Shown: positions 1 to 64,000 of the stretch, in pieces | Position numbering within the stretch: the first letter of the stretch is position 1 | Layout of the letters: each line of letters starts with the position of its first letter | Assembly (NCBI RefSeq): GCF_000226115.1 | Contig: NC_016458.1 | Span: 62,001 to 126,000, forward strand | Source of the DNA: Thermothielavioides terrestris NRRL 8126 | Lineage: Eukaryota > Ascomycota > Sordariomycetes > Sordariales > Chaetomiaceae | Direction of reading: 5' to 3' | Length of the DNA: 64,000 nucleotides | Notes under the pieces: generated by a model | The model's input: only the letters and a program-made list of their open reading frames with translations | What the model was told of the DNA's origin: nothing | Database searches by the model: none | Made by a program: the position numbers and the translations under genes

Positions 1-1618
1 AGAGCAGAGGGTCACGCGCTTCAGGTTGGGGAAGCAGAACTGGGCATCATCATCCGTCCCCGCCATGGTGGTGTCGGTGTTGCGACACGCCGCTGCCAGC
101 TGCTCCACGTCCTTGACGTGTATCGCGTAGACACCCGTGATCTCGACGCTCTCGATATTGCGCGGGAGGAAGCTGACCAGCCTCTGGCCCGCGTCCTCGT
201 CGCCGGTGTACGGGTCGCGCAGTAGCACCCGCGGGTACCCGGACGGGAAGTAGATGTTCTCGGCCGAGATGGAGAGATGGCGGAGTGCGGTGAAGGACCG
301 GAGCGACTCGATCGTCTCGTACCCGTCGCGGCAGAAATCTCTGGGGTCCCTCGAGGCCAAGAGGATGTTCTTGGTCGTGTCGATGTGCAGGCTCTCGAGG
401 CTGGCGGCGAAGTTGTGTGACTCAAGCAGGTCAATGATGTTGTGCCCTCGCATTTCGTCGCCGGGGCGGAAGAGGTTACGGCGCCCGACGCTGTCGATGG
501 TGAAGCGGAAATGCTTGAGGTTGGCGGGCGTACAGTAGGCCAGGATGGAGGTCAAGGTGTCCTGGTCCACCGAAGTGAGGTCGAGGGTGGTCAGGTTGGT
601 GAGGACCGGCCGCACCAGCTCGGATTTCTCAGCCGGAAAGGTGAAGTGAGCGCCGCGAATCCGGAGGGTGCGGAGGTTAGGGACGCGCGAGAGGAGGCCG
701 GTCATCTTGCGGACGTCGACGATGACCATTTGGCCGTGGCGGTGGGGGTGGCGGTGGCGGTTGGGGTTCTCATAGCCGCTGTCCAGGCGCAGCTCCTCGA
801 CGTTGGGCAGGCAGCCGGGCTCGACGGTTATGGCCTGCTTCACTATAATTTTCGGGGCCTTCGTGGCGGGGAACAGTCCAAGCGGCCAATCGCTCTGGAT
901 GGCGACCGAGGTGATGTTCTTGGCCAGCTTGAAGAGGACGAAGGCGTGGAGGCGCGCCTTGGCGGTGAGGTCCTGAGAAAGCTGCATGTTAGCAACGAAC
1001 TTGAAGCAGAGGGACTGAGCCGCTTACAATGGCTCGGACGGGACGGGGCTGCGTGGCCAAGCAACCCGCGACGGGGATCCACATCGGCGGGAGACCCCAG
1101 AGGGGATCCGGGATCCGGGGGACCCAAACGAACGAGTCCTCGACTCCCGGAAGAGTATAAAATTTGGCCATCAGGCGCTTCTCGCCAAGGATGGACGAGA
1201 AGTCGAAGCCGGCACCGGCCTCCGGCGCCGCCAGCGAGCCAAGCCTCTGGACAGCCTCCCGGGTGGCCAGCTCCCGCAGGATGCAGCGCTCATCTCCGTC
1301 GCTGTCCTTGTAGCCCAGTCGGACTACGCGGATGTGCTCGGCGAGCGCTGGGGCCTCCAGAAGCGTGCGCACGAGCCGGCGGAGGGAGTTGCGGCGGGCG
1401 CAGAAGACGTGGAGGCGCGCCTGCTGGGCCAGGCGGCCGATCCGGACGTTGACCTTGGTCAGGGCGTCCAGAGTACCGAAGTACTCTGGACCCCAGTAGC
1501 GGTCGGGCAGCGCGAGGCCGCCCACGCAGTCCTCCCCGACGCAGTGTGGGCAGAACTGCGAACAGATTCTGCCCAACACCGAGTCGGGGAGCGCCAGGAT
1601 GCCGGTACCCTCGGACAT
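1..1618 (-). CDS. F-box/LRR-like protein, two exons visible, 3' end outside window
   Basis: Exon 1 is 1618-1028 (197 codons, ATG at 1618). Exon 2 runs open from 981 to the window edge (327 codons). The intron starts GTAAGC right after an Ile codon and has a CTAAC branch site. Two in-frame acceptors lie 9 nt apart (CAG ending at 982 or at 973); the farther one gives a more usual branch-to-acceptor distance. The N-terminus (LPDSVLGRICSQF, then a Leu/Val-rich stretch near residues 50-60) looks like a fungal F-box. Exon 2 has leucine-rich segments (LPNVEELRLD, VPNLRTLRIRG, LTNLTTLDLT, LRHLSISAENI) as in F-box substrate-receptor proteins of SCF ubiquitin ligases. An upstream in-frame ATG at 1906 only extends the frame through the CT-rich leader and was not chosen. 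Codon use is GC-rich and unmutated. The specific substrate cannot be inferred. Confidence 0.8.
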
Positions 1619-1800
1619 CTTTATTTCTTTGTAAAAGAAAAGAAAAAGAAAAGGAAGAGCGGAGGGCGACGGGGGAGACAGCGGCGACGGTGGCGAGAGC
1701 GGCGAGGGCGGAACGAAGGGGACAGCGACGAGGGCACGCACTGAGTGAGAAAAAGAATCGACGGAAGAGATCGGCACCCAAGAAGATTTTAAATACTCAA
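1619..1800 (-). promoter_or_regulatory. CT-rich leader and TATA-like element of the F-box-like gene
   Basis: On the minus strand a long pyrimidine tract (1622-1700) lies directly upstream of the ATG, as is common in fungal promoters and leaders. A TATTTAAAAT box lies at 1795-1786, about 170 nt upstream of the start. Position and composition are the only evidence. Confidence 0.45.
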
Positions 1801-2748
1801 GAGCAGTCACCAGAAAGCTTGGAAAAGCGGGTCTGCCGAGTTGAACTGACGGAAGAATAAGAACGCTTCGTCGAAAAGACCACCCTGTGAATTCACAACC
1901 ATCCATTCGAAAGTGCAGCGCAAAACCGTCCGAATATGGCGATTAACCGCCCTATTCACGCATTTTCACTAACCGTCCGAATAGTGTAAGCAACCGTCTG
2001 AATGTGGTAGAATAATCCAGGGCATTCCGCGATGTGTCTGAGTGTTCCGGAGTGTGCCCCGGAGGAGGCCCTCGGAGGCCGGGCCGGAGCCCGGAGGGAT
2101 GGCCCCACTTCTCCGGCCCCGAGGCCGCGAAAGCAGGCAACTGTAGCTCGGCCTCAGCGGAACCGCACTCACCAATTCACACCGCTGTTACTATTGTAAT
2201 TTTGCAGTACCATTGTCTAAGTTAAAATCCAGTTCAAAGCAAATGGAACTTTGTTGTGTGCTCAGCTTCAGCACATGCAGGCAGCGTGAATGATCAGGCG
2301 GCGGAGGACTTGCAGACTGCACCTCCTTTCGTCCAACTCTTCAGGATCACTATGGAGCAGTTCGGCGGAATCATAAAGCGAGATCATCGAGAGGGAAATG
2401 TGATGAACAAAATCACAACAATGCCGCTGAAATTATTGATGACACTGCCAAAAGGTACACAGACGCGGCATCTTGACGCCTTTGAACCAAGACCCCCAGA
2501 GTAAAAGCAACAACTGGTCAAGTGCCATAACAATTGCGCGGAATCAGTCTGAAAGCCGGGGTGTTGTGCCGCTTGCTGAATGCCGCCGTCTATTTCGTCC
2601 TGCAATCCGTCCCTTAAACCACAAGTTGTGCTCGACGATGTCGGGCAGCGGGATTCATGTATGCCCTTGCTCTGGTTGTACAATACAGGTAGTAGAAACA
2701 GTGCTATCTACGCTCAGTCTTAAGGTACAGGCAGTTGGCTCCTTTCAC
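1801..2748. other. Intergenic stretch, no convincing gene
   Basis: Short open frames exist on both strands but none has convincing codon use, domain or context. Visible structure is the AACCGTCYGAAT repeat cluster (1924-2003) and a GC-rich, partly palindromic block of GGCC/CCGG motifs at about 2050-2130. Confidence 0.5.
1924..2003 (+). repeat. Three copies of AACCGTCYGAAT
   Basis: The 12-mer AACCGTCCGAAT occurs at 1924-1935 and 1971-1982, and AACCGTCTGAAT at 1992-2003. A related AACCGCCCTATT lies between the first two. They sit just upstream of the F-box-like gene's promoter. They could be binding sites for a DNA-binding factor or the remnant of a small repeat. Confidence 0.5.
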
Positions 2749-3261
2749 TCATGTCGCCCTCCTGACGGGGGAGTGGGGGTGGTGGGGTGCTGAGGACAGT
2801 GACGGTTTCCAATGTTCCTGCAACCGGCCTTGTCCATGGATCTGCGTTGTGGCCAAGGTCTCCTCTTGTCTGGCCTCGCCTTGCACCTGTTGAGCCTGGG
2901 TTCGGCTGGGAGACTGTGCATGGGGACAGCCATCGTCACAGTCTGAGTCCAAGTCGTTTTCCGTGCCATGCCGATGACTCCTGTGTCTTCTTGGGCGAGC
3001 TGTTGGATGGCGCTCGCGGTGTTCGCGTCTCATCATGGTGAAGGCAGCTGCGGCAGCAACACCGCTCAGTCCGGCCAGTCCAAGGTGCCTAGTCATGTGC
3101 TTCTTGTCGACCATGGCCTTCAGCAGCTGGTCTGCTGCAAACGCCGTGGTGGTCAGTCCGAGGATGAGGTCGATATCTTCACCAAAGCTGACATCCTTGG
3201 TGAGAGTCTCAAGTAGGTTCTGAAACGGCATAGACCAGAGTGGTTCGCTATAGTTATTCAT
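2749..3261 (-). CDS. Small hypothetical protein, 170 aa
   Basis: Single uninterrupted frame, ATG at 3261. Residues about 1-60 look like a folded helical segment (MPFQNLLETL, DLILGLTTTAFAADQLL). They are followed by a small-residue hydrophobic stretch near residues 60-78 (LGLAGLSGVAAAAAFTMM) and a basic RREHRERH motif. The C-terminal half is low-complexity, rich in His, Arg, Gln and Pro, probably disordered. The hydrophobic segment could be a membrane-associated helix. I do not recognise the family. The disordered tail means the true 3' end could differ, for example through an unseen intron. The sequence is not RIP-affected. Confidence 0.55.
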   Translation of the reverse strand: MNNYSEPLWSMPFQNLLETLTKDVSFGEDIDLILGLTTTAFAADQLLKAMVDKKHMTRHLGLAGLSGVAAAAAFTMMRREHRERHPTARPRRHRSHRHGTENDLDSDCDDGCPHAQSPSRTQAQQVQGEARQEETLATTQIHGQGRLQEHWKPSLSSAPHHPHSPVRRAT

Positions 3262-3782
3262 GACTTAAGGTCTCTTTGACTTAGTGTCTAGGAAATTGTG
3301 GAAGCGCACTCGAAGTTCAGCCTATAAGCTCGACACAGGTATGGCACTTGTAGTTGCTGAGCGGAAATGTGATGCTAGGGAGGGAAGTTGACAAGTGGCG
3401 TGGTCCACCTGATGGGAGTCACCTGGCATGTACTTGTCAAGCGCATGAGCCAGAGTGAGTCGGGAGTCAGGTGATCTCAGTTGTCAGAACCTTCTGTGTG
3501 GAGGGGGTCTCCTCATGAGGGAGGCATGTGACAACGTCCCATGCTTCGCGGTTCTGACATTGGAGCGAGCTACGAACTCGACTGGCTGCGAATGAAACGC
3601 CTGCGGTGCTTGAGAAATGGGCGATTTGTGCTTTTTCGCGAAACGTGTGTGGAGTGGAGTTTATCGTGGAGTTTATCCCGAGACACTTTTCCCCGAGACA
3701 CGGCAGATTTTCAGAAAAAATGCCTCAATCCCACTGACTGCCCCATATCATTGAGGCCATTGCTCTGTTGGCATCCAACACA
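3262..3782. other. Intergenic between hypothetical gene and tRNA
   Basis: No gene supported. It contains a 10-bp perfect inverted repeat (TGTCAGAACC at 3482-3491, GGTTCTGACA at 3550-3559) and short duplications (GGAGTTTATC twice near 3657-3680, CCGAGACAC twice near 3680-3703). Base composition is normal. Confidence 0.5.
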
Positions 3783-3861
3783 GGTCCGCTGGCTCAATGG
3801 CAGAGCGTCTGACTACGATGATGTAATCAGGAGGTTCCAGGTTCGACCCCTGGGTGGATCG
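3783..3861 (+). tRNA. tRNA-Arg (ACG) with short intron
   Basis: A full cloverleaf can be drawn. The acceptor stem GGTCCGC (3783-3789) pairs with GTGGATC (3854-3860) with G-U wobbles. The D arm is GCTC/GAGC (3792-3806). The anticodon stem TCTGA (3808-3812) pairs with TCAGG (3827-3831). The T arm CCAGG-TTCGACC-CCTGG spans 3837-3853, and the discriminator is G3861. The 14-nt anticodon loop starts CTACG and is best read as anticodon ACG (3815-3817) with a roughly 7-nt intron after position 37 (about 3819-3825), leaving a normal 7-nt loop. The intron is shorter than most nuclear tRNA introns. It lies about 400 bp from the left end of Copia element A. Confidence 0.85.
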
Positions 3862-3865
3862 TTTT
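3862..3865 (+). terminator. Pol III T4 terminator of tRNA-Arg
   Basis: TTTT follows the discriminator base directly; further T-runs (TTTTT near 3900) could act as back-up. Confidence 0.6.
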
Positions 3866-4258
3866 GCATTCAGGCGTGACAAGCCTTCCTCCGCCCCCTT
3901 TTTGCCCTTTTGTCCCCGCGAAAGTCCTGATTGCTGCTGCCCCAGTTTCCACCCTTCTCCTCCATGCCTCCCAGTGTGCATTTCACTCATGCACTATCTC
4001 ATAGCAGCAGAATTGAGACACTGGCCTGATGCAGCCAAGTACTCTGGATTTCAAGCAATTCCAGGTTCATCATGCAGCGCTCCTCCAAACCATTTCTCTT
4101 ATCTCACGGTCCAGAACTGAGACTGCAGCTTGGAGAATAATGTGCGCTATAATATGTTGTCAAAATCAAATCCGCTAACTATGGAACAAACGAAAGGATG
4201 ATCTGTTATACACAGCATGTTCACTGAAGACCTCCAACAAGATGAAATAGGCGGCACA
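3866..4258. other. Intergenic between tRNA and retrotransposon island
   Basis: No gene supported. CA and TG are at normal frequency, so RIP did not spread past the left LTR of element A. The last five bases before the element (CCTTC, 4259-4263) are the target-site duplication. Confidence 0.5.
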
Positions 4259-4263
4259 CCTTC

Positions 4264-4462
4264 TGTCACGTCAGGGGTAAGGGGCTCAGAGCTTGGTATA
4301 ATGTACTGGCTATAGTTTCCCTACTCCTGGATATATATATACTACGCTCTGTTCAATCTTTAGCTTTTCTTTGTACTAGAACAACGTACTCTCTTTGCAT
4401 TCCGATACTGTACTACGATCCTACCGTTGTATCTATACCTCGTAGCTCGCTATAGTATATCA
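4264..4462 (+). repeat. Left LTR of element A (Copia)
   Basis: 199 bp, starts TGTCACGTCAG and ends GTATATCA. Compared with the right LTR, its outer (left) part keeps CA/TG and its inner part is RIP-mutated. Contains a TATATATATA box at about 4331-4340, a plausible promoter. Confidence 0.9.
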
Positions 4463-5660
4463 GTTATAAGCCTAGACGCTCTATAATTATATATAGTAAG
4501 TAATCTATAGCAAGCTCTCTCTCTCTCTCTTTTTCTTATACTTTATATCTTAATATAACGACCACTAAGAGCAACTTAACTATTATACTCTAGTCCTATA
4601 TAGATTAGACTAAGTAGTTTATAAAGCTTAAGATCTTAGCTCTAAATAATAGTATCTAAGATAAATATGATCTAGATGCTTTTAATAAGCCCTAGGATAA
4701 GCAACTGAAAGTCCCTATAGAGGAAAATATAATTAAAGAGCTTTGTAAAAAATATACTAAGGCATTAGACGTTCCTCTAAAGTAAATAGGGGCTTCTATC
4801 GAATAAGAGGTTGCTACTAAGCTTAAAGCTATATATAAGGACTACCTTATAATCTCTACTATCTAAGAGAGTAGGGTTAAATTATATTTGCTTATTAACT
4901 AATAGATTATATACTTTGTCTACTAGCCTCTACTCAATGCTATATATATCGTTATTTTAAATATTAGCCTTAATAGTCCTTAGGCTTTTATCTATAAGCT
5001 CTATAAATAGCTTACGCCTATTAACGCTCTTATAGAGGATATAGCCATTTATTAGTATATAATAGTACTATAAAAAGTATATAAAGTAGGTATTAATCTA
5101 TATAAATAGTACTACTCTTAGAACGAGATATACCTATATATAAAGAGCTTTAATATCCCTAAGAATATTAGACCTAAAGCTTCTAAGTACTTTATTAAAG
5201 CGGTTAGTTACTAGATCGCCCTAGACTAGGCTCGTTACTAGCTCTCTAAGATTAAGGTACTTAAAGCTAAGGGGCACTTGATTTTTACTCTTAATAAGCT
5301 AAGCGTTTACTTTGGTATTTAGATTGACAATACCTACTCTAAGGGGCTTAGCTATAGTACATTTACCTCTCTAGGAGCAGCTTAAGGCAATAGTTCCTTA
5401 GATAGTATAGGCTTTTATAGCTCAAAGCTTTACCTATACCTCTATAAGGCTAATAGCAAGTATAAATAGAAGCTAGTCGACTATTAGTTTCTCTAGATAG
5501 TAATCTCTAAAGTAGAGAAGGGCTATTATAAGCTCTTAGAAACGCGAATTACTGAAATTAGAGAGCGCTTTAACGAACTAAAGTAGTATTTCCTCTAAAA
5601 AAGCCTCTAAAAGCAGTATAGCTCTAGCTCTATAGAATAGGAGAACTCTAGCTTAGCTCT
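4463..5660 (+). pseudogene. Element A leader and gag remnant
   Basis: After the LTR comes a CT microsatellite (about 4507-4535) and then, from about 4590, a region that reads on the plus strand as a degenerate Copia gag. Internal stops are almost all TAG/TAA at former Gln/Trp codons. No zinc knuckle was recognised with confidence. Assignment rests on position 5' of the Copia protease/integrase. Confidence 0.55.
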
Positions 5661-7913
5661 TCCTAATAAGATCGTCTATACTATTATCGACCTAAGCTTC
5701 TTTAACGAAGGAGCTTATTATCCACTTATATTCTTGACTGCTATTACCTACTAGCTCTCCTAGAGTATTCTCCTCGACAACTATATTGCTCTATATATCG
5801 TTAATAACAAGAAGCTCCTAGTACTTAGTACCTTTATACTATTAGGAGATAGTAACTATATAAAAGTAAGTACTACTACTTTTCCTATTTTAGGAAAAGG
5901 AGAGTATATTATAAAGGGGATACTAGATAGAGAGTAGAGGAAAGGAACTATAGACCTCTATTTAAAGAATATTGCTATAGTAGAAGGCTTTTATATCAAT
6001 ATTATATTAGAAACCGCTCTATATATAGCTAGTATCTAGTATTTAGGTCTAGACTACTCTTTATAATATAGAACGTTTAAGAAAAGTATAAAGGTTAAGT
6101 AGTTGGTTTATAAGTTTAATATAGTTTTCTTTAAATCGAAGAACCTTTCTTCTTACTTTTATACTTTCTAACCTTTATAGAGCTTTATAAGCTTAGTGAT
6201 AGTAAATACAGTTGTTTATAAGGATAATGCGAGGTCGTATACGTTATATACACTTTGAGAGAGAGAAGATAGTAAGAAGCTTTAGTATAAGAGATCTAGA
6301 TATCTAGGTTAGAGAGCTCTTTAGGCATTGGTATAGAGCACTAAGAACATTAAGATCTAAGGAACGCTGATAATCGAATATAAGGTATACACTTTATTAT
6401 ATACTAGAGAGTATAATACGCTTTATAAAACAAAGTATTATACCCTATGCCTATTCTAACGTATTACCTAGGACCTCTTCTTATTCTCTCCTAGGTTTAA
6501 TAGATCTTAGTACCTCCTTGTAATTAAGGATGAATTTAGTAGATAGATCTAGGCTTTTATACTCTTTAACAAAGGTTAAACTAAGCTCTTTAATACTATT
6601 AGAGCTTTTGAACACTAGGTTAAATAGTAATAGGGACTCAATGTCTATAAGATCCGCTAGGACAACGATATAGGAGTTATTATACTAGAAGATCGTTAAC
6701 CAACAGCTTATTAGCTCTAGGTATATAACGAAGGTATCGACTTAGAGCTTACGCTAATATATACTTTATAACTAAATAAAGCTTTAGAGTAAGAAAAATA
6801 AGTCTTATAGCTAAAGAGTATAAAGATACTTATTAATATAAACCTATCTACAAAGCTCTAATTAAAGAGAGTAAAGGTAGTAGCTTTCTTATATTCTATC
6901 TTACCTAGCTATACTTATAGTCTTCGAAGCCTTAACGAAGTACTCTACTCCTAGTTTAAGAACTACTTTTACTAGTAGGAACTGACCTTCTACTAAATGC
7001 TTATAGCGGATCTATACTTTAACTAGTCTAGGATCTTTATATATAGCTATAGAGTATACCCTTTAGATAAGAAGTATAAGGCTAGGCATTAGAAAAGAGA
7101 TTTTAAAGTATAGCTATATAGACGAATTAGGTACTTAGTTAGATATAGAGTATCTAACATTTATTATATCTAGGTGCTTAAGCTCGATAAGTTTATTATA
7201 ATAAGGAATATAACATTCAATAAAAGGACCTTTTACTATCTAAGTAAGGAAGAGCTTCTAGTTTAGAAAGTTGCTATTGTTAAAGAGATGGCAAAGTACC
7301 TAGACGAGGGGGTTAAAGAGACCTAGGATACTAAGTCGATTCTTTAAACGCTCTATAAACTTAAGTATAAAGGACTAACACTTAAGTCTATTACTATTGT
7401 AGTTCCTAAGTATAAGAGTATACTACTAGGTTAAGACTTAGGGATAGAGGAAGTATATATATAAAGTAGACTTTTAACCTTTAAAATGTTATTAGAACTA
7501 TAGGCTTAGCTATAGAAAGAGCTTATAAATAGAGGTAATAATAGAAATAGGGGTCTAATTAATAATTCTAGTACTTTTCTAGAGACTAGTAGAGCACCTA
7601 AGGATCTTAGGCTAGCTATAGCCGTCCTATAAGGCGCTATCCCTAAAAGCGAATATAGGGCTTCTCCGCCTATAGAGCCCTTAGCTCTATAAAGCGAGTA
7701 TAAGGAGGCGTCTTTGCCTATAGAGCCTATAGTTCTATAAAATAAAGAAGAGGATATATTCTATAATACAATAGAATATATAACAGAGTAAGATACTTAG
7801 CCTATAGGGCTTAAAGCTCTATAAATATAACTTTCGACTAATAAGCTAGAAATAAATATACTAAAACTATAATATAAGCCTAGAGAGCATCTTATACCTA
7901 TAAAGAGGAGTAT
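5661..7913 (+). pseudogene. Element A protease and integrase remnant (Copia pol, 5' part)
   Basis: Read through RIP stops, a pre-integrase-like segment lies near 6290-6370. The integrase core follows with LVIKDEF (6517-6537, first catalytic Asp) and a downstream RxDND-like segment near 6650-6670, the usual RSDNG position. The frame continues to about 7800 and is cut by element B just before 7919. Protease before integrase before RT is the Copia order. Non-functional because of dozens of stops. Confidence 0.7.
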
Positions 7914-7918
7914 ATAGA

Positions 7919-8168
7919 TGATGCGGAGAAGTGCCGTAGATGCGTAGAATAACAAGATATAGATTTATAATAGTGGTGGATCCAAGATCTAGGCGGTAGT
8001 GTACTAAGAAATATATATCTATAGAGCAGAACATATATACGTATACCGCCTATCCGAAGGGGCCTAGCGTTGCAAAGTCTGTAATATAGGGCGTAGAGTA
8101 CCCTTATCTAATCTATGTATATAGATATATAGGTTATATAACCCCTCTGTTTCTCCTACTCTATATCA
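7919..8168 (-). repeat. 3' LTR of element B
   Basis: 250 bp; pairs with 30824-31073. Starts TGATGCGG on the plus strand where the partner reads TAATATAG, so the outer end is the less mutated one. Confidence 0.88.
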
Positions 8169-9202
8169 AGTCTAGGCCTATAGGAAAAAACGGCAATACC
8201 CTCATTGCTTTACCTATCTAGATCCTCTATATTGTTAAATACCCTTTAATCGAGTGCTACGACGTAGGGCTAGAAGCGTAGTGCCGAATTGATCTAGATA
8301 GCGATTAACTGACTTCTTCTATATCTTGTTATCGCTAGTAGGAACAAGGTTCTTACGAGGCTAGCTACGCTTATAGGCTGGTTAAGGTGCCTAATCAAGT
8401 ATAGAAGGCTCCTTTCGAGAGACTAGGCAATTCGGATAATCGCCTTTATAAACCTAGTATTCGTCGATTAGGCGCTATATATAGCGTAGCTCGTATACAG
8501 TTTTCTAAACGCTCTCTTCTCGGCTATAGCCAGTCCATTTAATTAAGTATTTAAGGCCTTTGCGTATAATCTTATAGTTTAGGATTATATCAACCTTATA
8601 TTTATCGCCCGATTCGCTACTTGAAGAGCGGTCTAATTGAGAGTCGACGATTAGGCTAGGAGGCGGTATATTGTAGTCGAATAGATCCTCTTCCTAAGGG
8701 GCTAGGCGAAGGTGAGCGACGGAAACGACTAGGTAGATACCTATATTAGCGGGGAGATCTAGTTTATATACTAGGCGCCTAACGTAGCGTTTAATTAGAA
8801 AAGGCCTAACGCGCTATTGCAAATACTTCTAGGACAAGTTGCCTAGGAGATAGTAACTATAGTATAGACGTAAATAAACCTTGTCGCCTACATTGAACTT
8901 AATGTTACGATATTTACTATTGTAATAGCGTTTAGCGTATACTATAGCGAAGTCTATACTCAATTAAGTATTCTAATGTAGAGCATCTTATAGGGCTAGA
9001 ATAGTAGCTAGCTTAGTAGTAGCCTAGTTGGTAAGAGCTTCTAAAGGTCTAGGAAGCTTAAAGCCAAAGAGCTATTTATAAGGCGAGGATTTAACGGCTT
9101 TAGTATAAACGTTGTTAAGATACTATTATAGAGGTATAATGACATCTAGCTAATTGCCTTTAGAGCGCTCGAATATATAGAAGTGGATTGCAATTTCTAT
9201 AG
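8169..9202 (-). pseudogene. Element B integrase C-terminus with chromodomain
   Basis: On the minus strand an integrase C-terminal region (about 8960-8700) leads into a chromodomain at about 8620-8420. Recognisable are KYKVDIILNYKIIRKG, the YLIKWTGY core strand and the following helix. Chromodomains at the integrase C-terminus define chromoviruses and bind methylated H3K9 in characterised members. Several RIP stops make it non-functional. The rest of pol is separated by C1. Confidence 0.75.
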
Positions 9203-9703
9203 TGAATTGGGGTGATGGACTACCTGGACATAGGGGACCCAGTTTTTCTATTTTTCTGTTTGTCTCAGAGCGTTGCATTCGTTGCTAGGGGAGGTCTGAC
9301 CCTCTAGTCATATATATTTAAGTGGGCTAAGCCCATCTTCTTCATTATAAAGCAAGACATTAAGCAGTTGTCAATACACGTTCGTTAATACTACGCTAGT
9401 AGTCCCTCTTCTTCTAGGAAGGCTATTAAGCCTCTCCTTCTATTGTTCTACCTCTGTCTAGACGATAGGCATTTGAGCTATTAAGCTTTGACCGCATTCT
9501 TGTTGTCCTTTCTTATATTTCCGCTATATCCTACTAGATATATCTAAGCTATATATCTTCCTCTTAGAAGATAGCCTTCCTATTACTCGATATACACTAT
9601 CTTCATCTATCTAGAGGGACACTATATTCCTTTAGAAGCTGTCTTATACACCTGGTTCTAGGTGTAATAGGGCAGGTTGGTATAGAGGTTTTACACCACT
9701 TCA
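9203..9703 (+). repeat. 5' LTR of C1
   Basis: 501 bp, pairs with 15580-16080. The first roughly 180 bp are nearly unmutated; the rest is RIP-mutated. A TATATATTTAAG box lies near 9310. Confidence 0.88.
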
Positions 9704-11430
9704 AATGGGGGCTCAATCGGGGAGGAGCTCAGCTCTATATCTAAACGAGATAGTACGGACTATAAAGTTTTCCGAGATCGTAGAACTATACAATGCTATA
9801 TTGATAGCTATATAACGACGATATAGCCAACCTATTGAGGCTCTACTACATTGATACTGGCATCTCTAGGAGGCGTAGAGGCCTATTGAGGCGTATATAT
9901 TCTAGGGGTCTATTGAGACCTTGTCCTAGGAGACCTTCCTTTGCCTAGACGGTATAGGGCATCGAAAAGATATCCCGTTATCCTTAATACTTCGAAGACC
10001 TATTAAGGCTTTGTTATTATCGACGTAGCGGTCGTAAAACGCTAACCTAATCGAAAGACGATAGTCTTATCCTCTTGAATAGAGATAAAGGTAGAATTTT
10101 TATCGATTGTCATTTTCTTCTCCAGTCTAGCTAAACTAGTTACGAAAGCGGTTAAGCATAGTAGCTACTTACGAGCTTCCAAGCTTAGGACTATACCTTT
10201 ACGATACTTAGCTCCTTTTAACAATATATCTAGCACTATTTTATATCGGATATAAGGTCTTAGTATAGACGTTTACTTTTCTTCTTAAGAGCTATACTCT
10301 TACCGCTATTATATTAGTTAGGTTTAGTATATTGGTTGCTAGAGATGTCTAGGTGATCTACAAAGAACCTATAGTTATCCTTCGAAGCCTTTAGACCGTA
10401 TATTCTAAAGGAACCTAGCTATTTAAAAGGTTTTCTTCCTCTAGATAGACATCGAAGGAGTCGATATTCCTATAGAAGTATATATATCAGTCTTTTTACA
10501 GTCTATCGATATAGTCGTTGCCTTTCTCAAAGACGATAGCTAAGCGCCTAATAACTAGACTCCAACGATATATATATATACTATCTATAGAAGCTCTAGG
10601 AATTCCATCGACCTCTACAATACTATTAATCCTAACGTCAACCTCCGAAAGAGAGTCCAAAGACATATCTATCTTATAGCCTTTCTAAGGTATACTAAGC
10701 GAAGAAGACCTAGCTAAAGTGGCGTAGACACCCCTTCCGTCTTCGCTAGATACCTCTACTCCGCCTATCTATATAGAGGTACCTACGGTAACACCTTCTA
10801 GTCAATCCAAAGTCGAAGTTCTAAAGAAGATAGCCAAGTACGTTCTTACTGCTATGCTTAGCGCAACCTTTCTAACCTTAGCGAAGGCCGGCCTTTAGGG
10901 CCACTTCTCTAGTCAGAATGCCACACGATAGATCAAGACCTTCAAAGAGATATACGAGGCTCATTAGGTCACTAATGACAAGACTTGTATATACCTGTTC
11001 GAACTTTAGTATAATACTACGATCTGGCCTATTATCCGTCACTAGGAGAAAAAGGACTAAGACATCTAGGCTACTTTTAAGGCCAAGTTCCTAAAGCGCT
11101 AGAAGGGCAATGATCCTAAGTAGTATAGTAACGGAGGTTACCTTCATAATCTAATCGAAGGGAGATACTAGCTAGTCGACAAGGTTATCTACAACCACTT
11201 CGAGTTGATTAACCGTATATACGCTATCGCCCTTACCAAAGTTCATAAGGAGCTATAGCATATAATCGTTCCAACGGTATAGTGTACGCTTGATTAGCGG
11301 ATCTAGGTGGCTTTTAAGGACTATTGGCATACCCTAAAGAAGGACGACAAGGACTCGCTCAACTACGAAGGGGGTAAAGAAGGAGCGACCTCGTTAGGAG
11401 CTTATCGTCGAAATCCTCTATAGAAAGCTA
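9704..11430 (+). pseudogene. C1 leader and gag remnant
   Basis: The roughly 900-bp leader after the LTR has no clear frame. From about 10600 a plus-strand frame becomes readable through RIP stops (segments such as KTFKEIYEAH and YNHFELINRIY around 10950-11220). The same region is found on the minus strand of C2 around 50090-50900, upstream of the C2 zinc knuckle and pol, so by position it is gag. Homology to C2 stops at about 11430, the deletion junction. Confidence 0.6.
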
Positions 11431-13600
11431 CCCGGTTTTTGACACTAGCCCTCTAGATATATAGGGACGTATATTCTAGAAGGGAAGGAAGGCGTAGAAG
11501 CTGCTACCTCCGATAGTTTCACCGGCGTTTAGCTATATTTCCTTCCTAATACCTATTGTTATATTGGCCTCCTACTCGCTAGTGATATCTCCGTTAGCTA
11601 CGTCTCACTCAGTCTTCGTCTATCTACTATCCTTCGCTCGTTTTTAGCCTTCGAGGCCTCATTCTTTTTCGCTAATACCCAAGTTTTCCTTCTAGGGGGT
11701 AACCCTACTCTTAGGAGCCTTATAGTCATTTATACCTTTTTCTTTTCACTTCTACCCTCTAGATAAATGGTTTCTATCGTGTAGGACTAAGTTTCTTAGA
11801 GCTAAAGCCAAGGCTAAGAAAAATCTACAATTAGGGTATATAGTCTTTTAATCTACTATCTATAGGCTAAGCTTCTAAACTATATCCCACCCCCTGCCTA
11901 TCCTTGTCCATTATCTCTGTCCCTCAACGACGTAAGCTCTTACGGTTGGCCTAGTATCGCGCTATTTGCTCCCTAATAGTATCCTCCAACGGGATAAACC
12001 ACTCTTGGCCTACCTTTTCTAGATATAGCTTTAGCCTAGGATCGTTCTTCGAATTATATAGAAGATAGCCCTATAAGATCAAGTCCTAAGCTAGGTACTT
12101 CTGATCGTTCCTATAGACGTAAGTCTAGGTATATTCCTTTTCTAACTAGATATAGTTAGTATACTTATTAGCAAAAAGAGAAGTAAGAGAAGCGTAGCTA
12201 TTGAAGGGCCAAATTATATAGACATTCCTATCTTCGCTAAAAGGAGTTCTCGAACGCTAGTACGAAAGTTTATAGCTTTAGCAAGGAACTTTATTGCTAT
12301 AAAAATGTTAGTCTTCCTCTACCTAGAGGGCGAGTATAAAAGGGAAGTGTAGCACTTACTTATAACCCTATACCTAGATTAAGAGAGCCGAAGCTCAGTT
12401 TAGGCGTATAGTAAGATAATATATCTAATGCCTAAGTAGTCCGCCATTGTAATACTCTATGAACACTAGACGAAGAACTAAGGTGTTATAGTACTATTCA
12501 ATTACATCAACTAGCCTATCGTCGATATAAACCGATCGCTATATCCTATACTGATCTTACTAATTGCTTAGTAGGACCTACTAGACGTATAGCAATCTAA
12601 CGTTTAGTCGAAAGATCTTAATTATACTGTAGATAGCCTTATATTCGACTAAGATCGTAGTATATTCGTTAGTATAACGCTTATCTTTTAGTATTGGCGG
12701 ATCCTTTATCTTGCTTTAGACTACCTAGACATACTTCTAGGCTACAAAGATCGTTGTTTTTAGCATTAGCGAAAGATCGATCTAACGGTTTATAATCCTA
12801 TATAACAGTAGCCTTTAGTCGTTTACTTTATTAATAATTTCCTATAATACGTTGTAGGTACACTAGCTATTTAGCATTATAGTTTCTAGGTTATAAATTC
12901 GTATATAGGAGCTATATATAAATTCGAAAGGGAAGTAGAAGACTTAACTACTAAGAACCCAATCTACCTAGAGAGACGAAGGCACTAGAATAAAGTAGTA
13001 AGAAGGTTAGAGGAAGAAAATACTTCTAGGATAGCAAAGAGGAGAGGAAGGCCTTAAGAAATCAAAGGGCGAATACTTATTTTTAGCTAATCAGTAGACG
13101 CTATAAGCCTTATCCGTTTTCTTTCGCCTAGTTTAGGAAAGAGCTAAGTAGCCCTCCTACCTTCGAAGGCTTATCTACCCCTTTTTCTTAATCCTCTTAC
13201 TAGCTCTCTTACAATTAACCATTTCTTTCGCCTTGCCTACTGCACCTTAGATTTTCTTGTAATCGCTTTAATCGGTCTAGATCTTTCTGCCTAGAGAGCG
13301 ACTTTTCTATCGAGCCAAATTTTTATATACTATCGTAAGCATTGCTATAGGTCGTCGTAGGATTCCCAATTTCGTAGGGCCTATACAACCTTAGGCTAAT
13401 ATAACTGCTGCCCTAAGATGGAAGTAGCCGCTTAGAGAGCTTAAGTTTTATATACCACTAGGTTCGTAGAGGCTTATAAGAGATAGCGATTAAGCGAAGT
13501 ATTACGCCTCCTTTATAGGGCAAAAGCTAGACTTAAAGATGCTAAGTTACCCTAGGGAGACTAGTCCTAAGCTTTTTCTATTTCTATAGACCCTAAAGAA
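11431..13600 (+). other. C-family region between pol and the Ulp1-like ORF
   Basis: Shared with C2 (there on the minus strand, 43930-42945 and 35386 to about 34100). Several frames on both strands can be read through RIP stops, so no coding assignment is made. It may be the N-terminal part of the Ulp1-like ORF. Confidence 0.4.
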
Positions 13601-15579
13601 GTATCTATAAGATATAATCAATTAGCAGCCTAACTAGATTTAGAGCCTTTAGCTTAGCGTAAACCCTAAGATTATAAGCTACCTATTCCTAGGCTAGCTA
13701 GAGGGAAGATATACAATAGATCGGTTTTTCGAAGTTAGTTTCGTAGATATAGGTGTTTCGCTTTTTGATATAGAAGGTATACTATTCGCTAAAGAATAGC
13801 TAAAGGGCCAAATGATCCTAGACGTTATATAGTTTTTCTTTCGTCCTTATAAGGACTATCTCTAGTTCTACCTATAGCCTATCTTAGATACTAGTCCTAC
13901 ACCAAAGGAGTTCCACCGATCTAGCTAAAAGGTTATTACTAACCATTGTCGCTTCTAGGTCTTCCTTTACTTCGTCGACGAAAGGCATTGGGCTATCACG
14001 ATCTTCGACTAAGTCGTAGGCTAGCTTTACTACTTCGACTCTATACTTAAGAGTATAGAGACGTATATCGATATCTTGTTAAAGGTCTAGATTGCTTTCT
14101 AGTCCGTCTATAGGTTCTCTTAGTTGTAGCTATATAAGGAGGTCATTATCCACTACCCTTAGTAAAGTTTAGAATAGGAGTATAGATAGTTCGCCTTTAA
14201 GTTTATATAAGCCTTTCTTCAAGAGCTCTAGCCCTACCTTCTAGACGGATAGACGTAGTTCAAGCTGCCCTAGCTTCGGCTATACTAGGGAGATAGCGAG
14301 ATAGTTGTATAGCAACGTATATTGCATTTATAGTTAGAAGCTTATAGGAATACTCTTAGTACTTTTAAGGATTGCCTACTCTATACCAAAGGAATCCCTT
14401 TGTTATAGTAGAACGAAGGGAAGATATACGAGCTCCCTTTGGACCTATTGTCTCCGACCTAAAAACCTATATAGCCTACGTTCTCGGAGTATAACGAAGA
14501 CGAGGTAATCAAAGTCCTCTAAGCCAACAATATATTCGTATCTAATGCCTCTAAATTTAATGACCTACCTATATATCTTTACAACTACTTTAGTAATATA
14601 GAACTTAGGATCCTAGCTATATACTTAGTAGCGTTTAAGGAAGCCTAGCTCCCTAGCCAAAGCAAGGAAGGAGTGATCGCCACTACCTAAATCATCCTTG
14701 TACCCTAGTCAAAGAAGGACATAGTATACTAGGTATACTATCGTAGGGTTGTAGGACTCCTACTGGACAAATAGTTTAGCGGCGTACTACCTTTACAAGA
14801 CCCTATAGACGACCTTAGACAATAGTTATAAAGTACGTTTCTAGTACCTAGCGCTATTCCGCCCTTTCGACTAGAGGACTAGCCAATTGCTTTAGGTCTA
14901 CTAGCGGCACTTATAGAGGATTTTAACAATATATCGACCTAGTGGGATATCGGAGCTAAGATTATAGAGATTGCTATACTACGAACAACTGTGATATAAA
15001 GGCTTGTCGATACCCCTATAGACAAGATAGACCGTAAGCGCCTTCTTAGCAATAACCTAGTTAAGAACCTTGGGGCACCAGTATAAATAGCCCTTAAGAA
15101 GATAGTACTTAATCCCTACCTCTAGAAAGAGGAGACGCTCGTCTATACGCTTATAAGGAGGCTAGACTACCTCGAGATACTTTATACTCTAGTATAGAAG
15201 TATCTTTAGGTATAAGGATCATCTACGTTATCTAGCCGAACGTCACCCTCAGTATAGTACTATAGTAAGCGCCCTCGTAAGAAGCTAGTGAAGCCTAGAC
15301 GTCTACTTCGCCTACCACTGTACAACCTATACGACTATGCCTTTGCCTATAAGTATAAGTATCTAGTATAGTAGCAAGGCTAAGATGTATATATCAAAGA
15401 GATAGAGGAGTACGAGAGATAGCGTAATCAACTACTATAGCTAGCCGAACCTTCGTAGGCTAAAAGAGCTATATATAGAGAGTAGCTTAAGGAGTAGCGA
15501 CGATAAGAGGTATATATTAAAGAGCTTTTAAGGTACGAGCTTGCCTATAAGAGCGTATAGCAAGCTCGAAAGGGAAGTG
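13600..15579 (+). pseudogene. Ulp1-like (C48) cysteine protease ORF of C1, RIP-inactivated
   Basis: Ulp1/SENP proteases cut SUMO precursors and SUMO conjugates. Here a plus-strand frame shows the family's order: a helical FFFRPYKDYL-like segment, then RHWAI with catalytic His (codon 13986-13988), then YYFDSI with catalytic Asp (14037-14039). Then comes E-Y-R-stop-F-A at 14178-14192, where codon 14181-14183 (TAT) sits at the catalytic Cys. TGTGGACAG with both TpG and the CpA mutated gives exactly the observed TATAGATAG, so the ancestral motif was CGQ. Spacings are H-17-D-48-C, against 17 and 49 in yeast Ulp1 (His514, Asp531, Cys580). A charged, Gln-rich, coiled-coil-like tail (about 15340-15560) follows to the LTR. 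C2 carries the same domain with the same spacing. Many stops: dead here. Confidence 0.82.
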
Positions 15580-16080
15580 TAAATTGGGGTAATGGACTAC
15601 CTAGATATAGGGGACCTAGTTTTTCTATTTTTCTATTTATCTTAGAGCGTTATATTCGTTGCTAGAGGAGGTCTAACCCTCTAGTCATATATATTTAAGT
15701 AGGCTAAGCCTATCTTCTTTATTATAAAGTAAGACATTAAGCAGTTGTCAATATACGTTCGTTAATACTATACTAGTAGTCCCTCTTCTTCTAGGAAGGC
15801 TATTGAGCCTCTCCTTCTATTGTTCTACCTTTGTCTAGACGATAGGCATTTGAGCTATTGAGCTTTGACCGCATTCTTGTTGTCCTTTCTTATATTTCCG
15901 CTATATCCCACTAGACGTATCTGAGCCACGTGTCTTCCTCTTGGAAGACAGCCTTCCCACCACTCGATACGCACTATCTTCATCCGTCTAGAGGGACACT
16001 GCATTCCTTTAGAAGCTGTCTTGCACGCCTGGTTCTAGGTGTGGTGGGGCAGGTTAGTGTAGAGGTTTTATACCACTTCA
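15580..16080 (+). repeat. 3' LTR of C1
   Basis: 501 bp. The first half is RIP-mutated, whereas about 15895-16045 keeps many CA/TG dinucleotides, mirror-image to the 5' LTR. Confidence 0.88.
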
Positions 16081-16084
16081 ATAG

Positions 16085-18500
16085 TCTAGTTCTTATATTC
16101 TAAAAGGCTATTTGCTTATAGGTAGTAGGACATCGTTATTAGCAACTTAGTGCCTAGAGCCTTCTAAACGCTTTACTAAAGGTTGGAAGTAAATTTACAA
16201 TTATAGTCGGAGATAATCGTAGTAGATATGCCCTAGTCGCTAAAAAGTAGTTAGCGAATTAGAATATACCCCTATTCCTAAGTCGAATAGCTAGAATTGC
16301 CTAGAATAAAGAGGGTACACTTTAATAACTTATAAGATACTATAAGTAAGCTATTGAAATAGTTGTAGTTTAGGAGCTACTAGGGTAAACCGGTAGCTAG
16401 GACCTTTAGTAGGCCTAAAATAAAATCGATAGCGATAACGTATATTAGCAAGGTATCGGATAGTCAAATCGGTTGATAGTTGCCTAGTTCAAAGCGACGA
16501 TCTATTGTATTGACTTGACACTTTAGGTATAGTTTAATATACTTCTTAACATTATAGGTTTTATAGGCTATCGATATACCTTGTAAGTCGTATAATATCC
16601 GCTCGATGCTAAAGTAGTGCTTTTTATTGTAGGTAGCTTCTAAGATGGTCTAAATTATATTATAAGGCATATAGAGTAAGCGCAATCCGTTGGGTCGAAT
16701 GTTATAGAGAAGGCTATCTACAAAGATAAATAGGAGGCTAGGCTAAGAGAAAACCTTACTACTGCCCTTAGTAGCCGATTTAATAGTAAGATCTTTGATA
16801 ATAGCGATGTACTTAGTATTATAAGAGTATATAGCTATAAAGTGAGCTTAAAGGTCGTTATCTAGCTTCGCTTCTACGAAGGCGAACTAAATGTTGTTAA
16901 GGACTATATCGTTGTTACTAGGGCTATTCTCGTAGTTTAGACTATCCTATAGAGCTTTTAAACGGCTAAGTGCGTTAGGCACTAGGTTCAGGTAGCCTAG
17001 AAGGTGATAGATCTCTAAGTTGTACTATAAGAGGTAAATAAAGGCGTTGATAAGCCTATAATTAGCTTGTTCGATAGACAATGTATCTAAAATAGTCTAG
17101 TTGACAATACCTTTTATAGAGGTATAATCTATAAGGACAACGACAGGCTTATACAACAAATGAATTGTAGTATATAGTTTCTTAACTGCCTAAACAAGGT
17201 AGGCGACCTCCTATTTAGAGGGCCTATACTAGAGTTCCTCCTTTGTAAAGTACTAGTTTAGAAATATAATAGGCCGAACCTAGGTTGATAAGATAATAGT
17301 CCTAGGCTTCTACTTATAACTATCAGCAAGGTAGAACGCTATAACGCTAAAGCTATACTCTAGGTATCTGTCGATCTATAAGAAGAGGGTCTTACTAGGG
17401 TCGAAGTGCAATAAGATAGTTAGGTCTAGCTTATAGATAGTATCCTAGATAGCTTCGAAAGAGGCTTTCTTAGTAAACGTCGGTTCAAAGGAAGTTTTAG
17501 CGCAATAGGCGGTACGCTTACTAGGGTTGTATTCTCCATTTGGCCAATGGCTTAGCCTTTCGTAAGTAGTGTAGTCTTATAGTTCTAGAGAGGCTCGATC
17601 AATTGTATATAGTATAGGATTAAGTAGTATAGAAATCCTAACGCGCTAATATATTGCTTTAGAGCCTTTAGGTTATTTGGAAAGGCGAGGTTCTAGAAGG
17701 TGGCTATATAGTACTCTATGTTAGTTAGTCCAAATCTATCGATATAGAAACTAAGCAGCTCTACACTAGGATATACGATATAAGATTTAGTAGGAGCAAT
17801 AGAGATATTCTTCTTTTCGAAGAGACTAAAGACGGTTTCTAAGTGCTTAGTATACTTATTTGCAATATCGCTAAAGATAATAATGTCGTCAATAAATATA
17901 TAGGCGAAAAAGGTGTAAAGGCAAAGCAATTGATCTATAAAACGCTAAATATACATAGGAGTATTGCAGTAGCCTATTAGATATACTTTTAGCTATTCTA
18001 ATCTACGAGGGCTAATTAGAGTAAAGCAGTTACAATACAGGGGATATACATTAAACTAGTAGAAGAAGGATATAGCATCGATCGTAGTAATAAACTTTTT
18101 ACCTTGTAGGTATATAATGATATCCGATTGCAAAGGCAGAGGGTAGTTGTCGAGTACTATAACCTTGTTAAGAGTATATAAATTAATAACTATATAGCCT
18201 TTAATCTTACTATAAGAGGTATACTAAACGATGAATACTAGGTATATAAAAGGAGTAGCCTTTGTAGCCTATTCGAAGCGCTTTTACTAGTGTAGTTCGT
18301 TGAAAGTAGTATTAAGAACTTTATAATTGCAAATGCTTAGAGGGTATTAGTAGGTATAGATCTTCTAATACTACTAGCCTTCTATAAAAGACATTTACAT
18401 TATATCCTCTTCGTTCTAGACAACTTAGCCCTTATCCTTCTATAGGCGGGGATAACGCTTAACAATGTTAACAAATCGCTATACTAGCTTACGATCTTAG
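16085..18500 (-). pseudogene. Element B RT, RNase H and integrase N-terminus remnant
   Basis: Minus strand. The RT catalytic motif YIFIDDIIIFSD is intact at about 17905-17870 (both Asp codons within 17885-17890), followed by HLETVFSLFEKK and SFYIDRFGLT, typical Ty3/Gypsy RT. This stretch (17929-17693) stays open for 78 codons, but RIP stops lie on both sides. Downstream (16085-17690) holds RNase H and the start of integrase, continuing beyond C1 at 9202. Upstream (17940-18500) holds RT palm and fingers. Confidence 0.78.
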
Positions 18501-20350
18501 GTATATATATATACGCCCTCTAAAGTGAGTATCTCTAGTAAGTCGGTAGGTATTTTGAGGCCTAGAGTCGAGTACTTCTCTAGCACCACTGGCTTATAGT
18601 TATTAGAAGGCAATTCGAGGCTAGGATTATACCCATTGGTATAACTATCCGCCTTTAGCATAGGAGGCGTAGTATACCTATTGGTAGAATCTAAGCATAT
18701 AGGCTTAGGGCTTAGATTATACCTATTGGTATAGCCTTCAATGTTAGGATCTTAGATTGATCAGCACAATGTAGGCTAGGTAGGCTAGCCTAGTAGGTAC
18801 ACCAATTGGTATAATATAGGTCTAGATTTAGATAAAGTAGCTAGCTACATTGCGTCGCTATAAGGCGTTGATAGCTCTAGCGAATCTTACAAAGATAATA
18901 GGGCCTAGGACGAAACATTGTTTATAAGTTGTATAGAGTCTCCTAGAATAGTATAAACTAGGCTATATATATCGAATGTAATTGATACGCTAGAGCTAAT
19001 GTATTGAACAGCGGTTTAAACTGAACTAGGGTTCGTAGTAGTAGATATCATTGTTAAAGCGGTCGCTATAGTCAATACTATAAAGGCTATCTCCTAGGAA
19101 TAGGCGATATAACCGCTATCGTCAGTATTCTTAATCTAGCTAATAGGGTAGCGCTTTAGAATAGTGAAAACTCCTTTAGTTAGGTTTTTAAGAGCTACTA
19201 CTTTAGGAGTCTTAGCGTTGACAATGGTGTTTAGTATAGTAGGATAGCGAGCGTTGAATATTATAGACTAGTCTATTGGAAGAGGCTTATATTCTATAGC
19301 GACGAACGCTTTCTACTTAGGCTATAAGGTGATAGTATATATAGTCTTAACCTTGTATATATAGGGGAACGTCTAGGTGTATGTTAAAAATGATTTCTAT
19401 TTAAAAGACCCTTATAATAAAAATAACGAAAAGTTATTTTATCAACTTTATATAAGTTGATTATATAAGCAAACACTGCTTATATAAGCAAAATAAGATA
19501 AGATAAGCTTACTATAAGCTTAAAGGGTTAGGGTTACGATCGAACGATCTCGAACAACGAAGATTAGCACTAAGGTTCTTAGTTGCAAAGATCGAACCAA
19601 TGAATAGGAATATAAAAGTGGGCCCAATGACGAATAAAAGTGGATCCACTGTGGATCCTAATGACGATTATAAGTGGGTCCAAGAGTGGAATAAAAGTGA
19701 GCCTGGGAAACGGGCAATAACCGGGAGAGAAGAAGTCTATATATCGAGGTTCAACCTCCTACCTTTGACCTCTCTTCTTTTTCCTCATGCACAACACTTT
19801 TTCCACACACACAACCACTCTTATCTTATCACACCCCCACTTTTATCAATATATCCACTTTCTCCACTTTTAAAAGTGGAACTACCTATTCTCTACTTTT
19901 ATAAAAATGGAACCACTTGCTTAGTTGTTAAATCTCTCAACGACTAGTAAACCTACTATTCGAATAACCACCTATTGCTACATTCCTCTAAGTAGCAAAG
20001 CGATACTCTTCGATCCTACCTTCAATATACTAAAGGCTACCGAAAAACTAACTTCGATGTTAATTTCTCTAGCCTTTCCAACAATGTATATAGCGAATAG
20101 TATATTGAATCCTCCTAGGATACTATGTAGGCTAGTGATCTTTATACTATAATCGATAGAGGCTTGATATAGATCTAGGAAGTCGGCTCCTAATAGAAGG
20201 TTGGTAGGCAGCTTATCTACTACTTAGGCGGACTAAGTGAACTTGAGGAGTGCTAGGCCTATAGCTATAATGCTCGATAGATAAATGACAAAGGTCGCTC
20301 ACTAGGTAGGCGAAGTCTTTCTAATACTACGAATTTGGCTATTATAGCGT
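18500..20350 (-). pseudogene. Element B protease-to-RT linker remnant
   Basis: Minus-strand frames with an aspartic-protease-like segment (LLLGADFL, about 20200) and a linker rich in repeated CCTATTGGTATA-type segments (about 18590-18800). It is split by the low-RIP insert at about 19377-19943. Assigned by position between gag and RT. Confidence 0.5.
19377..19943 (+). mobile_element. Weakly RIP-mutated ~560-bp insert (solo LTR or MITE candidate)
   Basis: CA and TG are common here while the DNA on both sides is strongly RIP-mutated. The block starts near TGTTAAAAATG (19382) and ends near TCTCTCAACGA. Candidate 4-bp flanking repeat CTAG at 19373-19376 and 19944-19947. It contains a TCTATATATCG box, a CT-rich stretch and four imperfect repeats of ATAAAAGTGG type (about 19611-19705), plus inverted AAAAGTGG/CCACTTTT motifs. 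The 115-codon frame at 19600-19947 runs to the block end and is probably not a gene. No second copy in the window. Confidence 0.55.
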
Positions 20351-20355
20351 TTAAT

Positions 20356-20741
20356 TGTCATGGCAAGGCAAAACAAGTACTAGATAACTCGTAGCTAAAT
20401 TGATCCTCGGTTGACGAAGACTTCAAGTCTGAGGAGAGAGAGGGAAACTATCAATATATAAGTAGAAAACTATGCTTAAATACCTTAGGTGGTACGTATA
20501 GACAATTTGCAGTGAGGCTACAATTTGCAATAGGGCTACAAAGTCTATATGTTATAGGGTAAGACGTAGTTTACCTTATTAGCGCGTTTTTCCTTATTGG
20601 TAAGTCAACCCCTCCTTCCCAATTCGGAAGTCGACTCGAATCCTATAAATCCACCAACTTAGGAGGTTACGTGAGTGTATAGTCACGTGATAGGTCTATA
20701 CGCAAGTCATATAACGGTGGTCAGCGTGCTATGCCGTTATA
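20356..20741 (-). repeat. 3' LTR of element E
   Basis: 386 bp. The outer end TGTCATGGCAAGG is preserved against TGTTATAGCAAGG in the partner; the inner end is RIP-mutated. Confidence 0.9.
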
Positions 20742-23700
20742 TCACCCCCCTCTCGAAGAAGCGTTATACCTATACGACGGATACGTTGCAGTCCTCCGCT
20801 AGCTATTGGTAATTAGAAGAATTGGCTCGCGAGCCTATTTTTTACGAAGTTTATACAATTGAGTTCTATAGGACTTAGAAATCTGCCCTATAGCCTACTA
20901 GGCTATACAAGATACTATATCTAGGCCAATGGGTATATAAGGGAGCTAGGATAAAACGTTATCCTACGACCTTATAGTAGGTTTATATATATATACAACG
21001 TCTCCTAGATCGAGTTAGATCGCATTGTTCTTTAGGTACTAGTAGGTTATTATCTAAGTGTTTATTATCGAAGTAATCCTCCTTATAAGCTTTTAGCTAT
21101 TGTAGTAATTGCTAAGGTGGTCTAGCTATATAGGGGAATTCCTTATAGAACTCCTAGAGGCGATGTAGTACATTCTTGAAATTAGTAGCGTCGTACTATT
21201 TAGGGTCCTTGCTCTAACCGATCTATTAAGTACAATACTAGAGTTTCCCTTTGAATATCTAAGAGGTAAAAATTTTTTCGACTTACTATTCTAATTCGCT
21301 ATCTACCTTAATTGGCAGCTTAGGCTAGGGTTCCTAACCTAGTAATAGCTCATTCGATACCCTTTGGAGTTGATCTGAGGTAAATACTAGGTATATCTTC
21401 TAGGTCTTAGGTAGCTTTAGTTTATAGGAATAACCCTTCTTAGCGATAATTGGAAAAGGCTTAGCGACTAGGTAGTTGAGCTTGTCGCTTAGTCGGTTCG
21501 TCTACTAGCGGCCCTTTATAATATAGACCTCTTGACCAACTTTAAATTCTTCTAGCTACTAATGCTTATTCACTTACCGCTTTTAAGCTTTCTAAGCTTT
21601 CTATATACTTTCTTTAGCGAATTAGATAGTAGAATTAATTCTAAAGAGTATCTCCTATACTTTAGTACGATCAAGCTTGTCTTTAACACTATTAAATTCT
21701 CGAGTATACTTCTACTAATTGTAGGTCATCTAGGGGAGTATACTAGTCTCGACCTTGAACAGAGCAAGGCTAGTAGACAAGTAGAATAAAATGGCTTAAG
21801 TAAAATCTATTATAGGCAGTAATTCTAACTAATTGTCTTAGAAATAGTTAACGAAGGGGTATAGACGTTGATTAAAGTATTGATTTATAATTTTAGTCTA
21901 CCTATCTGTCTAGGGGTACTTTAAAGAAGAGAGGTGTAGGTTAATTCTAAGGATTTTATAGAACTTGTCCTAGAATACTAAGATAAACTAAGGGCCTTAG
22001 TCCAAAGTGATCGATTCTAGGGCTCTATAGGTATACTAAATATATTAGTAGTAGAGTTGTACTATCTCTTTAGCAATAGTAGTCTTATAGTAGAGGAGTA
22101 AGTAGCTATACTTCCCTAGGCGGTCTACTATAATAAAGACTTAGTCGTAGCCCAACTTGTCTTAGGGTATTATATAGAAGTCTATAGTAACGTACTACTA
22201 AGGTCTTATAGGGACTTCTAGGGGCTTGAGGAGGCTTAGTGGCTTGTTGTAGGGTATATAGGAACGTTGATAGGTCTAGCAATTCTTAATGAACCTATCG
22301 ATATCTTTTATTTGCCTTAGCTAGAAGTATTGTCTCTAGACCAACTCTCGTATCTTATTCCTACCTAGGTAGGCTATAAAGATCTAATTATAGATCTTAG
22401 CTAATAGATAGGTTCGTAGGTAACTATCTAGTAGAACTATTAGCCTTCCTCCCTTTAGTAGGAGGCTATTGTCGTTTAGGGTCTAGTTGGTATTATTCTA
22501 ATAGGCAAGCTCTTAGAAACTCTCTAGGGCTTCGCTTTCTTAGTTCGCTTTAAAGATAGCATCTACTAGTTTATATCCTTCGAGTCGTCGTAGACGAGAT
22601 AGCTTAGATTCGTTAGCTTTAATTTAATAGATTATATATCGTAAATTATATTTAGCGAGCTCCTTAGGTAGCAACTCTAGCTCCTCTAGGATCTATAGGT
22701 CTAGCTTACTCTTAGGGAGGACCGTCTAGGTATAGTAAGCTTCTTAGACTTCCTTCTAGGTAGCGAGCTCCTTGGCCTTATAGGATAGGGTATCGGCAAT
22801 AGCGTTCTATTTACTAGGTTAGTAGACGATTTAAAAATCTAGGGTAGAGAGGAGCTTAGCCTATCTAGCTTATTGTATATTAAGTAGCCTCTTCTATATA
22901 AAGTATTACAACGTATAGTAATCGGATAAGATGTTGAACTATTGTTAGAGGCTAAGTAGTATTAGGTACTATTCTTCAACAGTATATACAATAGTAAAGA
23001 GCTCTTTATCGTAGATAGAGTAATTGCTTTCTAGTCTAGACATTGTTCTTAAGAAGAACGTGATAGGGTACTAACTATTATTGTATTTTTGCTAAAAGAC
23101 TCTAGCTACGACTCTACCGGATACGTCGACTTCGATTTAGCTCTCTTTAATAGGATTATAGTGTTTAAAGAGTAGAGTATTAGTCATTTGCCTCTTAAGT
23201 TCTTAGAAGGCTTCTTTACACTCTTTGGTCTACTTAAATAGTTTTCCCTTAATAGTTAGGCGCTATAGAGGATATATAATCCTTCTATATTTATAGATAA
23301 ATTGGCGATAAAAGTTGTAGAATCTAAGGAAAGCTTGTATTCTCTATATAATAGTAGGTTAGTCCTAAGAAACTACTATCTTGATCTTCTTTAGGTCTAC
23401 TTAGACGCTTTCAGTGCTGACAATAAACCTAAGGAACTTAGTTTCGATAATGTAGAATTTATATTTCTTAATGTCTATCTAGAGACCTACTTCGTATAGC
23501 TTCTAGAAGATAAGCCGTATATATTTATAGTGCTCTTCCTTGTTCTAAGAGTAGATAATTGGGTTATTGATATAAACGGTTATAAATATATCGAAATACT
23601 CAAAGAACTAGGAATTGACAAATTACTAGAAGGTAGTAGGTCTATTATATAGGCTAAACGGTAGAACCTTATAGTAGAATTGACTATATTAGGTTCAGAA

Positions 23701-25400
23701 GGTTATTAGGTCTTCGCTTCTAAGGGTAAGTCGGATTCGATAGAAGGCTTACCGAATATCGATCTTAGTAAAGACTTTAGTGTTTCCTAGTTATTGTAAA
23801 GTTTTATTAATATAGGGTAGTAGATAGTAGTCCTTAACAATAACCTTATTCAAGGCTTAGTAGTCGACGTAAAATCTCTAGGTCTCGTCTCCTTTAATAG
23901 CAAAGAGTATAGGGGAGCTATATAAAGCGGTATTTAACTCGATAAAACCCTTCTATAGGTTCTTAACTAAGTACTTTTTTATAGTCTCTAGCTAGTCGAG
24001 GGTATAGGAGTATAGGGGGCTTACTCACTAGGGTAGCGGTCTAGTAAGTTTAATCTTATAGTTGTATTCGCACCTTAGTAGTATCTCGTTAGATTCCTTT
24101 TTTGAAAATATGTTAATAAATTTAGTAAAGTAAAGGTACTTTGTAATCGCTTCCTCGATTTAGGCTTAGACCTCTTTGTCCTTATCGTTAAAGAGTTTAC
24201 TAGTCTTCTTAGCCTCGATAGCTTAGTTGATCTAAACGATCGTAATAAACCCTAGTATAGAATTCCCTTATTAATTTCCCTTAAAGAACATTTTGTTAAA
24301 GGCTATAGTAGAGATAACTATAGCTTTAATCGGGTCTTCTAGAATCTATAGTCGCTTACCCTCTTCTACCTAGGAGGTGGCCTATTCCTCCTCTTCCTTA
24401 GGTATTATAGGTCGAGTATAGGTTCTTAGGGGGGTAAATTCCTTGCTCTTCAGTGCCTAGTCTATCTTCCGGAGGCTATCGTCCTATATGCCTTTAAACA
24501 ATACCTTCTAAAGGGGTTTCTTAGGGGGTTCGATAAGATTGCTCCTAGTGGTATACGTTTTAGAGACTTCGAGTTATACCGATTAGTATAATTCTAGGCT
24601 TATCTTAGGTTATACTGATCAATATATTCTTAGATCTTTAGTAGATTACGTCAATTAGTAGGATTTATTAGGTAAAGGTTTAGAGAGTATTTCTCTATAC
24701 TTTAGTATTTATAGCTACTATTGAGCCTTCTAACGCTAATCTTAACGCTCTATTGCTTAGTCTCTCTATTTAGTATCCTTTTAGTATTTAGGGTTTAGTG
24801 CCTTAGAAACAAGGGAGTCGTAAAGAATCTTAAGGATATAATTCTATTCTAGATTATATAGTTTATCTTTAGACTAGATTAGTCGATATTAGCGAGTATC
24901 TAGTAGAATATCGTAGTAAACGAGCTACTATTGGCCTAGTAATAGCTAATGCTCTTTCCCTATATCGAAGGCTAAGAATAGAGTATCCTTCTATATTCTC
25001 CTATCAATTCGGAGGTTGAGTCTTAAGATCGAGTCGATAAGGTCTATAGATCGGCCCTAGAAGTCTTTTATAGAGATCAGAGTCTTAAGTAGTATCCCTT
25101 TAATACTAAGTTTCTTAGCGATTCGCTTTATATAGGTTCGATTAAAGAAGGTATATCCATTTACTCTAGAGTCAATGAGTATAGTAATAGTAATGCTAGT
25201 TCTATTAATAGTTAATATATAGAGGAAAGAGAGACTTTGACCACCTATAAGCTACTAAAGGTCTATTTAGGTAACTACTAACCTAATATCTAGCCCTAAG
25301 CTAGAGTCTACTTTCCTTAGGGCTCTTAGTTTTCTAATTCGATGGTCTTAGTCTTATTTTCTTTAACTAAGTTCGTTATTTTCTCTAGGTCTACCTTTAT
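20742..25400 (-). pseudogene. Element E pol remnant (PR-RT-RH-IN-chromodomain)
   Basis: The RT active-site segment reads VYINNPIIYS at about 23590-23560, so the two catalytic Asp codons are now Asn. RNase H (YSIYDKEL) lies near 23030. Integrase has HHCC-like and core segments (about 22400-21700; ITIDF-like block near 22190). A chromodomain with a KGKLQY core and WYDATNFKN-like helix, its Trp now a stop, lies at about 21310-21120. The frame then runs to the PPT. Stops are nearly all TAG/TAA at Gln/Trp codons. Confidence 0.78.
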
Positions 25401-27287
25401 CTTCTTAATCGTAGCTATAATATATTTCGAGTACTACGCCTTTATATAACTAGTCTTCTAGCAATAGAAGCACTTACCCTCTTCTTTTAAAGTATTATAC
25501 TCCTTCTAAAAGAGCCTAGGAGATCCTAATTTGGCTTTACCTCTATTGGAACTATCTGGCTAAAGGGTCTTTTCTTTCTTCTTTATAGGAGCTGATCCTC
25601 CGTTTAGTTGTCTAGATCCTAGTAAATTGGATTTTCTATCCTTCTAATCCTTCTCGGCTATCTCCTAGAGTAAGGAGAACTAGTATCTAAGGCGAGTAAA
25701 GTCGTTAAAGCTAATATTTAGATCGACTAGGTCTCTCGCTATCTAGAAACGTAGGCTCCAAGAGAGTTAAGTATAGAATTCTTCTTTCTACTCGTCCTTA
25801 GATTTCTTAGACTTAGTAGTAAGGTAGACAAACTTAGTAAAGAACTTATAGTAGGGTATAGATCCTATCTTTAGGACTATAAAATTGTTCTTTATACAAC
25901 GGAGTTTGGTAGGATCGGTATAAAATCCGTCTAGGAAGTCGAATAACTCGTTAAGATTAGTGATCGGCTCTGCTATATCCTTTTCGAGGTAGGGTATAAG
26001 AGCCTCTATTGCTTTGCTACCGATAAAGGACACTATATATCCGAATTTCGAGTCCTCTATTAGAAACAATTCGTAGTTCCCTTTAATCTTCTAAAGTATA
26101 ACTACCTTCTAGACTAAATAGTTTAGGTCTTTACTATTAATGAACTTCTTAGGGTCGACAATCTTTGTAGTTTTTATATAGGTCGTAGGTTTAAAAGTCT
26201 TTTTAGTCGTTAGGATTAGACGATTAGGGTTATATAACTCTATATATATCTCGGTTTACGTTAGTTCAATTCAAGTCGAGGGTATAGCTTAGCTCTATAG
26301 ATCGACTATATTAGCAATCTTCTTAAGGAGTTCTATCCTCTTGTCTTCCAATACTATCTTATTGTATAAAAGTACTTCGACTTAGGCGTATAAAGTAGAA
26401 AGTTCTTTAAGGTCGAGGATATTGCCTTATTCTTACTTAAACTACTAAACCTTTGTAAATAGCACTGCTATCGAATTGGCTAGCGTATTGTAGGTGACTC
26501 GTAGAGCTATAGCCTATCTAATTACTATATTGCACTATATAATAACCGATTAAGTTATCTTAATAAGATCGTTGCCTTACAACTAATCGACCTATTCGAT
26601 ACTCAACGGCTAGATCTCCTTAGGAGCAATCGGTTCGTTATCCTAAAGGAAATAGGCAATAGTAATATATTTATTCTTAAGCCTTAGATAGCACTTAATT
26701 AAATCTATCTTCTATTCCTCGACTAAATACTCAATCTAGCTAATTTAGTTAAAAAACTTAGAAATAGGATTCGTAAGTTTATATTCCTCGATTAAGTCGA
26801 TAGTCATTTAGGTTTAAGAGCTAAACAAAGTTAAATCGCCGATCTTCGATCGAATTTAAATACCTTAGTTACCTCCTACGTTGAATTTACAGAGATCTAC
26901 TAAATTAATCTTCTAGATGTTCTAGCCCTATTCGATAGGCCTAGGAGTATAACCTACGTTCTCTGTCTTATAAGCTATTGTCGGTATTGTACCTCTTTTG
27001 GGACTTCTTCTATCGATCGATATAGTTGAATCGCCTCGACGGGGTAATCGTACTGCTTGCCGCTAGTCGATCAGAGGTTACTTCGCTATCGGCAACCTAT
27101 TGTACGTTTGACGGTTTGTCCTCGGTACTAATTGGTTCCTAGCTAACCTATTGTACTACACTGTTGGCAAGTCGAAGATTCTATCGGAGATTCGGGTTCC
27201 CTAGCCAACTAAACTAGTCCTATTGAGAAAGACTATATTAGATATTGTATTGCCTTTATAGGCCTATAGTAGTAAGACTTAAAGTAA
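25400..27287 (-). pseudogene. Element E gag remnant
   Basis: Contains an open 93-codon stretch (26069-25788) and, near its C-terminus, a zinc knuckle KCFYCQKTSYIKAQY (about 25485-25430). This equals CX2CX4HX4C with His and the last Cys turned to Tyr (CAT to TAT, TGC to TAC) by RIP. It forms the nucleocapsid part of a Gypsy gag. The leader beside the 5' LTR (about 27000-27287) has no recognised gene. Confidence 0.7.
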
Positions 27288-27673
27288 TGTTATAGCAAGG
27301 CAAAACAAGTACTAGATAACTTATAGCTAAATTGATCCTTAGTTGACAAAGACTTTAAGTCTGAGGAGAGAGAGGGAAACTATCAATATATAGGTGGAAA
27401 ACTATGCTTAAATACCTTAGGTAGTGTGTATAGACAATTTGCAGTAGAGCTACAATTTGCAGTGGGGCTACAAAGTCTGTGTATTGTGGGGTAAGACGTA
27501 GTTCGCCTTATCAGTGCGTTTTTCCTTATTGGTAAGTCAACCCCTCCTTCCTAATTTGGAAGTCGACTCGAATCCTACAAATCCACCAACTTAGGAGGTT
27601 ACGTGAGTGTGTAGTCATGTGACAGGTCTGTGCGCGAGTTATATGACGGTGGTCAGCGTGCTGTGCCGTCACA
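27288..27673 (-). repeat. 5' LTR of element E
   Basis: 386 bp. Its outer (right) end, about 27400-27673, keeps many CA/TG (GTCATGTGACAGG, GCCGTCACA); the inner end is mutated. Confidence 0.9.
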
Positions 27674-27678
27674 TTAAT

Positions 27679-30600
27679 TAAATGCTTAAAGGTACTTAGG
27701 AAGGTCTTGTCGACGATTGAATAGCTAGCACCTAGATCGAAGTAAACTTCTAGGTCTTTGTAGTTAGGCTAAATATAGGCCTTAACATATAAGTAGGTAT
27801 AGGCGCTACGTAGGCTGTTAATACTTAGGTTGACCGCTTTGGGGGCCTTTTACACTTCTAGGTTAATAGCGAAATCTATAGTAGAGCTAGAGCCTTCGGC
27901 AAATAGGATATCGTCCTCTAAGGCATCTTTAGCAACTATAGTTGCTTATTCTAAGCACTTGATAGAGCTAGAAGCGGTTGCTAAATAGGTCTTTAGGTAC
28001 TTGAAAAGCTAGTTCTACGAATTAAATAGAGTATCGTAGTATCTATAGGTTCGACGGCCTAGGTTAGCCTAATTAGCTCGATAGTAGTGAACGCTTTTGG
28101 GAACGATTGTCTTGCTATAGGCGTAGATATATATATTAGTAGTAGGAACTATATTAAATGTCTAATAGCATTTATAATAGGTTAGCTTTAAATTGTAAAC
28201 TATATAAGCGATATTCGACTTGTCGATATCGTTGGAAACGGATGACTTACGATTGGCCTCGGCTTCGTTATCGGCTTCTAAATCGGATAACGTCTTCGAA
28301 TCGGCGTCGTCGATAAGGTATATACAGTCTTAGGCTCGATCGTTACACTTAGAATCGTAGTTATCTAGATGGCGTTTACCGTCTTAATCGCGATCTCGGT
28401 TATAATGGTCGTCGTCGTAGTTATAGTTTTAGCGATTATCGCTATAGCGATCGGCGCGTCTAGAGAGCTTTTTATTAGACTTAGTATTACTGAAAGTAGT
28501 AGACTTGCTTATAAGCGAAGACTTCTTCAACTCTAGAAACTTGTTATAAGCTATAGTAATAAGTGTAGGCTATACTTTTATAATCTTATATATATAGTAC
28601 GCTAGAGTATACTTCGTCTTAAGCTATAAAAGAAAAGATATAATAGTCGAATCTAAACGGTTGTAGATAGTACCTATAGCGTTATACTAGTTTAAATTGT
28701 TATAATTAATCTAGCCTACTATATATATAAAATGCAACTTCTTTTAGAAGAAGTTTATTAAGGTGTTAGGGTTCTTTACGATATACCTAATAGTTAACTG
28801 TCCTTAGTTGAACTTATCGATAACTATTTAGCAATCTATAGCAAAATGCTCTATCAATTGATTAAAGACTATATATAGGCCTGCTTAACGCTACTATAAG
28901 CGCTCCTATATAGTAACTTCGCTATTCTACTAGAGGAGGGCTTGGCTAGCGAGAACTATAGGCAGAAGGTATAGGATTTACTAGGCTACGTTATAGCTAG
29001 TATTAGGGTCCTCTAGAAAAGTTGATAAACGCTAGATAAAGCAATAGATATTAGTAAAAATTATATTTTTACTATCTATAACGATGCCTATATTGTTAAG
29101 GTCTTTGTAGCTAGGATTGAAAGTACTAATATTATTGCGTTTAATCTTAAAGGTAGAGATAGATTAGCTATCTCTAGTACTAGCAGTATTATAGGAATGC
29201 TCTTAGTAACTATGGTTTAGGGGAGGTGGAAAAGGTAGGTGGTTGTTTAGGTAGTTGTTTAGACGACGTTTACTGTCGTTGTCGTCTAGGTTGCTTAGGT
29301 CGTTTAGATTATAGCCACTAACGTTAGGGGGCTGTCTAAGAAGCGACGTAGCCTAGTGTTAGCTATCCTAAGGCGGCTCGCCTTAGCGAGGGTTGCCCTA
29401 AGGCGACTTAGCCTAGTATAGGTTGCTATAGGGCGATATAGCCTAGCGCTAGCCGCCTAAGTGTAAATTGTTAAGGTATATAATGTAGGCTTGATATACC
29501 GATGATAGGCCTATAGCTAGGTTGTAGGCTATACCGATATCGACGCCCTCTAAAAGGATAGAAAAGGCGGTCTATATATAAGGTTGAGCGGGTTAGACTA
29601 GGGGAAACGTGTAGAGGCTCTCTATTAGAGAGGCTACCGTTGCTACTAAGCAGTAGCTCCGAATCGAAAAGATATATAGCTATAGCTTTATAGTCGATAT
29701 AGGAGTAGCTAGTAGAGGCTCCTTAGCTAATATAGGATTAGCCAATTGGTCCTTAGTAGCTAGCTAGGCAATACCATTATCGATCTTGCTTAGCTAATTA
29801 TCGATATATTGTATATACTAAGCGAAGAGCTTATTCTAATATTAAACTTATTAGACGATTTCTCTAGTCTAGGTAATAGCTATCTAGAGTTGATTTATAA
29901 GCCTTAGTAAATCCTTAAAGTAGTTGTAAAAGCTTGTTAACCTATCGAGTATAGGTCGAATCTCAGTGACATTAGCTCGAAGTTGATTAACTATAGCGAT
30001 AGTATTCTCGAGTAAAGCGGTATATTCGCCAATGGTCTAGCTGAGCTACTTGATAAAAGGCCGATTAGTACCGACCTTAATATGCTCTAGGAGGTTCGGA
30101 ATGTCTTTAGCTTCCTTAGGGTCGCTCTAGGCGTCTTCGAAAGATAGCTTATCACCTAATTGTATATCGTTATAATTATCTTAGCTAAGGTCGATATTAT
30201 AATAAGTATACTCTTAGGAAGTAGGTAGCTCTAGAGCTAGAAGAATAAAGCCCTTATATAGGGTATATAACGTCTTTTCGATCTTCTTAGATATAGTAGC
30301 GTTGTACTTAGAGAGTTGCTTAGCTAGCGAGGAGGTATGAAAACGAGTGTTATAGCTATAGTTGGCTATCTTAACTATCGCTTTAGTTTAAACTATAGGA
30401 GTTAGGTCGAATAGGCGTATTACTAATATATTGATAGTTAACGAAGGCCTAATAAAAGGTTCGTCGTTGGGCTAGAGAGGGCATTCTAATCGCTATTAGC
30501 CGTCGCCGCTATATAAGAAGAACTGTATAGTTGATCGGCTACTGCTGTCGACGACTGGGATCGCTACTATATAGACTAATTGGTCGATAGCTAAAGATCG

Positions 30601-30823
30601 TAATCGCTATCGGTAAAACCGCTATATAATTGAGGCTCTTCGACTGAACCGTCGTTCGAAGGTAGGATTAGGTACTTTCAACGCTATCGACCTCGTTAAG
30701 TCGCTATATAAAGAAAGTAGGGGTTCAACCAGCTACTGCTATCGACAAGGCTACTATATAGACTAGTCGATTAATAACAAAAAGAATAATCAAGTCAATG
30801 ATCTTAAAGTCGTAGCTACCACT
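27679..30823 (-). pseudogene. Element B gag (and possibly protease) remnant
   Basis: 3.1 kb between E and the B 5' LTR, minus strand, at the gag position. It has an acidic/basic low-complexity tract (about 28240-28460), four tandem 30-bp units (29343-29462) that would give a decapeptide repeat, and a helical region upstream (about 29700-30400). No intact zinc knuckle was recognised. Unusually long for a gag. Confidence 0.5.
29343..29462 (-). repeat. Four tandem 30-bp units in element B gag
   Basis: Units at 29343-29372, 29373-29402, 29403-29432 and 29433-29462, each starting GCGAC/GCGGC/GCGAT and sharing a GCCTAG/GCCTTAG core. The length is a multiple of three, so the repeat keeps the reading frame. 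Confidence 0.75.
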
Positions 30824-31073
30824 TAATATAGAGAAGTGCTGTAGATGTATAGAATAATAAGATATAGATTTATAATGGTAGTGGATCTAAGATCTAGGCG
30901 GTGGTACGCTAAGAAATATATGTCTATAGAGTAGAATATATATATGTACATCGCCTGCCTAAAGGGGCCTAGCGGTGCAAAGTCTATAATGTAGGGCGCA
31001 GAGCACCTTTATCTAATCTACGTACATAGACATATAGGTTACATAACCCCCCTGTTCCTCTTGCCCTATATTA
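30824..31073 (-). repeat. 5' LTR of element B
   Basis: 250 bp; its outer right part (about 30990-31070) is less mutated than the matching part of the 3' LTR. Confidence 0.88.
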
Positions 31074-31707
31074 ATAGATTTAGAAGCCTTCTATAAAAGT
31101 ATATAAGAATATAGCTCTAAATATAGCTTTAGAGTATATATATATTTTCTTTATTAGGTTGTTAGAAATATAGGAGAATCTAGGGCTAAGGTTCTAGACT
31201 AATTACCTAGATCCTACTTTCTAGGAATACTACGATAGTAATAAGACGCTCTTCCCTATATCTTAAGAGAGTATTGAGACACTCTTCCTAAAGTTGTTTT
31301 AGACCCTATATACAGTGTTTATTGCCGCTACTAGCTAGATGCTAACGACACATTATAATACTGAGCTCTCCCCTCTTTTAAAGAGTTAAAGAGACTTAGA
31401 GAACTACCTATATAGGAAGGAGTTTAAAGTAGCTATATATAAAGAGATCTATAATCTTATAAGTAAAGGAACGTAGTAAAAGATTAAGCGAGAGTATATA
31501 AAAACGAGGCCTCTACCTCTAAAATAGGTATTCAACTATAAGTTCAACAAAGATAGCAACCTTAAGAAGTATAAAGTATATATCTATATATAAGGCGATC
31601 TATAAAATACTACTAATATCGTAAACATATATATAGCTACCTTCGCTATATGCTCTTTTTATATCGTTATAGTGCTTATAATACACTTTGACCTTAAGGT
31701 AAAGTAG
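31074..31707 (+). pseudogene. Element A reverse transcriptase, 5' half (Copia)
   Basis: Plus strand. The Copia RT start is recognisable: FKVAIYKEIYNL (about 31425-31460), then LPLKQVFNYKFN with the conserved Trp now TAG (about 31510-31550), LKKYKVYIYIQGDLQ (about 31560-31610) and HFDLKVKQ (about 31685-31707). It is cut there by C2; the frame resumes at 52234. Confidence 0.8.
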
Positions 31708-32194
31708 TGAAATAGTACAAAGCCTCTACACCAACCTACTCTACTACACCTAGGACCAGGCGCGCGAAATAGCTCCTAAGGGAATGCAGTGTCCCTCTAG
31801 ACGAATAAAGATAGTATATATCGAGTAGTAGGAAGGATATCTCCTAAAAGGAAGATATATAGCTCAGGTACATCTAGTAGGATATAGCGGAAAGACAAAA
31901 GACAGCAAAAATACAGTTAGAGCTCAACAGCTCAAATGCCTATCGTCTAGACAGAGGTAGAACAACGAAAGGAGAGGCTTAGTAGCCCTCCTAAAAGAAA
32001 GAGAACTACCAACGTAGCGTCAACGAACATATATTAATAACTACTTAATGTCTTATTTAATAACAAAGAAGATAGGCTTAGCCTGCTTAAATATATATAA
32101 TCAAAGGGCTAGTCCCCCTAGCAACGAATACAATGTATTAAAATAAATAGAAAAACTAGGTTCCTATATTTAGGTAGTCTATTACTCTAATTTA
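31708..32194 (-). repeat. 3' LTR of C2
   Basis: 487 bp. Its outer left end (ACAAAGCCTCTACACC) is preserved; its inner end is mutated (CTATTACTCTAATTTA). Confidence 0.88.
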
Positions 32195-34100
32195 CACTTT
32201 ACTTTTAAACTTGCTATACGCTCCTATAGATAAGCTTGCACTTTAAAAGCTCCCTAGTATACGCCTCTTATCGTCGCTACTCTTTAAACTACTCTCTATG
32301 TATAGCCCTTTCGACTTGCAAAGGCCTAGCTAGCTATAGTAGTTGATTATACCGTCTATTATACTCCTCTACTTCCTTAATATATATGTCCTATCTTTAC
32401 TACTATACTAGATATTTATACTTATAGGCGAAGGCATAGTCGTATAGGTCGTACAATAGTAGACGAAGTAGCTACTTAGACTTAGTAAGCTCCTTATAAG
32501 AGCGTTTACTATAGTACTATACTAAAAGTAATATATAGCCAAATAACGTAAATGAACCCTAAACCTACAAATGCTTCTATATTAGCGAGTAAGGCATCTT
32601 AAGGTAGTTTAGCCTCCTTATAAGCGTATAGACAAGCGTTTCCTCCTCCTAGAGGTAGAGATCGAGTACTATTATCTAGAGTACCGCCTATACTAGAGCC
32701 CTAAGCTTTTTAACCTATATATTACTAAGGAGGTGCTTCTAGTCGAACTTGTCTATAGGGGCATCGACGAGTCTTTAGGTCGTAGTCGCCTATATCATAG
32801 CGATCTCTATAATCTTAGCCTCAACGTTCGCCTAGGTCAATATATTATTAAGATCCTTCGTTAACGTAGCCGATAGTCCTAAAGTAGCATTCTAGTCCTT
32901 TGGCTAGAGCAGTAGAATAGCTCTAGATACTAAAAACGTAGTCTACAACTGTTGTCTAAGGTCGGCTATAGGGTTTTATAAAGATAGCCCGCTACTTAGC
33001 TATCTGTCTAGTAGAAGCCCTACGATCCTATAGTAGTATACCTAGTACATTACCTCTTACTTTGATTAGAGTATAAGAATTAGCTATATAATAGCGATTA
33101 GTCCCTTCTCGCTCTAGTTAAAGATCTAGGCTTACTTGAATACCACTAAGTATATAGCTAAGATCCTAAGTTCTATATCGCTAAAGTAGTTGTAGATATA
33201 TATAGGTAGGTCGTTGAGCCTAAGAATATCTAGCTCATTGGATATAAATACGTCGTCGCCCTAGAGGACTTTGATCACCTTGTCTTCGTTGTACTCTAAG
33301 AGTATAGGCTATATAGGTTCTTAGATTAGAGACAATAAATCTAAAGGAAGCTTATATATCTTACCTTCGCTCTACTATAGCGAAGGGATTCTTTTAGTAT
33401 AGAGTAGGCAATCTTTAAAAGTGCTAAGAGCATTCCTATAAGCTCCTAACTACAAATATAATATATATTGCTATACAACCTTCTTACTATCTCCTTAATA
33501 TAGTCGGAGCTAGGGCATCTTAAATTATATTAATCTATCTAGAAGGTAGGGCCAAAGCTCTTAAAGAAAAGCCTATATAAACTCTAGGGCAAACTATCTA
33601 TACTCCTAACCTATACCTTGCTAGGGACAGTGGACGATTATCTCCTCGTATAGCTATAACTAAAGGAACCTATAGATAGACTAGAAGACGATCTAGACCT
33701 CTAATAAGATATTAATATATATCTCTATACTTTTAAGTATAGAGTCGAAGTAGTAAAGCTAACCTATAACTTAGTCGAAGATTGTAATAGCCTAATACCT
33801 TCTATCGACGAAGTAAAGGAAGACCTAGAAACGACAATAGTTAGCAATAACCTTCTAGTTAAACTAATGGAACTCCTTTAGTATAGGACTAGTATCTAAG
33901 ATAGGCTATAGGTAGAACTAGAGACAGTCTTTATAAAGACGAAAGAAAAACTATATAACGTCTAAGATTATTTAGCCCTCTAGCTATTCCTTAGTAAGTA
34001 GTATACCTTCTATATCGAAGAGTGAAATACCTATATCTATAAAACTAATCTTAAAAAACTGATCTATCGTATACCTTCCCTCTAGCTAGCCTAGGAATAA
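32195..34100 (-). pseudogene. Ulp1-like (C48) protease ORF of C2, RIP-inactivated
   Basis: Same domain as in C1, minus strand. The catalytic His-Trp pair is now TAT TAG (33797-33792). The catalytic Asp is kept (GAC, 33746-33744, in YYFDSI), and the Cys position is TAT (33602-33600). H-D and D-C distances equal those in C1 (17 and 48 residues). Downstream reads YRNALSTFKDCLLYTK-like sequence, also shared with C1, then a charged tail towards the LTR. Because the two copies have independent mutation sets, the shared frame is not an artefact of one degraded copy. Confidence 0.8.
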
Positions 34101-35386
34101 ATAGCTTACAATCTTAGGGTTCGCGCTAAGCTAAAGGCTCTAAATCTAGTTAGGTCGCTAGTTGATTATATCTTATAGGTACTTCTTTAGGATCTATAAA
34201 AACAGAAAAAGCTTAGGACTAGTCTCCCTAAAGTAACTTAGTATCTTTGAGTCTAGCTCTTGCCCTATAAGGGAAGTATAATACTTTGCTTAATCGCTAT
34301 CTCTAGTAAGCCTCTACGAACCTAGTGGCATATAAAACTTAAGCTCTCTAAGTAGCTACTTCTATCCTAGGATAGCGGTTATATTGGCCTAAGATTATAT
34401 AGGCCCTACAAAATTAGGAATCCTATAACGACCTATAGTAATGTTCGTAATAGTATATAAAAATTTAGTTCAATAGAAAAGTCGCTCTCTAGGCAAAAAG
34501 ATCTAGACCAATTGAAGCGATTATAAGAAAATCCAAGGTATAGTAGGCGAGGCGAAAAAAATAGTTAATTGTAAGAGAGCTAGTAAGAGGATTAAAAAAA
34601 GGGGTAGACAAGCCTTTAAAGGCAAGAGGGCTACTTAGCTCTTTCCTAATCTAGGCGAAAGAAAATAGATAAAGCCTATAGTACCTACTAATTAGCTAGA
34701 GATAAGCTAGAAAAGAGCGTTCACCTCTTAAATTCTTAAGGCTTTCCTCTCCTCCTTACTATCTTAGAACTATTTCCTTCCTTTAACCTTTTTACCACTT
34801 TATTCTAATGCCCTCGTCTCTCTAGGTAGATTAGGTTCTTAGTAGTTAGGTCTTCTACTTCCCTTTCGAATTTATATATAGCTCCTATATACGAATTTAC
34901 AACCTAAAAACTAAGATATTAAATAACTAATATACCTACAACGTCTTATAGAAAATTACTAATAAAGTAGACGACTAAAGGCCCTTGTTATATAGGATTA
35001 TAAACTGCTAGATCGATCTTTCGCTAATATTAAAGATGAACATTTTTATAGCCTAGAAGTATATCTAGGTAGTTTAGAGTAAAATAAAGGATCTACCAAT
35101 GTCGAAAGATAAGCGCTATACTAACGAGTATACTACGATCTTAGTTGAATACAAAGCTATCTACAATATAATTAAGATCTTCCAACTAAACGTTAGACTA
35201 CTATATATCTAGTAGGTCTTACTAAGCAACTAGCAAGATTAGTATAAGATATAGCAATCGGTTTATATTAATAATAGGCTAGTTGACGTAATTGAACAGC
35301 ACTATAACACCTTAGTCCTTCGTCTAATATATATAGAGTACTATAATAGTAGACCACTTAGATATTAGATATACTATCTCGCTATA
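34100..35386 (-). other. C2 region between pol and Ulp1-like ORF (left part)
   Basis: Homologous to C1 around 12200-13500. Both strands can be read through TAG/TAA stops, so strand and product stay open. D1 is inserted at its right end (35387). Confidence 0.4.
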
Positions 35387-35646
35387 TGTTATAGACCGGG
35401 CTATACCCGGGCTAGGTATATAGGGCTACGCCTAGGATCTATAGCGGTCCTATAACGGGCCTGCCATAGGCCCGAGGCGGACCCGCCTCGTGCCTAGAAT
35501 AACATTGGCCCAAGCCCCCTATACACAAGCCCCTGAAAACTCTATATACAAAAACCGTAGCCTATACTTCTCCTTTTCTCTCTTTAAAGTAGTTGAATAG
35601 AACATCGTACGCTTATCTATAGACGCTATAAGGCTAGTACGTTACA
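35387..35646 (+). repeat. 5' LTR of D1
   Basis: 260 bp, TGTTATAGACC to ACGTTACA. Contains AAGTAGTTGAAT (about 35588-35599), complementary to the sequence just after the LTR. Confidence 0.9.
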
Positions 35647-35658
35647 GTTCAACTACCT
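35647..35658 (+). promoter_or_regulatory. Self-complementary primer-binding site of D1
   Basis: GTTCAACTACCT directly abuts the LTR. Its reverse complement AGGTAGTTGAAC matches AGGTAGTTGAAT in the right LTR of D1 (about 42885-42900) except for one C-to-T change. This is the layout of Tf1/sushi-type elements that self-prime with the 5' end of their own RNA. Confidence 0.6.
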
Positions 35659-35689
35659 TCTAGGCAAATAGAGTAGTTGTTGCTTCTAA

Positions 35690-36960
35690 ACGTAGACGAG
35701 AGTAGTACATTGGGCGTTTCAACGCTAGTACCAAGTAGACTAGACGCTACTATAAACAACCTAGGCATTCTACAAGTTCTAGACCTAGACTAGGTCTATA
35801 AACACTTCTAAGTCTTATAGGAAACGATCGTATAGTAGAACGTAACTATCGAGGAACTCTATATAGCCTAGATCGCTATAGCTTAGACTATAAACGCCTC
35901 TGCGGTAGTCTACGCCCTAGCTCCGACGATTAACGCCGTAGCTCTAGTAGCTCCTAAGACGCAACGGAAGCGCCTCCCTATAGGACAACCCTTCGATGGT
36001 AAGAAGGAACTCTTTGCTGCCTAGAAGGCTATAATAGTATATATCCTAGTAGCGGATTAGGACTTTATTAGAGGCCTCTATAACCAATAGGTATTTATTT
36101 AAAGGAACCTTAGCTAGGGAGTTTAGGCTAAGGTCGTAGCCTTCTATAAATTAGGAGGGCCTTACTATAATTATAACCTAGGAGCGTTCTTTAAGTACTT
36201 TGTAACCGTTTATATAGACCCTTATAAGTAGGTTATAGCTTTAATAGAGCTAGATATATTCCGCTAAGGAGACAACGAGCTATTCTTCTCCTTCTTTATT
36301 TGCTTTAAGGCGAAGCTATCGAAGGCTAAAGGACTTAATTAGAACAACGAAGTATAACTTATTAGACTATAACGATACTTCTCTCTAAAGTTGAAGTATA
36401 TTGTAGTAGGATAGGGGGTTCTATAGAACGACTATACTATAGTCGTTGTAAAGTACTATAAGATTACTATCGACTTAGAGGCCCTCTACCTAGAGGAACA
36501 ACATTAGTAGTCCTAGGGTAAACGACCTAGGCCTAATATAGATATAGAGAAGGATATAGATAGAGATATATCAATGACTAGGATCAACGTAGCCTATACT
36601 GCCTTTGCCTAGGGGGGAGCTAATAAGGGCTATAGAAGAAAGTAGTAGTAGAATAGAGGAAAGCAAGGTATAAATATACTATAAGCAAAGTAAATAAACG
36701 ACAAAGTATATATAGTATATCAATAGGCCGGAGCTTATATCCGTTGTAGGCGCTAGGGTCACTTTATAGCCGCCTATCCCTTCGCCTTAGCTAAGAGGCT
36801 AGCTCCTTAGGTCGATATCAATAAGCTAGAGGCCAAGGAATAGATGGAGGAGGACTCCTCTTCTAAAGAGGAGGAGGGAAAAGAGTAGCCCCTATACAAA
36901 GTTTTATATAGAGGTCGAAAGGACCTAGCTATTTATAGAACGAGTTTATAAAGATTAGAG
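35690..36960 (+). pseudogene. D1 gag remnant
   Basis: Plus-strand Gypsy gag; the retrotransposon-gag-like core lies around 36000-36490. The zinc knuckle is at about 36728-36785 (AYIRCRRQGHFIAAYP: CX2CX4HX4C with the outer two Cys now Tyr by TGT-to-TAT). An acidic tail (EEDSSSKEEE-like) follows. Stops are at Gln/Trp codons. Confidence 0.72.
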
Positions 36961-37099
36961 AGAGAATAGATAAACTACCTTTTCTAATCTTTGTTTTCCT
37001 AAACTCCTTTAGTTTTATAAATATATAAGTAGATAGTAGGTATTAGAGCTATAGAGCTATTAGCGAAAAAGTATATTAGTAGTTAGGGATTAAGTAAAT

Positions 37100-40000
37100 A
37101 AGCTTACTAACTCCCTATACCTTAGGCGTTGTAGTTAAGGGGGTATAAATTATAAAGAAAATTATATATATCGCCTAGGTCGTAATAGATATCGATAGGT
37201 AGATCAATACTACTATATTCTATATAGTCCTAGGACTAGCCTACAATATTATTCTAAGGCTCCTCTAGATAAGCTACTATAGAATTGTACTAGACCTAGC
37301 TAATAGGGTCTTTACTATCAATTCGTAAAGCGGCCTACAAGTATATAAATGCTCTTTATAATAGAAAGAAACTAATACTACTCTAATTATAAGTACGATG
37401 TTTATAGGCTTAGCCTATAGGGTATAAAAGAAGAAGTCTAAAGGAGCCTAAGACACGTTCCTCGTCACTAGTATCTACGAGATAACTACTATACTAGGGG
37501 CGGCCATCTCCTAGCCTAATACCGACCTAAACCTAAAGATCGCTTTGCCAAAGGAGCTATAAGACTTTGCTAACCTCTTCGACAAGGAAAAGGCGAACGG
37601 TCTACCCCCCTATCGAGGGAAGGCCAACTATTATATCTGTCTTAAGACAGGCCTAGACGAGAAACCTCCTAAGCTCCTATAGAGACCCTTATACAATATA
37701 CTAAGGGACTACCTCCTAGAGATTCAAAAGTAGGTTATAGACCTAATAGACAAAGGATAGATCTAAGTAAGCTCCTTATCGATAGTCGCCCTAATCTTCT
37801 TTATAAAGAAGCTAAGAAGGGGATAGAGGTTCTATATAGATTACTAGGCTCTAAACAAGATTATTAAATAGGACTAGTACCTACTCCCTTTGATTAAGGA
37901 GACTCTCTAATCCTTAGCTAGGGCTAAATAGCTTATAAAGCTAGACGTTAGAGCTACCTTCTATTGTATCTAGATAGCTAAGGGGGATAAGTACTTTATA
38001 GCGTTTTATATAAAGTTTAAGCTATTTGAATAGCTAGTCTACCCCTTTAGGCTTATAGATACTTTTACAATGTTCTAAAGATATATTAATAACGCTCTTA
38101 GCCTAACGTTAAAGGACTATATAACGGTATACCTTAACAATGTCTTAGTATACTTAAATAGGAGCTAGAAGGACTATATAAGGAAGGTATATAAGGTCCT
38201 CTAGAGGCTAAGGGATATAGGCCTTAACCTAGACCTTAAAAAGTATATATTTATAATAAAGGAAGTTAAATACCTAGGGTATATTATAGAGGTAGGAGTC
38301 TATATCCACTTTGACCCTAAGAAGATTAAGGCTATCTATAAATAGGAGGTACCCTATAGAGTCTAAGGAGTATAGAGCTTCTTTAGATTCACTAACTTCT
38401 ATTATAACTTTATCCCTAACTTCTCTAAGAAGGCGGCCTCATTGATATATCTTATCTATAAAAATGTCCTATTCCACTAGGGCAAAGAGGAATAGGAGGC
38501 CTTCGATATATTTAAGGCTACGTTTATATCGAAGCTGATCCTTGCCCAATAGGATCCTAAGAGAAAGACGATCGTAGAAGCGGACTATTCTAATATAGCA
38601 TTTAGCAGGTACTTATCTTAGTAGGGAGAGGACGAGGTCCTTTACCCTATAGCCTACTACTCTATAAAACTAAGCTCTACTAAATATAACTATACTATCT
38701 ATAACAAAGAACTATTGGCTATTATCTTATACTTTAAAGCCTAGTCGGCGGAGCTTCGAAGCGTAGTAGCCCCCTTTACTATCCTAACCAACTATAAGAA
38801 TCTTAAATACTTCACTTAGCTACGTTCGATCAGCGAATAATAGGCTAGATAGGTAGAGACACTCTCCTTGTTCAACTTTAAACTAAAGTACTAGCTAGGA
38901 TCCTAGGCCTTATACCCTAATACGCTCTCCTAGTATAAGCAAGACGAGCCTAAAGACAATTAGTATATCGCCTAGCTACTTCCCCTAATTAAGGTATGCT
39001 AGACTAGTGTATAAAAGGAGGCTAGGCTACCTATAGGAAAAACGCTTTTCGAAGATAAGTAGCTCGCTGCCCTATAGAACAAGGGTATTACTAGAGACGA
39101 GCACTATACTCACCAGCTCTAAGCTATCTACAACGAAGCTTAGAAGTTTCCTAAGGAGGCGAATATAGTATAGACCTAGATCATAGACTATTCCCTTAAT
39201 ATATAAGGTGTACTCTAGTTCTATAGCTATCTCTAGCTCCCTATATAGGAGCCCCTAACTACTACGATTATCTAGTAGATTTATAACTTAGCTATATCGA
39301 GATACCTAGGGTATAATAGGCTATTTAAAATGCTCTAGAGAGATTATTACTAGGACTTTATATCGTCCAATATAAAGCAGTTTATTAGGAACTATAATTA
39401 GTGCCGCTAGAGTAAGATCTCCCAATAACTATATTAAAGGCTCCTATAGCCCTTGCCTATCTCCGATCGCTTCTAGAAACAGATCTCTATTAACTTTATA
39501 ACCGACCTCCCTATAAAAGACGAGGGAGCGTCTAGCTACCTTATAGTAATTACCAACTATCTCTCTAAATATATATAGCTCAAGGCAATATATTTAATAA
39601 AAGTAGAAGAGTATACCCTTCGATTCTATAATATATAGTAGCGTTTCTATAGGTTCCTAACTTAAATTATAACCGACTATAAGTCGGACTAGCTAAGTAG
39701 GTTCTAGACTACATTGTATAAAGCAATAGAGATAGAGCAACTCCTATCGACTTCTCACTATCCCTAGATAGATAGAGGGACAAAGTAAGTTAACTAAAAG
39801 GTATAGGCAATCCTCTAGATCTTCGTCTCCTTTATATAGTACAACTAGCCTAAATATCTCCTAGCTTACTAGTTTATATTTAACAATAGGGACTCGTCTA
39901 TAACTAGAGTAAGCCTAAACTACCTTCTCTATAGGTTCAATATAAGCCCTATATAGTTTATTACAATTCTAATAGTGCCTATAATATCCTTAGAAGGTTA

Positions 40001-40560
40001 TACCGCTAAGTTCCTCCGTTATCTAAAGAAGGGGATAGAGTAGACCTAAGCAACTATTATATATACGTAGTAGCGGTAGTAAACGAATATAAACCGCTCT
40101 CGTCACCTAGCTAAGAGGTTCTAGGTAGAGGACGAAGTATAACTCTCTCTATATAATATAAAGACGAACTACCCTAGTAAGAAGCTTGACTAGCTAAATG
40201 CTAAGTATAAGGTAGTCGTAGTACTAACTTTGTTAACGATAACGCTCAATATACTAAACGGTCTATACCCGACCTTCTATATTAATTTAGTTAAGCGAAC
40301 GGCTTCTAACCTACTCCCTTTGTAGAAAATTACAAATAAGAGACTAGACCCTATATAGGTTATATCGAAGGAGGGTATTCCCTAATAGGAATATAGGGTA
40401 GAGGCAATCTTTAAAGCTTAGAATGTAAAAGGGAGAGAGAACAACTACGATATATATATTAAGTGGGTAGGTTACGATAAACCAATGTAGGAGCCTTTAA
40501 AGAACTTCCTAGAGACTACTATATTCGACGAGTTTAAATAGGAGTAGGGAGATATATAAT
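37100..40560 (+). pseudogene. D1 pol remnant (PR-RT-RH-IN-chromodomain)
   Basis: Protease near 37195-37330. RT about 37545-38330 with RFYIDYQALN (about 37831) and the active-site segment VYLNNVLVY (about 38128-38155; the usual two Asp are Asn). RNase H about 38560-38760 (EADYSN, YNKELLAI). Integrase zinc-binding segment with RNYN-CR about 39390-39410, core about 39470-39780 (ISINFITDLP, ITDYKSDQ). The C-terminal chromodomain is at about 40395-40530 with the IKWVGY core. Gene order and chromodomain place it in the Tf1/sushi/MAGGY-like chromoviruses. Confidence 0.8.
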
Positions 40561-40765
40561 ACAATGATAGGCTAATATCGAACTGGAAGAGAAAGAGGAA
40601 ACGTTATATTTGTATATAGACTACCCTATAAAAACTAGCTACTTAGATAAATACAACTATATAGATATAAGAAAACTATAATACGCCTAAGTCTAGTCAT
40701 CCTCTTAAACCTAAATAGAATAGAACTATATATAAAAAAACAATAGGATATACTAACGATGTCAC

Positions 40766-41869
40766 TTATTTAAGATCTATAACAGGACCTACGTTGGCAA
40801 TCTCTTCCTTATCTTCGAACAAGTATATAGGCAGAGTAGGCGCGTAAGAGGGTAGAACAACGACGTAAGGGGTCTAAGGCAAGGGCTATATATATACTTG
40901 ACGAGTATATAGTACATCCTCTACTAGGGAGGAAGGGCATCGACTATAGTATAGGTTATAGGCGGGGGAACGTATATAAAGAGAGTAGCAAGGGCGGGAC
41001 CCCTAAGGGGTATAGACGAGCGAGGGGGTAGTAAACGCAATAATATAGTCTACGAAGTATAAATTCGTCTCTAAGACAGTTGCCTAAGACTACGCTATAG
41101 TGTAAATAGCCTCTACGATATACCGATTTTCTCGCTAGGAGAAATTGAGATATTACGCTATATATTTAACTAGATAGCTATAATACTATATAGCGAGGTT
41201 GTCCTAAGGAGCCTAGTATAGAACTAGGGCTCTTCGCTAGCCTAGGGTCGAAGGAGATGAAGAGAAGGCTAAAAGTACATTAGGTACAAAGGCAAAGTAC
41301 ATTAAAGACCAATACTATAGGGCTATACTAATTGTATTATAGAAGCTATATATAAAAGTACTAAATTATAGTGTTAAGATAGTACAATAGGCTAGCTTAG
41401 TCTTAGTCTTCTTCTAGGCGAGCTTAGTAATAGCTTAGTTGTCAATATAAAACTTAATTAAACGTTTTAGACTAGTATATAGAGAGACGTTCATCGCCTA
41501 GAGTACTAGATTCTAATAGTATTTAGTATAGGCTTTAATATATTCTAAATAGCTTTCTCCCTAGCCCTAAACACAATCTACTAAGTTACTATAAAGAAGC
41601 TACTCGATATAATTGAGGTAGACATCTCCCTCCTCCTTTAGAAAGGCGTTATCTTTATCGTTAGAATCTCCCTCTATAATATAGCTACTAATAGTGTAAT
41701 AAAAGGAGTTGTTACAATTATTACAGTTCTATCTAGGACGTTGTTAGCTTCTAGTCTAGGGCTAGAACGGGCCTAATATAGGGTAATATACATTGTAATC
41801 TTGGTTATCGTCCTCTCTAGGACAACGTCCTTCGCTACTATCTCCGAAAGAAGCGACTACTACCGATAT
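40766..41869 (-). pseudogene. D1 antisense ORF (aORF), RIP-inactivated
   Basis: A 368-codon frame opposite to gag-pol, matching D2 59289-60395. The start codon is now ATA. Its end is VGPVIDLK-stop where D2 has IGPIIELE-stop, and segments such as VEDVLYTRQ and FEDKEE/FKDKEE are kept. Internal stops are TAG/TAA at Gln/Trp positions. Function unknown; no membrane segment, integrase or gag signature seen. Confidence 0.65.
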
Positions 41870-42684
41870 TATAGTAGATAAGTCTTAGGAATATATTGGA
41901 ATTATAAAGGAAATAGAAAGCTACTATAGAGAGCAAAGCGAATAGATAGAATATATATAAGCTATATATATAGAGGAGGCGGCTAAAGGATTGAGCGAGT
42001 ACGAAGAGGAAGGATTATAGGACAAGTTAGGCGCGAAATAGAAACGTAGTAGATACAATTAGTAAAGTGGTTAAATGTATAATGACGATAACAAGGCTAA
42101 TATAACAGAAGTATAGACGCTAGACGACTATATAGTTTATATAAGAAGAGGCTAACAATATATAAGGTAAACGTTTAACGGAGTAAATAGAAGGTAAAAA
42201 AAAATACAAAGGGTAGAAGATATATATAGAATAGAAGTATAATAAACGAGGAATATATACGAAGTAGAATAAAGAGAGAAATATCGATATATAAGTAGAA
42301 GGAAGACAAAGTTATAGGAGTAGGGAGAAGGTATATACTAGAAATAAGAAGAGAACGCAAAGAGCAAGTTCGTATAAAGGGAGGGGTTTTATTAGCAATA
42401 GGTAGGGGGTCTATCGTACCTAATTAGCGGATACGCCTCGTACAATACGGCTACTACAAAGGAGAGCGTAAGGCAAGGAAGGGGCTAATCAGCGTCCTAT
42501 AAGAGCGAGGTAAATAAATAACCTACGGCTAGGTAGTAGGATTATAGGCAATAGCTTTAAGCCACCTAAATACCGGGTTAGACACTGGCGTTCGCTATAA
42601 TCAACCCTACGCTACGCTAGATCCGTGCCTAGCGCTATACTACGTATACCCTAAACTAGCTCCCTATCCGAGAAGGGGGGGGTA
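41870..42684. other. D1 region between aORF start and 3' LTR
   Basis: No convincing gene. Minus-strand open stretches here (such as 42360-42175) are hydrophobic low-complexity products of the A/G-rich strand. It could hold the promoter of the antisense ORF. Confidence 0.35.
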
Positions 42685-42944
42685 TATTATAGACTGGGCT
42701 ATACCTAGGCTAGGTATATAGGGCTACGCCTAGGATCTATAGCGGTCCTATGACGGGCCTACTACAGGCCTAAGGCGGACCCGCCTTACGCTTGGAATAA
42801 TATCGGCCCGAGCCCCCTATATACGAGCCTCTAAAAACTCTACGCGCGAGAACTATAGCCTATACTTCTCCTTTTCTCTCCTTAAGGTAGTTGAATAGAA
42901 CATCGTACGCTTATCTGTAGACGCTATAAGGCTAGCACGTTACA
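42685..42944 (+). repeat. 3' LTR of D1
   Basis: 260 bp; inner end mutated (TATTATAGACTGGG), outer end preserved (AGCACGTTACA). Confidence 0.9.
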
Positions 42945-43930
42945 CTATACGCCTAAACTGAGCTTCGGCTCTCTTAATCTAGATATAGGGTCGTAAGTAA
43001 GTACTACACTTCCCTTTTATACTCGCCCTCTAGGCAAAGGAAGGCTAATACTCCTATAGCAACAAAGTCCCTTACTAAAGCTATAAACTATTATACCGAC
43101 GTTTAACAACTCCTTTTAACGAAGACGAAGATATCTACGTAACTTAGCCCTTTAATAACTACGCTTCTCTTACTCCTCTCTTTACTAACAAATATAGTAA
43201 CTATATCTAATCGAAGAAGGAATATACCTAGACTTACATCTATAGGAATAATTAAAAGTACCTAGCTTAGGACTTGATCTTATAGGGCTATCTCCTATAC
43301 GATCTAAGGAATGATCCTAGGTTGAAGCTATACTTAGAAGAAGTAGGCTAAAAGTAGTTTATCTCACTAAAGGATATTATCAAGGAGTAGATAATACGAT
43401 ACTAGGTCAACTATAAAAGCTTATACCACTAAGGGACAGAGACAATAGACAAGGATAGGTAGGGGGTAGGACATAGTCTAGAAGCTTAGCCTATAGATAG
43501 TAAATTAAGAGACTATATACTCTAATTATAGATTTTTCTTAGCCTTGACTTTAGTTCTAAGAAACTTAGTCTTATACAATAGAAACTATCTATCTAGAGG
43601 ACAAAAATAAAAAGAAAAAGGTATAAATGACTATAAGAATCCTAAGAGTAGGGTTACCCCTTAGGAAGAAAACTTAGATACTAGCAAAAAAGAATAAGGT
43701 CTTAAAGGCTAAAAACAAGCGAAGGACAGTAGATAGACGAAGACTAAGTGAGATATAGCTAATAGAGATATTATTAGCGAGTAGGAGGCTAATATAACAA
43801 TAGATATTAGGAAGGAAATATAGCTAAACGCCGATAAAACTATTAGAGACAACAACTTCTACGCCCTCCCCCCTTTCTAGAACATATATCCCTATATATC
43901 TAGAGGGCCAATGTTAAAAACTAGGTAGTT
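42945..43930 (-). other. C2 region between pol and Ulp1-like ORF (right part)
   Basis: Homologous, inverted, to C1 11460 to about 12400. Carries no clear frame. Its right edge (about 43930) is where C1 loses homology. Confidence 0.4.
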
Positions 43931-46900
43931 TTCTATAAAGGATTTTAATAGTAAGCTTCTAACAAGGTTGTTCTTTCTTTACCCCCTTTGTAGCTAAGTA
44001 AGTCCTACTAGCCTAAAGCGCTATAGTACGACTAAGGGTTTCTTCCTTAAGGACCTCCTTCTCAACTATAATCGTAGCGTCCTCTATACTATCCTCTTTT
44101 AACGTCCTATCGTCGTAATCGCTTATACTATGGACCTTATTATAATTTAGAACTACAATACTATTGTAAAGAAGCATATTTAGGTGACTAACGTAGCTAC
44201 CTAGGCTAGTAAAGATATAGGTATAGTCCCCTTCTACCTAGTTAAGGCTAATACTATTGGCAATGCTATATTCCCCTTCGCTATCGTTGGCAAGCGTCAA
44301 GTGATATATATTTATAGAACCTTGCTCCTTGTCGCTATAACCCTTATCGCTAACCTCGTCGTAGTACCTACTGTTATAGCGCTCCTCTTTGTAATAGAAT
44401 AGGGTCGGTCTATCCACTTCTAACTAGACATTATCCAACTTAAAGAATTTCTTTATATAGTTTAGAGGATATAGCGTCTAAATAAGTATACCGTCTAGAG
44501 TTTCTAGGAAGTAAATATTTCGATCTTTAATTATTCGAATATAGAATAGGCTAAACTAGCGGTACTCTAGCTTCTAAACTAAGCTTATATCTAGCTAGCG
44601 TATATTGTTATAGACGAGGACGAGATTACTAATAGATATAACTATATTTTTAAAGCGAAATTTACATTTATAAGCTTTATTATAGCGTTTAGCTATCTTT
44701 TTATAGGCTATAGCAACCTATTTAGCGACAATCTTATAATTATACTCTACTTTCTAGAGGATATAGGTATAAAGGACAATGAGCTTCGTATAGACCTTTA
44801 TAGAATCTTCTCTCTCTAACTAGGTATAGACAGAGTCCTAGGCAAGAATTCGCTATATAGGAACATTAAACTCGACTAGACTAATAGGCTTATAATTGTA
44901 GGCAAGAAAGAAGAGAGATATTCTATAAAAGCCCTTAATAGTTATACAATCTATATACAAGATATATAGAAGGAGCTCCCTCTACCTCTTTCCTATACTA
45001 TTAGTCATCTTTGTAAACGAGGTGGTAATCGGGATATAGCTAGCCTCATTTACACTGTTTATATAGAAATTATATAGCGAGATAATAACTCTCTTAATAC
45101 CTAGCTTACAAAGGATCTCTTTAACTTCGCCTTTGAACTTAGAGCCTCCGTCGATAACTACAACTATAAGGTAACCCTAGCAACAAAGGATATATTGTAA
45201 AATAAAGGACTTAACAGACTTAGAGGACTTATTTAATAGGATCTTAGCCTTAATATATCCTATAAGATCGTTATAAGCCTCGACAAAGAAACATTTCTTC
45301 TCTTTATAGCTAGACGGTATATATTAGATATCGAGGTGCCATTTAGTAAAAGGAAAAGGCGAAGGCGCTATTTAACCTACTACTTCTTTAAACCTCTAAG
45401 CATTGTACACTTGATATAGGGTGTAAACCCAAATCTAGTTTACTATATCTTTATATATACTATACTAGTAGTAGTAGTTTATTACTTATCGATATATTGG
45501 CTCCCTTCTATAATAGCCAACCTTATTGTAATACTAGTCGAAGATTAAACGTCTCTCCTTAGAGGTATCAACAATACGCCTATAATACTATATATAATTT
45601 ATACTTTGGAGGAAAAGGTAACGATCCTCGACAAAGTACTTTAACGCTTCCCTTTTAAGCTAATGTCGCTTCTAGTATAGACTATAGCCAAGTGGAGCTT
45701 CTATCGTCGATAAGAAGTAGACAATATCCTAGGAACGCTAAGAGTAATCTTCTCGAAGGTAGATAGGTTCTAGCTTCCCCTTTAGATACAAAGTCCCTTC
45801 GCCTATATAGCTAACAAAGATTTAAACGTCGACCTAGTCGTCGATATTCTCCTCTAACTCCTTCTCTATATAGTTAGAGGGCCTAGGCAGCTTATAGGAC
45901 AACGTATTAGCTACAACGTTCTTAGGACCTAGGATATACTTGACTTCGAAGTCGAATAGGCGGATCTAGGTAATCTAGTGTATTATAAAAGTACCTAGAA
46001 CATCGTTTATAGTACTATTGAGCTAATAGACTAGAACTAGAACATTGGTCTCTATAGTAAAATGTATATTAAAAAGATAGTAGTAAAAACGCTTTAAAAG
46101 GAAGAGTAGCCCCCTTAGTTCCCTCTTTATAGTATTATACTGCTTCTCTATCTTTAACTAGATACTACTCTCGAACCTATATAGGTATCTCTTACTATTA
46201 AGACCGACCTACTTAAGTATACCTCTCTAGCTAAGGATACTAGCGTTGTAAACTAAGAAGATTATACTATATTGTAGATCGCTATAGATAAGCGTTGTAA
46301 AGACTAGAGTAGTAGTGATTTTCTCCTTTACCTCGTCCATTGCCTTCTACTCAATAGGCCCCTAAGTCCACTTAGTATCCTTCTTTATTAGGGTATAAAG
46401 AGGAATTACGATAATTATAAAGCTTTTAATCTAGATCTAGTAGTATCCGACTATTCCAACAAAGGTATATACCTCTTTAACGTTAGAATAGGTCTTCTAT
46501 TCCTTTATCTTAATCACCTTCGTTTCCTTAAAAAGGCGCCTATCAAATATATAAAGATAACTAAATAGGACCGCTTTCGACTACGCCTATTTCGACTTCA
46601 CTATAGCGATAGTCGTACCTACTAGCTCTATATTTAGTAACATTATATCGATATTCTTAAGATACTCGACAACAAATTCGCAACGTCCCCCTCTATCTAA
46701 ACGGCCATTATAATTAGATCGAGGACCTTTTACTACAATATTGTATAGGTAGACTTAATAGACATTTGGGATAAAGTCACTAAAGATCGTTGTTATAGCC
46801 TACTAGAACTAAGCAATGGAATTTATACCCCCTATCGGCAGCGTATATATATAGAAGAGACTAATTAGTGTTAAAAAGGTCGTTAAATTATAGCTCTGCT

Positions 46901-49560
46901 TATCGAGATTAACCTAGTTGTAACTAGAGAAGAGATCTAGGAGAGACATTAGCTTATAGCTACTAAAGTCCTTACTAAATTCCTCTATAGTAGGTAGGAC
47001 GAAAGCGTTATAGATCATTATAGCATTAGCCTTTTAAGTATCATTAATAAGCTATAATCTACTATTTTTTTTAAAAATAAGGAACTAGTTATTATAGTAG
47101 CTTGTATAGCTATACTCAATAATCCTATATATCTACCTCTCTCTAAGTAGATCAATAACCTTCTATATTAATAGCTTTAGAATCGAAATAGACTTGCTCT
47201 ACTAGGCCTTATATAGAATAGTCTTAATGTACTAGGGTAGGACAATATCTTTATAGATACGCCTATACTCAGTGAAATTCTATATAAACGTAGCTTCCTA
47301 GTTTTATAAAATCTTAGCGAATATCTCCTTTTCTAGCTTATTAAGGAACCTATCTATAATAGCGAATATCGTTTAAAGGCGCTCCTTAGTAAGCCTCGAG
47401 CCTAGCCTAAGATCTAAGAAATAGAGGACTATAAAATTATTTTATTTCTTTTTAAACTATATCTTTACCTTAGCCTTTATAAGCTACTTTTCTTACTATA
47501 ATAGATCTCCCTCTAATATAGAGCTATCTAATAATATTAAATCGACTAGTCGAACCTTATTTATAATATTCTTCTAAAACGTAAACGTCTTTAAAGTATA
47601 TCTGACCTTATACTCGAATCCCTGCCTTAGCCTCTAGTTAGAAAAGGGGTTTCTAACTAGGGTCCCCCTCTTCCCTTTTGAATAGGATAACAATTCGATC
47701 TTCGTCTATCTAGACAAAGAAGATAAAGAATAAGAATATACAACGTGAAAAAGAGTATTAAAGAGCAGTATATAGGACTTCTATAAAATAAAATAAAAAA
47801 CTACTTTACCTATACTATCGTTAAAGAAACTAAGAGTAGTCTCGCCTTCCTCTATCTCTACCTAGTTAGGGATTCTTTTAAGACTCTTTGTTAATCCCTA
47901 GAATTACTTCTAAATAGCTAGTTATATTAAAGATAGTAGGCGGTTCTACTAAGCAATCTTCTTAGAGACGATATACGCCTAGACTATCTTTCCTTCTATA
48001 AGCAGATTAGCAATAATTAAATTGCTATTATAATAATTGAAGGTTAGAGCAGTATCCTTGATGAATAGTATACTAAAGATTACTTTATACCTATTAACAA
48101 TGTCCTTAGTTATAAAGAAGTAAAGGTTAATGCTAACTCCGCCTAGATAAAAAGTGACCTAGGTCTCTCCGAAGAATAGTGCCAAGCTATAAAGGCCCTT
48201 TGAAACGACCTTAGTAGGCTAGTATAGTAGTATATACTTCTTAACAACGTTTATCGAGATATAGTTATACTCTAAACTAGAGTCGATTAGGGCGAGATAC
48301 TTATTATAATGACCTTTCTTAAACTAGATATATAAAGTAGGAAACGACTATACTTTTATTTATTGTACTAAGTTCTATATACTATAAGACTAAAAGCGTT
48401 GAGATAGACTTCTATAATAGGGTATAGATATAGTTGTTAATATCTCTAGGTAGACCTTTATAAATCCAACGCTTCTAGAGGCTTCCTATATAGATGCCCT
48501 ATACGCTATCTTTAATGACTCTAAAGATCGTTAGAACCGTCTTAGTCTAACTAGAGCAAGGACTATCAAGTATATTTATATTAGTATATAAAGCCTATAT
48601 ATAGACTCCTATATCTTTTAGTATAGTAGCTAGTCTATTAGGCTTAGGAATACTAGACCCTTTATAGTCGATAATCTCGATATCAGTAGAAATGCTCTAT
48701 AGGTATATGATTAAAGCGTCCTTATACTTAGGCGAGATATAGACTAAGTCGTTAAGGGTTAAACTAGTTTTTGTCTTTATTATAGTATAGATCGTATCCT
48801 TTATATATAGAGGCAATATAGCAATCTTTGACGTAGGCGGCTTAGATTATAGCTCCTCTTTCTTTATACGATTTACTATAGCTAGGTTCTTAAGGATAGT
48901 TATATAAAGAGGCTCTGCTAGAGGTATAAGAACGCTACCTATTAGGAAGTTATCTTCCCTTTTATCTTTAGTGAACCGACATTTAATAGGCAGTATACCT
49001 TGAAGTATAGTCTCTACTTCCTTGTCTGCTTCCTTCTTAGCTTCCCCCTTAGTCTAGTTAGAGAGAGGAAGAGGTAGTCAATGGAATTCGTTAGCCTTTA
49101 GCGTAGGCTATAGGACAACCTTCTAAGTTAAGATATAACCTCCCTCTAATAGAACTATATAAAACAACAATTGATTAAACACTATATAATAGAAGGCGAA
49201 GGTAAGCTTAGGCTCCCCTTTATATATAAGACAATTGATCGTTGTCTAAATATTTGTAGGCTCCTAATATGGCTTAGGCTACTAGAGGTAGTACTTATTT
49301 AGTACTAGGGATATATCTAGCTTAAATAGACGACTATTTAGACGCTTATACTTACAATAGTATACCTAGTATATAGGGTAGCTATTATATTGTAGGCAAT
49401 AGGCTATATATATAAGAATAAGCTAGCCGATTTTACTAACCTCTTATATACTATTAATATCTACCTTTATAAAGGTAATCGTCTCGGCTAGCGTATAGCC
49501 CTTCTTACTCCTATCGCTAAAGCAGTAGTCTATACCTTTACGATATATTAGACCTATAGC
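43930..49560 (-). pseudogene. C2 pol remnant (PR, RT, RNase H, IN)
   Basis: Minus strand. Protease-like region about 48300-47950. RT about 47130-46300 with the Ty3/Gypsy blocks LLDLFSSYNQVNLD and YTLPIGGINSIAQFQ, and the active-site segment VYLYNIVVKGP (about 46770-46720; both Asp altered). RNase H follows about 46300-45930. Integrase about 45560-44550 (HLDIQ, VVVVDGGSKFKGEV segments). No chromodomain was recognised, unlike B, D and E. The whole block (about 43930-50090) is absent from C1. Confidence 0.75.
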
Positions 49561-51742
49561 TATAGCTTTTATAGCTTCTATATACTTAAGGACTATATAG
49601 TTAGAGTTACTACAATAGTAGCAATAGCTAGAGTTTATAGGTCTACTATAGCTAGGAGGACGACTATCAATATATAGGCTAGTGACGAAGCTAATGTATC
49701 TCTCCTATAAATGGCTCTACTATTGGAAATACGTCTAAAGAACCTTAATCTTGTTAAGAGTAGGATCGATTCTATATAAACGGAGGGCCTCGATCTTCCG
49801 TTTAAACTATTTAGCGATCTTCTACTTCTAGATACGTAGACGCTAGAGCTAATTAGCTAGATCGTCGATATCATTAGACGTAGGTATAAGAGCTTTCTTT
49901 AGCTCCTCCTCTTCCTAGTTCTACGGCTTAGGAGTCGTCTTAATAGTAGGCGTAGCCAAAGGCGAGTAGTACTTCTATAGATCAATCTTACGCTTATAGG
50001 TCTTAAGAAAGAGGTCTTCTATATTAAGACCCTTCTAAAGAGTATCTTAAACGAACTTAAGGAAGTCTACCTACTTTGTAATATAGATAGAATCCTTATC
50101 GTCCTTCTTTAAAGTACATTAACAGTCTTTAAAAGCTACCTAGATCTACTAATCGAGTATATACTATATAGTTAGAACGATTATATACTATAGCTCCTTA
50201 TGAACTTTAGTAGAGGCAATAGCGTATATATAGTCGATCAACTCGAAGTAGTTGTAGATAATCTTGCTAATTAGCTAGTATCTCCCTTCGATCAGATTAT
50301 AAAGGTAACCTCTATCACTATACTATTTAGGATTATCGCCCTTCTAGCACTTTAGGAACTTAGCCTTGAAAGTAGCCTAGGTCTTCTAATCCTTTTTCTC
50401 CTAGTAATAGATAATAGGCTAAATTGTAGTATTGTACTAAAGCTTAAACAAATATATATAGGTCTTGTCATTAATAACATAATAAGCCTTATATATCTCT
50501 TTAAAGGTCTTAATCTATTATATAGCATTCTAACTAGAGAAGCGGCCCTAAAGGCTAGCCTTCGCCGAGGTCGGAAAGGTCGCGCTAAGCGTAGTAATAA
50601 GAATATATTTAGTTATCTTCTTTAAAGCTTCGGCTTTAGAGAGACTAGAAGGTATTACTATAGATACCTCTATATAGATAGGCGAAGTAGAGGTATCTAG
50701 CGAAGACGAAAGGGGTATCTATACCGCTTTAGCTAGGTCTTCTTCGCTTAATATACCTTATAAAGGCTATAAGACAGATATATCTTTAGACTCTCCCTTG
50801 GAGGTTGGTATTAGGATTAATAATATTATAGAGGTCGACGAGATTCCTAGAGCTTCTATAGACAATGTATATATATATCGCTAGAGCCTAGTTATTAAGT
50901 ACTTAGCTATCGTCTTTAAGAAAGGCAACGACTATATCGATAGACTATAAAAAGATTGATATATACACTTCTATAAGAATATCGACTCCTTCGACGTCTA
51001 TCTAAAGGAAGAAAACCTTTTAAAAAGCTAGGTTCTTTTAGAATATATAGTCTAAAGGCCCTAAAGGATAACTATAGGTTCCTTATAGATTACCTAGATA
51101 CCCCTAGCAACCAATATATTAAACCTAACTAATGTAATAGCAGTGAGAGTATAGCTCTTAAGAAGAAAAGTAAACGTCTATACTAAGACCTTGTATCTAA
51201 TATAAAACAGTGCTAAATACACTATTAGAAGGAACTAAGTATTGTAAAGGTATAGCCCTAAGCTTAGAAGCTTGTAAATAGCTACTATACTTAACTACTT
51301 CTATAACTAGTTCAGCTAGACTAGAGAAGAAAATGACGATCGATAAAAATTCTACCCCTGTCTCTACTTAGGAGGATAGAACTGTCGTCTTTCAATTAGA
51401 TTAACGTTTTACAACTACTATATCGATAATAACGAAGCTTCAATAGGTCTTCGAAGTATTAGGGATAACGAGATATCTTTTCGATGCTCTACGCTATCTA
51501 GGCAAAGGAAGGTCTCCTAGGACAAGGTCTTAATAGACCCCTAGAACGTATACGCCTTAATAGGTTTCTACACCTCCTAGAAATGCCGATATCGGTATAT
51601 TAGAGCCTTAATAAGTTAGCTATATCGTTGTCGTATAGCTATTAATATAGTATTATATAGTTCTACGATCTTAGAAGACTTTATAGTCTATATTATCCTA
51701 TTTAGATATAGAGTTGAGCTCCTCTTCGATTGAGCCTCTATT
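49560..51742 (-). pseudogene. C2 gag remnant and leader
   Basis: Zinc knuckle near 49635-49590 (CYYCSNSNYIVLKY: CX2CX4HX4C with His and last Cys now Tyr). Upstream (50090-50900) matches the C1 gag. The leader up to the LTR (about 51000-51742) matches C1 9704-10600. Confidence 0.65.
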
Positions 51743-52229
51743 TGAAATAGTATAAAGCCTTTATACTAACCTACTCTACTATACCTAGGACTAGGCGTAC
51801 GAGATAGCTCCTAAGGGAATACAATGTCCCTTTAGACAGATGAAAATAGTATATATCGAGTAGTAGGAAGGATGTCTTCTAAGAGGAAGACATATAGCTT
51901 AAGTACGTCTAGTAGGATATAACGGAAAGATAAAAAACAGTAAGAATATAGTTAGAGCTTAACAGCTTAAATGCCTATCGTCTAGATAAAGGTAGAACAA
52001 CGAAAGGAGAGGCTTAGTAGCCCTCCTAGAAGAAGGAGAACCACTAACGTAGCGTCAACGAACGTATATTGATAACTGTTTGATATCTTGCTTAATAACG
52101 AAGAAGATAGGCCCAGCCCGCTTAAATATATATAATTAAAGGGCTAGTCCCCCTAGCAACGAATGCAACGTACTGAAACGAATAGAAAAACTAGGTTCCT
52201 ATATCCAGATAGTCTATCACCCTAATTCA
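51743..52229 (-). repeat. 5' LTR of C2
   Basis: 487 bp; the outer right part (about 52060-52229) keeps CA/TG (CCAGATAGTCTATCACCC), the inner part is mutated. Confidence 0.88.
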
Positions 52230-53480
52230 GTAGTTCAATGTGAAATAGACGTTCCTAAATGTAAAGAGGCTATAAATAGAGTAGGTGACTTATAAGCTTC
52301 TAGAGAGATTTAAGAAACTAGGGATCTATATAGAGTTCCTAAAGGCTCTCTATAGGCTAAAAGACTCGCTACTCCTATAGTATAATAAGTTCTATAGTAC
52401 TTTTAAAGAGCTTAGCTTATAGCTCTCTATAAAAGAACTCTACCTATTCCTTAACCCTAAGAAGAAGATAATCCTTATCTTCTATATCAACAACTTCTTA
52501 GTAGTTTACTATTAAGATAATGCTATAGCTATAAAGTATATTATAAAAGGCATTAAAGCGAAGTATAAAGTATATAAATAAAGCGATATTAAATACTTCT
52601 TTAGGATTAGGGTTATCTATAATTATAGAGTATATAAAATCTAGCTTATATATAACTATTATATCGAGAAGATTGTAAAGAAGTATAGTCTCTCTAATAT
52701 AGCAAGTACTCTAGCTATTCCTCTCTTTATAGAGGAGCTTTATAAGTTTAAGAGAGAGGCAACCCCTAAGTAGATCAAACTATACTAAAAGCTTATAGGC
52801 TTAATCCTCTATTCTATAGTTATAATCTAGTCTAATACCGTATTTATAGCTATAAAGCTCTCTTAGTTCTTAACAAATTTAGGACTAGAGTATATCAAAG
52901 TAGTAAAATAAGTTATTTAATACCTATATACTATATACTTCTTTAGTATATAGTATAGGGGTAGGGTTGTTTACTAGATGCTCTAGATTATATTCAACGT
53001 ATTGTATACTAATAATCTAGATATATAACGCTCTTTATAGAGCTATATTATAATGCTCTTTAATAGGTTAATCTCCTAGAAAGCTATATAGTAAGATACT
53101 GTTATTATATCTTCTACTAAAGTAGAGTTAAAAGCTTTGTTGTTTACTATAGCTAAGATAATTACTTTAAAACGCTTATTTAAGGACTTTGTATTTAAGA
53201 ATAGAGAGCTTTAGAAGATCTTCTATAATAACTAGTAGACAATCTACCTTATAGTAGAAAAGTATATAAAGATTAATACTTACCTATACTATATAGATAT
53301 TTATAATATATAGCTTTATTAAAAGTATTAGAATAAATAGTTTAATATACTCTACCTCCCTATAGTATAGATGCCTATAGACGGCTTAATAAAATAGCTC
53401 TTGAAATAGAAGTTTAAACACTTCTATATTCTATTAAACCTTTAAAATATATATTAAGTAAAAAAAGAGTAGAGGAGTTA
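52230..53480 (+). pseudogene. Element A RT 3' half and RNase H (Copia)
   Basis: Resumes the frame cut at 31707. Copia blocks: EFLKALYRLKDSPLL (about 52335-52380), active-site FYINNFLVVY (about 52480-52510; both catalytic Asp codons now AAC), RNase H with ISSTKVELKALLF (about 53108-53145) and the conserved Copia C-terminal order. Stops are mainly TAG/TAA at Gln/Trp codons. It ends near 53470. Confidence 0.82.
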
Positions 53481-53921
53481 ACTATCTTCTTCTTAAGGAC
53501 TATCTACTACTACTATTCTTTACTCTAGCTTTATATATTCTAACGATTAATAAGCTTTGTTATTATCGTCTTTCTTTAAAGCTAAAGGATCTAAGCTTAT
53601 ATCTTTAACTACTTTGCTAGCTCTATCGTCTATACAACGACTTGCTCTAGCTCCTAATTATCAACTAGTTTATCGCTCTCTACCTACTTAGAGAGTACCT
53701 TCTATACCTCTCTTTCTATCAACGCTATAGGTATAAAACTAAAGGGGTTATCTAAAGCTCTATCCTAGGCAACTATAGGAACCTCCTCTATCTACTCCTA
53801 TATCTATATCTACTACTAAGGCTACTACTCCTCTAGCTCTACTATCTCTATATCCTACTATTCTCCCTCTCCTTCAACCTCCTAAGGATCGTTTAAAAGT
53901 ATATAAAGCGTAGAGCGAATC
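53481..53921. other. Element A 3' region, left part
   Basis: Lies between RNase H and D2. Frames can be read on both strands but no product is recognised. Continues at 61476. The last five bases, GAATC (53917-53921), are the D2 target site. Confidence 0.4.
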
Positions 53922-54170
53922 TGTTACAGACCGGGCTATACCTAGGCTAGGTATGTGGGGCTGCGCCCAGGATCCGTAGCGGCCCTGGGACAGACCCGTG
54001 GCGGGCCCGCCTCGTGCCCGGAATAACGTCGGTCCGAACCTACTTCGTAAGCCCCTGAAAAACTCTACGCGCAGGGACCGTAGCCTATACTTCTCCTTTT
54101 TCCTTCCTTAAGGTAGTTGAATAGAATATTATACGCTTATCTATAGACGCTATAAGGCCAGTATATTATA
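53922..54170 (+). repeat. 5' LTR of D2
   Basis: 249 bp. The outer end is preserved (TGTTACAG), the inner end mutated (AGTATATTATA). AGGTAGTTGAAT at 54111-54122 is the predicted start of R. Confidence 0.9.
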
Positions 54171-54182
54171 GTTCAACTACCT
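54171..54182 (+). promoter_or_regulatory. Self-complementary primer-binding site of D2
   Basis: GTTCAACTACCT immediately after the LTR is the reverse complement of AGGTAGTTGAAC. The LTR has AGGTAGTTGAAT 59 nt upstream of its end: 11 of 12 match, and the one mismatch is C-to-T. Points to Tf1-style self-priming. Confidence 0.62.
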
Positions 54183-54229
54183 TTAGGTAGATGGAGTAGC
54201 TATTGCTTCTAGGCGTGGACGAGAGTAGT

Positions 54230-55480
54230 ATACTAGGCGTTTCGACGCTGGCATTGAGCGGACTGGACGTCACTATAAACAACCTAAGCGTCCTATAGGT
54301 CCTGGACCTAGATTGGGTCCGCGAACATTTCTAGCTCCTATAGGAGACGATCGTACAATAGAACGTAACTATTGAGGAACTTCGTACAGCCTAGATTACT
54401 ATAGCTTAGACTATGAACGCCCCTACGGTGGCCAACGCCCTAGCTTCGACGACTAACGCTGTAGCTCTAGCAGCTCCTTAGACGTAGTGGAAGCGCCTCC
54501 CTATAGGACAACCCTTCGATAGTAAAAAGGAGCTCTTTACTACCTAGAAGGCTATAATAATGTATATCCTAGTGGTGGACTAGGACTTTATCGGGGGCCC
54601 CTATGACTAATAGGTGTTCATTTAGGGGAACCTTAGCTAGGGAGTCTAGGCTAAGGTCGTAGCCTTCTATAAATTAGGAGGACCTAGCTACAATTATAAC
54701 CTAGAAACGTTTCTTAAGTATCTCTCAACAATCTATATAGACCCCTATAAATAGGTTATAGCCTTGACGGAGCTAGATATACTCTACTAAGGAGACAACG
54801 AGCCGTTCTCCTCCTTTATTGTTCGCTTTAAGGCAAAGCTATCAAAGGCTAGAGGACTCAATTAAAGTAACGAGGTACAACTTATTAGACTATAACGATG
54901 CCTTTCCTTAAAGTTGAAGTATATTGTAGTAGGACGGGGGGTCCTATAGAACGACTATGCTATAGCTATCGTAAGGTACCGCGAGATCGCTATCGACCTA
55001 GAGGCCCTCCGCTTAGAGGAACGACACTAGTAGTCCTAGGGTAAGCGACCTAGGCCCAACGTAAATATGGAGAAGGATATAGATAGAGATATACCGATAA
55101 CTGGGATCAATATGACCTATACTGCCCTAGCCCGGGGGGGAGCCAACAAGGGTCGTAAAGGAAAGCAGTAGTAGAATAGAGGAAAACGAGGCGTAAACGT
55201 ACTATAGGCGAAGTAGATAAGTGACGAAGTATATATAGCGCGCCAATAGGCCGGAGCCTATATCCGTTATAGGCGCTAAGGCTACTTCGTAGCTACCTAT
55301 CCCTTCGCCCTGGCTAAGAGACTAGCTCCTTAAGTCGATATTAATAAGTTGGAGGCCAAGGAATAGATAGAGGAGGACTCTCCCTTTGAGGAGGAGGAGA
55401 GAAAAGAGTAGCCCCTATACAAAGTCTCGTATAAAGGCTAAAAGGACCTAGCCGCTTATAGAACGAGTTTATAGAGATTA
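54230..55480 (+). pseudogene. D2 gag remnant
   Basis: Plus strand, same organisation as D1 gag. Zinc knuckle at about 55255-55310 (AYIRYRR...GYFVATYP: all ligand positions but one changed by RIP). Followed by an acidic EEDS-type tail. Confidence 0.72.
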
Positions 55481-55639
55481 GAAAGAGAATAGATAAGCCC
55501 CCCTTTCTTATCTCTATTTTCCTAAACTCCTCTAGTTTTATAAATATATAAGTGGATAGTAGATACTAAAGCTATAGAGCTATTAGCGAAAGAGTATATC
55601 AGAGGTTAGAGATCGAGTAGGTAAGCTTACTAACTCCCT

Positions 55640-58600
55640 ATACCTTAGGTATTATAGTCAAGGGGGTGCAAATTACAAAGAAAATCATATATATCGCCTA
55701 TATTACGATAGACATCGATAGGTAGATCAGTGCTACTATATTCTATATAGTCCTAGGGCTAGCCTACAACGTTATATTGGGGCTCCTCTAGATAAACCAC
55801 TGTAGGATTGTACTAGACCTAGTCAACGGGGTCTTTACTGTTAATTCGCAAGGCGACCTATAGGTACGTAAATGCTTCTTACAATAGAAGGAAACCAATA
55901 TTACCCTAGTTATAGGCGCGATGTTCGTGGGCATAGCCTGTAGGGTATAAAGGAAGAAGTCTAAAGGGGTATAAAACACATTCCTCGTCACTAGTATCTA
56001 CGAGATAACTACTATACTAGGAGCGGCCGTCTCCTAGCCCGATACTGACCTAGACCTAAAGGTCGCTCTACCAAAGGAGCTATATAACTTCGCCGACCTC
56101 TTCGATAAAGAGAAGGCTAATGGCCTACCCCTTTATCAAGGGGAGACCGACCATTATATCTGTCTTAAGACGGGCCTAGACGAAAAACCTCCTAAGCTCC
56201 TATAGGGACCCCTATACAATATACTAAGGGACTACCTTCTAAAGATTCGGAAGTAGGTCGTAGACCTATTAGATAAAGGATAGATCTAGGTAAGCTCCTT
56301 ATTGGTAGTTGTCCTAGTCCTTCTTACAAAGAAGCTAGAAGGAGGATAGAGGTTTTATATAGACTACCAAGCCTTGAACAAAATCACTAAGTAGGACTAG
56401 TACCTACTCCCCCTAATTAAGGAGACTCTTCGGTCCTTAGCTAGGGCCAAATAGCTTATAAAGCTAGACGTTAGAGCTATATTCTACTATATCTAGATAG
56501 CTGAAAGGGACGAGTACCTTATAGCGTTTTATATAAGGTTCGGACTATTTAAATAGCTAATCTACCCCTTTAGGCTTGTAGGTACTTCTACAACGTTCTA
56601 GAGATATATCAATAACGCCTTTAGTCTAACGCTAGGAGATTATATAACAGTATATCTTAACAACGTTTTAGTATACTCGAGTAGAAGCCGAAAGGACTAT
56701 ATAAGAAAGGTACGTAAGGTCCTCTAAAGACTAAGGGACGTAGGCCTCAACCTAGACCTTAAGAAATATATATTTGTAGTAAAGGAAGTTAAGTATCTAA
56801 GGTATATCGTAGAGGTAAGGGTCTATATCCGTCCTAACCCTAAGAAGATCAAGGCTATCTATAAATAGGAGGCGCCCTACAAAGTCTAAGGAGTATAGAG
56901 CTTCTTAGGATTCGCTAATTTCTATTGCAACTTTATCTCCAACTTCTTTGAAAAGGCGGCCCCATTGACACGCCTTACCTATAAGAATATCCTATTCCAC
57001 TAAGGTAAAGAGGAATAGAAAGCCTTTGATACACTTAAGGCCATATTTATATCGGAGCTAATCCTCGCCTAGTAGGACCCTAAGAGGGAGATAGTTGTAG
57101 AAGCGGACTATTCTAGTATAGCGCTTAGCAAGTGCTTATCTTAGCGGGGAGAGAACAAGGTTCTCTACCCTATAGCCTACTACTCTATAAAGCTAAGCCC
57201 TATTAAACGTAATTACACTATCTACAATAAGGAGCTACTAGCTATTATCTCTTGCCTTAAGGCTTAGTCGATAGAGCTCTGGAGTATAGCGGCCCCCTTT
57301 ACTATCCTAACCGACTATAAGAACCTTAAGTACTTCACCTAGCTACGTCTAATCAGTGAACAACAAGCCTAATAGACGGAGATGCTCTCCCTATTCAACT
57401 TCGAGCTAAAGTACCGGCTAGGATCCTAGGCCTTACGCCCTAATACATTCTCTTAGCGTAAATAGGACAAGCCTAAGGATAGCTAGCGTATCGCCTAGCT
57501 ACTCCCTCCGATCAAAGTATATTAGACTAGTGTATAGGAGGAGGTTAGGTTACCTATAGGAGAGGCGCTCTTCGAGGATAAGTAGCTCGCTACCCTATAG
57601 GATGAGGGTATTGTCGGAGATAAGTACTACGCTTACTAGCTCTAAGCCGTTTACGACGGAGCTTAGAAGTTTCTAAAGGAGACGAATGTAGTATAGACCT
57701 AGATTGTAGACTACTCCCTCAATGTATAAGGCGCACTTTAGTTTTATAGCCGTCTCTAGCTCCCTATATAGGAGCCTCTAACTACTATAATCATCTAGTA
57801 GATCTATAACTTAGCTATATCGAGATACCTAGGGCGCAATAGGCTATTTAAAATACTCTAGAGAGATTACTACTAGGACCTTATATCGTCCAATGTAAAG
57901 CGGTTCGTTAGGAACTATAATCAGTGCCGCTAGAGCAAGATCTCTCGATAACTACGTCAAGGGCTTTTGTAACCTTTGCCTATCCCTAATCGCTTTTGGA
58001 AACAGATCTCTATTGACTTTATAACCAACCTCCCTATAAAGGATAAGGGGGCGCCTAGCTACCTTATAGTGATTACCGACCGTCTCTCTAAGTATATATA
58101 GCTCGAGGCAATATATTCGATAAGAGTGGAAGAGTATACCCTTCGATTCTATAACGTATAGTAGCGCTTCTATAGGTTCCCAACTCAAATAATAACCGAC
58201 TATAGGTCGGACTAGCTAAATAGGTTTTGGACTATATTATATAAGGCAGTAGAGGTAGAGTAGCTCCTATCGACGTTTTACTATCCTTAGACGGATAGAG
58301 GGATAGAGTAGGTCAATTAAGAGATATAAGCGATCCTCTGGATCTTCGTTTCCTTTGTATAGTACAACTAGCCTAAATATCTCCTAGCCTACTAGTTTAC
58401 GCTCAATAACAAAGACTTGTCTATAATCGGAGTAAATCCGAACTACCTCCTCCATAGGTTCAACATAAGCCCTATACAACTTATCACAATCCTAACGACG
58501 CCTATAACCTCCCTAGAAAGCCGCGCTACCAGGTTCCTCCGCCATCTGAAGAAGGGAATAGAGTAGACCTAAGCGGCCATCGTATATATATAGTAGCGGT

Positions 58601-59160
58601 AGTAGGCGAATACGAACCGCTCCCGTCGCCTAGCTAAGCGGTTCTAGGTTAGGGACGAGGTATAGCTCTCCCTACGCAATATAAAGACGAACTACCCTAG
58701 TAAGAAGTTCAACTAGCTAAATACCAAGTATAAGATAGTCGTAGTACCTACCCCCCTAACAGTAACGTTCAATGTACTAAGTGGCCTATACCCAACCTTC
58801 TATATTGACCTAGTCGAGCGAACAGCCTCCGACCTACTCCCTTTATAGAAAGTTACAAATAAGCGACTAGACCCTATATAGGTTATATCGAAGAAAGGTG
58901 TTCCCTAGTAAGAGTATAGGATAGAGGCGATCTTTAAAGCTTAGAACGTAAAGGGGAGAGGGAACAACCGCGACGTATACGTTAAGTAGGTAGGTTACAA
59001 TAAACCGATATAGGAGCCCTTAGAGAACTTCTTAGATACTACTGTATTTAACGAGTTTGAGTAGGAATAGGGAGATATATAATACAACGATAGGCCAATG
59101 TCGAACTAGAAGAGGAAAGGGAAACGTTATATTTGTATATAAACTACCCTATAAAGACTA
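55640..59160 (+). pseudogene. D2 pol remnant (PR-RT-RH-IN-chromodomain)
   Basis: Protease region about 55690-55870. RT about 56090-56880 (RFYIDYQALNK; active-site VYLNNVLVYS at about 56650-56680 with both Asp now Asn). RNase H about 57100-57330 (EADYSS, YNKELLAI). Integrase zinc-binding segment around 57900-57950, core about 58000-58330 (ISIDFITNLP retains the first catalytic Asp). The chromodomain lies at about 58920-59060. Less mutated than D1 but still with many stops. Confidence 0.82.
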
Positions 59161-59288
59161 ACAACTTAGACAAATACAACTACCTAGGTATAGGGAAACT
59201 ATAGTATACCTAAATCTAGTTATCCTCCTAAAACCAAATAGAACGTAGCTATATATAAAAAGACAATAAGACATATAAACGATGCTAC

Positions 59289-60395
59289 CTACTCTAGCTC
59301 TATAATGGGTCCTATATCTAGTAGGTCCTCCTCCTTATCCTTAAACGGGTATATAGGCGAGGCGAGTATATATAGGGGTGGATTAGGCGTACGAGGGGTA
59401 TAGGGCAAAGGTGGTATATACGCTTGACGGGTATATAAAACGTCCTCTATAGGGGAGGATAGGCGTCCTTCGTAGTATAGGTCGTAGGGGGACGTGTACA
59501 TATAGGGTAAGTGGTAGGGACGGGACCCCTGAAGGGTATAGATAGGCGAGGGGGAGGTAAGCGTAATAACGTACTCTACAAAGCGTAAATTCGTCTTAAG
59601 GACAGTTGCTTAAGACTATACTATAGTATAGACAGCCTCTACAATATACTAATTCTCCTACTAGGAAGAATTAAGATGTTACGCTATATACTCGACAAAG
59701 CGATTATAGTACTATATAGCGAGATTGTCCTAAGGGGCCTAGTATAGAACTAGGGCTCCTCGCTAGCCTAGGGTCGAAGGCGTAGGGGAGGTGACCAGGG
59801 GTATGTCGAAGGCGAAGGCGGAGTATACTAGAGATCGGTGTACGAGGGCTATACTAATCGTACTATAGAAGCTATATATAAAGGCGATAAACGACGCCTT
59901 TAAAATAGCGTAGTAGGCTAGCTCGGTTTCAATTTTCTTATAAATAAGCTTCGCAACGGCTTTATTGTCGATATAGAATTTAATTAAACGCTTTAAGCCG
60001 ATATATAGGGAGGGGTTGGTCGCCTAGAGTACTGAATCCTAGCGACACTTAGTATACGACTTGGTATACTCTGTATAGCTCTCTCTATACCCTTGGACGT
60101 ATTTAACGAAGTTACTATATATAAGCTGTTCAACGTAGTTTAGGCAGATGTCCCCTTCCTCTTTAGGAAGGGCATTATCTTCGTTGTCTAAGTCGCCTTT
60201 GACAATGTAGCTACCAATAGTATAGCGAGAGGAGTTGTTACAATTATTATAGTTCTATCTAAGATACTATCAGCTTCTAGCCTAGGGCCGAAGCAGGCCC
60301 AACAAAGGACGACGTACATTGCAGTCCTAGTTGTCGTCTCCTCCGGGACAACGTCCCTCTCCACCACTACTAAGCGAAGCGACTACGGCCAACAT
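59289..60395 (-). pseudogene. D2 antisense ORF (aORF)
   Basis: Minus-strand frame of 369 codons including the stop, ATG preserved at 60395, ending IGPIIELE-stop at 59289. Interruptions are TAG/TAA/TGA at former Gln/Trp codons. The N-terminus has paired Cys (CPGGDDN, then DC) and NNCNNSS; the middle is charged and helical (KRLIKFYIDNKAVAKL, YKKIETELAYYAILKASF); the C-terminal third is Pro/Tyr-rich. It lies 3' of pol, tail to tail. D1 carries the homologous frame with aligned start and stop. No known family recognised; antisense extra ORFs are known in some plant and fungal LTR elements. Confidence 0.7.
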
Positions 60396-61221
60396 TTTAG
60401 AGGGTATAAATAAGGACAAAGCGAATAAGTTTCAAGAACGTATCGCTATCATAAAGAGAATAGAAAGCTACTATAGAGGTCGGAGCAAATAGACGAAATA
60501 TATATAGGACGTATATATAAAGGAAACGACGAGAAGCCGAGCGTATATAAGGAAAAAGAGTTGCGAGAACAAACTAGACGTATAGTAGGTCCTTGTCGAG
60601 TTCGCGTCAAAGTTGAAGGAGTAGCGTCGTAGATATAGAACGGTCGTACGAAGAAACGACGGATATTGCCGACGGGGCGTAGAACGAATGTATAACGAAA
60701 ATAGCGTAGGCAACGTAGGCGTTGCTATATATAAGAAGGTTGAGAAACGGGTACGAGATAGAAACAAAGTAGGAAGAGCCAATACGTAGAGAGGATAGAG
60801 GATAGGTATACGAAGGAGAGATAAGGCGTATAGTAGAAGTAGGAAGAAAACGTAGGGCACGAAGTTCGTAGGGGAGAAGAGGGTTTTAATAGTACGAGAG
60901 GGGGCTAGGTCGTACACAATTAGTAGATACGCCTAGTACAACGTAGTTGCGATATATAAACGTATAAAGCGGGGAAAGGCCAATTAGCGACTTGCTAAGG
61001 CGATATAAATAGACAACTCGAGCCTAGGCAATAGGACGACCGTAAGCGGTAAAGCCTTAGTAGGCAACTACGCTAGGCTACTCCAATGATAAGGTAGGCG
61101 CTATACAACTAAGTAGTAAGTGCCGGCGTATATTACGACTAGCGTTGCACTGGACCTGAACTACGCTCGATACAGCGTTATATATACTCCAATTTAACCG
61201 CCTAACAGGGCGGGGGGGATA
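60396..61221. other. D2 region between aORF start and 3' LTR
   Basis: Would hold the promoter/leader of the antisense ORF. The 148-codon open stretch at 60917-60471 (minus) is Leu/Tyr/Phe-rich low-complexity and not convincing as a gene. The PPT is at the right end. Confidence 0.35.
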
Positions 61222-61470
61222 TATTATAGACCGGGCTGTACCCGGGCTAGGTATATAGGGCTGCGCCTAGGATCCGTAGTGGCCCTGGGACGGACCTGTG
61301 GCGGGCCCGCCTCGCGCCCAGAATAACGTCGGTCCGAACCCACTTCGCGAGCCCCTGAAAAACTCTGCGCATAGGGACCGCAGCCTGTACTTCTCCTTTT
61401 TCCTTCTTTAAAGTAGTTGAATAGAACATCGTACGCTTATCTGCAGACGCTATAAGGCCAGCACGTTATA
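61222..61470 (+). repeat. 3' LTR of D2
   Basis: 249 bp; inner end TATTATAG mutated, outer end AGCACGTTATA better kept. Confidence 0.9.
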
Positions 61471-61475
61471 GAATC

Positions 61476-62277
61476 TTCTTTATAGCCTACTTAGCTATTA
61501 GATAGAGGGTATAGAGTAGCGAATAATTAGGACTTACCTTCTAGTTAAGGTCGTTAATAGCTATAGTTAAAGCTTATACCTTCTCTATAATAGTAGATAG
61601 AATTAGCTTATAGCTATAGTTAAAGCGTTTATAGTATTAGCAATATATACTATAGCTATTATAGTTATAGTAGATCCTATTATAAAAGCTTATAAGAGTA
61701 GTATATATATAACCTAGGTATAGGATCTTATACTCTATAGTTATTTATAAAGTATAACTAGAAGATATATTAGAGCAATATAGTAGTAAGCTAGAAGGAA
61801 GAGTATATAACTTATTTAACTAGAGGACTATAGTACTAATTAGAAAAAGGTATAGCAAGCTCTTTAGAAACGATATATAGGGTAGTAGGCTCTACTATAA
61901 GCTCTTTAGCGCTATTACCCTTCTCTAAAGAAGTAGGCGAAGGTATAGGCGATTCGTCTAAGAAGATATCAAAGTATAGAGGTATAATAGTCTTATATAC
62001 TTTAAGAAGCTAGGAACAGTGATAGTGGTAGTAGCTACTATACGAGAATAAGAGGATATATATAGGAAGAAAGAGGCTTAAGCTCCTATAGATAGGAATT
62101 TATACCTCTCCTTAGATCTAAGCGCTCTAATTAACTAGAACTATACTTTAGAATTTCTTATAGCCTTATACAACCTACTCCTATATAACCTACTATTTAT
62201 AAAGATCTTCTATATTCTAGTTTTTATAGTTGTTCAACTATATATATTTAGGCGCTCTGTTAAATAACTAGGGGGTA
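61476..62277. other. Element A 3' region, right part
   Basis: With 53481-53921 this gives about 1.24 kb between the Copia RNase H end and the PPT, longer than a minimal Copia element needs. Rich in CTATAG-type RIP products. Minus-strand readings give a charged, helical-looking product, plus-strand readings a Gln-rich one; neither is recognised. Confidence 0.35.
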
Positions 62278-62476
62278 TATTACGTTAGGGGTAAGGGGCT
62301 TAGAGCTTGGTATAATACACTGGCTATAGTTTCCCCACTCCTAGATATATATATACCACGCTCTGTTCAGTCTTTAGCTTTCCTTTATACTAGAACAACG
62401 CACTCTCTTTACATTCCGATGCTCTACTACGATCCTACCGTTGCATCTACACCTCGCAGCTCGCTGTAGCGTGTTA
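62278..62476 (+). repeat. Right LTR of element A (Copia)
   Basis: 199 bp. Inner left end mutated (TATTACGTTAG), outer right part preserved (CTCGCAGCTCGCTGTAGCGTG). Followed by TSD CCTTC (62477-62481). Confidence 0.9.
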
Positions 62477-62481
62477 CCTTC

Positions 62482-62599
62482 CCTACTCCCAACCTCCCTT
62501 GTTCAGATTTCCCGTCCATCCAAATGAACATTTCCAGAACTCCGACCCACTGCCCACGGCCCGTTTTGCTTTACCATTCGTCTTCACAGCCTCCATGTT
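62482..62599. other. 3' flank of the secreted-protein gene
   Basis: 118 bp of unmutated DNA between the element A TSD and the stop codon of the next gene, probably its 3' UTR. Confidence 0.5.
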
Positions 62600-63463
62600 T
62601 TAGAAGCAGTTGTTCTTGACGCTGCTGATGCCGAGCAGCTCGGCCGACAGGGCAACGAGCGCCTCGCCGCCGGCCTTGAGCTTCTCAGACTTGGTCGTGG
62701 CCTTGAGCAGCAGCTCGACAGCCTGCTTGGCACCGCCGAGCTCCTCGATGTACTTCTTGATGCGCAGCAGCTTGGCTGCCGGCACCGCCGTGGTCGCGAG
62801 CAGCTGGACGATGGCGGCCACGCACTTGGCAATCTTCCACCACGAAGCGCGCGCAACCAGCTCGCCGCGCTCCAGCAGGCTGAGGCCCTCCTCGTCGGAC
62901 GCCTCCTCGCCGCCATCCGTGTCGCGCTTCAGCTTCTCGTCGCCCGCGCGGATGCCGTGGTCCACCAGCCACTTGTGGAGCGCCTCGTCGCCCTGCTGGA
63001 GGACATCCTCGGGGATCCCCTCGATCTGGCTCAGGACGTTGTCGAGCGCGAAGTTGAAGTCGGTCGTGAAGTTGAAGTTGGCCGCCGCCTCGCTGACCTC
63101 GTTGGTCCGGGCCTCGAGCACGTCGAGGGTCTCAGTGACCTCATCCGTGTCTCGGGCTTGGAGTGTCTCGCTGGATTCCTCAGTCACCTCGGTGACATCC
63201 TCGTCGCGGGCTTCCAGAAATTCCAAGTCCTCGATGGCATCCGAGTCACGGGCATCGAGGTCCTCAGTGGCGTCGACGTCGCGAGCCTCGAAGATCTCCG
63301 CGTCCTCCGTATCCCGGGTTTGGATGGCCTCAATGGTGCCATCCTCAACCCAGTTGTCGGTGTCTGGGATGAGGCCGTGGTTGTCGACCACGGGAGCGGG
63401 AAGGGCAGAGACCGAGGCCACAAAGATCGCGGCGGCGGCGGCGGTGACGAGCTGGAACTTCAT
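62600..63463 (-). CDS. Secreted acidic protein with ARD repeats, 287 aa
   Basis: ATG at 63463. The open frame goes further up, but without another in-frame ATG (a TTG at 63598). Residues 1-20 form a clear signal peptide (Lys-Phe, then Ala/Val-rich core, ending VSA before LPAPV). Residues about 45-135 are acidic with six repeats of the type (E/D/Q)(A/T)RD plus spacers of about 12 residues (EARDVDA, DARDSDA, EARDEDV, QARDTDE). A single KR at 179-180 is a possible Kex2 site and would release a roughly 107-residue C-terminal part. That part starts acidic, then has a WWKIAKC motif, Ala/Leu-rich amphipathic helices, two Cys (214, 286) and the ending NNCF. I do not recognise the family. Layout (signal, acidic pro-region, Kex2 site, small helical Cys-pair domain) suits a processed secreted protein, possibly effector-like. 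It ends 124 bp from the RIP island. Confidence 0.82.
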   Translation of the reverse strand: MKFQLVTAAAAAIFVASVSALPAPVVDNHGLIPDTDNWVEDGTIEAIQTRDTEDAEIFEARDVDATEDLDARDSDAIEDLEFLEARDEDVTEVTEESSETLQARDTDEVTETLDVLEARTNEVSEAAANFNFTTDFNFALDNVLSQIEGIPEDVLQQGDEALHKWLVDHGIRAGDEKLKRDTDGGEEASDEEGLSLLERGELVARASWWKIAKCVAAIVQLLATTAVPAAKLLRIKKYIEELGGAKQAVELLLKATTKSEKLKAGGEALVALSAELLGISSVKNNCF

Positions 63464-63625
63464 TTTGAAGGCTTGGGGAAGTGAAGCAAGCAACAAGTTC
63501 TCGGTGTGGGGAGAGCTAGTAATGGGGTGATGAAGCTGAAGTGAGAGCTCGGCTGGTGGTGGACTGAGTGACTGGTGATCTTGATGCGCACTCAACAACG
63601 ACAGAGCGGGCGAACGAGTGACCTT

Positions 63626-63633
63626 CCTTTATA
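63626..63633 (-). promoter_or_regulatory. TATA box of the secreted-protein gene
   Basis: TATAAAGG on the minus strand, about 165 bp upstream of the ATG, implying a leader of roughly 130 nt; the leader is CT-rich. Confidence 0.6.
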
Positions 63634-64000
63634 CACAGATTAGATCGTAGAGAAACGACACCGCGATGGTTGGCAATTGCGCCAAGGCTGCTCGTTGTGA
63701 TAATCGACGTGAATCGCCCCGATGAGGCCCCTGGCTGACAGTGGTTCGGAATCTCCGTCGGCTCATAGCTAGTGAGCCTTAGTGTTGATGTCCAAAAAAG
63801 AATCGAACCACAAAATTAGAAGACTGCCATTGCGATTACCCACGGGCGCTGACTGGCTCCAATGTCAACTTTGCTTTGGTCAGCCTCCCAAGAAATTGCA
63901 GGCGGTGTTTGCAGCTCCACCGACAGCGCCATGACTCTCTGCAAGTCATCACGGCCGAGTTTAGGTCCGCATCGGGCTGGCCATGCGGCGCAGTGTATGG
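63634..64000. other. Upstream intergenic region
   Basis: No gene supported up to the window end. Normal CA/TG content. Presumably holds the regulatory region of the secreted-protein gene. Confidence 0.4.

What the first reader, a model, noticed from the sequence alone, without database searches (positions are those of the whole stretch)
13600..15579. LTR retrotransposon family C carries a Ulp1-type SUMO protease ORF
Seen: in both C copies, downstream of the gag/pol position, a frame has HW, FDS and a (C)GQF motif. Spacing is H-17-D-48-C (C1 codons 13986, 14037, 14181; C2 codons 33795, 33744, 33600). Known: yeast Ulp1 uses His514, Asp531, Cys580 (17 and 49). Two TpG and one CpA changes explain the loss of Cys-Gly-Gln exactly. 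Ulp1-like domains are best known in plant Mutator-like and CACTA DNA transposons. In a Gypsy-order LTR element this is, as far as I know, unusual. Inference: the element may have removed SUMO from host silencing factors or from its own Gag/integrase.
Basis: partly seen in the sequence, partly recalled or inferred. Interest (0 to 1): 0.88.

Follow-up and report, generated by a model that had tools for sequence, protein, structure and literature searches.

The report
Retrotransposon with SUMO-protease-like gene
A large family of dead jumping genes in a fungal genome carried, besides its copying machinery, a gene that looks like a cysteine protease of the kind that removes SUMO tags, an extra described so far in cut-and-paste transposons.

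Summary
The motif is real. H13986, D14037 and codon 14181 lie in one frame at H-17-D-48-C; over 31 copies the codons are CAT 20, GAC 26, TGT 2 (otherwise TAT/TAC), and a Gln six codons before the Cys is CAA in 24. A Ulp1/SENP profile mutated forward by a RIP model scores 48.7 bits on C1 and 43.3 on C2; 700 other window blocks reach at most 20.6. Most of that score comes from nine motif columns; the rest is weak. Pfam, AlphaFold and protein searches did not see the domain. The family is about 13.1 kb (26 of 40 scored 5' ends). C2 keeps RT-RNase H-integrase in Ty3/Gypsy order, 43% identical to an intact relative, then a spacer, the C48-like ORF and the 3' LTR. So: a Ty3/Gypsy family with a Ulp1-like accessory ORF, inactivated by RIP. 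Seven library searches with Ulp1 or C48 terms listed no earlier report of this pairing. A deSUMOylating role is inference.

The parts
9203..16080 (+). Element copy C1: LTR retrotransposon with internal deletion (6.9 kb instead of about 13.1 kb)
   Evidence: LTR pair 503 bp, 90%; TG...CA ends with ATAG at 9199-9202 and 16081-16084 (read); no RT found
9203..9703 (+). 5' LTR of C1 (BLAST: 9202-9704)
9706..9722 (+). Primer-binding site TGGGGGCTCAATCGGGG, complementary to the 3' end plus CCA of a host tRNA
   Evidence: ARAGORN in bacterial mode calls the tRNA Arg-TCT and ends it one base later; I read it as intron-containing tRNA-Pro with the full 17-nt match
11350..11356 (+). Deletion joint in C1: 7-bp overlap of stretches that lie about 6.1 kb apart in C2
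   Evidence: another full-length copy matches C1 only from 11352 on
13009..13185 (+). Spacer before the C48-like ORF: the indels seen here (five kinds, in single or a few copies) are not multiples of three
13190..15577 (+). C48-like ORF (frame start p mod 3 = 0), roughly 720-800 codons, riddled with stops; limits approximate
13959..14228 (+). C48-like core aligned to profile positions 64-150 of 153
13986..13991 (+). Catalytic His followed by Trp (HW)
   Evidence: CAT 20/31; TGG 12/31
14037..14042 (+). Catalytic Asp followed by Ser (DS)
   Evidence: GAC 26/31
14163..14165 (+). Gln six codons before the Cys position (oxyanion position in Ulp1, recalled)
   Evidence: CAA 24/31; same offset in chains printed
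14181..14183 (+). Catalytic Cys position (TAT in C1)
   Evidence: TGT 2/31, TAT 28, TAC 1
15568..15577 (+). Polypurine tract GAAAGGGAAG next to the 3' LTR
15578..16080 (+). 3' LTR of C1 (BLAST: 15579-16081)
31700..52276 (-). Element copy C2: full-length family member, interrupted by nested element D at 35386-42944; ends approximate
33555..33824 (-). C48-like core in C2
   Evidence: 43.3 bits; coordinates carried over from C1 by the ungapped match
44006..50090 (-). Stretch present in C2 and absent from C1
44412..47888 (-). pol of C2 (RT, RNase H, integrase) in one frame, 43% identical to intact relative P0001 residues 2-1135

Best explanation
Family C is a Ty3/Gypsy-order LTR retrotransposon of about 13.1 kb: 5' LTR, tRNA primer site, 5' coding region (gag presumed), pol with RT, RNase H and integrase, a short spacer, a separate ORF of roughly 720-800 codons whose N-terminal part is a CE-clan cysteine protease domain of the C48 (Ulp1/SENP) type, polypurine tract, 3' LTR. 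Shown: the LTRs, primer site, polypurine tract, pol order, the ORF's place and the triad codons across copies. Inferred: the element made a deSUMOylating (or related) protease as an accessory protein, most likely to change SUMO on host factors that hold the element silent, or on its own Gag/integrase. The copies examined were then inactivated by RIP; C1 is also a deletion copy that could have moved only with enzymes supplied by another element.
For: Triad, HW and the Gln at -6 in the right spacing in real copies. Forward-RIPed C48 profile: 30 copies 32-49 bits, each ending at the same codon; other frames (12 copies shown) and reverse strand (6 copies) 9-17; 700 blocks away from the ORFs at most 20.6; 500 permuted profiles at most 24.6; 500 codon shuffles at most 23.3; four host ULP genes after a RIP simulation at the same rate score 23-80 with profiles built without them. 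A profile without host proteins still gives 36.3 on C1 against a maximum of 22.2 in 200 permutations. Pol: 75 relatives, best E 8e-136; below-cut-off Pfam matches in C2 to RT_RNaseH_2 (1.8e-5), RT_RNaseH (3e-5), RVT_1 (0.015) and in another copy to Integrase_H2C2 (0.008); one of 18 rve matches (0.002, below cut-off) lies inside a full-length copy on the same strand. The ORF is held by 67 scored copies, down to 66% identity to C1 with RIP included; indels from 13310 to 15360 are 3n but one; transversion-variable columns 39/25/50 at codon positions 1/2/3 (hand sum of six windows). Mechanism: lowering SUMO conjugation raises Ty1 RNA in yeast (PMC8585004, passages).
Against: Pfam found no C48 in C1 or 28 other copies (for three of them); the PDB profile search found none; AlphaFold gave pLDDT 31.7; hhalign gave 14% and 5% probability; no homologue of the ORF was found. 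With the nine motif columns masked, C1 is reached by 2 of 500 permutations but C2 by 28 and L066 by 54. A host-only profile gives 26.3 on C1 against a null maximum of 24.5. Gly and Gln after the Cys are never seen. No gag domain or retropepsin was identified. In the yeast study loss of Ulp1 function also raised Ty1, so a deSUMOylase need not help an element. Nothing here tests SUMO specificity or activity.
Confidence: 0.62

Rival explanations
1. The ORF's cysteine protease belongs to another CE-clan branch (adenain/Polinton-like) and acts as a maturation protease on the element's own polyproteins instead of a retropepsin.
For: The order H-D-Q-C fits both branches (recalled). None of the 24 closest pol relatives (P0001-P0024) lists a retropepsin accession, while several more distant hits do (accession meanings recalled). 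No protease domain turned up in the read-through of C2 44000-50092 or of C1.
Against: The profile that scores was built only from Ulp/SENP proteins, and C1 scores like real ULPs do. A retropepsin could sit in the gag ORF, which was not resolved. No adenain-type profile was tested.
Confidence: 0.15
2. The motif is a coincidence in AT-rich RIPed sequence, in an ORF of other function.
Against: Calibrated against the same AT-rich window, C1 and C2 stand far outside.
Confidence: 0.13
3. A host ULP gene was picked up once and is a passenger without function.
For: Among nine single references the highest score on C1 is for the host C48-like ORF in L006 (25.3; 150 permutations at most 20.9). 6 of 40 scored 5' ends have no C48 copy in my list within 20 kb.
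Against: The L006 score is hardly above other window blocks (23.4), and BLASTP of L006 against copies gives E 0.38 at best. The ORF is in 67 scored copies, with mostly 3n indels and a mild third-position excess; 26 of 40 scored 5' ends keep it at the full-length spacing.
Confidence: 0.1

Closest known systems
Ty3/Gypsy LTR retrotransposons (group of P0001-P0024)
   Same: LTRs, tRNA primer site, polypurine tract, RT-RNase H-integrase order; 48% identical to P0001 over the searched RT-RNase H stretch, 43% over pol
   Different: Extra C48-like ORF after integrase; none of the 75 pol hits lists PF02902 in the pol protein, and their neighbouring ORFs could not be read
Ginger1 DNA transposons
   Same: Gypsy-like integrase together with a Ulp1 domain (PMC2836005, passages)
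   Different: DNA transposons with inverted repeats and the domain fused to the transposase; here a separate ORF in an LTR element with RT
Plant MULEs with Kaonashi/KIU genes and C48-bearing CACTA elements
   Same: Transposon-borne Ulp1/C48 domain (PMC13317346; PMC8978399; passages)
   Different: DNA transposons of plants
LTR retrotransposons with other accessory ORFs (bdelloid ORF3 types, orchid AlkB-like ORF)
   Same: Additional ORF with an enzyme domain (PMC5408684; PMC9289625; passages)
   Different: Other enzymes; a term search found no Ulp1, SUMO or cysteine protease in the bdelloid main text and no Ulp1 or SUMO in the orchid main text
Cellular Ulp1/SENP proteases
   Same: H-W, D-S, Q(-6), C in nearly the same spacing
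   Different: D-to-C 48 codons, 49 in yeast Ulp1; Glu (or RIPed Lys) where Ulp1 has Asp before the Cys; long C-terminal part

Membership tests
Ty3/Gypsy LTR retrotransposon | Paired LTRs with target-site duplication | tested here: met
   503-bp LTRs, 90%; ATAG on both sides
Ty3/Gypsy LTR retrotransposon | tRNA primer-binding site and polypurine tract | tested here: met
   Match to a host tRNA 3' end plus CCA; GAAAGGGAAG before the 3' LTR
Ty3/Gypsy LTR retrotransposon | RT, RNase H, integrase in that order | tested here: met
   In C2, by alignment to P0001 and below-cut-off Pfam matches, and in part in another full-length copy; not met in C1, a deletion copy
Ty3/Gypsy LTR retrotransposon | gag and aspartic protease | tested here: inconclusive
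   No Pfam hit in C1 frames or for these in C2 44000-50092
Peptidase C48 (Ulp1/SENP) | Catalytic His-Asp-Gln-Cys in order and spacing | tested here: met
   H, D and C together in 1 of 30 copies
Peptidase C48 (Ulp1/SENP) | Profile match over the domain | tested here: inconclusive
   Pfam, PDB and hhalign on RIPed rows negative or weak; forward-RIPed Ulp/SENP profile strongly positive over the catalytic half, N-terminal half weak (5-16 of 300 permutations reach it in five copies)
Peptidase C48 (Ulp1/SENP) | CE-clan fold | tested here: inconclusive
   AlphaFold mean pLDDT 31.7; no fold search was run on so poor a model
Peptidase C48 (Ulp1/SENP) | Cleaves SUMO or a SUMO-like protein | not testable with these tools
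   Needs an assay

The most novel reading that the evidence does not exclude
A clade of fungal Ty3/Gypsy elements depends on its own CE-clan cysteine protease, used against SUMO-dependent silencing or in place of a retropepsin, and some lineage-specific 'Ulp1' genes reported on accessory chromosomes and among unique genes of fungi are copies left by such elements.
Probability: 0.2. Interest if true: 0.82.

Novelty: new variant of a known kind. Interest (0 to 1): 0.62.

Why it matters
C48 domains have been described in several DNA transposons, where their use is still unknown (PMC13317346 says so for the plant case). An LTR element with such an ORF would be an independent case in an element that moves by another mechanism, pointing to SUMO as a shared pressure point between mobile elements and hosts. 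Yeast data already link SUMOylation to Ty1 control (PMC8585004), so the idea can be tested. It may also explain puzzling extra Ulp1 genes reported on fungal minichromosomes (PMC10779208, PMC8146201).

Tried and rejected
First reading that family C lacks pol altogether: dropped after LTR and 5'-end coordinates showed 13.1-kb copies and C2 gave an RT. Plain Pfam on read-through frames of C1 (nothing, or one irrelevant match at E 8), of three single copies (only irrelevant weak matches in one) and of four of the frames of elements B, D and E (nothing). In one search L002 was read out of frame. PDB profile search: none. Protein search with the ORF, single (7990 candidates) and as alignment (7995): none at E 0.001 and 0.01. 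AlphaFold: useless model, no fold search. hhalign: weak. An alignment of four whole host ULPs was misaligned and not used. Single-reference scoring to place the domain among ULPs: too weak for a tree. Viral contigs: no relative of P0001. In one search minus-strand loci were not turned round; its counts are replaced. One search stopped with an error and left the His column unmasked; its masking is replaced, its N-terminal test stands. Papers whose C48/Ulp1 terms were absent or irrelevant: PMC8127270, PMC7264820, PMC6431247, PMC5718144 (passages). The Rfam scan gave one tRNA at 3783-3861, unrelated.

Rows dropped: L065 (match starts later) from the 30-copy scoring; L037 is C1 itself; A1 has L054 but neither L065 nor C2; A3 leaves out L054 (same protein as L053 in this stretch) and L065; A2 holds 14 of the 31. 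One search aligned A1 and A3; searches used A1.
Full report
Observation. The window is C2:62001-126000 of a 36.9-Mb, 6-contig assembly. Between GC-rich ends it is AT-rich with strong RIP signatures. In C1 the frame starting at 13599 has the motif exactly as given. In C2 the HW reads Y-stop. The stretch 13599-15578 has 67 scored matches (127 candidates) in the genome, C1 and C2 among them, each with 36-56 TAG stops. In 31 aligned copies (C1, C2, 29 loci) the codons at the four catalytic positions are CAT 20 / TAT 11, GAC 26 / AAC 5, CAA 24 / TAA 7, TGT 2 / TAT 28 / TAC 1; the codon after His is TGG 12 / TAG 18 / TGA 1. RIP turns C to T and, on the other strand, G to A, so TGT cannot come from TAT this way: Cys is the older state. 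The Gly and Gln codons are AGA and TAG in 31 of 31 and stay inferred.

Is it a C48 domain? Ordinary searches fail: Pfam on C1 and on 28 other copies, the PDB profile, AlphaFold (pLDDT 31.7), and two homology searches of the protein collection. hhalign against a small C48 alignment matches only the HW-DS stretch (14% probability, E 0.0019 with X at stops; 5%, E 0.008 with Q; one comparison each). I therefore left the element as it is and mutated the reference: a profile of nine Ulp/SENP sequences (four host proteins, five from solved chains) was passed through a codon-level RIP model and run against the observed codons. Thirty copies score 32.4-48.7 bits and each ends at the same codon; frames +1 and +2 (12 copies shown each) 9.3-14.0; reverse strand (6 copies) 10.4-16.5. 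Away from the ORFs, 700 blocks have mean 13.1, SD 1.9, maximum 20.6; a Gumbel fit puts the expected number at 48.7 bits near 2e-8, a rough extrapolation. Permuted profiles reach 24.6 and shuffled codons 23.3 at most in 500 each. With RIP rates 0.4-0.9 five copies keep 41-49 bits; at rate 0 C1 has 28.9 but C2 only 14.5. A profile without host sequences gives 36.3 on C1 (null maximum 22.2), one of host sequences alone 26.3 (null maximum 24.5). Four host ULPs, each scored by a profile built without it, give 34-80 intact and 23-80 after simulated RIP. Against: with H, W, D, S, D, C, G and the two Q columns masked, C1 has 20.0 (2 of 500 permutations reach it), L042 20.0 (3), L044 17.6 (22), C2 17.4 (28), L066 16.2 (54); median of 30 copies 16.3, null means about 13.5-13.9. 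The N-terminal half alone is reached by 5-16 of 300 permutations in five copies. The case rests mainly on the motif columns, in the right order and spacing, plus the retained Cys and Gln codons.

What carries it? C1 has 503-bp LTRs, ATAG on both flanks, a primer site matching a host tRNA 3' end plus CCA, and a polypurine tract, but no RT was found: the best score with a forward-RIPed RT profile is 17.5, in the noise, while five places in the window score 64-233. Plain Pfam RVT_1 lists 150 scored loci of 488 candidates in the genome, many with several to 16 TAG stops, one of them in the window (C2:79747-80127); family C's own RT is not among them, so plain Pfam alone would not have settled this. 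The reason is a deletion. C2 matches C1 on both sides of a joint at 11350-11356 but has 6.1 kb between (44006-50090), and one of the five RT places (64 bits) lies there. Pfam gives RT_RNaseH_2 1.8e-5, RT_RNaseH 3e-5 and RVT_1 0.015 in one frame, all below the curated cut-offs, and in another full-length copy Integrase_H2C2 0.008, also below. One of 18 rve matches (C1:7479650-7479931, E 0.002, below cut-off) falls in a full-length copy on its strand. The protein collection returns 75 relatives of the RT-RNase H stretch; P0001-P0024 stand apart (E 8e-136 to 9e-62; the next hit is at 1e-16). Pol lies at 47888-44412 in a single frame, 43% identical to P0001 residues 2-1135; the other copy's part matches P0001 575-1135 at 48%.

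Family anatomy. Of 40 scored 5' ends (102 candidates), 26 lie 9.8-10.5 kb from a C48 copy on the same strand, as in 13.1-kb elements; 4 are short (C1 among them), 4 longer, 6 have none in the list within 20 kb. For seven of them both LTRs are among the 40 scored LTR hits (of 244 candidates), 13.10-13.14 kb end to end (hand check). Indels seen between 13009 and 13182 are not multiples of three; from 13310 to about 15360 they are (3, 396, 9), except one 1-nt insertion in one copy; after that irregular again. So the C48-like ORF is a separate frame after pol and a spacer. What lies between the end of pol and the spacer (about 2 kb) is unknown. Transversion-variable columns over 13600-15400 are 39, 25 and 50 at codon positions 1, 2 and 3 (hand sum), a mild sign of past protein-level constraint; in the core itself (13900-14500) they are 13, 7 and 10, not third-position biased.

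How it may work (inference). In yeast, lowering SUMO conjugation (Ubc9, Siz1 Siz2) or losing Ulp1 function at the nuclear pore raises Ty1 RNA; the authors ascribe this to decreased SUMOylation of host factors (PMC8585004, abstract and passages). An element that makes its own deSUMOylase could loosen its silencing; but since Ulp1 itself restrains Ty1 there, the direction is open. The alternative, a maturation protease, gains some weight because none of P0001-P0024 lists a retropepsin, but the gag end was not resolved.

Known or new. Ulp1/C48 domains are described in Ginger1 DNA transposons (PMC2836005, passages), plant MULEs (PMC13317346, passages) and CACTA elements (PMC8978399, passages). Accessory ORFs of other kinds are known in LTR elements (PMC5408684, PMC9289625, passages). 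Seven searches of the open-access library with Ulp1 or C48 terms and one on additional ORFs listed no C48 or Ulp1 ORF in an LTR retrotransposon; one search showed 20 of 124 papers. Two more searches served the host and SUMO background. Subscription papers, preprints and Repbase entries were not covered.

Noticed in passing
window 4268-4455 and 62282-62469: A 188-bp direct repeat (90%) sits at both borders of the AT-rich block, as if one outer element's ends enclosed the nested ones.
   Followed up: no
C1:2629902, C2:5104320, C3:579261, C5:3244116, C5:4280872 of the assembly: Five places with the same RVT_1 and rve scores in a stop-free 1324-codon frame: apparently young Gypsy copies untouched by RIP in a genome where most other listed RT loci carry stops.
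   Followed up: no
L002 and L003: A host C48 gene with the same match and score on two contigs: a duplication that seems to have escaped RIP, or an assembly effect.
   Followed up: no
L006 910-3066: Host C48-like ORF with a long low-complexity tail; as a single reference it scores highest on C1, but hardly above other window blocks, and BLASTP is not significant.
   Followed up: partly
window 35386-42944: Nested element D interrupts C2 with a 6-bp overlap at the C1-equivalent 12407-12412; RT signals also lie in B, D and E and at 17.4-18.4 kb minus.
   Followed up: partly
C2:7442196-7447157 and C4:3833441-3839779 of the assembly: LTR pairs of family C about 5.0 and 6.3 kb apart with a 5' end but no C48 copy in the list: other kinds of deletion copies.
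   Followed up: no
literature: Extra Ulp1 genes on Colletotrichum and Parastagonospora accessory chromosomes and among unique Fusarium zanthoxyli genes (PMC10779208, PMC8146201, PMC11110190, passages) might be transposon-borne; no sequence was compared.
   Followed up: no
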